In this document: positions 1 to 64,000 of the stretch, piece after piece
Position numbering within the stretch: position 1 is the first letter of the stretch
Layout: each line of letters begins with the position of its first letter
From: Cherax quadricarinatus
Lineage: Eukaryota; Arthropoda; Malacostraca; Decapoda; Parastacidae
Direction of reading: 5' to 3'
Assembly (NCBI RefSeq): GCF_038502225.1
Contig: NW_027195257.1
Span: forward strand, 95,001-159,000
Length of the DNA stretch: 64,000 nt
Position numbers and translations under genes: made by a program
Notes under the pieces: generated by a model
What the model was told of the DNA's origin: nothing
Databases searched by the model: none
Seen by the model: the letters and a program-made list of their open reading frames with translations, nothing else

Positions 1-71
1 ATATAGATGGAGTGGGTGATAATGTGAGGAGGGCCGTCATGTATTTAGTGGTGGACAATATTTCTATATAG

Positions 72-95
72 AATGCCCGGCTTTAGCCGGGCATT
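72..95. other. Perfect 11 bp inverted repeat (hairpin)
   Basis: An 11 bp arm (AATGCCCGGCT) is followed by TT and its exact reverse complement, giving a GC-rich stem with a two-base loop. The surrounding 1-300 is otherwise AT-rich with a run of G at about 240-250, and no gene is seen. The role is unknown; it could be the end of a short DNA element. Confidence 0.5.
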
Positions 96-309
96 TCTAT
101 AAAACAGTGTAGGAATGAGGTAGTGTATGGGCGAAGATGGGTTACAGATTTTCCAGTTCCGTATAGACTATTGAATGTGAGAGGGCTGCGCGAATTATAA
201 GTGTAATGGATGGATAAGATTGGTTTCTGCAATACGGATGGGGGGGGGGGATTGTATACCTGGCATTAATTTTTGATCGAATATTCTTTTGATAGGGCAA
301 AGCGTTATT

Positions 310-600
310 ATTTTATTATTATTAAAGATTCGCCGGTATTCTCCCGGCCCGGGCCTTTTCCAAGTGGTGGCCCGGCCTTGGCTCCCTCTTTAGGGAGTGT
401 CTGAGACCTAAGTCTCCCATGGGAGGAGGCACAAGTACCTTCTCATCTTTGGGACCAACTGTCCCCAGACCTAGCCACAAGCTAGGCCTCTCTGGTCTGC
501 CATCCCCGCCCCAAGGGGGCTAATGGGTATGACAGTCTTGTGAGCTGTAAGCTCGCGCTCAGGCACCTACCCTGCCCTAGAAGGGTTAGGCATGGTGTCG
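310..600 (-). mobile_element. SINE-like retroposon with A/T-rich tail and target-site duplication
   Basis: Read on the minus strand, a GC-rich body of about 290 bp ends in a tail of TAATAATAATAAAATAATAA type. The element is bracketed by the direct repeat GGCAAAGCGTTA (about 296-308 on the left, about 603-614 on the right), as expected of a target-site duplication from LINE-mediated retroposition. The body holds nested complementary stretches (for example GGCCCGG/CCGGGCC and CTAGCTTG/CAAGCTAG). No clear tRNA A and B boxes were recognised, so the source RNA is unknown. Confidence 0.6.
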
Positions 601-614
601 ATGGCAAAGCGTTA

Positions 615-1660
615 ATTATTGATGTGTTATATAATGGGTGGTCACGGGGAAGCGAGGAGGCTTACCAAATCGGTTGGGTATTTTTATATTATTATGTATG
701 TAACTGAGCAAGTATGATAATATAATAAATCTTGTAAATATAATTTTAAATCATATTTCATGTGATATTATGTGTCAACTTGTTTAAATATGGGTATACA
801 AATAAAGTGAGTGCGTGTATATTATTATTTTTTTTTTATATTTTATTTAAAACTGTATTACAAGATTCAATATAAAGATACCATGAAATGGTACATGTTA
901 TGACAGAACATTTAACACTAGTACTACAACGGTCCACTGAGTGAACATACATACAAAGTTACCTTAGATAGCCTAACACATCCTACAATCTACCTAGAAA
1001 CAGTGTTACATAATCACAAAGATCTTCATAATACACTAATGCTAACACTGACATCCAACACTTCCACAACCCCCACCCGCCCCTCTACAAGTTGAAACCC
1101 TGGTCACTCTCACGTGGTGCAACACCATAACAATATGTAACATTAAAAAAGTTACCATTGCCAATCTCACGTGGTTAAACACTTTATCAATGTTAAACAT
1201 TAACAAGTTAACATCCTAGCCACTCATGTGATTAAACATATTATCATTATCAAATTTTTTTTTTTATATTAAAACTCAGGTACAAAATAGATATGGGTGC
1301 ATAAAATAATATGTCAACGAGATACCAAACACTAACTAGATTATTATTATATAATAAATAATAAATTCAAAACCCAGGAAAATGTAAACACTATACAAAT
1401 AAACAATGTGACAAAAACAAGCACACAGAATTTTTTTTTTTTTTTTAATTTTATTTTTTTTACAAGTTAAACTTGGGTGCAAAATTAACATCATTCTGCT
1501 CTAAACCCGAGATCCCAAGATTTAGTTATCATGGTTTAAAGATTATCCTGTATGCAGTGAACATAACCATAGGTTTCCAAATTCATCATGCATCTCCTTC
1601 CCACTCCATTCATAGCCCTCCCACCATCCACACAACCAAGGAGCCTAAACCAACCTACCC
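615..1660. other. AT-rich non-coding stretch
   Basis: AT-rich sequence with several poly-T runs (for example 1249-1265 and 1432-1460). I see no exon, RNA gene or clear repeat. Confidence 0.5.
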
Positions 1661-3085
1661 TCATGCATCCCCCGGTAGGAGACCAACCCTTTGCCCGCCC
1701 CCTGGGTTCATGAGGAGGAGGCCCCCCACAGTGAGATTCCGGTAACCTTCAGAAAAGCTAATTACCCACCGCCCCCCATAGACTTGCCTATTCCTACACA
1801 TCGTTCTATAAAATCTTGCTGCTAACGCTTTTATTCTCAACTCTCCCCGAACCTCCCGCATCCCCCAAGATACATGTAGATAATCCGTCATGACATACAT
1901 TAAAGCCCTACCCACATCACCCGGCACCCCAGTTACATCCAACATTAAAGCCCTTAGGAATGGCCAGTCCCCCCCCCCCAAAAGTCTGATAACGCTCACC
2001 ATCCATAACCTCACCCTCTCCAAAGAGGGACAAAAAAATACCGCATGAAAAGCCGTTTCGGTGTCCCCACAGTGCAAGCATGAGTCCTCTCTTACAAGAC
2101 CCTAGAGGCCAAAATTCCCATTAGAAAACAATATACTAACTCCCGTACCCTCGCAGGTATTCTAAGCAAGCCAAACTTCCTCCATATGCTCATCCAGTCA
2201 TATGTTGGATATACAGCAAGCCCTTGTAAGACACCCGTACCCACCACAGCACCCACCATCCGTTTGACCTTTAATTTGGACACCTGTTCTACATTCAATA
2301 AAACCCTCAACATGTCTTCACAATACCTCAAATCCCTTCCACACCACCATCTTCGTGCATCCTCCATTACCCTACCTACCCTGATTCCCCGGTTCCCCCC
2401 AGTCCGGCTATATCTTTGTTTAATATATAAAGCCATTACTCTATGACCCAATGCCATCAGGCCAAGACCCCCACGTCTCGCATCCGTCATCACCACGTCC
2501 TTGCTCAACCATGCCCTCCCAAACCCCCACACATACCTTAGAACCTTCCTCTGGATTTCCGCAATATCCTGTGCTCTCCTGTGCCACTCCCCACACCTTA
2601 CTGTAAACCAGACAGTTGACCACTAATACTCTCTGCTGTAATGTTACGTCCCTAGCCCTTAAGCCTCCAAGCCTACCCAAAACCCTGCTCGTAACTAATT
2701 CCGAATTTAGCTTCCTACTATCCTGCACTTCCGCCATGTACCATACTCCACAAACCCTAATTCTGTCCACTACTGACCATCCCAACCCCTCCCCCAAGCT
2801 CCCACCTATCCAATCCCCCACCTCTAATAGTCTCGACTTCATTAAATTAACTCTCATACCCGTAGCGTCCCCAAATATCTGAATGACTCCACCAACTTTC
2901 CTTAGATCTTCCTCATGCATTACCAGCACTGTAGTATCATCTACATACCCAACAATACCCCCCCACCCACCCCCCATTATCCCCTGTCCATTCATCACCT
3001 CATCCACTAGCCCATAAAATGGATTCTGTACGCAGGCAAACAATAACTGAGAGAGTGGACAGCCCTGCCTCAAACCTCTCTCCAT
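1661..3085 (-). pseudogene. Non-LTR retrotransposon reverse-transcriptase fragment, 5' truncated and frameshifted
   Basis: Three overlapping minus-strand reading frames belong to one decayed LINE ORF2. 3085-2441 encodes the RT palm (GLRQGCPLSQLLF then VGYVDDTTVLV, the catalytic YVDD box being intact). 2532-2092 continues the thumb and connector. 2077-1661 encodes a C-terminal Cys/His region (HCGDTETAFHAVFFC), resembling the zinc-binding tail of R1/I/Jockey-type elements. At least two frame changes separate the parts, and the endonuclease and N-terminal RT are missing. It cannot be active. The clade is uncertain. Confidence 0.75.
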
Positions 3086-3133
3086 CAGTACTGGTGTATA
3101 TTATTACTGCGTGTATATATCAAGTGTCATGTT

Positions 3134-3240
3134 ATCATAAGAACATAAGAACATAAGAACGAAGGAACACTGCAGAAGGCCTACTGGCCCATGCGAGGCA
3201 GGTCCAAGTCTCCTACCGGCTTAAGCCAATGCCGATGACA
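3134..3240. mobile_element. Interspersed-repeat fragment with tandem ATAAGAAC units
   Basis: A short segment begins with three tandem CATAAGAA-type units and runs into AAGGCCTACTGGCCCATGCG. I recognise this as the type of short interspersed repeat common in decapod and other invertebrate genomes (from memory, not searched). The strand is not determined. Confidence 0.45.
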
Positions 3241-4250
3241 TTCTTAACTATTGTAGGGCTTTTGTTTATAGTCATAATACTATGTTCTTCAGTTTAAATT
3301 ATGTTATTTATTATTTCTTTTTAAGTTGTTTGAACAACTGTCAGATGTTGTGAAGTATGGTACACTGGGGCAAAAATTGGGAGGGGGGGGGGGAGGGTTG
3401 CTGCTCATAATGTAAGGATCTTTAATCAAGTACTTGTTTGTGTGTATTTTGTAATTAGCAAATGAGAAGGTGTTTGGGGACTGTCTTTTTTTATTTGTAT
3501 TACTTATAACGTAATCTTACCGGATTTCTGTATAATGGCATTACACATCTACCTGTGGAGTGACGTGTATTTAATTGCCTATTAAAGCATATTGAAATGT
3601 ATATTATTTGATTGATGTAATGTTTAAAATTGTCTACTTTAGTATTTGGCATCGATGTAACGGAACAAACTGTTCATGTGCTAAGGAATTTTTTGTGTCA
3701 GCCCAAAGTTAATGTGCAGTGAGTTTTTTGTGACGATGTTGCTGTTATGAACATCAAAATGGTATACAATACCGACAGGTTTTTTTGTGACGATGTTGCT
3801 GTTATGTTGTATGTGGAAGATCCGGTACTGTGTTCATTTATTAACATCAGTTGTAATGTTAGGATAGCAGTTGGCATTTTTCACTACTATTGGGTTGTTA
3901 TTGTCATCAATGTGTTCCTAGGTTTAAATTATGTTGGTTATTAGTTTGGAAGTTAAATAAACAATGGTGAGATGTTGTACAATATGGTGAACTGTGGTAA
4001 ATGTGTGGGGGGTGGGGGGGTTAGTTATACTGCTTGAATTTTTACTGAATGTAATTATTTAGTGCGTATATTGTAATTATCAGATAGGAAGGGATAAGAA
4101 GATTATCTTCATTTTCGATTACTTGCACAGTTTTATCTTGTTTTAACGATGTTATTTTCTCCTAAGATTTTTGTATACTCTGTGTAACTACTCAAATCTG
4201 TCTGACATGTCAAATATTATATACAAGTGTTTATGTAAGCTTATCCGTAC
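3240..4250. repeat. Diverged tandem duplication of about 600 bp, non-coding
   Basis: Segments near 3290-3490 and 3915-4100 share order and wording: TTTAAATTATGTT, then a TCAGATGTTGTGAAGTATGGT-like or GAGATGTTGTACAATATGGT stretch, then a G-run, then TTTTGTAATTA or ATTGTAATTAT. A shorter direct repeat (TTTTTTGTGACGATGTTGCTG) occurs at 3725 and 3782. No gene is seen. Confidence 0.5.
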
Positions 4251-4499
4251 ACTATAAAACGTTTCCTGGAATAAGTTTCCACAGGTGCGATTTACCTGCC
4301 ATCTTACATTATAATAATTCTACTTCAGATGACCAAAAGCTCCAATGGCGGGTTATTCTTTGATACAGACCCGCGTCAGGAAACACTTATCCTGTTTCCT
4401 GACGAACCTTGCCTAACCTAACGCCAGTTTGCTGACCTACTTTCAACACGGGTGGAACTACATTAATTTCCCTTTCACCAATATTCTCCAACCCAAATA

Positions 4500-4705
4500 A
4501 ATTATGGTGGCCCGTGGCCTGGTACGCAAAGCTCTCGCTTCATACGCTAAGGTGTCCGTGGTTCGATTCCCGGCAAGGGTGAAAACGTTGGTCGTGTTTC
4601 CTAGCACCTGTTGTCCCTGTTCACCCATTAGTACAACAGGTACCTGGGTGTTATTCAACTGGTGTGGATCACATCCTGGGGAAAAAAATAAGATAAGATT
4701 TCGTT
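4500..4705 (+). mobile_element. tRNA-derived SINE (plus strand)
   Basis: The head resembles a tRNA: an A-box-like GTGGCCTGGTACGCAAAGC near 4510 and a B box GGTTCGATTCC at 4560-4570. A body follows with CACCTGTTGTCC and TACCTGGGTGTTA, then the tail GATAAGATTTCGTTCGGATT. It would be transcribed by Pol III and moved by a LINE. It is joined tail to tail with the next SINE. Confidence 0.75.
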
Positions 4706-4985
4706 CGGATTTTTAACTCCGGAGGGTTAGCCACCCTGGATAACCCATGAAAGGTAGTGCGTCATCGAGGACTGTCTAGACAGTCTTATTTCCATTGGGG
4801 TCCTCAGTCTTGTACACCAGCATGCGACCCACACCAAATCGCCTAACACCCAGGTACCTACTTGCTGCTAGGTGAACAGGACAACAGGTGTAAGCAAACG
4901 CGTCGAAATGTTTTAAACCCGCCGGGAATCGAACCCGGGCCCTCCGTGTGTGAAGCGGGAACTTTGCCAGCCAGGCCACTGGGTC
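4690..4985 (-). mobile_element. tRNA-derived SINE (minus strand)
   Basis: The same family in the opposite orientation. The B box on the minus strand (GGTTCGATTCCC) lies at 4924-4935, the tRNA-like head at about 4985, and the tail includes the TTCGTTCGGATT motif shared with the neighbouring copies. The body carries TACCTGGGTGTTAGGCGA and the Pro/Thr-codon-like CACCTGTTGTCCTG block. Confidence 0.75.
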
Positions 4986-5274
4986 GAAAATGCTGTGCAT
5001 AACAAGGGGTTTTCTGTATAGTAGTATGTCACTGATGTCAGCTAGAACTGTATACCTCGTACATGTACTTGCAGAAATAAAGATATTAAATATTAAATTA
5101 AATTATGCTTGCTAAACGCCTAGTGTTTTGAGTATTTATGATATAATAGTTATCGTTAATAAGTTTGGTTTTCTTTAAATCTAAAATGGAACATAAAATA
5201 CGCGTAACTTTATACGGAGACTTATATGTTATGGCAAACCAGTGTCGCAGATAAATGACATACTAATATAAAGT

Positions 5275-5575
5275 AAGATAAGATTTCGTTCGGATTTTTA
5301 ACCCCGGAGGGATAGCCACCTAGGATAACCCAATAAAGTCAGTGCGTCATCGAGGACTGTCTAACTTGTTTCCATTGTGGTCCTCAGTTTTGTCCCCCAG
5401 GATGCGACCCACACCAGCCGACTAACACCCAGGTACCTATTTGCTGCTAGGTGAACAGGACAACAGGTGTAAAGAAACGTGTCGAAATGTTTCCACTTGC
5501 CGGGAATCGAATCCGGGCCCTCCGTGTGTGAAGTGGGAGACTTAGGCACCGGGCCACCTGGCCACCTACTACTAC
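5275..5575 (-). mobile_element. tRNA-derived SINE (minus strand), near copy of 4690-4985
   Basis: Base-for-base similar to the 4690-4985 element over its full length: GATAAGATTTCGTTCGGATT tail, GTGCGTCATCGAGGACTGTCTA, TACCTGGGTGTTAG, and a B-box reverse complement at 5502-5514. The 290 bp between the two copies is AT-rich with nothing recognised. Confidence 0.75.
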
Positions 5576-5684
5576 TATATAAAAAGTCCCTTGTTATACT
5601 GAGCATTTCGGGCAAATTTGGTCAAGTTGTGTAAGAATGGTATTCTGTATATAGTCCTACTGTCGTCAAGTTATGTCCTAGAAT

Positions 5685-5723
5685 TTGTATTGATAAAGCC
5701 ACTGGATGGCGAAACGTCTACAA
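5685..5723 (+). ncRNA. Hammerhead-ribozyme-like motif, U3/A8 core variant
   Basis: Parts in hammerhead order: stem I strand TTGTA (5685-5689); core TTGATAA (5690-5696); one extra A; stem II GCCA/TGGC (5698-5701 with 5707-5710); core GAA (5711-5713); ACGT (5714-5717), self-complementary as in dimeric hammerheads; C17 (5718); stem I partner TACAA (5719-5723), pairing perfectly with TTGTA. Against the canonical CUGAUGA, positions 3 and 8 are U and A. Known structures pair C3 with G8, so this is a covarying pair. Downstream GTTGCACATGTGTCT is shared with the hammerhead repeats at 22560 and 50420. Activity is unproven. Confidence 0.55.
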
Positions 5724-5774
5724 TAAAGATATCCAGATGTTGCACATGTGTCTTATTTCATCAAATTTGGTCAG

Positions 5775-5890
5775 TTTTGTACCAGGACGCTACCCACACC
5801 AGTCGACTAACACCAGGTACCTATTTTACTGATGAGTGAACATGGACAGCAGGTGTCTTATGGAAACACGTCCTAATGTTACCCATAATT
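5775..5890 (-). mobile_element. SINE fragment
   Basis: Contains the family body motifs (CCCACACCAGTCGACTAACACC, AGGTACCTATTT, CAGCAGGTGTCTTA) of the minus-strand SINEs just upstream, without a clear tRNA head. It is followed by a G/C hairpin (about 6018-6057, GAGTCCC arms) in otherwise featureless sequence. Confidence 0.5.
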
Positions 5891-6286
5891 TCTAGGCTAG
5901 GGACGTTGGGAATAAAAGGGCCTAGGAAGGTTATCTGGTTGGAAAGGGGCTTAGGAGACTTGTTTTGAAACACCGCTGTTATTATTATTACTATTTTTAG
6001 TGGGTCAGTGAATTTTGAGTCCCCCCCACCGCTTCTTCTTAGCGGGGGAGGGACTCATACTAGCAGGTCACACCCCCCTCAAAAACAAAATATAGAACCA
6101 ATTATGCTTAACTGGACTATCTTTGCGATGCACACATAAGCAGTAACCTAATGGAAAAAAGTTACTGTCTGATATTTTTGGGTTATCCTGGGTAATTTGC
6201 ACATATTAAGTTATGTATAATAATTGTACTTACGTGTACCAATTCCTAAATAAACTTACTTGTTCTGTGATATTTTAAGGACCTCA

Positions 6287-6478
6287 ATGGGAACTAGACT
6301 TGCTCGGGTCCGTGACAGAGGCATTACACCCGCGCAACCAGCAACACCAGAACATTTCAAACAGAAAAGTTATGCTCACTGGGAGCTTTATAAGTCCCAT
6401 CCAGAACGTGAGAAATGCACATTATGTATGGGAGAAGATACATCAGGTGTGAGAAGTGTCAGGTCAGCGATATATTGA
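6287..6478 (+). CDS. Unrecognised short reading frame
   Basis: An open frame of about 64 codons from an ATG at 6287, basic and with the stretch ELYKSHPEREKCTLCMGED, which contains a CxxC pair. Possible splice sites flank it (TTTTAAG upstream, CATCAG|GTGTGA inside the end). I do not recognise the product. It may be an isolated exon, a retroelement remnant or chance. Confidence 0.2.
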   Translation: MGTRLARVRDRGITPAQPATPEHFKQKSYAHWELYKSHPEREKCTLCMGEDTSGVRSVRSAIY

Positions 6479-6599
6479 AAAGATCGGTATATATATAAAG
6501 AGGAGCAAGTTTATCAGTATGTATAGAATGATAGGGTGCCTAAATAACTTTTTGTGTGGAATTATATTATTCTTTCGGTGGTAAACAGGTGACGAGCAG

Positions 6600-6767
6600 C
6601 CTTAATGACCCTACTGTGTATACTGTACAAAACTTGTGTATATTATACAAGATTTGTGTATACTACTAGACAAGAGTTGTATATACTATGCAACAGTTGA
6701 GTATACTATTCAACAGAAGTGTATACTATGCAAAAGTAGTTAATATTAAGCAGAATTTATGTATACT
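6600..6767. repeat. Minisatellite, 20-21 bp unit (left block)
   Basis: Degenerate tandem units of the type CAGTTGTGTATACTATACAA, with about 8 visible. The same array resumes at 10810, so the LTR element between was inserted into it. Confidence 0.75.
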
Positions 6768-7105
6768 TGTAGTGATACTGGTCCTGTGAGGAGCAGCAGC
6801 AGGATAATACTGCACCACCTCTAGGGGCCCTTAACAACAACAACAGTTTGGTGTGGTCATGGGCACCAACACATGGTGTGTGATTCTCTCATACTTTATA
6901 CATTTATCAGCGATGCAGATTACATGGTGAGTTTAAATATATGGCCTGTAGTTATAACTTTTCTCTTGACATATGCAAGACATCACCATCCCTGTAGAAG
7001 CCATTATTAGATGTACTAGTCATTATATTTTGTTGTTGCAGAAGTACTATGAAGATTCTATGTTCAATAAAGCCTAGAGATAAGGCCTGTGTTTCTATCA
7101 CAACA
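6768..7105 (+). repeat. 5' LTR of Ty3-type element
   Basis: Begins TGTAGTGATACTGG, the sequence that follows the purine-rich AGAAGGGGGAGAT tract at the element's 3' end. It contains an AATAAA signal at 7066-7071 and ends near TCACAACA at 7105. The 3' border is tentative because the other LTR is cut short. The primer-binding site should lie between 7106 and 7167; a TGGTGGTGATCC stretch near 7136 is a candidate. Confidence 0.55.
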
Positions 7106-7167
7106 ATTTATTGAACATAGAATCCTGGGCTACCTGGTGGTGATCCTGCGCTAGACTACATCACAAC

Positions 7168-10100
7168 ATGGAGCGTTTACTGAAACCTGAGAGGCTAGAC
7201 TGTGACCCCAGCTTATCAACGGCTGCTCAGGAATGGAAGCACTGGTTTAAGACTTTCGAAAACTTTTTGGGAGCCCTTCCTAAAGAAGATCTAGATAAAC
7301 TAAGTCTGCTCATCAATTTTGTGTCACCTAAGATATATGAGGCTATTTCTGAGTGTAATACCTACGAAGATGCTATCAAAACCCTCAAGTCTCAGTATAT
7401 TAAACCTACAAATGAAATCTTTGCACGCTATCGCCTTGCAACTCGCCGCCAGCAGATTGATGAGTCCTTAGAGGAATACTTTCAAGCACTGAAAATCTTA
7501 GGTAAGGACTGTCACTTCCAAGCAGTGACAGCTGCTCAGTATTGTGAAGAGTCCATCAGGGATGCTTTTATCAGTGGCCTGCAATCACCAATAATAAGGC
7601 AGCGTTTATTGGAGAATAAAACTCTCGACTTAGCCGCTGCCTTTGACCAGGCAAGAGCTCTAGATTCAGCCCAGAAGAATTCTGAAGTATACAGTACCAC
7701 TCAGCCTTCTCGAGTGGTAAGTGCTGCAATTCCTGACCAAGACTCTTGCAATGAAGTTACTGTGGAACCTGCCTCAGTGACAGCAGCAGCAGGTACGGTG
7801 TGTTTCTTTTGTGGTTTTTCAAGACATCCACGTCCAAAGTGTCCTGCTCGTGAAGCAATGTGCCATAAATGCCACAAGAAAGGTCACTTTGCGAAAGTAT
7901 GTCGTGCTAATACATCAACAAGAGCTAGTGCCTCCACACATTCCAGTGATCATGCGACTCTAGCAACAGTGACTTCTGCGGCTACTCCAAATTCACTGTC
8001 AAAGGCAGTTGTGAAAGTATTCATCAAAGGAACAGAAGTAGATGGTCTTATTGATAGTGGCAGCTCAGAGAGTTTCATCAACCTTGACTTAGTTAAACGG
8101 CTCTCCTTGACTCTACATCACTCATCAGGTACCGTTTCCATGGCATCAACATCTCTCTCTATTCAGACCTTAGGGTTTTGTAAGGTAAATCTCAGAGTTA
8201 ATGGAAAGGATTATCAAGATGTACATTTAGCTATTCTGCCACAACTGTGCTCTGATGTTATCCTTGGTCAGGACTTTCAGAAGCTGCATGGTAGTGTCAC
8301 CTTAACATATGGAGGTGAACTGCCTCCTCTTGTTGTCTGTGGACTTAGCACTTTAAGGGTAGACCCACCAAAGCTGTTTGCAAATCTTACCGCGGATTGC
8401 CATCCTATATCAGCTAAGTCACGCCGCTATTCTTATGAGGATCGGATGTTCATTGAGAAAGAAACTCAGAGGCTGCTGAAGGAGGGTATTATAGAACCGA
8501 GTGATTCTCCTTGGCGTGCACAGGTTGTTGTTGTTAAAGATGGTTATAGGAAACGGAGACTGGCTATCGATTACTCTGAGACAATCAACAAATTTACACT
8601 TCTTGATGGGTACCCTCTACCTCGAATTGACGATACAGTGAACAAAATTGCTCAGTACTACGTGTTTAGCACAATTGATCTGCAGAGTGCCTATCATCAA
8701 GTCCCTATAAGGAATGAAGATAAACCATACACAGCGTTTCAGGCTAGTGATGGCCTGTATCAGTTTACCAGAGTCCCTTTTGGAGTCACCAATGGGGTAG
8801 CCTGCTTCCAACGAATTATGGATTCACTCATTCAGGAAGAGCAACTCATGGGAACTTACGCGTATTTAGATAATGTTACCATTTGTGGCAAGACCCAGGA
8901 GGAACATGATGCAAACCTTGATAAGTTTTTGGAAGCCGCCAAGAAGAAAAATATCAGTTACAATGAGGAAAAGTGCACTTTTTCAACTAAAAGGCTTAGC
9001 ATCCTTGGTTATGTAGTGGAAGGAGGTTCAATATTCCCAGACCCTGAACGACTACGACCTCTACGGGAACTTCCAATGCCTCAAGACAAAAAGTCACTCC
9101 GAAGAACTCTTGGTCTCTTTGCTTATTACTCACAATGGATCTACAACTATTCAAGTAAAGTCCGCCCATTGAGTGCTACCACATTTCCTGTGACAAAGGA
9201 AGCAGAAGCCGCTTTCCATACGCTCAAACAGGACATTGAAAACTCAGTAGTTCAAGCCATTGATGAGTCCCTACCATTCGAAGTGGAAACGGATGCATCT
9301 GACATTGCCATTGCTGCAGTCTTATCTCAGGCAGGACGACCAGTAGCCTTCTTTTCGAGAACTTTTCAAGGATCAGAGAAATGTTATGCTGCTGTAGAAA
9401 AGGAAGCCCAGGCCATCATAGAAGCAGTTCGCCACTGGAGGCATTATTTAACTGGTAGACATTTCACCATAAGGACTGACCAACGGTCCGTGATGTATAT
9501 GTTCGACAAGAGGCACAAAAGTAGGATAAAGAATGACAAGATATTACGCTGGAGGATGGAACTATCATGTTATGACTTTGATATTCTGTACCGACCGGGT
9601 CAAGAGAACATCTCACCTGATGCATTCTCTAGGTCCCACTGTGGAGCAGCATGTCATGATTTGCAATCACTCTCATCTCTCCACAAGGCTTTGTGTCACC
9701 CAGGAGTTACACGCCTGTACCATTTTGTCAAATCAAAGAACATGCCCTACTCAGTGGAAGATGTGCGACAAGTGATCAGAGCATGCAGAGTATGTGCAGA
9801 GTGCAAGCCAAACTTTCATCAGCCAGAGAAGACTCATCTCATAAAATCCACCCAGCCTTTCGAAAGATTGAATATAGATTTCAAAGGACCTCTACCAAGC
9901 ACAAATCAGAATAGGTATTTCCTTAACATAGTAGATGAATATTCAAGGTTTCCCTTTGTATTCCCCTGTGCAAATATGGCTGCTTCAACTGTTATTAGTT
10001 GTCTTTCACAGTTGTTCTCTATTTTTGGTATGCCAGCTTATATCCATTCAGACAGGGGATCCTCGTTCATGAGTAACGAACTTCAGGAGTTTTTGGCTAG

Positions 10101-10755
10101 CAAAGGTATTGCCTGCAGCAGAACAACAAGCTACAACCCTCAAGGCAATGGTCAAGTGGAGCGGTTCAATGGTACTATATGGAAGGCAGTTACAATGACA
10201 TTAAAGTCGCGCAATCTACCTGTTCAACACTGGCAAACTGTCCTACCGGATGCTCTTCACTCTATTAGATCACTGCTGTGCACAGCTACTAATGCAACCC
10301 CTCATGAAAGACTCCTCAACTATTCACGTCGTTCCTCTACGGGAGCCTCCGTGCCCACTTGGTTATGTCATCCTGGACCCGTTCTCCTGAAGAGTCACCG
10401 TAGGATGAACAAGACGGATCCTTTAGTGGAAGAGGTAGAGCTCCTGCAAGCTAATCCACATTACGCCCACATTCGCTACCAAAATGGTGAAGAGACTACA
10501 GTATCTACAAGACATTTAGCCCCAGTTGAAATCCCTATTAGTGTGGAATCTCAAGATACACCAATAGATGTGAAAGATGCTTCGTTTTCTCCTGGAAAGC
10601 CCCTTGAGACTACCCCTATGGAAATAGAGGATTCTGCTCCAGCAGTTAATCAAACCCCGCTGGAAAATATCGAACCTGGTGAAGAGGCTCAAGGGCTACG
10701 AAGGTCGGGACGTGTACGTCGCCCACCTAACAGTTTGGGAGATTACTGTCTCTGA
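7168..10755 (+). CDS. Ty3-type Gag-Pol polyprotein, uninterrupted
   Basis: A single 1195-codon frame encodes Gag and Pol together. Order: Gag core (about 1-205); two CCHC zinc knuckles (about 212-242); aspartic protease with DSGSS near 296; reverse transcriptase (about 430-650) whose active box reads YLDN at 566-569 instead of YxDD; RNase H (TDAS near 708); integrase with an HHCC finger from about 844 and a DDE triad D904, D962, E998 (35 residues between the last two). The order RT-RNaseH-integrase marks the Ty3 group. No stop or frameshift interrupts 3.6 kb, so the copy is young or selected. The Asn in YLDN could be inactivating or a trait of its lineage. There is no env gene. Confidence 0.9.
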
Positions 10756-10761
10756 TATTTT

Positions 10762-10774
10762 AGAAGGGGGAGAT
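10762..10774 (+). other. Polypurine tract
   Basis: AGAAGGGGGAGAT lies directly before the 3' LTR start, the standard position for plus-strand priming in LTR elements. Confidence 0.6.
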
Positions 10775-10809
10775 TGTAGTGATACTGGTCCTGTGAGGAG
10801 CAGCAGCAG
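10775..10809 (+). repeat. Truncated 3' LTR remnant (35 bp)
   Basis: Identical to the first 35 bp of the 5' LTR, then the sequence switches to minisatellite. ATACT is present just left of the 5' LTR (6763-6767) and just right of this remnant (10810-10814), but this word is frequent in the array, so it is weak evidence for a target duplication. Confidence 0.7.
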
Positions 10810-11205
10810 ATACTCTTCAACAGTAGTGTATACTATATAACAGTAGTACGTGCTATAAAACAGCTGTGTACAGTATACAACAGTTGCATTCCCTATACAA
10901 GAGATATGTATATTATACAAGAGTTTTGCAAACACTGCAACAGTAGTGCTTGTTATACAGCAGTTGTGTATACTAAAGAAGAGGTGTGTATATTACGCAA
11001 CAGTTGTGCGTAATATACAGCAGTTTTACCATGCAACAGTAGTGTATACTGTGAAAGTTGTGAATATCATACATTTGTGCATACTATACACCAGTTGTGT
11101 GTACTATGTAACAGTTGTGTACACTATAAAACAGAGGTGTACACTATAAAACAGTTGAGTATACAATAAAACAGTTGAGTATATATTATACAACAGTTAT
11201 GTATA
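10810..11205. repeat. Minisatellite, 20-21 bp unit (right block)
   Basis: Units such as CAGTTGTGTATACTA...ACAA continue the array found at 6600-6767. Toward 11200 the GTATACTA part is replaced by CTGG, leading into the 16 bp satellite. Confidence 0.75.
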
Positions 11206-14200
11206 CTAGACAACTGTTGTCTGGAACAACAGTAGTCTGGTACAGTAGTTGTCTGGTACAAGAGTTGTCTGGTACAACTGTTGTCTGGTACAACTGTTGT
11301 CTAGTACAACAGTAGTATGGTACAGTAGTTATCTGGTACAATAGTTGTCTGGTACAACTGTTGTCAGGTATAACTGTTGTCTGGTACAACAGTAGTCTGG
11401 AACAGTACTTGTCTGGAACAATAATTGTCAGGTACAACTCTTGTCTGGTACAATTGTTGTCTGGTACAGTAGTTGTCTGGTACAACTGCTGTCTGGTACA
11501 GTGGTTGTCTGGTACAACTGCTGTCTGGTACAGTGGCTGTCTGGTACAACTGTTGTCTGGCACAATGGTTGCCTGTTACAACAGTTGTCTGGTACATCTC
11601 TTGTCTGGCACAACAGTTGTCTGGTACAACTGTTGCCTGGTACAACTGTTGACTGGTACAACTGCTGTATGGTACAATAGTTGTCTGGTACAATAGATGT
11701 CTGGTACAACTGTTGTCTGGTACAACAGTTGTCTGGTACAACTGTTGCCTGGTATAACTGTTGACTGGTACAACTGCTGTATGGTACAATAGTTGTCTGG
11801 TACAGTAGTTGTCTAGTACAGTAGTTGCCTGGTACAAAAGTTGTCTGGTACAGCTTTTGTCTGGTACAACTGTTGTCTGGCACAGAGGATATCAGGTGCA
11901 ATAGTTGTCTCGTAGAGTAGTTGTCTGGTACAACTGTTGTCTGGTACAACAGTTGTCTGGTACAACAGTTCTCTGGTACAACAATTCCCAGGTACAACAT
12001 TTGTCTGATACAGCTGTTGTCTGGTACAACAGTGGTCTAGTACAACAGTTGTCTGGTACAACTGTTGTGTTGTATAACAGTTATCATGCACAACAGTCGT
12101 CTGGTACAACAGTTGTCTGGTACAACAGTTGTCTGGTACAACAGTTGTCTGGTACAACAGTCGTCTGGTACAACAGTTGTCTGGTACAACAGTTGTCTGG
12201 TACAACAGTTGTCTGGTACAACAGTTGTCTGGTACAACAGTTGTCTGGTACAACAGCTGTCAGGTACAACAGTTGTCTGGTACAATTCTTGTTTGATACA
12301 ACAGTTGCCTGGTACAACAGTTGTCCGGTACAACAGTTGTCTGGTACAACAGTTGTCTGGTACAACAGTTGTCTGGTACAACAGTTGTCTGGTACAACAG
12401 GTGTCTGATACAACAGTTGTCTGGTACAACAGTTGTCTGGTACAAATGTTGCTTGGTACAACAGTTTTGAGGTACAACAGTTCCCTGGTACATCTTTTCT
12501 CTGGTACAATTGTTGTCTGGCACAACTGTTGTCTGGTACAAATGTTGCTTGGTAAAACAGCTATGAGGTACAACTGTTGTTTGGTACAACTGTTGTCTTG
12601 CAGAACTGTTGTCTGGTACAACAGTTGTCTGGTACAACTGTTGTCTGGTACAACTGTTGTCTGGTACAAAAGTTGTCTGTTACAACAGTTGTTTGGTACA
12701 TCTCTTGTCTGGCACAATAGTTGTCTGGTACAACTGTTGTCTGGTACAACTGTTGACTGGTACAACTGTTGTCTGGTACAATAGTTGTCTGGTACAGTAG
12801 TTGTCTGGTACAGTAATTGCCTGGTACAAACGTTGTCTGGTACAACAGTTGTCTGGTACAACAGTTGTCTGGTACAACAGTTGTCTGGTACAACAGTTGT
12901 CTGATACAACAGTTGTCTGGTACAACAGTTGTATCACAGTGGATATCAGGTGCAATAGTTGTCTCGTACAGTAGTTGTCTGGTACAATAGTTGTTTGGTA
13001 CAACTGTCGTCTGGTACAACAGTTGTCTGGTACAACAGTTATCTGGTACAACAGTTCTCAGGTACAACAGTTGTCTGATACAGCTGTTATCTGGCACAAC
13101 AGTTGTCTGGTACAACAGTTGTCTGGCACAACAGTGGTCTGGCACAACAGTTGTGTTGTACTACAGTTGTCTGGTACAATTCTTGTCTGGTACAACAGTT
13201 ATATGGTACAATTCCTGTCTGAAACAACAGTTGCCTGGTACAACAGTTGTGCTGTACAACAGTTGTCTGGTACAACAGTTGTGTTGTACAACAGTTGTCT
13301 GGCGCAAAAGTTGTCTGGTACAGCAGTTGCTCGGCACAACAGCTGTCTGGTACAATAGTTGTCTGGTAGAACTCTTGTCTGATACAACAGTTGTCTGGTA
13401 CAACAGTTGTCTGATAAAACAGTTGTCTGGTACAACTATTGGCTGGTACAACTGTTGACTGGTACAACTGTTGTCTGGTACAATAGTTGTCTGGTACTGT
13501 AGTTGTCTGGTACAGCAATTGCCTGGTACAAAAGTGGTCTGGTAAAACTGTTGTCTGGTACAACTGTTGTCTGGCACAGTGAATATCAGGTGCAATAGTT
13601 GTCTACTACAGTAGTTGTCTGGTACAACTGTTGTCTGGTACAACAGTTGTCTGGTACAACAGTTGTCTGGTACAACTGTTGTCAGGTACAACAGTTGTCT
13701 GGTACAACTGTTGTCTGGCACTGTGAATATCAGGTGCAATAGTTGTCTCATACAATAGTTATCTGGTACAACTGTTGTCTGGTACAAAAGTTGTCTGGTA
13801 CAACAGTTGTCTGGTACAACTGTTGTCAGGTACAACAGTTGTCTGGTACAACTGTTGTCTGGTACAACAGTTGTCTGGTAGAATTGTTGTCTGGTACAAA
13901 AGTTGTCTGGTACAGCAGTTGTCTGGTACAACTGTTGTCTGGTACAACAGTTGTCTGGTACAACAGTTGTCTGGTACAACTGTTGTCTGGTACAACTGTT
14001 GTCTAGTACAACTGTTGTCTGGTACAACAGTTGTCTGGTACAACTGTTGTCAGGTACAACAGTTGTCTGGTACAACTGTTGTCTGGTACAACAGTTGTCT
14101 GGTAGAACTGTTGTCTGGTACAATAGTTGTCTGGTACAGCAGTTGTCTGGTACAACTGTTGTCTGGTACAACAGTTGTCTGGTACAACAGTTGTCTGGTA

Positions 14201-15926
14201 CAACTGTTGTCTGGTACAACTGTTGTCTAGTACAACTGTTGTCTGGTGCAACAGTTGTCTGGTACAACTGTTGTCTGGTACAATTGTTGTCTGGTACAAC
14301 TGTTGTCTGGTACAACTGTTGTCTGGTACAATAGTTGTCTGTTACAACAGTTATCTGGTACACCAGTTGTCTGGTACAACTGTTGTCTGGTACAACAGTT
14401 GTCTGGTACAACAGTTGTCTGTTACAACAGTTGTCTATTACACCAGTTGTCTGGTACAACTGTTGTCTGGTACAACAGTTGTCTGGTACAACAGTTGTCT
14501 GTTACAACAGTTGTCTCTTACACCAGTTGTCTGGTACAACTGTTGTCTGGTACAACAGTTGTCTGGTATACCAGTTGTCTGGTACAACTGTTGTACCAGA
14601 CAACAGTTGTCTGGTACAACAGTTGTCTGGTACAACAGTTGTCTGGTACAACTGTTGTCTGGTACAACAGTGGTCTGGTACAACTGTTGTCTGGTACAAC
14701 TGTTGTCTAGTACAATTGTTGTCTGGTGCAACAGTTGTCTGGTGCAACAGTTGTCTGGTACAACTGTTGTCTGGTACAACTGTTGTCTGGTACAACTGTT
14801 GTCTGGTACAACTGTTGTCTGGTACAACTGTTGTCTGGTACAACTGTTGTCTGGTACAACTGTTGTCTGGTACAACAGTTGTCTGGTGCAACAGTTGTCT
14901 GGTACAACTGTTGTCTGGTACAACTGTTGTCTGGTACAACTGTTGTCTGGTACAACTGTTGTCTGGTACAACTGTTGTCTGGTACAACTGTTGTCTGGTA
15001 CAACTGTTGTCTGGTACAACAGTTGTCTGGTAGAACTGTTGTCTGGTACAATAGTTGTCTGGTACAGCAGTTGTCTGGTACAACTGTTGTCTGGTACAAC
15101 AGTTGTCTGGTACAACAGTTGTCTGGTACAACTGTTGTCTGGTACAACTGTTGTCTAGTACAACTGTTGTCTGGTGCAACAGTTGTCTGGTACAACTGTT
15201 GTCTGGTACAACTGTTGTCTGGTACAACTGTTGTCTGGTACAACTGTTGTCTGGTACAACAGTTGTCTGTTACAACAGTTATCTGGTACACCAGTTGTCT
15301 GGTACAACTGTTGTCTGGTACAACAGTTGTCTGGTACAACAGTTGTCTGTTACAACAGTTGTCTATTACACCAGTTGTCTGGTACAACTGTTGTCTGGTA
15401 CAACAGTTGTCTGGTACAACAGTTGTCTGTTACAACAGTTGTCTCTTACACCAGTTGTCTGGTACAACTGTTGTCTGGTACAACAGTTGTCTGGTATACC
15501 AGTTGTCTGGTACAACTGTTGTCTGGTACAACAGTTGTCTGGTACAACAGTTGTCTGGTACAACAGTTGTCTGGTACAACTGTTGTCTGGTACAACAGTG
15601 GTCTGGTACAACTGTTGTCTGGTACAACTGTTGTCTAGTACAATTGTTGTCTGGTGCAACAGTTGTCTGGTGCAACAGTTGTCTGGTACAACTGTTGTCT
15701 GGTACAACTGTTGTCTGGTACAACTGTTGTCTGGTACAACTGTTGTCTGGTACAACTGTTGTCTGGTACAACTGTTGTCTGGTACAACTGTTGTCTGGTA
15801 CAACAGTTGTCTGGTGCAACAGTTGTCTGGTACAACTGTTGTCTGGTACAACTGTTGTCTGGTACAACTGTTGTCTGGTACAACTGTTGTCTGGTACAAC
15901 TGTTGTCTGGTACAACAGTTGTCTGG
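11206..15926. repeat. 16 bp quasi-palindromic satellite
   Basis: About 295 head-to-tail units of CTGGTACAACAGTTGT or its sister CTGGTACAACTGTTGT. The inner ACAAC(A/T)GTTGT is palindromic except at the centre, so the two unit types differ mainly by central-base orientation. Early units (to about 13500) are diverged, later ones nearly identical. A block of 928 bp (58 units) is repeated, with 14127-14860 matching 15055-15790. The unit lacks stops in most frames on both strands, so long meaningless open frames (up to over 400 codons) cover it; none is a gene. Confidence 0.95.
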
Positions 15927-16322
15927 GATTCTCTTACCTGAAGTATTTTTTTGTTTGTTTAACATGTAATATATCAGTATTTGCACGTCTAAGCCGGGAT
16001 AAAAAAATCAATATTAATTTCTATAGGTTAGATTAGGGCAAATTTATATCAGCTTATCATGTTTACGCATAATTAAGCATCTATATAGAAATTATTTACG
16101 TGTGTGTACGTCTGGCAGTGGGGATGTTGCGGATGGAAAGGTACGAAATCGACTTCGGTTAAATAATTGTTATCCACACGACCGTTTTTTTCTTTGCCGA
16201 ATTACCGCATGAGAAGACCCAGGCCACGACCCGTCCTGGCGAACCTACCTGTCGTCTGTATCTGCTTATTGTTTTGGGTGGAGAACGGGTTGCAAGCTTC
16301 AGGAGACGTGGGTAATGCTTAC
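15927..16322. other. Intron/3' flank of lipase exon f, nothing recognised
   Basis: AT-rich sequence between the satellite and the lipase exon. No further lipase exon was found here. Confidence 0.5.
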
Positions 16323-16481
16323 CTTATCCAGGTAGTTGGAGTTAGGTCCGCCGCCGATAAAGTACATAAGGATACACAGGAAGCTGGTGAGGGATTTGGG
16401 TTCACACATGTCTGAAGCCTTCTTGGAGTTCTCTTGCGTGAGGCGGAAGATCTCCATGATGCCGTGTTTACGGAGCTCTTT
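16323..16481 (-). CDS. Acid lipase, exon f (cap region); last exon found in window
   Basis: The 159 bp exon (53 codons, phase 0 at both ends) starts after a TTGTAAATTGCAG acceptor and ends at GATAAG|GTAAGC. It is rich in charged and Cys residues (KELRKHGIMEIF, a Cys-containing middle, IGGGPNSNYLDK), as expected of the lipase cap domain. The reading frame and splice phases join it to exon e across a roughly 9.6 kb intron holding a LINE, an RTE-like element, hammerhead-like repeats and a PLE. I found no exon coding for the following 'HTPAG', catalytic Asp or catalytic His segments between 1 and 16322, so the 3' end probably lies beyond position 1. The gene therefore spans more than 27 kb. Confidence 0.85.
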
Positions 16482-16689
16482 CTGCAATTTACAACACGGG
16501 AGCCTCAGGGATGGTCAGAGAGCCGAATTATTTTAAATAAATGTGCAGAACACTTAATCTGTATTCATGCTACGGACTACAAACATTACGTGGAGTAGGC
16601 TTAAACCAATGACCAACATAGTCAGGTCAGATAACATCCGCTTAAAGAGCATGGCATCAGACTTATAAGCACAATTTAGTCAGGTCCAG

Positions 16690-19200
16690 CTCACACTCAC
16701 CCACACCCACACATGTATTTATCCAACCTATTTTTAAAACTACACAAGGTCTTAACCTCTATGACGGTACTCGGGAGTTTGTTCCACTCATCCACAACTC
16801 TGTTACCAAACCAGTGCTTTCCTATATCCTTCCTGAATCCGAATTTTTTCAACTTAAAACATTTGCTTCGATTCCTTTCTTGGCTAAATATTTTTAGCAC
16901 GCTATATACATCCCCTTTATTCATTCTTGTTTTCCATTTATACACCTCAGTCATATCCCCCCTAATTTTACGCCTTTCCAGAGAGTACAGATTCAGGGCC
17001 CTCAGTCTATGCTCATAGGGAAGATTTCTGATACATGGGATCAAATTAGTCATCCTCCTTTGTACGTTTTCCATTGCATTTATATCCATTGTGTAATACG
17101 GAGACAAAAACTGCGCAGCATAATCTAAATGAGGCATAACCAAAGACTCCTATTATTTATGCTCCTTGATATTAAGCCAAGGATTCTGTTCGCTTTCTTG
17201 CGAACACTTATCACTGGTGTCTTAGTTTCAGGTTACTGCTAACCAAAACTCCCAAATCTTTTTCGCAATCAGTAATATTAAGCTCTACATTATTTAGTTT
17301 ATATGTGGCATGGTTAATTTCTTGTCCAATGTTTAGAACCTTGCATTTGTCTACATTAAACTGCATCTGCTACTTCTCCGACCACTGCATCAGTCTATTC
17401 ATATCTTCTTGGAATGCTCTAATGTCCTCATTAGAACGAATTAGGCGACTTATTTTGGTGTTATCAGCAAACTTGCTTATGTCGCTATTTATTCCCTCAT
17501 CAGTGTCGTTTATATAAATTGTGAATAACAAAGGATTCAACACTGACCCCTGTGGAACACCACTTGTGACGCTCCCCCACTCTGATTTCTCCCCAGTGAT
17601 GCAAACTCTCTGTTACCTATCTGTCAACCACGCCTCTACCCAGGAAAATATTTCTCCTCCTGTTCTGTGTGCTTTAATTTTCATCAATAGCCTCTGATGT
17701 GGAACTCTATCAAAAGTCTTATTAAAGTCCATATACACAATATCGTATTCATTACCATGATCTACCTCTTCAAATAACTTGGTGAAAAAAAGTTAGCAAA
17801 TTCTTAAGGCAGGAACGCACCTTTGTAAAACCGTGCAGAGATTCATTAAACATTTTATGCTTTTCAAGATGGCTTCGAATTGCCTCGGCAATTATTGATT
17901 CATAGTTCTAAGCTAAGGACCTGTCACCTGCTTTGTAAATAGGTATTTCGTTTGCCATTTTCCACTTGTCTGGTACTATGCTAGTTTGTAGTGATAAGTT
18001 GAAAAGACTAGCCAGAGGTTTGCTAAGCTCATCTTTATATTCCTTTAAAACCCTTGCAAACAGTTCATCAGGGTCTCGGGATTTGTTCAGTTTTAATTTC
18101 TTGATTTGTCAGAAGACCATGTCACTTGTTAATCAAATCGTGCATAGTTTGTTATATCATCCTGTTCTACATAACTTATTATTTCTGGAGTGTCGTTAGT
18201 ATCTTCCTACGTAAAAACTGAGAGGAAGTAAGAGTTAAAAATTTCACACATTTCCTTATCACTGTCAGTGGTCTGACCTGAGTTACTTTTGTCCCTAATC
18301 TTGCTTCTATATACCTGAAAGAAGCCTTTTGTTTTATTCGTCGAATCCCTTGCCACTTTAGCCTCATAATCTCTTTTAGCTTTTCTCATTCCCTTTTTTT
18401 TTATTTCTCTCTTTAATTTAATATATTAATTTCTTAACTGCCCATCCTCTCTTTTGATACACCTATATATGCCTCTTTTTAGACCAATGAGATGTTTTAA
18501 TCTGTTGTATATCCACTTGGGATAATTTTTGGTTGATCTAATTGCCCTACTTGGAACATAAGTTGTCTGGGTAGCTAGAGCAATGCTCTGAAAAACGTCA
18601 TATTGGCAACAAACACCATCTACCTGACCCATTGTCAGGTCGTTCCAATTTAGCTCACCCAGGTAATTTCTCAGTCCCATGAAACCTACCAAGTGGAAGT
18701 CTGGGACAGAGACTTAATTGCAGTTATTTGGGAAATTCCATGATATATTGAATCTAAGTGATTTGTGATCGCTTTCCCCAGTCTCATCATTAACCTAAAG
18801 ATTATTAAGTAGTGATTCTTTGTTGGCAAGAACCAAGTCAAGAAGATTGTTTTCTCTAGTTGGTTCTGTCACAAACTGTTTTAAAAAGCAATCCTCAATC
18901 GTATCACGAAAGTTGCTAGACTTGAGATTTACTGTCATATTGTTCCAATCAATTTGTCTAAAGTTAAAATTACCCATTATCACGACATTTTCATTTCTAA
19001 ATGCCTTATGAATTTTGTTCCATAGTAGCTTTCTGTACTCGCTATCATGAATTGGGAGCTTATAAATCACACCCAAAATTAATTTGTCATGATCCTCGAG
19101 AAACTGTACCAAACACATTCTGTCTGATGCTTCTGTCTGATCTAATACAACAATTTAAATTATCTCTGACATACATCGCCACTCCACCACCCTCCTATGA
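16690..19200 (-). pseudogene. CR1/L2-like LINE ORF2: endonuclease and reverse transcriptase, decayed
   Basis: Minus-strand pieces in order. Endonuclease, 19118-18795, with GVIYKLPIHDSEYR, VIMGNFNFRQIDW and LLDLVLANKE (APE type). Linker, 18692-18207. RT palm near 17600-17440, reading SGVPQGSVLNPLLF and then FADNTKISRL (the second catalytic Asp of FADD is Asn). C-terminal region, 17143-16697, with MPHLDYAAQF...NVQRRMTNLI and a long basic tail. Several stops and frame changes lie between the pieces, so ORF2 is dead. Together with the esterase ORF upstream it forms one near full-length element of about 3.6 kb inside the lipase intron. Confidence 0.8.
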
Positions 19201-19575
19201 GGAATAGTTTGTAGGCTTGTATGTGGTATTCAAATGGTATTTCTCTATATTTCAGGTTGAACAGATTTCTGTTATAGCAATAATATCTATATTACTTGCA
19301 CATGCAAGTAATCTTATCTCATCTGTCTTACTTCTTAAGGTTTACTATTAGTATAGTAACTATTACTATTAGTACAGTAAACCTTAAGGGAGCTAGTCAC
19401 TCTCTGCCCTCTACTGTCACTCTTTGTTGATTAATTGCTTTGCCCTTACAAGCAGCTTTATTTTGAATATTGTCTATGAAACATATCCCTGAGGTATCAT
19501 GGTAATATCTGCTGTTTTTCAAACCTTGACTGCAGCTTGATTGTTTCCCACACACACCCATACCTCTATAATCTA

Positions 19576-20303
19576 TCAGTTTGAAGTCCTAGACAAGTCA
19601 GCAATAGTCCCCTCAATCGAGTTGGCTAATGCAACCATTGTGACCCCTGAGAGGTGTACCCCATCCCTTGTATATATATCACGTTTGCCATAAAATTTGT
19701 CCCAGTTATTAATGAATTGGATTTCAAATACCCTGCAGTACCTGTCTAGCCAGCAATTTACACCAATTTCCCTAGACGTCCATTCACTGCCCACCCCTTT
19801 CTAGGCAAGATGCTACATATGACTGGGACCCCTCTCTTAGACCTAATTACATCTATGGCTGAGTTGTACTTATCGAGCAGCTCTTGTTCCCTGCCCTTCC
19901 CTATGTCATTTCCACCAGCACTAAGACAGATGATGTGCTTGTTCCCATTACTTGTCATAGTATTATCCAACATGTTGACTATGTCATCAACACCAGCTCT
20001 TGGGAAGCACACTCTCTATCTAATGTTCCTATCTCTGTTACGGAAAGCACGGTCCATATATCTTACCTGTGAGTCGCCCATCCTAATCTTGATACATCTA
20101 CTTTTAGTGAATACCACATTCCACTTAAAGTTGTTGCCACTCTTCAACTCACTGTTGGTAACCTTTTCCTTCACACAGACTCCACCATTCACACACACAC
20201 TCTCATCTAGGCGAATTTCCCGCCTCATATTTTCCTCTTGGAGAAGTAGAACCTTCTCCTTCAACACTTTAACCTAAGATTCCAAAACACTACAACAAGT
20301 CAT
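19576..20303 (-). pseudogene. LINE ORF1: coiled coil plus GDSL/SGNH esterase domain
   Basis: The minus-strand frame starts near ATG 20303 with a heptad-like Leu/Glu stretch (VLKEKVLLLQEEN) and continues into an SGNH hydrolase. 20012-19758 contains HIICLSAGGNDIGKG (block III-like GGND) and VPVICSILPRKG. 19794-19576 contains FINNWDKFYGKRD and RDGVHL, the block with the catalytic Asp and His. CR1/L2-group LINEs are known to carry such an esterase in ORF1. An early in-frame stop and frame changes show it is inactive. It is followed on the same strand by the endonuclease/RT ORF2. Confidence 0.75.
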
Positions 20304-20387
20304 GGTGCTCTTAACACTCTACACTAGTCCCCCAGACAGCTAGGACAGGATGACCTTTCGTGACTACTGACTTCAGCATACTGACCA

Positions 20388-22390
<2,003 letters not shown>

Positions 22391-22539
22391 AAACATATGT
22401 CGTGTGCCAGATAGGTAAAATTGGTCAATTACCAAAAACTCATTTTAAATTAAGTTCTTTCTAAAGTTTTCCATTATACGTTTAAACATAAAAACATACA
22501 AGAAGAACCTTAGAAAACTTACGTAACCTTATTATAACT

Positions 22540-22910
22540 TGCACAATTGGTTCAAAGAACAGATAAGTTGATAAATTAGACACATGTGCAACAGTTGGTT
22601 ATCTTTAAAGAGGAAACGTTTCGCCACACAGTGGCTTTATTAGTCCATACAAAGGATAACGGTGAAGAACGGGAGGAGTTTGAGGTAATCAGTCCCTCAG
22701 CCTTGAAAAGAATACAGCATATGTTCGAAGTAGTGACTTCTATACTGTAGGCACGTGAGGTGTAGCAGTCATAGGTGGTATCACATTTGACAAATCCAAA
22801 CGTGAAAGTAGGTCATGTCTAAAGGTTAGGCAAGTGAAGACTTCCTGTATTAAGATCCCAAGATGTTCCTGTGTCTGACAGGAATCTAGATAAATGGTTC
22901 AGAGACGTGT
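22540..22910 (-). mobile_element. Hammerhead-bearing repeat (retrozyme/PLE-end-like), minus copy
   Basis: A repeat unit of about 365 bp. On the minus strand it runs from GAACCATTTATC, through CCTGTCAGACACAGGAAC, to the hammerhead-like segment and then GTTGCACATGTGTCTAATTTATC. It is the diverged relative of the unit at 50086-50475. Confidence 0.6.
22612..22646 (-). ncRNA. Hammerhead-like motif, decayed core
   Basis: Minus strand: GGA (22646-22644), core CTAATAA (22643-22637; canonical G5 and G8 both changed to A), stem II GCCAC/GTGGC, GAA, ACGT, T, TCC (22614-22612). The stems and the self-complementary ACGT are kept, but loss of G5 and G8 predicts no cleavage. Confidence 0.5.
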
Positions 22911-23070
22911 TGCAAATGTGTCTAATTTATCAATTTGTGTTGCACATGTGTCGAATTTATCAACTTGTCGGTTCTCTGAACTATTTATCCACATTCCTGT
23001 CAGACACAGGAACATCTTGGAATCTTAATAACCAAGTGTTGCACATGTGTCTAATTTTATCAATATAATT
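22911..23070 (+). repeat. Partial copies of the same hammerhead-family repeat end
   Basis: GTTGCACATGTGTCTAATTTATCAA occurs three times, with GGTTCTCTGAACTATTTATCC and CCTGTCAGACACAGG between, in opposite orientation to 22540-22910. No ribozyme core is present in this part. Confidence 0.6.
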
Positions 23071-23265
23071 TAGCCTAATCCAACTAAATATATTTTAGAT
23101 AAGTTTACAATAATTTAATAATAAACATACAATGAAATATATTTTTTTTCGGTAGGTTCACAATGATTTATGCGAAATTATTGCAAACACAAATTATCGC
23201 TTGCCCTATTCGGCAAGAAGAAAGTTGCTATTTAAGCCAAAATCGAAAGTTTTACCTATTCGGCA

Positions 23266-23268
<3 letters not shown>

Positions 23269-23360
<92 letters not shown>
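23269..23360. repeat. (TA)n microsatellite
   Basis: About 92 bp of TA with one interruption (TG near 23341), directly abutting the tRNA-like hairpin element. Confidence 0.95.
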
Positions 23361-23505
23361 ACATTGTATCTACGTCCACAGCAGGACTCGCTTAGCTTCG
23401 GCTAAGCACCCATACTTATCTTGGGTCTAGCTCATCGGTAAAGTACTGTGGACTCTGATACAGAGTTAGCAGGTTCGAGTCCTGCTGTGGACGTAGAGAC
23501 AATGT
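23361..23505 (+). mobile_element. tRNA-like element with 30 bp terminal inverted repeats
   Basis: The arms 23361-23390 and 23476-23505 are reverse complements with about two mismatches. Inside, a tRNA-like segment has an A box GTCTAGCTCATCGGTAAAG (about 23427), an anticodon-arm-like GGACTCTGATACAGAG and a B box AGGTTCGAGTCCTG. The B box lies in the right arm, so the left arm is its complement. TA repeats flank both sides. A Pol III-transcribed SINE that gained a foldback structure is one reading; a true tRNA gene is unlikely. Confidence 0.6.
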
Positions 23506-23540
23506 TTGTAAATAATTTCGCCTCTTTGCGAATTGTTAAG

Positions 23541-23765
<225 letters not shown>

Positions 23766-24031
23766 GCAATAAGATCACAGTAAACAGGTGATTTCAGAAT
23801 ATGCAAAACAACCACTCTGAAAGAATAGAGAAATTCCAAGCGCTTTCGTGACTACTCACATTATCAAGGAACTATGAAAGTAAAGCATCCAAGGAAGCTA
23901 TATAAGGGGTCTGGCCAGCACTTCACTATCAGATCCCACAACGGTTAAACACCTGACGCGCGCCGACCCAACTTGGATAGGTCCTTTGCACAACTCACCC
24001 ACAAACTATTCTACCCAAGAAAATTTAAAAA
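23766..24031 (-). repeat. PLE family 1, left terminal inverted arm
   Basis: Reverse complement of 25734-25968. It includes the hammerhead-like motif, the CCTTATATAGCTTCC TATA-like block and the sequence TTTCTTGGGTAGAATAG. This inverted arm next to a 5'-truncated coding part is the arrangement typical of Penelope-like elements. Confidence 0.8.
23833..23874 (-). ncRNA. Hammerhead-like motif, U3/A8 variant (PLE family 1, left arm)
   Basis: Minus strand: stem I AGTTCC (23874-23869), core TTGATAA (23868-23862), one extra T, stem II GTGA-GTAG-TCAC (23860-23849), GAA (23848-23846), self-complementary AGCGCT (23845-23840), T17 (23839), stem I partner GGAATT (23838-23833). Stem I pairs over 6 bp with one G-U. 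Core positions 3 and 8 are U and A in place of C and G. Confidence 0.55.
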
Positions 24032-25733
24032 TTATTATTTGTTCAGTGTATTTATTAGTGTATGGACTAATAAAAACACACAAACCAGGGAATCCAGTCA
24101 GACCAATTATTAGTTCCATAGGGTCAGTTTCATATAAATTATCCAAATGGCTTGTTGATATTTTGAGCCCTATTGTTGGCAAAATTTCTAACTTTAATGT
24201 TAAAAACAACATAGACTTGGTTGATAAATTAAGTTCCTTGACTGACTTAAATGATTTTAACATGGTTAGTTTTGATGTTACTTCCTTGTTTACGAAAGTT
24301 CCTGTTGATGATTTATTAAGTTTCTTATCTGAAGAACTCGTTAACTATGATTTACCATTGCCAGTTCCTACTATCATTAAACTTATTAAACTTTGCATTG
24401 TTGATGCAAAATTTGTATTTAGGGGGCTCTGGTAGCCTGGTGGTTAACGCTCTCGCTTCACACGACGAGGGCCTGGGTTCGATTCCCAGCCAGAGTAGAA
24501 ACATTGGACGTGTTTCTTTCCACCTGTTGTCTATGTTCCCCATCAGTAAAATGGGTACCTGGGTGTTAGTCGACTGGTGTGGGTCGCATCCTGGGACACT
24601 GACCTAAGGAGGCCTGGTCACAGACCGGGTCGCGGGGGCGTTGACCCCCGGAACTCTCTCCAGATAAACTCTCCAGAATGATAAGTTTTACACTCAGAAG
24701 TTTGGTATTGCAATGGGAAATCCTCTTTCACCTGTTCTTAGTAACCTATACATGGAATTTTTTGAAACAAGGTTGCTTAACACAATCCTCCCTAATAGAG
24801 CTAAATGGTTCAGATATGTTGATGATATTTTGTGTCTTATGCACAAAAATGTAGATATACACCATTTCCTTGGAAAATTAAATAGCTTAGCCCATTCTAT
24901 AAACTTTACTGTTGAGTTTGAAGAAAATAACTCATTGCCTTTTCTAGATGTTTTAATTATTAAGGGTAATAATGAATTCAAATTTAAACTTTACAGAAAA
25001 CCTACAAATAACTGTTCCTATATCCACTATTATTCCTCGCATCAAGATAGAGTCAAACTGTCTGTTTTCTCATCAATGTTTTTGAGAGCTTTACGAATTT
25101 GTAGTCCTGAGTTCATAGATGAGGAAATATCCAAAATTTATGAAATAGGTAATGATTTAAAATACCCAAGAAATGTAATTGATAAATCTTTTAAAGTTGC
25201 TAGAAATACTTTTTACAATCCAAAAAGGGACAACCAGCCTTATTCAACTAAAAATATGTTGGTTCTCCCTTACCATGAAAGCTTGGTTGATATGCCTTCT
25301 CTTCTTAAGACTTTTAATATTAAAGTTGTATTCAAAAATCTTGATACAGTAAAAAAAACTTTTGATAAAGACTTCCCCCCAAAATGCTGATGGATGTGTC
25401 TATAAGATTCCTTGTAAAATTTGCGATAAAGTTTATTACGGTCAAACTGGTAAAAATCTCGAACTAAGATTAAAACAACATAAATATAGCATTAGAACTG
25501 GACAAGATTCCAATGCTCTATTTATTCATGTAAGAGATTTTAAACATCCAACTGATTTTCAAAAAGTTGAGAAAGTAGTATCAAGCAAGTCCATGGTCGA
25601 CAGGAATATAATTGAATCTTGTTTCATAAAAAGCAGTTTTGACAATAATATGAATATTTCCTTTGGTTCATATAAATTAGATCCATTTATAATTAATAGA
25701 ATTTGGGAAGAATTTAATAATACACTGGACAAA

Positions 25734-25736
<3 letters not shown>
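24032..25736 (+). pseudogene. Penelope-like element, family 1: reverse transcriptase and GIY-YIG endonuclease
   Basis: The coding part starts inside the RT (GLIKTHKPGNPVRPIISS at 24063) and runs to 24419, where a SINE interrupts it. It resumes near 24678 with MGNPLSPVLSNLYMEFFETR and FRYVDDILCL (catalytic YVDD intact) to 25390. A run of C at about 25374-25380 shifts the frame; the next frame carries the GIY-YIG nuclease (CVYKIPC, VYYGQTGKNLELRLKQHK) to 25736. PLEs use this nuclease to cut target DNA and prime reverse transcription. Breaks: missing N-terminus, SINE insertion and frameshift, so the copy is inactive. It lies between inverted arms and is bordered by (TA)n. Confidence 0.88.
24420..24677 (+). 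mobile_element. tRNA-derived SINE inserted in the PLE reverse transcriptase
   Basis: Head with A box TAGCCTGGTGGTTAACGC and B box GGTTCGATTCCC (near 24477). The body TACCTGGGTGTTAGTCGACTGG is shared with the 4500 SINE, and the tail GGCCTGGTCACAGACCGGG...CCCCCGGAACTCTCTCCAG is shared with 26460 and 27430. PLE coding sequence resumes immediately after, and no obvious target duplication longer than a base or two is seen. Confidence 0.8.
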
Positions 25737-26112
<376 letters not shown>

Positions 26113-26128
26113 CATATATATTACTTAC

Positions 26129-26221
26129 CTCGGCCCCTGCAAAGAAGGGAGCCAGGACAGAGGCCATAATGTACTTGTGGTAAACATAGGCAGCTGGTGC
26201 GTGGGCGGCCATCGCGCTGAT
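26129..26221 (-). CDS. Acid lipase, exon e
   Basis: The 93 bp exon (31 codons, phase 0 at both ends) is flanked by a TTTTTCTCTCAG acceptor and a GAG|GTAAGT donor. It encodes a hydrophobic stretch ([15 protein letters not shown] followed by VLAPFFAG) corresponding to the 'SLAPVA...' strand and the start of the cap region after the nucleophile elbow. It reads directly on from exon d and into exon f. The donor lies only about 17 bp from the end of a roughly 140 bp (TA)n array, an unusually tight packing of microsatellite against a splice site. Confidence 0.9.
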
Positions 26222-26266
26222 CTGAGAGAAAAAAACACTAATCAGGTGGAGGTTGATGACACATGA

Positions 26267-26399
26267 TGGCAGGAGTGGAGTGAGGAGTTACTGGTGGCAG
26301 GAGTGGAGTGAGGAGTTACTGGTGGCAGGAGTGGAGTGAGGAGTTACTGGTGGCAGGAGTGGAGTGAGGAGTTACTGGCGGCAGGAGTGGAGTGAGGAG
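26267..26399. repeat. 28 bp minisatellite
   Basis: Nearly five identical units of GGCAGGAGTGGAGTGAGGAG plus TTACTGGT, just upstream (transcription sense) of lipase exon e. Confidence 0.95.
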
Positions 26400-26457
26400 G
26401 AAAATTATAATATTGTATGATGTTTGCATCTGTATTCAACTGCTCCAGTAGTGGCGT

Positions 26458-26560
26458 AATGAGGCCTGGTCACAGACCGGGCCGTGGGGGAGTTGACCAC
26501 CGAAACCCTCTCCAGGTATTCTCCAGGTATACTCCAGGTATACTCTCCCTTTCACACGTG
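26458..26560 (+). mobile_element. SINE 3'-part fragment
   Basis: GAGGCCTGGTCACAGACCGGG plus a CTCTCCAGGTA block, matching the tail of the SINE at 24420. The end has three TCCAGGTAT-like tandem units. The following 26560-27280 is AT-rich with poly-T runs and nothing recognised. Confidence 0.6.
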
Positions 26561-27284
26561 CACTGGTCAGCTTACATTTCAGATATGGTATCATGGATGT
26601 AATCCGTGGCGTTAACTGGTTGGTAGGTAAATGGGGTTTGAAGCCTGTATCCTGCAACAAGGTCATTCAGGCTGCGTGGTAACCTTGTCAACACCGGTCA
26701 AGAATACTTGAAGCCCTAAAACAGGAATTAAACTTAACTCTCCGAAAAATACACCTGCCGGTGTACTCAACCTTTGTCATGAAGTATGGTGTATTCTGAT
26801 CTGTTACTCCAGTCTTCTTCCTGTACACTCTGTTAATGTACATTAAAGATAGTTCAATTTTACACTTCTCTGTTTCACCGTTTCCTTATACTGATGATTA
26901 GTGAGTTTTTCTGATTTTAAACCGTCATGTGTATTTTTTTTTTTTAGTCGCGATATGTTTTTGCTCTTCAGATCATGATGTGCCTTTTCCCGAGTTTAAA
27001 CAGTGATGTGGTTGTTTTTTTCGATTTAAATCGTATGTGTTTTTTTTTCTATTTTAAACCATGAAGAGAAAGAAGAGGGGGAAGAGGAAGAAGCGCTCGC
27101 TAAGGGAGCAACAGTCGAAAATAGGTAAAATAAATATTTGTGCAAGTAATAGGCATAACTTACAACATCTCATTGCTAGTATATCCTTCGTCCAATTATT
27201 TTGCATTTTCCTACAATATTTTTTTCAGTGAAAATGCTCCCAGTGAAGTGATGGAGTGCCATGAGTACATTAAGTACACAATAA

Positions 27285-27480
27285 ACGTAAGAGGCCCACG
27301 ACACTTCAGTAGTCTCCTCGTTGTCTTCAAGAGGGAACTTGAAAAATCCATTCAGTCTGTGGTTCGTACTGTGAAGTGCATGTTGCCAGCAATAACAGGC
27401 TAGTTGATCAGGCCTTGATCCACCAGGAGGCCTGGTCTGGGATCGGGCCGCGGGGGAGTTGACCTCCGAAAAAATACTAC
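27285..27480 (+). mobile_element. SINE/LINE 3'-end fragment
   Basis: Contains GAGGCCTGGTCTGGGATCGGGCCGCGGGGGAGTTGACC, the same tail family as 24600 and 26460. It is preceded by a short coding-like remnant (FKRELEKSIQSV). 27480-28260 shows nothing I can assign. Confidence 0.5.
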
Positions 27481-28259
27481 GCGGAGCATTTATTCATTTT
27501 ACACTATTTCCGTGGTTATTCACGTGTATCTCCTCGTTTCCCTTCTCACTTTATCTGATTATCCATTACTTTCCTTCCCGCATCAGCTCCATTTCCTCAC
27601 ACACAATTTCTTCTTGTCAATATCCTCACTTTCATCAATCTTCCCATCTCTGCCTAACGTCCACCATGCTTCCCTCAGTGGAACACATTAACTTAAGTTG
27701 ACTCTCCCTCACACACTCCTTCCCTCCATAACACCATTAAAGTTTAAGTTATTAATCTTTCCAGCAGGAATCTCAAAGAAGTGAAAAAAAAGATGCTTTA
27801 TTGCTGGGATTTTCCATTGCACTTCCTTGTAAGAAGATAAACTTTCTCAAACCATTTTCTGTCCTCTCAACGCTAGTGTGTCACGAGCTTCGTAACTGAT
27901 CAGTTAGAAAAGATGTTTGTAATTCTTGGCATAATCTGGTTGAAAGTGCAGCATAAATAGCAAACCGATCATTTTGCGGTTTGAAAGAATTTTGCCACTA
28001 CAAGTTTCTTATGTTTTGCTGTTATGGCGAAAAAAAACGAGTCAGAATAACTACTCATAGCAACGCTTGTGTAACTAATAGCCGGAAATGTGCAACCCAC
28101 AACGGTGTATAACTCAGCCCAGATTATGTAACTCGTAGCAGAAATAGCACAAGGTAGATCAGTACTTGCATCGTGCAAGTACGTGTCTCAGATGTGGATG
28201 AATAAGAACACGTGAATCTGAAAAAACTAATTCCTCCAATAATATAAACCAAAGTTTTG

Positions 28260-28480
28260 AAATAATGATAAAAAAGTTGAACAAGATGGTATAGTAGATT
28301 GATGGACTCTCATAAGAGAAAGATGGTTGAAGAAGATCGGGGGGTCTTTCAAGGTCAGAAAGATGACAGAACATGACCTGCAGTAGACTGATATAGTCTT
28401 TCAGAGGAGAAAAAGATGGTGAAACAAGATGGAACAGCTGAATGACAGAGTTCTTCAGGAGAGAAAGATGAAGAAAGAAA
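28260..28480. repeat. Degenerate GA-rich tandem repeat
   Basis: Loosely repeated AGAAAGATGGTGAA / AACAAGATGGAACAG-like units of about 55-60 bp. A 119-codon open frame on the other strand is a by-product. Confidence 0.45.
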
Positions 28481-28610
28481 ATACACAAACTAGACCTAAC
28501 AGAAAAGTAAAACCCCAAAATAAAAGTAGTGTTACGAATACCAGTATATTACTTTTTGAGGAACGTTAAGGCTACATGACAATTTTAAACCACCACTTTA
28601 ATTTGTGTTT

Positions 28611-28711
<101 letters not shown>

Positions 28712-28840
28712 ACTTTAATCTCCATATTTGACATTAAAAAATATTTGACTGGTGCTGGTCACTGCAAACAGATCAAGAGATAATCTTCAGAATGTAAACA
28801 AAGTCAAAGAACAGTAGAGGAGCAACGTGACCAGACTTAC

Positions 28841-28991
28841 CCATGAGTTGATGTGTGGATGGTAGCTCATCATAGCAAAGAAGAGAGAAGTTCCCATGGA
28901 GTGGCCGATGTAGCTCAGTCTCTCAACCCCGGAGGCCTTTCGTGCGTAGTCCAGCATAGCCGGCATGTCGTAGCGAGCCATTTCATTCCAG
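28841..28991 (-). CDS. Acid lipase, exon d (GHSMG nucleophile)
   Basis: The 151 bp exon starts after a CCCCGGCAG acceptor by completing the Ser codon from exon c and ends in phase 0 at TCATGG|GTAAGT. It encodes 50 residues beginning WNEMARYDMPAMLDY, the conserved 'SW.EMA.YDLPAMI' of the family. It contains the nucleophile elbow GHSMG (minus strand near 28902), whose Ser is the catalytic nucleophile. The exon shows no frameshift or stop, so the gene looks functional up to here. A (TA)n tract lies about 130 bp beyond the donor and another about 170 bp before the acceptor. Confidence 0.95.
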
Positions 28992-29161
28992 CTGCCGGGG
29001 TACAAGAGAACGCATGCATTGCCTTCATATCACTATGTAAACAAGAGATGAGGATGAAGCTGACTTTTGTAGAATAATATCGAATTTCGTCAAAAGAAAT
29101 TCTCAGACATGTTATTTTCATTTAATTCATACATCAAAATTTTGCTAGTAATTATTTTTCA

Positions 29162-30341
<1,180 letters not shown>

Positions 30342-30403
<62 letters not shown>
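30342..30403. repeat. (TA)n microsatellite between head-to-head LINE copies
   Basis: About 62 bp of TA separating the truncated 5' ends of RTE-like copies 2 (minus) and 3 (plus). Confidence 0.95.
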
Positions 30404-32236
<1,833 letters not shown>

Positions 32237-32270
32237 GTGCTAGGAATTCGCAAGAACAGGCGAAATATTC

Positions 32271-32433
32271 ACAAACACTGCCTCCTGCTTGAAAGCTGGC
32301 TGCTTTGGATCGACGTCTAGCTCACGCTAGACGCCAAGGTATTGGACCAGTGTAGCTAGGTTGGTAAAGCACTGCGTACCTTGTTCCAAGGTTCGTAGGT
32401 TCGAGTCTCCTTCAGCCAGAGATCAGTGTTTGT
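32271..32433 (+). mobile_element. tRNA-like element with 10 bp terminal inverted repeats
   Basis: The arms ACAAACACTG (32271-32280) and CAGTGTTTGT (32424-32433) are exact complements. Inside, GTGTAGCTAGGTTGGTAAAGC is an A box and AGGTTCGAGTCTCC a B box, with an internal CGTCTAGC/GCTAGACG stem. The layout resembles 23361-23505 (TIR, internal stem, A box, B box near the right end). Confidence 0.6.
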
Positions 32434-32575
32434 ATAGATATACATGTATATATACACAAATAACCCGCACATAGAAGAGAGGAGCTTACAACGACGTTTC
32501 GGTCCGACTGAACCATTTACAAAGTCACACTAACCAGAAGTGGAGCAGGACGGCTATATATAGGCAGGAAGAGGT

Positions 32576-32592
32576 AGTGGTGGTAGTAGTAA

Positions 32593-32664
<72 letters not shown>

Positions 32665-32665
32665 T
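32576..32665. repeat. (TAG)n trinucleotide repeat in PLE family 2 tail
   Basis: About 90 bp of TAG/GTA units between the GIY-YIG ORF and the terminal repeat. It is matched by (CTA)n at the homologous place in the inverted copy (36873-36970). Confidence 0.9.
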
Positions 32666-35326
32666 AGTGGGGAACTAAGGAGGAGGAGCCAGTCAAATAT
32701 AATGAAAGGGGAGCACTGCAAGGGAGCTAGGTGCTCATAGAGGGAGAGCAAGTGCACAGAGGTGGGGGGAAACTGAAGTGATGAAATAAATAATGAAGGA
32801 ACAGAAACACGTGACAGAAGAAAGACAAAAAAGGAAAGAGGAAAGGGAAAGAGGGAGAAGATGAAAAATGAGGAATCAGGTTAAGTCACGGTGTTCTGAA
32901 GTTTGGAGCATTTTACAATGTAGTGGGAGAGGAAGGCATTACAGAGACGAAGCCAGCACTAAGATTCATACAAGGAAAGTTGTGTATTAGAGAGGGTTCA
33001 ACAAGACGGCGACTGTTAAAATTGGAAGTAGGGAAGACAGTTTTAGCAGACCAGTCTATAGGATGGCTCTGATCTCTGAGGTGACAGAAAAGAGCATTGT
33101 TAGTGTCTGCAAGCCTAACACTATTTTTGTGCTCCCTAAGTCTGTCAGAAAGAGATCGGCCAGTTTCTCCAAAGTATTGAAGAGGACAGGAGGAGCAAGA
33201 AATAGAGTAGACACCAGGAACATCTGTAGAGGGAGGAGAGGTATGAACGAGATTAGTGCGAAGAGTGTTAGTCTGGCGGAAAGTAAGCTTGATGTCTAAG
33301 TAACGGAGAGAATTGTTGAGATCAGAAAGTCCGGAAATGTAGGGAAGGCAGAGGACAGAAGAGTTCCCAGGAGTAGAGAGTTTCGGAGAGAAGAAATTAC
33401 GTTTAGCACGTGAGGGGGCAGAGTCTATGAAATGGGAAGGGTAGCCAAGACGGGAAAACGAATTATGAAGACCGGAAATTTCTGCTGGAAGGAACTGAGG
33501 ATCACAGATGCGGAGGGCACGGAGAAAGAGGGAGATAAGAACACTTTTCTTGACAGGGCAAGCATGATAGGAAAAGTAGTGAATGTACATGCCACTGTGC
33601 ATAGGTTTTCGGTAAACGGAAAAGGAAAAACCTGTATCTGATCGGTGGACATGGACATCAAGGAAAGGAAGCAAGAAATTAGATTCCCATTCAGCTTTAA
33701 ACTTAATGGAAGGGGCAAGATTATTAAGAGCTTCAAGAAAAGGTTGGAAGAGATTGGAGTCATGACGCCACAGAGCAAAGATGTCATCCACATAGCGGAG
33801 CCAGAGTGAAGGTTGCACATCGATGGTAGGAAGAAGAACAGTCTCGAAGTATTCCATGTAAAGATTAGCAAGGACAGGAGAGAGAGGTGAGCCCATAGCG
33901 ACACCGAAGGTTTGAGAATAATATTTCCCTTGGAAGGAAAAGGAATTAGAGTCCACACAGAGGCGGATAAGATCAAGAAAGACTTCAATAGGTATAGGGA
34001 GGAAACCTTTCAAGGGCCTTCTCTCTAAGGAAATCAAGGACATCATCAAAAGGGACATTGGTGAAGAGGGACTCAACGTCAAGACTAAGCATCTTACAGG
34101 TTGGGAGAGAGCGAACCCGTTCAATGAAGTCTTGAGAGTGACGGAGGTGGGCAGGAGAAAAAGTACCAAGAAAGGGAGTGAGGGTTTTGGCCAACCAAGA
34201 AGCAAGAGAATAAGAGACAGAACCTCTAGAGGATATGATAGGACGAAGAGGAATATCAGGTTTATGAGTTTTGGGAAGGCCATAGAAATAGGGAAGAGAG
34301 GGACAGATGACACGAAACCGTTGAACAAGGTCAAAGTCAGGTGGACAGAGGTCGGAGAGAGTCCTTAGTTTCTTGTTGAAAGTTCTCTTGATGCGATCAA
34401 GAGGGTTGGAAACGAGAGGAGTGTAGGTACGTGAGTCAGAGAGCAAGACATCAGCTTTACGGAGGTAATCCTCGCGATCAAGGATAAGTACCGAATTACC
34501 TTTGTCAGAAGATAGTATGACAATGTTAGTGTTAGATTTAAGAGAAGAAAGGGCAAGTTGGCAACGGCGTGGAAGGTGGTGATTCTTAGAAAACAGACTA
34601 ACAAGAGCAGGAAGGAGGGCGCCACGAAAAGTGGACAAGTCAGGAAGATTACGGGATCGAGAATGACGAAAGGAATCAAAAGAGCTAATCAGGGCAATAC
34701 CAGCGCGAGGAGTAGGCGAAGTGGCAAAGGAAAGGCCAAAACCAAGAAGTTCAAGCTCATACTGAGAGAGTGAGAGAGAAGACAAGTTAGTAACACAGTC
34801 AGTGAGAAAGAATTTAGACCAAGGGCTAGCTGAGATGAGACGTTGAAATTTATTCTGTAGTTTAGAAGAATGAATTTGTGTATTCAGGCGAGCAGTGTCA
34901 AACGCAATGTTAGAGAGAAGGTTACAGAGATCTTGCGGTAGAGCCTCAAAGAGAGCACGTTGACGTTGACGGAAAGTAAAGAAGGCATCATCAACCTGTG
35001 ACTTAGAAAGAATGAGCTGTTGAAGTAGGAGACGGGCATGATCAGGAAAGGGAGTGCCCAGTGGGTTGGGTTTCAGGAAATGGGAGAAGGAAGGTGGCAG
35101 AACTTGTTCAGCAAGACAGTCACGTAGGAAGCGAAGCTGATTCTTACGACGCCTGGTAGCAATAAGAGCAGCCTCGTAAGATCGAAAGAGGGGTTTAAAA
35201 GAGGGAAGAACATTAAAAAAGTTGGAGAGAATATGACGCTTAATGCGGGGTCCATAAATAACAAAAAAGGCACAATACCGTGACTGGAACGATATACAAA
35301 TAACCCGCACATAGAAGAGAGGAGCT

Positions 35327-35370
35327 TACGACGACGTTTCGGTCCGACTTGGACCATTTACAAAGTCACA
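35327..35370 (-). ncRNA. Hammerhead-like stem arrangement, degenerate core (PLE family 2)
   Basis: Minus strand: TGTGAC (35370-35365), TTTGTAAAT in place of the core, stem II GGTCC-AAGTC-GGACC (35355-35341), GAA, self-complementary ACGT, C, then GTCGTA (35332-35327), which pairs with TGTGAC through Watson-Crick and two G-U pairs. The stems match a hammerhead but the core is poor, so this is a homology suggestion only. Confidence 0.35.
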
Positions 35371-36872
35371 CTAACCAGACTAACCACACTAACCACTCTC
35401 AAGACTTCATTGAACGGGTTCGCTCTCTCCCAGCCTGTAAGATGCTTAGTCTTGACGTTGAGTCCCTCTTCACCAATGTCCCTTTTGATGATGTCCTTGA
35501 TTTCCTTAGAGAGAAGGCCCTTGAAAGGTTTCCTCCCTATACCTATTGAAGTCTTTCTTGATCTTATCCGCCTCTGTGTGGACTCTAATTCCTTTTCCTT
35601 CCAAGGGAAATATTATTCTCAAACCTTCGGTGTCGCTATGGGCTCACCTCTCTCTCCTGTCCTTACTAATCTTTACATGGAATACTTCGAGACTGTTCTT
35701 CTTCCTACCATCGATGTGCAACCTTCACTCTGGCTCCGCTATGTGGATGACATCTTTGCTCTGTGGCGTCATGACTCCAATCTCTTCCAACCTTTTCTTG
35801 AAGCTCTTAATAATCTTGCCCCTTCCATTAAGTTTAAAGCTGAATGGGAATCTAATTTCTTGCTTCCTTTCCTTGATGTCCATGTCAACCACTCAGATAC
35901 AGGTTTTTCCTTTTCCGTTTACCGAAAACCTATGCACAGTGGCATGTACATTCACTACTTTTCCTATCATGCTTGCCCTGTCAAGAAAAGTGTTCTTATC
36001 TCCCTCTTTCTCCATGCCCTCCGCATCTGTGATCCTCAGTTCCTTCCAGCAGAAATTTCCAGTCTTCATAATTCGTTTTCCCGTCTTGGCTACCCTTCCC
36101 ATTTCATAGACTCTGCCCTCTCACGTGCTAAACGTAATTTCTTCTCTCCCAAACTCTCTACTCCTGGGAACTCTTCTGTCCTCTGCCTTCCCTACATTTC
36201 CGGTCTTTCTAATCTTAACAATTCTCTCCGTTACTTAGACATCAAGCTTACTTTCCGCCAGACTAACACTCTTCGCACTAATCTCGTTCATACCTCTCCT
36301 CCCTCTACAGATGTTCCTGGTGTCTACTCTATTTCTTGCTCCTCCTGTTCTCTTCAATACTTTGGAGAAACTGGCCGATCTCTTTCTGACAGACTTAGGG
36401 AGCACAAAAATAGTGTTAGGCTTGCCGACACTAACAATGCTCTTTTCTGTCACCTCAGAGATCAGAGCTATCCTATAGACTGGTCTTCTGCTAAAACTGT
36501 CTTCCCTACTTCCAACTTTAACAGTCGCCGTCTTGTTGAATCCTCTCTAATACACAACTTTCCTTGTATGCATCTTAGTCCTGGCTTCGTCTCTGTAATG
36601 CCTTCCTCTCCCACTACATTGTAAAATGCTCCAAACTTCAGAACACCGGTGACTTAACCTGATTCCTCATTTTTCTTCTTCTCCCTCTTCCCATTTCCTC
36701 TTTCCTTTTTTGTCTTTCTTCTGTCGCGTGTTTCTGTTCCTTCATTATTTATTTCATCACTTCAGTTTCCCCCCACCTCTGTGCACTTGCTCTCCCTCTC
36801 TGAGCACCTAGCTCCCTTGCAGTGCTCCCCTTTCTTTATATTTGACTTGCTCCTCCTCCTTGGTTTCCCTCT

Positions 36873-36875
36873 ACT

Positions 36876-36924
<49 letters not shown>

Positions 36925-36970
36925 GTACTACTACTACTACTACCACTACTACTAGTATTACTACTACCAC
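36873..36970. repeat. (CTA)n trinucleotide repeat in PLE family 2 tail
   Basis: About 98 bp of CTA units with a few changes, the inverted counterpart of 32576-32665. Confidence 0.9.
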
Positions 36971-36987
36971 CACTACCTCTTCCTGCC

Positions 36988-37064
36988 TATATATAGCCGT
37001 CCTGCTCCACTTCTGGTTAGTGTGACTTTGTAAATGGTCCAAGTCGGACCGAAACGTCCTCGTA
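36988..37064 (+). ncRNA. TATA-like box and hammerhead-like stems, PLE family 2 copy 2
   Basis: TATATATA (36988-36995) lies about 26 bp before TGTGAC (37021). TTTGTAAAT, GGTCC/GGACC, GAA (37051-37053), ACGT and C follow. The stem I partner here reads CTCGTA with a mismatch next to the core. It is probably not an active ribozyme. Confidence 0.35.
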
Positions 37065-37135
37065 AGCTCCTCTCTTCTATGTACGGGTTATTTGTGTATC
37101 GTTCCAGTCACGGTATTGTGCCTTTTTTTGTTATT

Positions 37136-37138
<3 letters not shown>

Positions 37139-37204
<66 letters not shown>
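37139..37204. repeat. (TA)n microsatellite
   Basis: About 66 bp of TA between the end of PLE family 2 and a solo end of PLE family 1. Confidence 0.95.
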
Positions 37205-37526
<322 letters not shown>

Positions 37527-37683
37527 GTGTGTGTGTGTGTTGAATGTGATATCAGCCTAGCGTGACTCTTCAGAACTGGTTGAGAAGCATGGGCAGGAAG
37601 CAAGACTTGTACTCTGTAGCTACTAATAGGTGAAACAAATAGTTGAGCACCTGTATATAGTTCAATAACCCAGCCTTGTTTAC

Positions 37684-37798
37684 CTGTAGTCCCAGAACTC
37701 AGGTTGTTTGGGTGAGAAACGGATGTGTCGTCTACCGTAGAAGTTGCCTCTGTTGTTGCCGAGCCAGACGTCGTAGCCAGCGTCAGCCAGTATGAACC
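37684..37798 (-). CDS. Acid lipase, exon c ([12 protein letters not shown] segment)
   Basis: The 115 bp exon lies between a GAAG acceptor and a donor reading CTACAG|GTAAAC. It completes a Gly codon, encodes 37 residues and leaves two bases (AG) of a Ser codon. The product contains [18 protein letters not shown] followed by a basic stretch and PEFWDY, the most diagnostic block of acid lipases ('[17 protein letters not shown]......FW.FS'). Joined to exon d it gives the expected FWDYSW. The intron to exon b (about 4.8 kb) carries a LINE fragment, a second LINE and a (TA)n array. The intron to exon d (about 8.7 kb) carries the RTE-like pair and both copies of the second PLE family. Confidence 0.95.
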
Positions 37799-38050
37799 CT
37801 TCGTCAGGAGGAGATGGTCGGGTTTAGAGAAGCACTGATAATACTAGCAACAGTGTAGATGATAACATGTATTTGGTCCTCAGCACTATCATCATAATAC
37901 TAATGGTGGCGTTAAGCGTTAGGCAAAAACTGGTTTACATCCAGGAATGTGAAAACAATGAAAGTAATAATTTTTTTATAAATGAGGTACGGAATCAGGG
38001 TAATGGCATTGATATAACCCCAAGGTTTATCAGTTGAACGTGATGTAATA

Positions 38051-38284
<234 letters not shown>

Positions 38285-38289
38285 GGTGA

Positions 38290-39540
38290 AGAGAGGTGTG
38301 GTCTTGCTGGCCGTTCATTTCAGCTGGCTACAGCAAACCCTCAATTCTTTTGTTTGGCAAACATAAAATTCCCTCATCAGAGGGTGCTCAGCAGGGTGAT
38401 CCACTCGCTCCACTTTTCTTCTGCTTGGCAGTAGGAAAACTAACTTCCAGCCTATGCAGCGAGTTCAACATTTGGTACGTGGATGATGGCACTCTGGCAT
38501 GTACCGAAGAGTCCTTGCTGGAGGACCTACAACTGGTGAAGACACGGGGAGAAGCCCTGGGACTCATCCTCAATCCCTCCAAATGTGAAATCATCACAAC
38601 AAGCCAGGAAATAATCAATGCTGTGTGAACAATCCTCTTGGAAGTCTCTACTACAACTCCATTCAACAGTACCCTCTTGGGAGCACTGCTGCGTCACCAG
38701 GCCATTGACACGGTCCTCAAGGACAAATTGAATGACCTGAAGAGAATGTAGGGGAGAATAAGATGCCCTGTATCTTTTCACAAGGTGTCTTACTATGTCA
38801 AGACTCACTTCGTGAGGTGCGCACCCTCTTTTGATAATCCAACACTCGACGAATATGACGCACACCTGAGATTAACGTTTAAGAAGGCACTGAATCTGTT
38901 ACTAGAGGATCGGCAATGGGATCAGGCAACCCTCCCAGTGCGACTGGGAGGTATATGAGTGCGCAAAGCAATGCAGGTAGCTTTACCTGCATTTCTGTCT
39001 TTGTGCTTGTCTTCCAGTGGATTAGTCAAGAAGATTGTCCCCAAACGCTTGAGAGACGTGGTAGGAGCTCAAGACACAAGGATCAATAAAGCAGCCATGC
39101 GGTGGGACACCTTTACAGACTCCTCCAGTTGACGAGCTCCTCTCAAAGATCACAAAGAGACCCACTGGGACAAACCGATCATGGAAAAAATCGCCAACGT
39201 AATGCTCACCAACGCTTCAGGAAAGGGCAAAGCTCGTCTCCTGGCGGTGAGGGCACCACACTCAGGAGATTTCCTTCTAGCTGTTCCTAATTCCTCCCTG
39301 GGCACTCGGCTCGACCCACAGGCCATTCGGACGGGTGTTGCTCTTCGTCTAGCAGCCCCAATCCTCACCGAACATAGGTGTATTTGCGGCAGCTACGGCG
39401 GATTAATTCGGACTTCATGGTCTCGTGTGTCACACATCAGAAGGGAAGTATGCTAGACATGAGGAGGTCACAGCCCGTTGCCCAGCCCAACGGGAACTCC
39501 ATGTGCAGAGGTCTGATGGGAGTCAACAGTTTTACTGAAG
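38290..39540 (+). pseudogene. Non-LTR retrotransposon RT fragment, multiply broken
   Basis: The frame at 38296-38628 shows SSEGAQQGDPLAPLFFCLAV and then IWYVDDGTLA (catalytic YVDD) and LNPSKCEI. Further pieces to 39456 show PVRLGGI, AFLSLCLSSSGLVKKIVP and LGTRLDPQAIRTGVALRLAAPI with CICGS, a C-terminal Cys motif. Several stops and frame changes separate them. The clade is different from the CR1/L2-like and RTE-like elements nearby. It ends where the minus-strand LINE begins (about 39540). Confidence 0.75.
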
Positions 39541-41100
39541 AAAGTAAATTAGGCAGGAACGGGCTCTCGTGAATCCATACTGAGTATCATTAATCAAATT
39601 CTGCTTATCAATATGGTTTCTTATAATATCAGCTGTAATTGAATCTAGTAATTTGCCTACAGTTGTGGTCAGGCTTATTGGCCGGTAATTTGACAGTAAC
39701 GACTTGTCCCCTGCTTTAAAAGTAGGAATTACATTGGCCATCTTCCACATATTAGACACTACACCTGTTTAAAATGACATGTTAAAAATATTAGTCAATG
39801 GTTCACGAAGTTCTATTTTGCACTCATTAAGAACCTTTGAAAAAGCTCATCAGGGTCAGAGGATTTATTTTGCTTCAGTCGTTCTACTTGTTTGATAATC
39901 ATATCGCCAGTGACTGTGATATTACAAAATTTATCTTCTTCAGGCCCACTGTAAAAATTAACTGTTGGGATATTGTTAGTGTCCTCCTGTGTGAAAACTG
40001 AGAGAAAATAATCATCGAGCACATTCCATTCTCCTTGTCAATAAGATGTTCAGAATTATTATTAAGGGGACCTATCTTTTCTCAAACTTTTGTTCTATAA
40101 AACTGGGAAAACCTTTCAGGTTAGCTTTCGAATCCCTAGCAACTATAATTTCATAGTTTCTTTATGCTTTTCTTATTCCTATTTTAACCTTCCTCATAAT
40201 GTGAATATATCGATTTATAAAATGACCCTTACCTCTTTTGATGAGCCTATAAATTCTTTTCTTTTGCCCTAAAAGATATATGAGCCTATTCATCTATTTC
40301 GGGTCATTTCTATTCGATCTTATTTCTTTATATGGAATAAACGATTTTTAGGCAGCATGTATAATATTTAGAAACCTGTCATGCTGATAATTCTCTTCTT
40401 TACCCCAGTCCACAGATGATAGGTGTTCTCTAATCCCATTATAATTTGCTAACCGAAAATCTGAGATCGTTACTGAGTTATCCCTACTATCATACTTCCA
40501 TGCAGTGTTAAATGTAATTGATTTGTGGTCACTTGCGCCAAGTTCCTCTGTAATTTCCAAATTATTAACAAGGGTTTCTTTGTTTGCCAGAACCAAGTCA
40601 AGCAGGTTATTATCTCCTGTAGGTTCTGTCACAAACTTCTTCAAAAACAATCCTGAACTACCTCTAAGAAGTCGTTAGATTCTAAATTCCCTGTTAAGGA
40701 ATTCCAATCAATCGTATAAACGTTGAAGTCCCCTAGAATTACTACGTTATCGTGCCTTGTGGCCTTAACAGTTTCCTCCTAAAGTAGTCTCCCTTGGTCC
40801 TTATCTAAGTTTGGGGAACGGTATATCACGCTAAAATCAGTTTTTCATGCCCCTCTGAAAATTCTATTCAGACAGACTCTGTATGTATTATTTCAGACTT
40901 TATACCTGTTTTAATGCAACAGTTCAAGCGGTCTCGGACATACAGTGGCACCCCACCCCCCTTCCCGATACTTCTGTCTACTTGAAACAATTTAAAACCC
41001 TGTATGTGACATTCAGCAGGCATGTCTCGATTTTTCGTATTAAACCACGTCATAGTTATTCAAAATACATAATGATACCCGCACTTGCAACTAATCTCAA
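39540..41100 (-). pseudogene. CR1/L2-like LINE ORF2 remnant (endonuclease and start of RT)
   Basis: Minus strand: endonuclease pieces at 41053-40868 and 40650-40348 (FVTEPTGDNNLLDLVLANKETLVNNLE, ASDHKSITFN), a linker with SDPDELFQRF (40022-39813), and the first RT motifs (WKMANVIPTFKAGDKSLLSNYRPISLT, 39759-39532). The catalytic RT half is missing because the element stops at about 39540 against another LINE. It belongs to the same family as 16690-20303. Confidence 0.78.
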
Positions 41101-41351
41101 CTCGTCCATCTTATTCCTAGCACTACAACTATTATTGTAATATAAGTACAAAGATCATCCTCTGTCTTTTCTCTTCCTGCTCATTTCTGTTTTTCCACTA
41201 TACCTATTATTGCCCTCATCACCTAGTGCCACGGGGTTTTCATTATCCATCTCATTCTGCCTATTACTGGTTTTCCTAAAACTCACAGTATTACTACACT
41301 GGGACTTCACTGTTTTCCCCCCCAAAACCCATACCACTAACTATTTCTGGT

Positions 41352-42244
41352 TTAAAGCCCTAACAGCTCCCTCCACTGCATCGGACAGTGCCCCCATCCC
41401 AGACCTAGATAAGTGAACCCCATCCCTGGCATGCACGTCATTTCTGCCATAGAAGAGGTCCTAGTTATCAATGAATGTTGCTGCATTTTCCTTAGTGTTT
41501 TTCCAGCCAGCAGTTGACACCAGTTGCCCTGGACAACCATTCATTTCCAACTCCTCTCCTTGGCAAAATACCACATATCACTGGGTTCCCTCCCTTGCTC
41601 CTAATTATTTCTATTGCTGACCTATACCTGCTAATCAGGTCCTCACGCCTACGTCTGCCAACATCGTTGCCTCCAGTATTGAGACAGATAATAGGATTGC
41701 TTCCGTTACCTCTCATTATGTTGTCTAGACGGCTAACAGTGTCCTTCATCCCAGGCCAGAAAAACATACCCTCTGCCTCTTTTTCAAATCTCTAAGACAA
41801 AAAGTTCTGTCCATAAACTTAACCTAACTATCCCCAACTAAAACAATGCTCTTATCTTTACTGGCGGTGTGCATTACGTTCTCGACGGTCTTAGTAGAGA
41901 TGGTCTTCGCTAGGATGTCTTCACTGGTTGGCTTCACTGTATCCTTAACAATTGTCCTTGTTGGAACTATCTTCATTGGAAGATCACGGATTGTCGATTC
42001 ACATTCGTCTGTTAACAAGGAAACAAGAGTTGCTGGTTTTCAGAGCAGTCTCCTGGACCTTCTTCATCTTCATCTTCGTTCCTTCAGTTCCGACTATCAT
42101 CCATTCGTTGGTCCGATCATCGGCGACATTCCGGGGATAATCCTTGCACATACCCATCAGTCGTTGAATTTCTCTTCTTGCTTCCGTTAATTCTACTTTA
42201 AGCTGGAGATATAGCTGCTCATGGTCAAGGGAAGCCATCATCAC
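41352..42244 (-). pseudogene. LINE ORF1 with coiled coil and GDSL/SGNH esterase (second copy)
   Basis: From 42244: MASLDHEQLYLQLKVELTEARREIQRL (coiled-coil start), VENVMHTASKDKSIVLVGDS (41824-42018, the GDS block with the nucleophile Ser), NPIICLNTGGNDVGRRR (41492-41767), and a final block with the Asp-His pair (41352-41540 region, YGR..DVHARDGVHL on the minus strand near 41420-41450). Frames shift between blocks. The same ORF1 architecture as 19576-20303 supports one LINE family. Confidence 0.75.
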
Positions 42245-42284
42245 AATCTCACGTAGCCAAGGACACAGAGCACACTAGTTACGT

Positions 42285-42395
42285 GTATTGTATTTGTCTA
42301 ACCTATTTTTAAAAATACACAAAGTTTTAGCTTCATTGACGGTACTAAGGAGTTTGTTCCACTCGTCCGCAACTCTATTACCAAACCAGAGCGAA
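42285..42395 (-). pseudogene. 3'-end fragment of the CR1/L2-like LINE
   Basis: Closely matches 16710-16825 (TCTAACCTATTTTTAAAA, GACGGTACT, GAGTTTGTTCCACTC, CTCTATTACCAAACCAG), which encodes the RT C-terminal FGNRVVDEWNKLPSTV region on the minus strand. It sits just upstream of the ORF1 copy. Confidence 0.7.
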
Positions 42396-42484
42396 AGCTA
42401 CTTTGTTGTGAGAAGAAAGTAGGGTCATAGACAGTGCTGCTGGCAGAAACAAGAACGAAAGTTTTGCATTTAGTTTCTTCCCAT

Positions 42485-42555
42485 TAGAAGCCTCGTAGCT
42501 CAGTTGTGAAGTTCTTGACCTGCTACCAACAGGGTCCTGGTTCGAGTTATCTATC
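42485..42555 (+). mobile_element. tRNA-like segment (SINE head)
   Basis: GCCTCGTAGCTCAGTTGTGAAG matches an A box and GGTTCGAGTTATC a B box, about 50 bp apart. The acceptor stem is poor, so a SINE head or tRNA pseudogene is more likely than a functional tRNA. Confidence 0.5.
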
Positions 42556-42624
42556 CAACTTTCTGTTTATTCATAATGAGTTCAGTACAATTAGGCTAGG
42601 ACACACACATGATACCTGACTTAC

Positions 42625-42774
42625 CAAGTGCCTGGTCTGGGTCGTTCATCACAAAATCCGCACTGGATGACAGGAAGCCATGATGGATAAACACTACACG
42701 TCGGCCACCACCACTGCTGCTGTTAGTGCTGCTGACGTAGCTGTTGGAACTGCTCTCATTGCTGTGGATGGATG
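42625..42774 (-). CDS. Acid lipase, exon b (oxyanion HG region)
   Basis: The 150 bp exon begins after a TTTTTTCAG acceptor and ends at a G|GTAAGT donor. It completes an Ala codon from exon a and leaves one base of a Gly codon for exon c. A Ser/Asn/Gly-rich linker (about 24 residues, variable) is followed by RRVVFIHHGFLSSSADFVMN, which matches the family's 'LLQHGLL.SSADWV.N' segment. The His-Gly there contributes to the oxyanion hole, and the Asn-Asp-Pro segment leads into the next strand. The Ser/Asn linker is longer than I would expect in vertebrate lipases and may be a surface loop. The intron to exon a is about 0.58 kb, the shortest in the gene. Confidence 0.92.
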
Positions 42775-43079
42775 CTGAAAAAATAAATCTTTTATGACTT
42801 ACATAAAACAAATTTAATATTATTGGTGCATCAGTACGAGTACTGAGCTTGTGCCGTACCTGCACAATTTTATAGAAAACTTGCATATTACAAGAGAGCA
42901 ACAATATTAGTAAAACTTGTAATCGTACAGGAGATACAAGTTAGTATATATATAGTTGTCTTCTATATTTGTTCCACCGATTCTAAGTACGGAAAACATC
43001 TCTGCATATTTGTTGAGTTCAGCTTTATTTGTTTAAAAATAATATGCAAGCTAACAATTTTCTTACAACGGTTTAAATT

Positions 43080-43330
43080 AAAAACTGGATCAGGCTGAAA
43101 ATAGGATTACATTCAAAACTGTATAACATTAAAACTGGGTTTATGTTAAAAGTGGATCACATAGAGAATGCAATCACATTGAGAAGTGACACAAAAAAGT
43201 AATCCCATTGAAAACAGGATCACATAGGAAATGGAATCAATTGAAAATAGTGTCACAAGGAAAGCAGGACCACATTGAAAATGGGAACGACACTGAAAAC
43301 GGGAATCACATTGAAAACGCAATTTTCTTA
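43080..43330. repeat. Degenerate tandem repeat of about 19 bp
   Basis: Loosely repeated GAAAA(T/C)GGGATCACATT units in the short intron between lipase exons a and b. Confidence 0.6.
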
Positions 43331-43358
43331 CTAAACGTGCTCATGTTGGCTTGCGTAC

Positions 43359-43524
43359 CTCTCTTTCTGATGAGGTTGAGGTCACCCCCCAGTTGCTGGT
43401 CCTGGTGTTCCTGTAGAGCAACGCGGCGACCGTGCGGGATGCGATGAATCGTCAGGATGTATCCGTCCTCAGTCACCACATGATGCACCTCAGCCGGGTA
43501 CCCACGAACCCTGATCAGCTGATC
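43359..43524 (-). CDS. Acid lipase, exon a (N-terminal lipase region)
   Basis: This is the first recognisable exon of a minus-strand acid lipase (alpha/beta-hydrolase, gastric/lysosomal triacylglycerol lipase family), which hydrolyses acyl esters of glycerides or sterols and is usually secreted or lysosomal. The 166 bp encode 55 residues plus one base of the next codon. They include the family signature of a GYPAE stretch, then [16 protein letters not shown], which matches the N-terminal 'TEDGYIL..RIP.G' of animal acid lipases. A CAG acceptor precedes it in phase 0, and the donor G|GTACGC leaves phase 1, which matches exon b exactly. The signal peptide and first residues should lie in an upstream exon at higher coordinates; none could be identified between 43525 and 64000. 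Exon identity is seen directly; substrate and location are inferred from the family. Confidence 0.9.
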
Positions 43525-44950
43525 CTGTAAGGGCGAAGCGTGTTACCTCAGCACAATGAAGGCATCTAGGGTATTCACAGTTAATCCACACTTTAGGAGA
43601 GGAAACCTTTAGTTGACGTTTCTGTACGTCCTGGGCAAGTTACGTGACGAAAATGCTAGAACGCTAAACAGGTGAATGTTAGTAATAGTAGTAGTAGTTG
43701 TTGTGGAGAAAAATCTCGAGTTTATGAAAGGGGCGATATCTCCCTCTTGAAGGGGGGTAATGACCCTCTTCAAAGGGGGTAGCCCTCTCAGAGAGGGCTA
43801 GCCTTCTCAGAAAGGGTTGTGAACAGTCTTGCTTCGTCGTTCTTACACCGAGAGTTATCAGGAACATAAGTTGGACGAGGAATTACAAGAGTACCCGGCC
43901 ACTTTTACATGCGAGTGGAAGCCCAGGGGAACTGTTATTTCCCGTTAGCATTAAAAATAAAAAAAAAAAAGTGCCTCATACTTGATAATCAAGCCAGGGG
44001 TATTACAGCTCCCTGCCCACACCTAAATCACCAAGAAGCAATGATTCTAGGTTGTGTCCTATTGTAAAGGCTGGCAATGAATGTTTATAAGCCAAAGTCA
44101 GCAATACATCTCTGGACAAAGAAGTGCTTTGGGAAGGAGCATCAGATTGCGATTCGTATTCAAGGCGTGAATGTGTCAATGAGGGCACCTGCAAGTGCGT
44201 ACGTAGTCCCTCACGCTGAAGAACAAAGAAACAGCAGTGACATGCGTTCATAGACTCTTGATCATACTGACAATCGCCAGAACACTAGGGAGTTACTCTA
44301 GTGTAAAATAGAGTAACAAAATCCCACTATAAAGCCACGTTCACGAGCGTATAAACTTAGTGACTCCGTGTCATTTCTCTAGCGGGGAGAACGGAAGTAA
44401 AAATACCATGTTACCAACATTCTCCCTACCGTGGATAATTCTATGTAACTCCTGAACAGGTGATAGCGAAGTGACGGTAGTGTACCCGGCGCGTTGTCAG
44501 TGACAGAACACTGGTGCAACATTCCCGAGTAACTCAACCAGTCCAGCATTACATTGTTCAAGACATCATGTGCAGCGTTATCACGGGGTACGCTACTAAC
44601 ACCCCTGGTAAGTCTTTTTCTGGCCTCTCTTTTCACTATTCCGCTGCAGCAGAAAAGTTTAGTGAGTGTTATGATAAGACATGACTAACCAACTGCATAA
44701 TGACTACACCAACAACTAACAACAGATACGAGAAATCCACTAAATTGTAAGTTTTATGTTATACTGGAATATACATTAGTTACTCGTTATCAAGAGCCGA
44801 TGTGGGAGAACTACAGCCACTTCGGAGGAGATTCCTTGAACCGCGGCTGCGAGGGCTCTGAGCTGTCATCGAAGATAAGTGTTCCTCCTAATTGTCATGT
44901 ATTTTTTAAAGCATGCATTCTGGTGTTCTTATCACATAAGTTTCCCCAGA
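43525..44950. other. Region upstream of lipase exon a, no confirmed gene
   Basis: Contains a C/T- and G-rich foldback stretch (43725-43815, AGGGGGGTAATGACCCTC and GCCCTCTCAGAGAGGGC), a short poly-A, and a minus-strand open stretch (44251-44003) with a good polypyrimidine acceptor (CTGTTTCTTTGTTCTTCAG). That stretch lacks a phase-0 donor that would join it to exon a at a sensible length, so I do not call it an exon. Confidence 0.4.
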
Positions 44951-45030
44951 GTAGTAGAGGCAGTAGTAGTGGTAGTAACGAGTAGTAGCAGTAGTAAGAG
45001 TAGTAGCAGAAACAAAAGTAGTAATAGTAA
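44951..45030. repeat. Imperfect (AGT)n repeat
   Basis: AGTAGTAG units with GGC and ACG interruptions. Confidence 0.7.
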
Positions 45031-45090
45031 CTGAGATAAATTACGCATCTCAAGTGAATGGAGAAGCCAGATAACTCCAGCTTCTAAACA

Positions 45091-45460
45091 CGTGTTTCAA
45101 AGGGTAACACAAACAAGCAAACAAAGGGGTACACAAAAAGACGCACAAAGGGACTCACAAAAAGGCACACAAAGGAACAAAAGAAGACAAACGGAGCGCT
45201 GCAGTGGGTCTACTGGTTTCTTGGTAGGTAAAAAAAACAAGCCAGTGAGGATACACGGAAAGACAGGAAAAGTGAAGAAAACACAGCAGGAAGGCGAAGA
45301 AAACACAGAAGACGGGAAATTTAAGAAAACACAGAAGACAGGTGGGCAACAAAAACACAGAGGATAGAAAGACGAAGCAAACATAGAAGACAGAAAAGAC
45401 GAAGAAAACACATAAGACAGCAAAAGGAGAATAAAACAGAGAGGACAAGACAAAAGGAAT
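45091..45460. repeat. Purine-rich degenerate tandem repeat
   Basis: ACACAAAGGGACTCACAAAAA-type units pass into GAAGAAAACACAGAAGACAG-type units of about 28 bp. Open frames on both strands are low-complexity by-products. Confidence 0.7.
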
Positions 45461-45559
45461 GGTAATCATTTAAACGTCAGGACATGATTATTCTTAAGGT
45501 TAGAACATTCAATAATGTACTGAAACAGACAAGCATCTACTGAAACAAGATCAGAACTA

Positions 45560-45857
45560 AGTGTCATGTGTTTTTGGGATGATTCAACACTGGTAATGTT
45601 AGTAGTGTTGTGTTTTAGGAATGATTCAACACTGGTAATGTTAGTAGTGTTCTGTTTTAGGAATGATTCAACACTGGTTATGTTAGTAGTGTTGTGTTTT
45701 AGGAATGCTTCAACACTGGTCGTGCTAGTAACGTTGTTTTAGGGATGACTCAACACTAGTCATGTTAGTAATGTTGCATTTAAAGGATGACTCAACACTG
45801 GTCATATTAATAGATTAATATGTAAGGGATGATTCAGCACAGGAGTGCTTGTTACAG
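45560..45857. repeat. 42 bp minisatellite
   Basis: About seven units of GTGTTGTGTTTTAGGAATGA plus TTCAACACTGGTAATGTTAGTA, decaying toward the right. Confidence 0.9.
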
Positions 45858-45989
45858 CATGACACTTGATGGGCGAGGCAGCTATCACAAGACCTTGCCA
45901 AGGTTAAATAGAGGCTCTCTGCTTTGAAAAAATAAGTACATTATAGCTAATTCTATTTTTTTTCTGAGTAGTTAGCTTAATAGTAAAGT

Positions 45990-46233
45990 TACGGTATTAT
46001 AATGAAAGATGTCCAATTACAGGATGCAAAGAGAACAATGTACGATTACAGGAAGTAAATGGAACAATGGAAGGCTGCAGTATAGGTAACATTATCAGAT
46101 TAGGAGAAGTACAGCAAAACTGTCCGGTTACAAGGACAGAAAATTCTCCGGATGCAGGAATTAAAGAGAAAATTATTCGATTACTGAAAGTACTGAGAAA
46201 ATTCTCTGGTTACTGGAAACATAAGGAACAGTA
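45990..46233. repeat. Degenerate copies of the 29 bp minisatellite
   Basis: Loosely spaced TTACAGGAAGTA / GAACAATG units, an older part of the array that resumes at 46472. Confidence 0.6.
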
Positions 46234-46471
46234 TTGTAGATGAATGGTTCAGAGAACCGACACGTTGATAAATTAGACACATGTGCAACTCTTGGGTATC
46301 TTTATTGAGGAAATGTTTCGCCACACAGTGGCTTCATCAGTCCATACAAAGGAGAATCGTGAAGAACAGGAGGAGAATGAGGTAAACAGTCGCTCAACCT
46401 TGAGTCGATGTGGTCAGACCATCAATCTTGAATAGAATACGGCATATGAGCGGAGAAGTGGCTCATATATA
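46234..46471 (-). mobile_element. Hammerhead-bearing repeat, left inverted copy
   Basis: Reverse complement of about 50242-50475. It starts TTGTAGATGAATGGTTCAGAGAACC and includes the ribozyme-like motif, GAGGAGAATGAGGTAA and GCATATGAGCGGAGAAG. It interrupts or borders the 29 bp minisatellite. Confidence 0.75.
46309..46343 (-). ncRNA. Hammerhead ribozyme candidate with canonical CUGAUGA core
   Basis: Minus strand: GGA (46343-46341), CTGATGA (46340-46334), one extra A, stem II GCCAC-TGT-GTGGC, GAA (46319-46317), ACAT, T17 (46312), TCC (46311-46309). All conserved core bases are present. Stem III is ACAT instead of the self-complementary ACGT of the sister copy, which would weaken it. Stem I is only 3 bp by simple pairing. 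Confidence 0.6.
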
Positions 46472-47158
46472 AGGAACAGTGTATGGTTATAGGAAGTATA
46501 ATAAACAGTGTATGGTTACGGGCAGTATATGGAACAATGTATGGCTATAGGAAGTATAAGGGGCAGTAAAAGGTTATAGAAAGTATAAGGGGCAGTAAAA
46601 GGTTATAGAAAGTATAAGTAGCAGTGTATTGTTATGGTAAGTATAAGGGACAGTGAATGGTCATGGGCAGTATAAGGAACAGTGTATGGTTATAAGAAGT
46701 ATAAGGAACAGAGTATGGTTACAGGAAGTATAAGGGACAGAGTATGGTTACAGAAAGTATAAGGGGCAGTGTACGGTTACAGAAAGTATAAGGGGCAGTG
46801 TATGGATACAGCAAATATAAGGAATAATGTATGGTTATAAGAAGTACAAGGGACAGTGAATGGTTACACTATGTATAATGGCCAGGGTACTGTTACAGGA
46901 AGTGTAAAAGACAGGGTATGGTACAGGAAGTATAAAAGACAGGGTATGTTTACAGGAAGTATAATGACCAGGATATTGTTACAGGAAACATAAGGGACAG
47001 GGTATGGTTAAAGGAAGCATAATGACCAGGGTATTGTTACAGGAAGTGTAAGGGACAGGGTATACTTACAGGAAGTATAAAGAACAGGGTATGGTTACAG
47101 GAAGTATAAGGGAGAGGGTATGGTTACAGGAAGTGTTAATGACAGGGTATGGTCACCA
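46472..47158. repeat. 29 bp minisatellite, left block
   Basis: Units of the type GGTTACAGGAAGTATAAGGGACAGTGTAT, variable in sequence. The right block is at 49103-50085. Confidence 0.85.
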
Positions 47159-49102
47159 CTGTTATTGCTGTTATTGCTGCTGAACAGCGGTTTAGTGCCG
47201 ATGAAGGTAGCGTAGGTAGCAATGATACGGCCGTGGACTAGTTTGGCTTTAATTGGATAGGAGTGAGTACACAAGGGGCAGTGTGAGGGAGTGACCGCAA
47301 GCTAGTCCGTGGAGGGGGAGCACTTGTGTCTGTCAAGTGGGTCGGCCTAGGAGTGAGAGCGAATGGGCTCAGCCTCCCACTGACCTGAGTGAGCCTACAG
47401 AGGGCAGTGTGGAGAAATTTTCTCCAGGAGGGGGGTATCAGCCCCCTTCAGCCCCTTGAGCCCCTTTCAGCCCTGAGGCGCCCAGCCCTCTCAGAAGGGG
47501 CAAGCATCTTGTTTACTGCTACAGTGAGTAATTGATCACAGATGCCGTACGAGTATGCGAAGTGGTCAAGTTGACCACTGCTCCTTGCAGTGCAGTGTTG
47601 CAAAGTGTAGTTTAATCATATGTTGAGAAATGGCATTACTAGCTAAGTTTAAAGAGTTTGTACTTAACTTAGAAAGACAGCTCATCGCCTGCACAGCCGC
47701 CCCTGCAGACGAGGTCTTGAGAAGCTGTCAAAGTCATCTCTCAACGGGCTGTAAAGATTTATAATTTGTAAGAATATAAATTACCCCTAGGGGGTGTTAT
47801 GTCTGCATATTTTATTCACTGATGGCAGCCAAATTACATACTTGTTTGGACTCAAAAGTCCGCACCTCACTGCCGACTATAGGTTGATTACAAACTCCTT
47901 GCGACTCAAGAACTGCGCAGTCCCTCGTACTACAAGAAATTCGTAACCTACCTTGCTCTTGTAGCGTGAGCTATGGTGTTCTTCACACCTTCGACAGATA
48001 TCGGTGACTTGACAGAAGCTGAAGTTTCCTTGGATGTCCACGTCTTCCATAGTCTAGGAATACGCACACTGGTACACTATGTTCCACAAGATTTGTCTTT
48101 ATTGTTCACAATCTTATCACTAAAGAAGCTGATCACACTTCTCTTAAGTGTTTATTGTAGTTTAATAAGAGACAGTACATCTCTTACTTTAGCAGGACAA
48201 TTAAGGAAAATCCTGCTCCCTCTTTATTACCATAGTAAAGATAGTGGACATTGTTGTCTATGCTTAAGACAGCAAGAATCAAACATTCTGCTTTACTTCA
48301 TCGAGGAAGTGGCAAGGAAGCAAAAGTACTAGGTCAGCTTTTCCTTAGTGCTAGGGGAGTGACGGCATGGGGCGCTGTGGCGTCTTCAGATTAGTTTTGA
48401 CTCTACTGAGAGTGACACTGACGCCAGGATAACCAACAAAGAACGATCTGTGCGTTAGTGTGAACAAGTGTCTCATAAAACACAATAAACACTTAAGAGA
48501 AGTGTGATCAGCTTCTTTAGTGATAAGATTGTGAACAATAAAGACAAATTTTGTGGAACATAGTGTACCAGTGTGCGTTTCCTAGACTATGGAAGACGTG
48601 GACATCGAAGGACACTTCAGCTTCTATCAAGTCACCGATATCTGTCGAAGGTGTGAAGAACACCATAGCTCACACTACAAGAGCAAGGTAGGTTACGAAT
48701 TTCTTGTAGTACGGGGGACTGCGCAGTTCTTGAGTCGCAAGGAGTTTGTAATCAACCTATAGTCGGCAGTGAGGTGCGGACTTTTGAGTCCAAACAAGTA
48801 AGTTTGTCAGCCATCAGTGAATGAAATATGCTGACATAACACCCCCTAGGGGTAATTTATAATCTTACAAATTATAAATCTTTACAGCCCGTTGAGAGAT
48901 GACTTCGACAGCTTCTCAAGACCTCGTCTGCAGGGGCGGCTGTGCAGGCGATGAGCTGTCTTTCTAAGTTAAGTACAAACTCTTTAAACTTAGCTAGTAA
49001 TGCCATTTCTCAACAGGCAGCACCTAAATGCCGCGAAATATGAACTAGTCAGAGCAGACGGCTAGGCTGTGTGTTCTGACAGTACAGGCTGTCTACAATG
49101 GG
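47159..49102. mobile_element. 1.9 kb insertion in the minisatellite, including a foldback element
   Basis: Sequence unrelated to the 29 bp repeat separates its two blocks. The left 460 bp carries short GC-rich inverted stretches (GGGGGGTATCAGCCCCC near 47435). The centre is the large inverted repeat listed separately, and the right 87 bp is unassigned. Target duplications at the outer borders are not evident. Confidence 0.6.
47621..49015. mobile_element. Foldback element: inverted arms of about 535 bp around a 323 bp centre
   Basis: The left arm 47621-48158 and right arm 48482-49015 are reverse complements with few mismatches. They begin TGTTGAGAAATGGC and end GCCATTTCTCAACA (outer TG...CA). 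Each arm contains the palindrome CCCCTAGGGG. The centre has no recognisable gene; a 119-codon frame (47973-48332) runs from arm into centre and has no known motif. It is non-autonomous, of foldback/long-TIR type; the mobilising enzyme is unknown. Confidence 0.85.
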
Positions 49103-50085
49103 TACAGGAAGTATAAATGGCAGGGTATGGTTACAGGAAGCAAAAATCGCAGGGTATGGTTACAGGAAGTATAAATGGCAGGGTATGGTTACAGGAAGTA
49201 TAAATGGAAGGGTATGGTTACAGGAAGTATAAATGGCAGGGTATGGTTACAGGAAGAATAAATGACAGGGTATAGTTACAGGAAGTATAAATGGCAGGGT
49301 ATGGTTACAGGAGGTATAAAGGACAGGGTATAGTTACAGGAAGTATAAATGACAGGGTATGGTTACAGGAAGTATAAATGACAGGGTATGGTTACAGGAA
49401 GTATAAAGGACAGGGTATAGTTACAGGAAGTATAAATGACATGGTATGGTTACAGGAAGTATAAATGACAGGGTATAGTTACAGGAAGCATAAATTGGAG
49501 GGTATGGTTACAGGAAGTATAAATGGCAGGGTATGGTTACAGGAAGTATAAATGACAGGGTATGGTTACAGGAAGTATAAATGACAGGGTATGGTTACAG
49601 CAAGTATAAATGGCAGGGTATGGTTACAGGAAGTATAAATGACAGGGTATGGTTACAGGAAGTATAAATGACAGGGTATAGTTACAGGAAGCATAAATGA
49701 CAGGGTATGGTTACAGGAAGTATAAATGACAGGGTATGGTTACAGGAAGTATAAACGACAGGGTATAGTTACAGGAAGTATAAATGACATGGTATGGTTA
49801 CAGGAAGTATAAATGACAGGGTATAGTTACAGGAAGTATAAATTGGAGGGTATGGTTACAGGAAGTATAAATGGCAGGGTATGGTTACAGGAAGTATAAA
49901 TGACAGGGTATGGTGACAGGAAGTATAAATGACAGGGTATGGTTACAGGAAGTATAAATGGCAGGGTATGGTTACAGGAAGTATAAATGACAGGGTATGG
50001 TTACAGGAAGTATAAATGACAGGGTATAGTTACAGGAAGTATAAATGACAGGGTATGGTTACAGGAAGTATAAATGACAGGTTCT
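49103..50085. repeat. 29 bp minisatellite, right block
   Basis: About 34 units of GGGTATGGTTACAGGAAGTA plus TAAATGACA, with GACA/GGCA and GGTT/AGTT variants. It is more homogeneous than the left block. Confidence 0.95.
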
Positions 50086-50475
50086 GTGAACCATTCATCT
50101 ACAATCCTGTCAGACACTGCAACTTCTTGGGATCTTAATACTTGGGAATTCTTCACTTGCCTAACCCTTGGGCACGACCTACTTCCACATTGGACAAATG
50201 TGACACCACCTACGACTGCTGACCCTCACCTGTCTACGGTATATAAGCTGCTTCTCCGCTCATATGCCGTATACTATTCAAGATTGATGGACTGAACACA
50301 TCGACTCAAGGCTGAGGGACTGATTACCTCATTCTCCTCCTGTTCTTCAAGTTTCTCCTTTGTATGGACTGATGAAGCCACTGTGTGGCGAAACGTTTCC
50401 TCAATAAAGATACCCAACAGTTGTACATGTATCTAATTCAACAACATGTCGGTTCTCTGAACCATTCATCTACAA
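50086..50475 (+). mobile_element. Hammerhead-bearing repeat unit, right copy
   Basis: Bounded by the same sequence at both ends, GGTTCT(G/C)TGAACCATTCATC at 50086 and 50451, a spacing of 365 bp. Inside are CCTGTCAGACACTG, a TATA-like GGTATATAAGC (about 50239), the ribozyme motif, AATAAAGATACC and GTTGTACATGTATCTAATT. The layout resembles non-autonomous retrozymes or PLE pseudo-LTRs. An open frame of 73 codons at its start has no known motif. Confidence 0.7.
50366..50400 (+). ncRNA. Hammerhead ribozyme candidate, canonical core
   Basis: GGA (50366-50368), CTGATGA (50369-50375), one extra A, stem II GCCAC-TGT-GTGGC (50377-50389), GAA (50390-50392), self-complementary ACGT (50393-50396), T17 (50397), TCC (50398-50400) pairing with GGA. 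All invariant core bases are present. A stem III made by ACGT has no loop, so cleavage would be expected only between two copies, as in known dimeric hammerheads. The extra base before stem II is atypical. Confidence 0.65.
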
Positions 50476-53400
50476 CCTCAGTAGAGTACCCCAGTGTACC
50501 TCAGTAGAGTATCCCAGTGTACCTCAGTAGAGTATCCCAGAGTACCTCAGTAGAGTATCCCAGTGTACTTCAGTAGAGTACCCCAGTGTACCTCAGTAGA
50601 GTATCCCAGTGTACCTCAGTAGAGTATCCCAGTGTACCTCAGTAGAGTATCCCAGTGTACCTCATTAGAGTATCCCAGTGTACCTCAGTAGAGTATCCAA
50701 GTGTACCTCAGTAGAGTATCCCAGTGTACCTCAGTAGAGTATCCCAGTGTACCTCAGTAGAGTATCCCAGTGTACCTCAGTAGAGTACCCCAGTGTGCCT
50801 CATTAAAGTATCCCAGAGTACCTCAGCAGAGTATCCCAGTGTACCTCAGTAGAGTATCCAAGTGTACCTCAGTAGAGTATCCCAGTGTACCTCAGTAGAG
50901 TATCCCAGTGTACCTCGGTAGAGTATCCCAGTGTACCTCGGTAGAGTACCCCAGTGTACCTCAGTAGAGTACCCCAGTGCACCTCAGTAGAGTATCCCAG
51001 TGCACCTCAGCAGAGTATCCCAGTGTACATCAGTATAGTATCCCTGTGTACCTCAGTAGAGTATCCCAGTGTACCTCAGTAGAGTATCCCAATGTACCTC
51101 AGTAGAGTATCCAATTGTACCTCAGTAGAGCATCCCAGTGTACCTCAGTAGAGTATCCCAGTGTACCTCAGTAGAGTACCTTAGTGTACCTCAGTAGAGT
51201 ACCCCAGTGTACCTCAGTAGAGTACCCCAGTGTACCTCAGTAGAGTTCCCCAGTGTACCTCAGTAGAGTACCCCAGTGTACCTCAGTAGAGTACCCCAGT
51301 GTACCTCAGTAGAGTACCCCAGTGTACCTCAGTAGAGTACCCCAGTGTACCTCAGTAGAGTACCCCAGTGTACCTCAGTAGAGTACCCCAGTGTACCTCA
51401 GTAGAGTATCCCAGTGTACCTCAGTAGAGTACCCCAGTGTACCTCAGTAGAGTACCCCAGTGTACCTCAGTAGAGTACCCCAGTGTACCTCAGTAGAGTA
51501 TCCCAGTGTACCTAAGTAGAGTACCCCAGTGAACCTCAGTAGAGTATCCCAGTGTACCTCAGTAGAGTACCCCAGTGTACCTCAGTAGAGTACCCCAGTG
51601 TACCTCAGTAGAGTACCCCAGCGTACCTCAGTAGAGTATCCCAGTGTACCTCAGTAGAGTACCCCAGTGTACCTCAGTAGAGTATCCCAGTGTACCTCAG
51701 TAGAGTATCCCAGTGTACCTCAGTAGAGTATCCCAGTGTACCTCATTAGAGTATCCTAATGCACCCCAGTAGAGTATCCTAGTGAACCTCAGTAGAGTAT
51801 CCCAGTGTACCTCAGTAGAGTATCCCAGTGTACCTCAGTAGAGTATCCTAGTGTTCGTCAGTAGAGTATCCCAGTGTATCTCAGTAGAGTATCCCAGTGT
51901 ATCTCAATAGAGTATCCCAGTGTACCTCAGTTGAGTTTCCCAGTGTACCTCAGTATAGCATCCCGGTGTACCTTAGTAGAGTATCCTAGTGTACCTCAGT
52001 AGAGTATCCCAGTGTACTTCAGTAGATTATCCCAGTGTACCTCAGTAGAGTATCCTAGTGTACCTCAGTAGAGTATCCCAATGTATCTCAGTAGAGTATC
52101 CCAGTGTACCTCAGTAGAGTATCCCATTGTACCTCAGTAGAGTGTCCCAATGCACCTCAGTAGAGTATCCCAGTGTACCTCAGTAGAGTATCCCAGTGTA
52201 CCTCAGTAGAGTATCCTAGTGTACCTCAGTAGAGTATCCTAGTGTAGCTCAGTAGAGTATCCCAGTGTACCTCAGTAGAGTATCCCAGTGTACTTCATTA
52301 GGATATCCCAGTGTACCTTAGTAGAGTATCCTAGTGTACCTCAGTAGAGTATCCCAGTGTACTTCAGTAGATTATCCCAGTGTACCTCAGTAGAGTATCC
52401 TAGTGTACCTCAGTAGAGTATCCCAATGTATCTCAGTAGAGTATCCCAGTGTACCTCAGTAGAGTATCCCATTGTACCTCAGTAGAGTGTCCCAATGCAC
52501 CTCAGTAGAGTATCCCAGTGTACCTCAGTAGAGTATCCCAGTGTACCTCAGTAGAGTATCCTAGTGTACCTCAGTAGAGTATCCTAGTGTAGCTCAGTAG
52601 AGTATCCCAGTGTACCTCAGTAGAGTATCCCAGTGTACTTCATTAGGATATCCCAGTGTACCTCAGTAGAGTATCCCAATGCACCTCAGTAGAGTACCCC
52701 AGTGTACCTCAGTAGAGCATCTCAGTGTACCTCAGTAGAGTATCCCAGTGTACCTCAGTAGAATATCCCAGTGTACCTCAGTAGAGTATCCAAGTGTACC
52801 TCAGTAGAGTATCCCAGTGTACCTCAGTAGAGCATCCCAGTGTACCTCAGTAAAGTATCCCAGTGAACCTCAGTAGAGTATCCTAGTGTACCTCAGTAGA
52901 GTATCCCAGTGTACCTCAGTAGAGTATCCTAGTGTACCTCAGTAGAGTATCCCAGTGTACCTCAGTAGAGTATCCCAGTGTACCTCAGTAGAGTATCCTA
53001 GTGTACCTCAGTAGAGTATCCCAGTGTACCTCAGTAGAGTATCCTAGTGTACCTCAGTAGAGTATCCCAGTGTACCTCAGTAGAGTATCCCAGTGTACCT
53101 CAGTAGAGTATCCCAGTGTACCTCAGTAGAGTATCCCAGTGTACCTCAGTAGAGTATCCCAGTGTACCTCAGTAGAGTATCCCAGTGTACCTCAGTAGAG
53201 TATCCCAGTGTACCTCAGTAGAGTATCCCAGTGTACCTCAGTAGAGTATCCCAGTGTACCTCAGTAGAGTATCCCAGTGTACCTCAGTAGAGTATCCCAG
53301 TGTACCTCAGTAGAGTATCCCAGTGTACCTCAGTAGAGTATCCCAGTGTACCTCAGTAGAGTATCCCAGTGTACCTCAGTAGAGTATCCCAGTGTACCTC

Positions 53401-56400
53401 AGTAGAGTATCCCAGTGTACCTCAGTAGAGTATCCCAGTGTACCTCAGTAGAGTATCCCAGTGTACCTCAGTAGAGTATCCCAGTGTACCTCAGTAGAGT
53501 ATCCCAGTGTACCTCAATAGAGTATCCCAGTGTACCTCAGTAGAGTATCCCAGTGTCCCTCAGTAGAGTATCCCAGTGTACCTCAGTAGAGTATCCCAGT
53601 GTACCTCAGTAGAGTATCCCAGTGTACCTCAGTAGAGTATCCCAGTGTACCTCAGTAGAGTATCCCAGTGTACCTCAGTAGAGTACCCCAGTGTACCTCA
53701 GTAGAGTACCCCAGTGTACCTCAGTAGAGTATCCCAGTGTACCTCAGTAGAGTACCCCAGTGTACCTCAGTAGAGTATCCCAGTGTACCTCAGTAGAGTG
53801 TCCTAGTGTACCTTAGTAGAGTATCACAGTGTACCTCAGTAGAGTATCCCAGTGTACCTCAGTAGAGTATCCCAGTGTACCTCAGTAGAGTATCCCAGTG
53901 TACCTCATTAGAGTATCCCAATGCACCCCAGTAGTGTATCCTAGTGTACCTCAGTAGAGTATCCCAGTGTACCTCAGAAGAGTATCCCAGTGTACCTCAG
54001 TAGAGTATCCTAGTGTTATTCAGTAGAGTATCCCAGTGTATCTCAGTAGAGTATCCCAGTGTATCTCAATAGAGTATCCCAGTGTACCTCAGTAGAGTAT
54101 CCCAGTGTACCTCAGTATAGCATCCCGGTGTACCTTAGTAGAGTATCCTAGTGTACCTCAGTAGAGTATCCCAGTGTACTTCAGTAGATTATCCCAGTGT
54201 ACCTCAGTAGAGTATCCTAGTGTACCTCAGTAGAGTATCCCAATGTATCTCAGTAGAGTATCCCAGTGTACCTCAGTAGAGTATCCCATTGTACCTCAGT
54301 AGAGTGTCCCAATGCACCTCAGTAGAGTATCCCAGTGTACCGCAGTAGAGTATCCCAGTGTACCTCAGTAGAGTATCCTAGTGTACCTCAGTAGAGTATC
54401 CTAGTGTAGCTCAGTAGAGTATCCCAGTGTACCTCAGTAGAGTATCCCAGTGTACTTCATTAGGATATCCCAGTGTACCTCAGTAGAGTATCCCAGTGTA
54501 CCACAGTAGAGTATCCCATTGTACCTCAGTAGAGTATCCCAATGCACCTCAGTAGAGTACCCCAGTGTACCTCAGTAGAGCATCTCAGTGTACCTCAGTA
54601 GAGTATCCCAGTGTACCTCAGTAGAGTATCCCAGTGTACCTCAGTAGAGTATCCAAGTGTACCTCAGTAGAGTATCCCAGTGTACCTCAGTAGAGCATCC
54701 CAGTGTACCTCAGTAAAGTATCCCAGTGAACCTCAGTAGAGTATCCTAGTGTACCTCAGTAGAGTATCCCAGTGTACCTCAGTAGAGTATTCCAGTGTAC
54801 CTCAGTAGAGTATCCCAGTGTACCTCAGTAGAGTATCCCAGTGTACCTCAGTAGAGTATCCTAGTGTACCTCAGTAGAGTATCCCAGTGTACCTCAGTAG
54901 AGTATCCTAGTGTACCTCAGTAGAGTATCCCAGTGTACCTCAGTAGAGTAACCCAGTGTACCTCAGTAGAGTATCCCAGTGTACCTCAGTAGAGTATCCC
55001 AGTGTACCTCAGTAGAGTATCCCAGTGTACCTCAGTAGAGTATCCCAGTGTACCTCAGTAGAGTATCCCAGTGTACCTCAGTAGAGTATCCCAGTGTACC
55101 TCAGTAGAGTATCCCAGTGTACCTCAGTAGAGTATCCCAGTGTACCTCAGTAGAGTATCCCAGTGTACCTCAGTAGAGTATCCCAGTGTACCTCAGTAGA
55201 GTATCCCAGTGTACCTCAGTAGAGTATCCCAGTGTACCTCAGTAGAGTATCCCAGTGTACCTCAGTAGAGTATCCCAGTGTACCTCAATAGAGTATCCCA
55301 GTGTACCTCAGTAGAGTATCCCATCCCTCAGTAGAGTGTACCTCAGTAGAGTCTCCCAGTGTACCTCAGTAGAGTATCCCAGTGTACCTCCGTAGAGTAT
55401 CCCAGTGTACCTCAGTAGAGTATCCCAGTGTACCTCAGTAGAGTATCCCAGTGTACCTCAGTAGAGTATCCCAGTGTACCTCAGTAGAGTATCCCAGTGT
55501 ACCTCAGTAGAGTATCCCAGTGTACCTCAGTAGAGTATCCCAGTGTACCTCAGTAGAGTATCCCAGTGTACCTCAGTAGAGTATCCCAGTGTACCTCAGT
55601 AGAGTATCCCAGTGTACCTCAGTAGAGTATCCCAGTGTACCTCAGTAGAGTATCCCAGTGTACCTCAGTAGAGTATCCCAGTGTACCTCAGTAGAGTATC
55701 CCAGTGTACCTCAGTAGAGTATCCCAGTGTACCTCAGTAGAGTATCCCAGTGTACCTCAGTAGAGTATCCCAGTGTACCTCAGTAGAGTATCCCAGTGTA
55801 CCTCAGTAGAGTATCCCAGTGTACCTCAGTAGAGTATCCCAGTGTACCTCAGTAGAGTATCCCAGTGTACCTCAGTAGAGTATCCCAGTGTACCTCAGTA
55901 GAGTATCCTAGTGTTATTCAGTAGAGTATCCCAGTGTATCTCAGTAGAGTATCCCAGTGTATCTCAATAGAGTATCCCAGTGTACCTCAGTAGAGTATCC
56001 CAGTGTACCTCAGTATAGCATCCCGGTGTACCTTAGTAGAGTATCCTAGTGTACCTCAGTAGAGTATCCCAGTGTACTTCAGTAGATTATCCCAGTGTAC
56101 CTCAGTAGAGTATCCTAGTGTACCTCAGTAGAGTATCCCAATGTATCTCAGTAGAGTATCCCAGTGTACCTCAGTAGAGTATCCCATTGTACCTCAGTAG
56201 AGTGTCCCAATGCACCTCAGTAGAGTATCCCAGTGTACCTCAGTAGAGTATCCCAGTGTACCTCAGTAGAGTATCCTAGTGTACCTCAGTAGAGTATCCT
56301 AGTGTAGCTCAGTAGAGTATCCCAGTGTACCTCAGTAGAGTATCCCAGTGTACTTCATTAGGATATCCCAGTGTACCTTAGTAGAGTATCCTAGTGTACC

Positions 56401-59400
56401 TCAGTAGAGTATCCCAGTGTACTTCAGTAGATTATCCCAGTGTACCTCAGTAGAGTATCCTAGTGTACCTCAGTAGAGTATCCCAATGTATCTCAGTAGA
56501 GTATCCCAGTGTACCTCAGTAGAGTATCCCATTGTACCTCAGTAGAGTGTCCCAATGCACCTCAGTAGAGTATCCCAGTGTACCTCAGTAGAGTATCCCA
56601 GTGTACCTCAGTAGAGTATCCTAGTGTACCTCAGTAGAGTATCCTAGTGTAGCTCAGTAGAGTATCCCAGTGTACCTCAGTAGAGTATCCCAGTGTACTT
56701 CATTAGGATATCCCAGTGTACCTCAGTAGAGTATCCCAATGCACCTCAGTAGAGTACCCCAGTGTACCTCAGTAGAGCATCTCAGTGTACCTCAGTAGAG
56801 TATCCCAGTGTACCTCAGTAGAATATCCCAGTGTACCTCAGTAGAGTATCCAAGTGTACCTCAGTAGAGTATCCCAGTGTACCTCAGTAGAGCATCCCAG
56901 TGTACCTCAGTAAAGTATCCCAGTGAACCTCAGTAGAGTATCCTAGTGTACCTCAGTAGAGTATCCCAGTGTACCTCAGTAGAGTATCCCAGTGTACCTC
57001 AGTAGAGTATCCTAGTGTACCTCAGTAGAGTATCCCAGTGTACCTCAGTAGAGTATCCTAGTGTACCTCAGTAGAGTATCCCAGTGTACCTCAGTAGAGT
57101 ATCCCAGTGTACCTCAGTAGAGTATCCCAGTGTACCTCAGTAGAGTATCCCAGTGTACCTCAGTAGAGTAGTGTCCTCAGTAGAGTATCCTAGTGTACCT
57201 CAGTAGAGTATCCCAGTGTACCTCAGTAGAGTATCCCAGTGTACCTCAGTAGAGTATCCCAGTGTACCTCAGTAGAGTATCCCAGTGTACCTCAGTAGAG
57301 TATCCCAGTGTACCTCAGTAGAGTATCCCAGTGTACCTCAGTAGAGTATCCCAGTGTACCTCAGTAGAGTATCCCAGTGTACCTCAGTAGAGTATCCCAG
57401 TGTACCTCAGTAGAGTATCCCAGTGTACCTCAGTAGAGTATCCCAGTGTACCTCAGTAGAGTATCCCAGTGTACCTCAGTAGAGTATCCCAGTGTACCTC
57501 AGTAGAGTATCCCAGTGTACCTCAGTAGAGTATCCCAGTGTACCTCAGTAGAGTATCCCAGTGTACCTCAGTAGAGTATCCCAGTGTACCTCAGTAGAGT
57601 ATCCCAGTGTACCTCAGTAGAGTATCCCAGTGTACCTCAGTAGAGTATCCCAGTGTACCTCAGTAGAGTATCCCAGTGTACCTCAGTAGAGTATGCTAGT
57701 GTACCTCATTAGAATATCCCAGTGTACCTCAGTAGAGTATCCCAGTGTACCTCAGTAGAGTATCCCAGTGTACCTCAGTAGAGTATCCCAGTGTACCTCA
57801 GTAGAGTACCCCAGTGTACCTCAGTAGAGTATCCCAGTGTACCTCAGTAGAGTACCCCAGTGTACCTCAGTAGAGTATCCCAGTGTACCTCAGTAGAGTG
57901 TCCTAGTGTACCTTAGTAGAGTATCACAGTGTACCTCAGTAGAGTATCCCAGTGTACCTCAGTAGAGTATCCCAGTGTACCTCAGTAGAGTATCCCAGTG
58001 TACCTCATTAGAGTATCCCAATGCACCCCAGTAGTGTATCCTAGTGTACCTCAGTAGAGTATCCCAGTGTACCTCAGAAGAGTATCCCAGTGTACCTCAG
58101 TAGAGTATCCTAGTGTTATTCAGTAGAGTATCCCAGTGTATCTCAGTAGAGTATCCCAGTGTATCTCAATAGAGTATCCCAGTGTACCTCAGTAGAGTAT
58201 CCCAGTGTACCTCAGTATAGCATCCCGGTGTACCTTAGTAGAGTATCCTAGTGTACCTCAGTAGAGTATCCCAGTGTACTTCAGTAGATTATCCCAGTGT
58301 ACCTCAGTAGAGTATCCTAGTGTACCTCAGTAGAGTATCCCAATGTATCTCAGTAGAGTATCCCAGTGTACCTCAGTAGAGTATCCCATTGTACCTCAGT
58401 AGAGTGTCCCAATGCACCTCAGTAGAGTATCCCAGTGTACCTCAGTAGAGTATCCCAGTGTACCTCAGTAGAGTATCCTAGTGTACCTCAGTAGAGTATC
58501 CTAGTGTAGCTCAGTAGAGTATCCCAGTGTACCTCAGTAGAGTATCCCAGTGTACTTCATTAGTATATCCCAGTGTACCTCAGTAGAGTATCCCAGTGTA
58601 CCTCAGTAGAGTATCCCATTGTACCTCAGTAGAGTATCCCAGTGTACCTCAGTAGAGTATCCCAGTGTACCTCAGTAGAGTATCCCAGTGTACCTCAGTA
58701 GAGTATCCCAGTGTACCTCAGTAGAGTATCCCAGTGTACCTCAGTAGAGTATCCCAGTGTACCTCAGTAGAGTATCCCAGTGTACCTCAGTAGAGTATCC
58801 CAGTGTACCTCAGTAGAGTATCCCAGTGTACCTCAGTAGAGTATCCCAGTGTACCTCAGTAGAGTATCCCAGTGTACCTCAGTAGAGTATCCCAGTGTAC
58901 CTCCCAGTGTACCTCAGTAGAGCATCCCAGTGTACCTCAGTAAAGTATCCCAGTGAACCTCAGTAGAGTATCCCAGTGTACCTCAGTAGAGTATCCCAGT
59001 GTACCTCAGTAGAGTAGTGTACCTCAGTAGAGAATCCCAGTGTACCTCAGTAAAGTATCCCAGTGTACCTCAGTAGAGTATCCCAGTGTACCTCAGTAGA
59101 GTATCTCTAGTGTACCTCAGTAGAGTATCCCAGTGTACCTCCCAGTAGAGTATCCCAGTGTACCTCAGTAGAGTATCCCAGTGTACCTCAGTAGAGTATC
59201 AGTGTAGAGTATCCCTGTGTACCTCAGTAGAGTATCCCAGTGTACCTCAGTAGAGTATCCCAGTGTACCTCAGTAGAGTATCCCAGTGTACCTCAGTAGA
59301 GTATCCCAGTGTACCTCAGTAGAGTATCCCAGTGTACCTCAGTAGAGTATCCCAGTGTACCTCAGTAGAGTATCCCAGCGTACCTCAGTGGAGTGTACCT

Positions 59401-62400
59401 CCCAGTGTACCTCAGTAGAGTATCCCAGTGTACCTCTCAGTGTACCTCAGTCATTGTATCCCAGTGTACCTTAGTAGAGTATCCCAGTGTACCTCAGTAG
59501 AGTATCCCAGTGTGTCCCTAGAGTATCCACCCTCAGTAGAGTATCCCAGTGTACCTCAGTAGAGTATCCTCAGTAGAGTATCCCAGTGTACCTCAGTAGA
59601 GTATCCCAGTGTACCTCAGTAGAGTATCCCAGTGTACCTCAGTAGAGTATCCCAGTGTACCTCAGTAGAGTATCCCAGTGTACCTCAGTAGAGTATCCCA
59701 GTGTACCTCAGTAGAGTATCCCAGTGTACCTCAGTAGAGTATCCCAGTGTACCTCAGTAGAGTATCCCAGTGTACCTCAGTAGAGTATCCCAGTGTACCT
59801 CAGTAGAGTATCCCAGTGTACCTCAGTAGAGTATCCCAGTGTACCTCAGTAGAGTATCCCAGTGTACCTCAGTAGAGTATCCCAGTGTACCTCAGTAGAG
59901 TATCCCAGTGTACCTCAGTAGAGTATCCCAGTGTACCTCAGTAGAGTATCCCAGTGTACCTCAGTAGAGTATCCCAGTGTACCTCAGTAGAGTATCCAGT
60001 GTACCTCAGTAGAGTATCCTAGTGTACCTCAGTAGAGTATCCCAGTGTACCTCAGTAGAGTATCCCAGTGTACCTCAGTAGAGTATCCCAGTGTACCTCA
60101 GTAGAGTATCCCAGTGTACCTCAGTAGAGTATCCCAGTGTACCTCAGTAGAGTATCCCAGTGTACCTCAGTAGAGTATCCCAGTGTACCTCAGTAGAGTA
60201 TCCCAGTGTACCTCAGTAGAGTATCCCAGTGTACCTCAGTAGAGTATCCCAGTGTACCTCAGTAGAGTATCCCAGTGTACCTCAGTAGAGTATCCCAGTG
60301 TACCTCAGTAGAGTATCCCAGTGTACCTCAGTAGAGTATCCCAGTGTACCTCAGTAGAGTATCCCAGTGTACCTCAGTAGAGTATCCCAGTGTACCTCAG
60401 TAGAGTATCCCAGTGTACCTCAGTAGAGTATCCCAGTGTACCTCAGTAGAGTACCCCAGTGTACCTCAGTAGAGTACCCCAGTGTACCTCAGTAGAGTAT
60501 CCCAGTGTACCTCAGTAGAGTACCCCAGTGTACCTCAGTAGAGTATCCCAGTGTACCTCAGTAGAGTGTCCTAGTGTACCTCAGTTGAGTATCACAGTGT
60601 ACCTCAGTAGAGTATCCCAGTGTACCTCAGTAGAGTATCCCAGTGTACCTCAGTAGAGTATCCCAGTGTACCTCATTAGAGTATCCCAATGCACCCCAGT
60701 AGAGTATCCTAGTGTACCTCAGTAGAGTATCGCAGTGTACCTCAGTAGAGTATCCCAGTGTACCTCAGTAGAGTATCCTAGTGTTCCTCAGTAGAGTATC
60801 CCAGTGTATCTCAGTAGAGTATCCCAGTGTATCTCAATAGAGTATCCCAGTGTACCTCAGTAGAGTATCCCAGTGTACCTCAGTATAGCATCCCGGTGTA
60901 CCTTAGTAGAGTATCCTAGTGTACCTCAGTAGAGTATCCCAGTGTACTTCAGTAGATTATCCCAGTGTACCTCAGTAGAGTATCCTAGTGTACCTCAGTA
61001 GAGTATCCCAATGTATCTCAGTAGAGTATCCCAGTGTACCTCAGTAGAGTATCCCATTGTACCTCAGTAGAGTGTCCCAATGCACCTCAGTAGAGTATCC
61101 CAGTGTACCGCAGTAGAGTATCCCAGTGTACCTCAGTAGAGTATCCTAGTGTACCTCAGTAGAGTATCCTAGTGTAGCTCAGTAGAGTATCCCAGTGTAC
61201 CTCAGTAGAGTATCCCAGTGTACCACAGTAGAGTATCCCAGTGTACCTCAGTAGAGTATCCCAATGCACATCAGTAGAGTACCCCAGTGTACCTCAGTAG
61301 AGCATCTCAGTGTACCTCAGTAGAGTATCCAAGTGTACCTCAGTAGAGTATCCCAGTGTACCTCAGTAGAGCATCCCAGTGTACCTCAGTAAAGTATCCC
61401 AGTGAACCTCAGTAGAGTATCCTAGTGTACCTCAGTAGAGTATCCCAATGTACCTCTGTAGAGTATTCCAGTGTACCTCAGTAGAGTATCCCAGTGTACC
61501 TCAGTAGAGTATCCCAGTGTTCCTCAGTAGAGTATCCCAGTGTACCTCAGTAGAGTACCCCAGTGTACCTCAGTAGAGTACCCCAGTGTACCTCAGTAGA
61601 GTATCCCAGTGTACCTCAGTAGAGTACCCCAGTGTACCTCAGTAGATTATCCCAGTGTACCTCAGTAGAGTGTCCTAGTGTACCTCAGTTGAGTATCACA
61701 GTGTACCTCAGTAGAGTATCCCAGTGTACCTCAGTAGAGTATCCCAGTGTACCTCAGTAGAGTATCCCAGTGTACCTCAGTAGAGTATCCCAATGCACCC
61801 CAGTAGAGTATCCTAGTGTACCTCAGTAGAGTATCAGTGTACCTCAGTAGAGTATCCCAGTGTACCTCAGTAGAGTATCCCAGTGTACCTCAGTAGAGTA
61901 TCCCAGTGTACCTCAGTAGAGTATCCCAGTGTACCTCAGTAGAGTATCCCAGTGTACCTCAGTAGAGTATCCCAGTGTACCTCAGTAGAGTATCCCAGTG
62001 TACCTCAGTAGAGTATCCCAGTGTACCTCAGTAGAGTATCCCAGTGTACCTCAGTAGAGTATCCTAGTGTACCTCAGTAGAGTATCCAGTGTACCTCAGT
62101 AGAGTATCCCAATGTATCTCAGTAGAGTATCCCAGTGTACCTCAGTAGAGTATCCCATTGTACCTCAGTAGAGTGTCCCAATGCACCTCAGTAGAGTATC
62201 CCAGTGTACCTCAGTAGAGTATCCCAGTGTACCTCAGTAGAGTATCCTAGTGTACCTCAGTAGAGTATCCTAGTGTAGCTCAGTAGAGTATCCCAGTGTA
62301 CCTAAGTAGAGTATCCCAGTGTACCTCAGTAGAGTATCCCAGTGTACCTCAGTAGAGTATCCTAGTGTACCTCAGTAGAGTATCCTAGTGTAGCTCAGTA

Positions 62401-64000
62401 GAGTATCCCAGTGTACCTCAGTATAGCATCCCCGTGTACCTTAGTAGAGTATCCTAGTGTACCTCAGTAGAGTATCCCAGTGTACTTCAGTAGATTATCC
62501 CAGTGTACCTCAGTAGAGTATCCCAGTGTACCTCAGTAGAGTATCCCAGTGTACCTCAGTAGAGTATCCCAGTGTACCTCAGTAGAGTATCCCAGTGTAC
62601 CTCAGTAGAGTATCCCAGTGTACCTCAGTAGAGTATCCCAGTGTACCTCAGTAGAGTATCCTAGTGTACCTCAGTAGAGTATCCTAGTGTAGCTCAGTAG
62701 AGTATCCCAGTGTACCTCAGTAGAGTATCCCAGTGTACCTCAGTAGAGTATCCCATTGTACCTCAGTAGAGTATCCCAATGCACCTCAGTTGAGTACCCC
62801 AGTGTACCTCAGTAGAGCATCTCAGTGTACCTCAGTAGAGTATCCCAGTGTACCTCAGTAGAGTATCCCAGTGTACCTCAGTAGAGTATCCCAGTGTACC
62901 TCAGTAGAGCATCCCAGTGTACCTCAGTAGAGTATCCCAGTGTACCTCAGTAGAGTATCCCAGTGTACCTCAGTAGAGTATCCCAGTGTACCTCAGTAGA
63001 GTATCCCAGTGTACCTCAGTAGAGTATCCTAGTGTACCTCAGTAGAGTATCCCAGTGTACCTCAGTAGAGTATCCTAGTGTACCTCAGTAGAGTATCCCA
63101 GTGTACCTCAGTAGAGTATCCCAGTGTACCTCAGTAGAGTATCCCAGTGTACCTCAGTAGAGTATCCCAGTGTACCTCAGTAGAGTATCCCAGTGTACCT
63201 CAGTAGAGTATCCCAGTGTACCTCAGTAGAGTATCCCAGTGTACCTCAGTAGAGTATCCCAGTGTACCTCAGTAGAGTATCCCAGTGTACCTCAGTAGAG
63301 TATCCCAGTGTACCTCAGTAGAGTATCCCAGTGTACCTCAGTAGAGTATCCCAGTGTACCTCAGTAGAGTATCCCAGTGTACCTCAGTAGAGTATCCCAG
63401 TGTACCTCAGTAGAGTATCCCAGTGTACCTCAGTAGAGTATCCCAGTGTAACTCAGTAGAGTATCCCAGTGTACCTCAGTAGAGTATCCCAGTGTACCTC
63501 AGTAGAGTATCCCAGTGTATCTCAGTAGAGTATCCCAGTGTACCTCAGTAGAGTATCCCAGTGTACCTCAGTAGAGTACCCCAGTGTACCTCAGTAGAGT
63601 ACCCCAGTGTACCTCAGTAGAGTATCCCAGTGTACCTCAGTAGAGTACCCCAGTGTACCTCAGTAGAGTATCCCAGTGTACCTCAGTAGAGTGTCCTAGT
63701 GTACCTCAGTTGAGTATCACAGTGTACCTCAGTAGAGTATCCCAGTGTACCTCAGTAGAGTATCCCAGTGTACCTCAGTAGAGTATCCCAGTGTACCTCA
63801 TTAGAGTATCCCAATGCACCCCAGTAGAGTATCCTAGTGTACCTCAGTAGAGTATTGCAGTGTACCTCAGTAGAGTATCCCAGTGTACCTCAGTAGAGTA
63901 TCCTAGTGTTCCTCAGTAGAGTATCCCAGTGTATCTCAGTAGAGTATCCCAGTGTATCTCAATAGAATATCCCAGTGTACCTCAGTAGAGTATCCCAGTG
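50476..64000. repeat. 23 bp satellite array, over 13.5 kb, running off the window
   Basis: Head-to-tail units of AGTGTACCTCAGTAGAGTAT plus CCC, about 580-590 copies in the window. Variants (CCTAG, ACCCC, GATTATCC, TATAGCATCCCGG, CATTAGGATATCC) recur in the same order, giving higher-order blocks. The marker CAGTATAGCATCCCGG lies at 51951, 54113, 56011, 58213 and 60881, with a CCCCG form at 62419. Irregular short units lie around 55322, 57170 and 58890-59580. No gene is seen. Confidence 0.97.

Follow-up and report, generated by a model that had tools for sequence, protein, structure and literature searches.

The minimal hammerhead ribozymes of Penelope-like elements (PLEs) are said to be the subject of Cervera and de la Pena (2014) and of Lunse, Weinberg and Breaker (2017). 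Two papers describe both retrozymes and PLE hammerheads (PMC7229834, PMC7761336); the first of them places crustaceans among the hosts of retrozyme-like repeats and gives retrozyme units of 150-450 bp. According to PMC3846280, the pseudo-LTR (pLTR) of a rotifer Penelope element carries TATATATA, and the copies have an inverted pLTR, head-to-head joints, an optional 31-bp tail on one pLTR and target site duplications (TSDs) of 8-10 bp; that paper discusses self-priming, not two-strand target priming. The lizard PLE named PAc has a hammerhead at the junction of the pLTR and the ORF. According to PMC11167929, PAc hammerhead mutants insert normally in vitro, and the hammerhead cleaved only when protein was added.

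The window (the whole analysed stretch of crayfish DNA, 64 kb in length) contains a repeat unit, copy A, which is probably a non-autonomous Penelope-like element consisting of a pLTR only, with a predicted minimal hammerhead that would act as a dimer. The coordinates of its features and of the other copies in the window are given in Table 1. The earlier note on this DNA had described a 365-bp unit with the same word at both ends, a TATA-like box and no reverse transcriptase (RT) beside it. The unit is actually 371 bp long; the other three points are borne out, the 25-bp word GGTTCTSTGAACCATTCATCTACAA beginning at 50080 and again at 50451, the box being present, and the Penelope-like ORFs of the window lying about 13-26 kb away. 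No ORF of at least 110 aa was found in the 371-bp unit. It has no RT/GIY-YIG ORF and is therefore not an autonomous PLE, but PLE-like in structure only. Satellites border copy A on both sides: a 29-bp one, with arrays at 46468-47153 and 49098-50081, and a 23-bp one, with an array at 50475-64000; copy A lies between the last two of these arrays.

Table 1. Features of the repeat unit, its predicted ribozyme and the related copies in the window.
Feature	Position	Strand	Basis or remark
Copy A, one 371-bp unit, pLTR-like, no long ORF	50080-50450	+	25-bp word repeat; tandem spacing elsewhere
TATA-like box TATATAAG	50240-50247 (unit 161-168)	+	Sequence; 5' ends of copies cluster ~20-45 nt downstream
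Putative transcription start zone	50264-50289 (unit 185-210)	+	Clustered 5' ends of copies in the genome
Stem I, 5' arm GGA (positions 2.3-2.1)	50366-50368	+	Covaries with 50398-50400 across subfamilies
Hammerhead core CTGATGA, C3-A9	50369-50375	+	C3 = 50369
Extra A between A9 and stem II	50376	+	A in 119/120 parsed copies
Stem II GCCAC/GTGGC, loop TGT	50377-50381/50385-50389	+	Paired in most parsed copies
Core GAA, G12-A14	50390-50392	+	GAA in 114/120 parsed copies
Palindromic ACGT	50393-50396	+	ACGT in 113/120; stem III only between two molecules or units
U17; predicted cleavage site	50397; 50397/50398	+	Hammerhead rule
Stem I, 3' arm TCC (positions 1.1-1.3)	50398-50400	+	Covariation with 5' arm
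AATAAA	50403-50408	+	Just 3' of the ribozyme motif, from sequence
Second-unit start, ending ...CTACAA; tail end of the insertion	50451-50475	+	25/74 sampled 3' ends at unit 24-32
Copy B	46234-46469	-	92% identity; 5' side truncated; core intact; ACAT for ACGT in stem III
Copy C	22548-22905	-	77% identical; core broken, CTAATAA
Tail-head piece of second unit, inverted beside copy C	22939-23030	+	BLAST of unit
Copy D	5655-5757	+	75%; U3-A8 subfamily (TTGATAA), C17

Read directly on the plus strand, positions 50366-50400 give GGA-CTGATGA-A-GCCAC-TGT-GTGGC-GAA-ACGT-T-TCC. The hammerhead numbering, the core rules and the cut position 50397/50398 follow the general hammerhead rules. The motif represents a genuine ribozyme fold of the hammerhead type, with a predicted cleavage site. 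The reading agrees with the complete canonical core (CUGAUGA, GAA and U17) and the 5-bp stem II reported in the earlier note, and also with its two caveats, the one extra A (50376) and the short stem I, which has 3 bp beside the core in copy A. Stem III of copy A is a self-complementary ACGU without a loop and is possible in dimers only, as had been suggested from the palindrome; it is kept in 113 of the 120 parsed copies. Loop II has 3 nt and loop III is absent; the retrozyme hammerhead is the canonical one, with loop-loop contacts. In plain energy folding of copy A, part of the core pairs with CGUU in place of the hammerhead fold; energy-based dimer folds, in which the stem III pairs were not enforced, are uninformative for a core of non-standard pairs. 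The extra A together with the loopless stem III is unusual for a hammerhead. The CChMVd (+) hammerhead is said to have an extra A at the same junction and still to be active (De la Pena and Flores, 2001); this viroid ribozyme is reportedly a type III hammerhead whose stem III is complete. None of the 10 papers listed out of 2,487 literature matches mentions a hammerhead ribozyme, and the sequence words of the unit had no match there either.

The motif could be a hammerhead-like sequence that arose by chance in an ordinary repeat, as its extra A and short stems would allow. A match to an Rfam hammerhead model, one of the checks named beforehand, was not obtained either: at permissive thresholds (E up to 5 or 10), Rfam 15 showed no hammerhead in the window, in the segment 50080-50480 or in six other loci. 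Against this, a strict structural scan of the 64-kb window returned one full-core motif, with 0.023 expected per 64 kb according to 300 Markov simulations. The criteria of the scan (full core, stem II of at least 4 bp, stem III of at least 2 bp and stem I of at least 3 bp) were chosen after the motif was known. A loopless palindromic stem III was seen in 0/300 simulations. Together with the subfamily-level covariation described below, the simulations lead us to reject a chance motif, the probability of which we consider negligible.

As for copies of the motif within the window, the earlier note saw only that of copy A; this one stands, and three more (copies B, C and D) were found. Copy A carries one ribozyme motif only. 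The extra A and the hairpin are present in all four copies, an intact C3-G8 core is confined to A and B, and three of the four have an altered core or stem III. Our family model R1 finds copies A-D (E values from 3.6e-15 to 5.2e-10), and no further match has an E value below 6; copies A, B and C are rows of the R1 alignment, so that their matches are there by construction.

The unit is present in tens of thousands of genomic copies. In the searched genome (3.95 Gb, 7334 contigs), probably that of a parastacid crayfish, the pattern CTGATGAAGCCN7GGCGAAAC has 54,895 exact matches, 27,440 and 27,455 on the two strands, while its reversed control has 0. The search with the unit itself gave 112 matches in the 40 candidates that were scored out of 2186, and three full tandem units at C14:17355927-17357037 are spaced by 371 bp. 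A related pattern, YTGATRAAGCCACTGGATGGCGAAACGTC, has 22,056 matches; the first 100 of them comprise 95 UUGAUAA, 3 CUGAUAA and 2 UUGAUGA cores and no CUGAUGA. Viral contigs yielded 0 matches in the DNA-pattern scans and 0 relatives in the protein scan, and the same protein scan of the genome contigs gave 3 loci. Most of the loci that were fetched for comparison (L012-L061 among L004-L061, i.e., 50/58) were chosen by an intact S1 pattern. This choice inflates the apparent proportion of intact S1 copies; the pattern does not cover S3 and S4 copies.

Among 121 motif-covering copies, 120 could be parsed (the copy at L039 1405 was dropped). The core is intact in 102 of them, a share that the locus choice biases upward, seven have U3-A8 and are otherwise intact, and eleven are broken. 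Stem I pairs 1, 2 and 3 are formed in 118, 116 and 118 of the 120 copies and pair 4 in 23, while stem II pairs 1-5 are formed in 109-118. At stem I position 2.3-1.3, G-C (97), C-G (11), G-U (6), U-A (4) and other combinations (2) were observed, i.e., three different Watson-Crick pairs among diverged subfamilies; at 2.2-1.2, the counts are G-C 104, U-A 9, A-U 2, G-U 1 and other 4. The stem II hairpin of one subfamily is extended to 15 nt in 15 copies by an added pair, U-A in 14 and U-G in one. The position pair 3-8 is C-G in 109 copies, U-A in 7, C-A in 3 and A-A in 1, and H17 is U in 108, C in 11 and G in 1. Over 52 distinct motifs, with 3-8 counted as a pair, the covariation score is 0.197 versus a shuffle mean of 0.103 (0/500 shuffles as high), and with slid partners it is at most 0.092. 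Two of the five measures are weaker, the number of both-sides-changed pairs being reached by 72/500 shuffles and that of pair types by 49/500. Since the relatedness of copies inflates all these figures, the case rests on the subfamily-level changes. Thus, the compensatory stem changes that were proposed as a check do occur, in the stem I pairs, in the added stem II pair and in the covariation score.

Among the 34 copies with less than 80% identity, 21 have an intact C3-G8 core, seven have U3-A8 and six are broken. Positions 4, 6 and 9 are invariant in these 34 copies, position 5 varies once, and position 7 is split between U (20 copies) and A (14 copies). N7 is unconstrained in the hammerhead core. 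The drift of N7 with positions 4, 5, 6 and 9 kept is therefore the constraint pattern of a hammerhead itself and not that of a plain hairpin. It is unaffected by the S1-based choice of loci, since neither the CUGAAGA nor the UUGAUAA copies fit the S1 pattern. Coding constraint was considered as another source of conservation and rejected: neither the CUGAAGA nor the UUGAUAA subfamily has the ATG of CTGATGA, and two extra bases come in with the stem II insertion. A conserved reading frame would therefore not explain the block.

The U3-A8 subfamily may have stayed active through a coordinated change of its core, or it may have lost the core and spread all the same. A paired change at two of about nine fixed core positions is unlikely to arise by chance, though we would count it as one event. 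The one paper listed in a literature search for C3-G8 variants deals with designed ribozymes. It is conceivable, though we think it rather unlikely, that the subfamily behind 95 of the first 100 of the 22,056 matches is an active natural hammerhead lineage in which C3-G8 was swapped as a pair, with a longer stem I and C17, and that Rfam 15 misses a large class of crustacean hammerheads in which the extra A is a constant feature.

In the fetched loci, 66 distinct insertions were distinguished: 34 are head to head (minus copy on the left, plus copy on the right), 31, including copy A, are on one strand, and one is mixed. Hence, copies on both strands occur in 35/66 insertions. A flank word of at least 7 nt common to both sides was found in 21/66 insertions versus 5% in shuffled pairs. 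The flank words range from 8 to 14 nt, 18 of the 21 being 11-14 nt long; they can include a few letters of the unit ends, so that the target duplications may be shorter. In 16 of the 17 two-strand insertions with a flank word, one side ends at unit 24-32 and the other at 359-370; the exception is L042, with ends at 29 and 329. None of the 18 two-strand insertions without a flank word fits this one-tail rule (in six both ends are at 355-371 and in one both are in the tail), and many of these belong to subfamilies aligned at less than 90%, for which ends determined by alignment to copy A are unsure. The 74 distinct 3' ends include 25 at unit 24-32, 28 at 359-371 and 21 elsewhere, the tail end being about 32 bp beyond the other usual end. 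Thus, the sample shows the PLE-type pattern of direct and head-to-head inverted pLTRs, a one-end tail and TSDs, and the likeness to PLE pseudo-LTRs and retrozymes noted earlier holds for these features and for the ORF-less tandem unit. As a side observation, inverted repeats in L016, L019, L007, L027 and L041, several of which are unit pairs, match miRNA precursors in Rfam below the threshold, MIR821 at E 7e-19 among them, which warns of spurious miRNA annotation from palindromes.

Of 75 distinct 5' ends, 16 are at unit 185-210 versus 5.3 expected (p 5e-5 against a uniform distribution), and the best 26-nt bin is unit 191-216, with 17/75. Given TATATAAG at unit 161-168, this cluster sits where transcription would start. 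Around the predicted cut (unit 314-324), there is 1 of the 75 ends, a count biased against cut-site ends, since most loci were chosen by an intact motif. In a bias-free subset of 39 copies, whose opposite-strand neighbour alone would bring in the locus, 10 start at unit 185-210 (2.7 expected, p 3e-4) and 1 at unit 314-324 (1.2 expected). Copies do not start at the predicted cut beyond expectation, which indicates that cleaved RNA is not the usual template; the copy starts speak against a large role for cleavage. The counts would still accommodate a minor fraction of copies that begin there.

These ends bear directly on the idea that the unit is a metazoan retrozyme as defined by Cervera and de la Pena (2020), which would move via small circular RNAs arising from hammerhead cleavage and ligation. 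A 371-bp ORF-less tandem unit with a type I hammerhead fits the range of 150-450 bp, and the array of three full units is in line with it. On the other hand, the 5' ends are at the promoter start (16/75; 10/39) and not at the cut (1/75; 1/39), as would be the case for primary transcripts, and the ribozyme belongs with the minimal hammerheads lacking stem III, which PMC7229834 and PMC7761336 assign to PLEs. A retrozyme is thus a doubtful reading of the unit.

Another explanation is that the ribozyme is a relic, i.e., the fold goes back to an ancestral Penelope-like element, cleavage is dispensable, and the hairpin with GAAACGUUUC is kept for another purpose, e.g., RT binding. This would be consistent with 5' ends that are not at the predicted cut, with the 22,056 pattern matches of a family that has U3-A8 in 95 of the first 100 places, and with the PLEs of the window, which keep a hairpin followed by CGAAACG and have a non-canonical core at 32501(-), 35341(-) and 37050(+). 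Hammerhead mutants without effect on insertion in vitro, described in PMC11167929, point in the same direction. What this explanation leaves unaccounted for is the retention of the single-stranded core positions 4, 5, 6 and 9 in diverged copies while N7 drifts, and the coordinated 3-8 change; a mere hairpin signal explains neither constraint. We regard it as possible but improbable.

The reading as a pLTR-only Penelope-like element would account for the data as follows. The unit would be a short protein-less retroelement, in effect a pseudo-LTR moving by itself. The TATA-type promoter (50240) would start an RNA about 20-45 nt downstream, which would pass through the hammerhead and end near unit 359-371 or in the first 24-32 nt of the next unit. 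The RT/GIY-YIG protein of some autonomous Penelope-like element, a presumed helper, would use a staggered nick in the target to copy this RNA. If both target strands served for priming, as we infer from the one-tail head-to-head pattern, two copies would result head to head, one with the 32-bp tail, and the paired copies would be flanked by a short target duplication. The minimal type I motif would form stem III only by the pairing of two motifs, in neighbouring tandem units or in two RNAs, and would thus be expected to cut multi-unit transcripts into 371-nt monomers.

In the loci searched, no autonomous partner carrying the unit was recognised. An RT/GIY-YIG stretch that follows a unit pair in L039 was rejected as the helper, because the pair is within a minisatellite and reads as a separate insertion; L046 was also rejected, its units being inside a PLE copy. 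PLE matches were also found near units in L045, L055 and L058. At L055:6703-7911, a PLE C-terminal match lies between two U3-A8-type copies of opposite orientation; possibly this is a remnant of a larger element with the unit, or the copies are chance neighbours.

The window itself contains several other elements. Two Penelope-like copies are located head to head at 32913-36624, one at 35325-32913 (minus strand, two overlapping frames) and the other at 35284-36624 (plus strand). Their RT matches are below the Pfam cut-off, and their relatives are crustacean RT proteins; the best named relative of the PLE-like protein 32913-34364(-) is from Cherax quadricarinatus (87% over 75% of the query), followed by Procambarus and Penaeus. 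These copies are flanked by the hairpin GGTCC..GGACC-CGAAACGTC with its non-canonical core (32501(-), 35341(-) and 37050(+)). The window PLEs were rejected as the source of the unit, since model R1 does not recognise their GGTCC..GGACC-CGAAACG hairpins, which have a non-canonical core. A further Penelope-like copy at 23884-25736 has RT and GIY-YIG matches and ends near an (AT)n run (25969-26121); other PLE copies likewise end near (AT)n runs (32119, 37132). A Gypsy-like ORF of 1203 aa (7144-10755) with protease, RT, RNase H and integrase matches is followed by a 16-bp satellite (11210-15926). The RT ORFs at 21165-22304 and 30284-31870 look LINE-like, and the second one opens inside an (AT)n run. 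Outside the window, a 3.6-kb contig assigned to a bacterial MAG codes for a PLE RT relative with 38% identity (L001:2173-3428), perhaps a eukaryotic contamination.

The crayfish unit shows a pLTR-like element that multiplies alone with the one-tail, head-to-head signature of PLEs. Its hammerheads are a very large set absent from the Rfam 15 listings for the stretches searched, and the family provides natural covariation inside the catalytic core, from C3-G8 to U3-A8. Since the insertions record the start of the template RNA, this is a copy-rich system for asking what PLE hammerheads do, and the 75 ends sampled here indicate the promoter and not the predicted cut.

Besides the CChMVd (+) hammerhead, three described groups are the closest to the unit. 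With the GIY-YIG PLEs (Pen2a_Av, PMC3846280; PAc, PMC11167929), it has in common the head-to-head inverted pLTRs, an optional one-end tail of about 31 bp, a TSD and a TATA box, whereas the crayfish unit is without an ORF and has flank words of 8-14 nt versus TSDs of 8-10 bp. The minimal PLE hammerheads (PMC7761336, PMC6155905) are likewise of type I, have no real helix III, occur in tandem in pLTR-like repeats and are expected to cut as dimers; the crayfish family differs in having no RT/EN ORF, a large U3-A8 subfamily and, as a possible further difference, the extra A (119/120). The metazoan non-LTR retrozymes (PMC7229834) are also small tandem repeats without an ORF that carry a type I hammerhead, have TSDs and reach a very high copy number, but the crayfish unit differs from them in its minimal rather than canonical hammerhead and in its PLE insertion anatomy. 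Thus, the absence of an ORF and the tandem unit make the element like the retrozymes, and its insertion anatomy places it with the PLEs.
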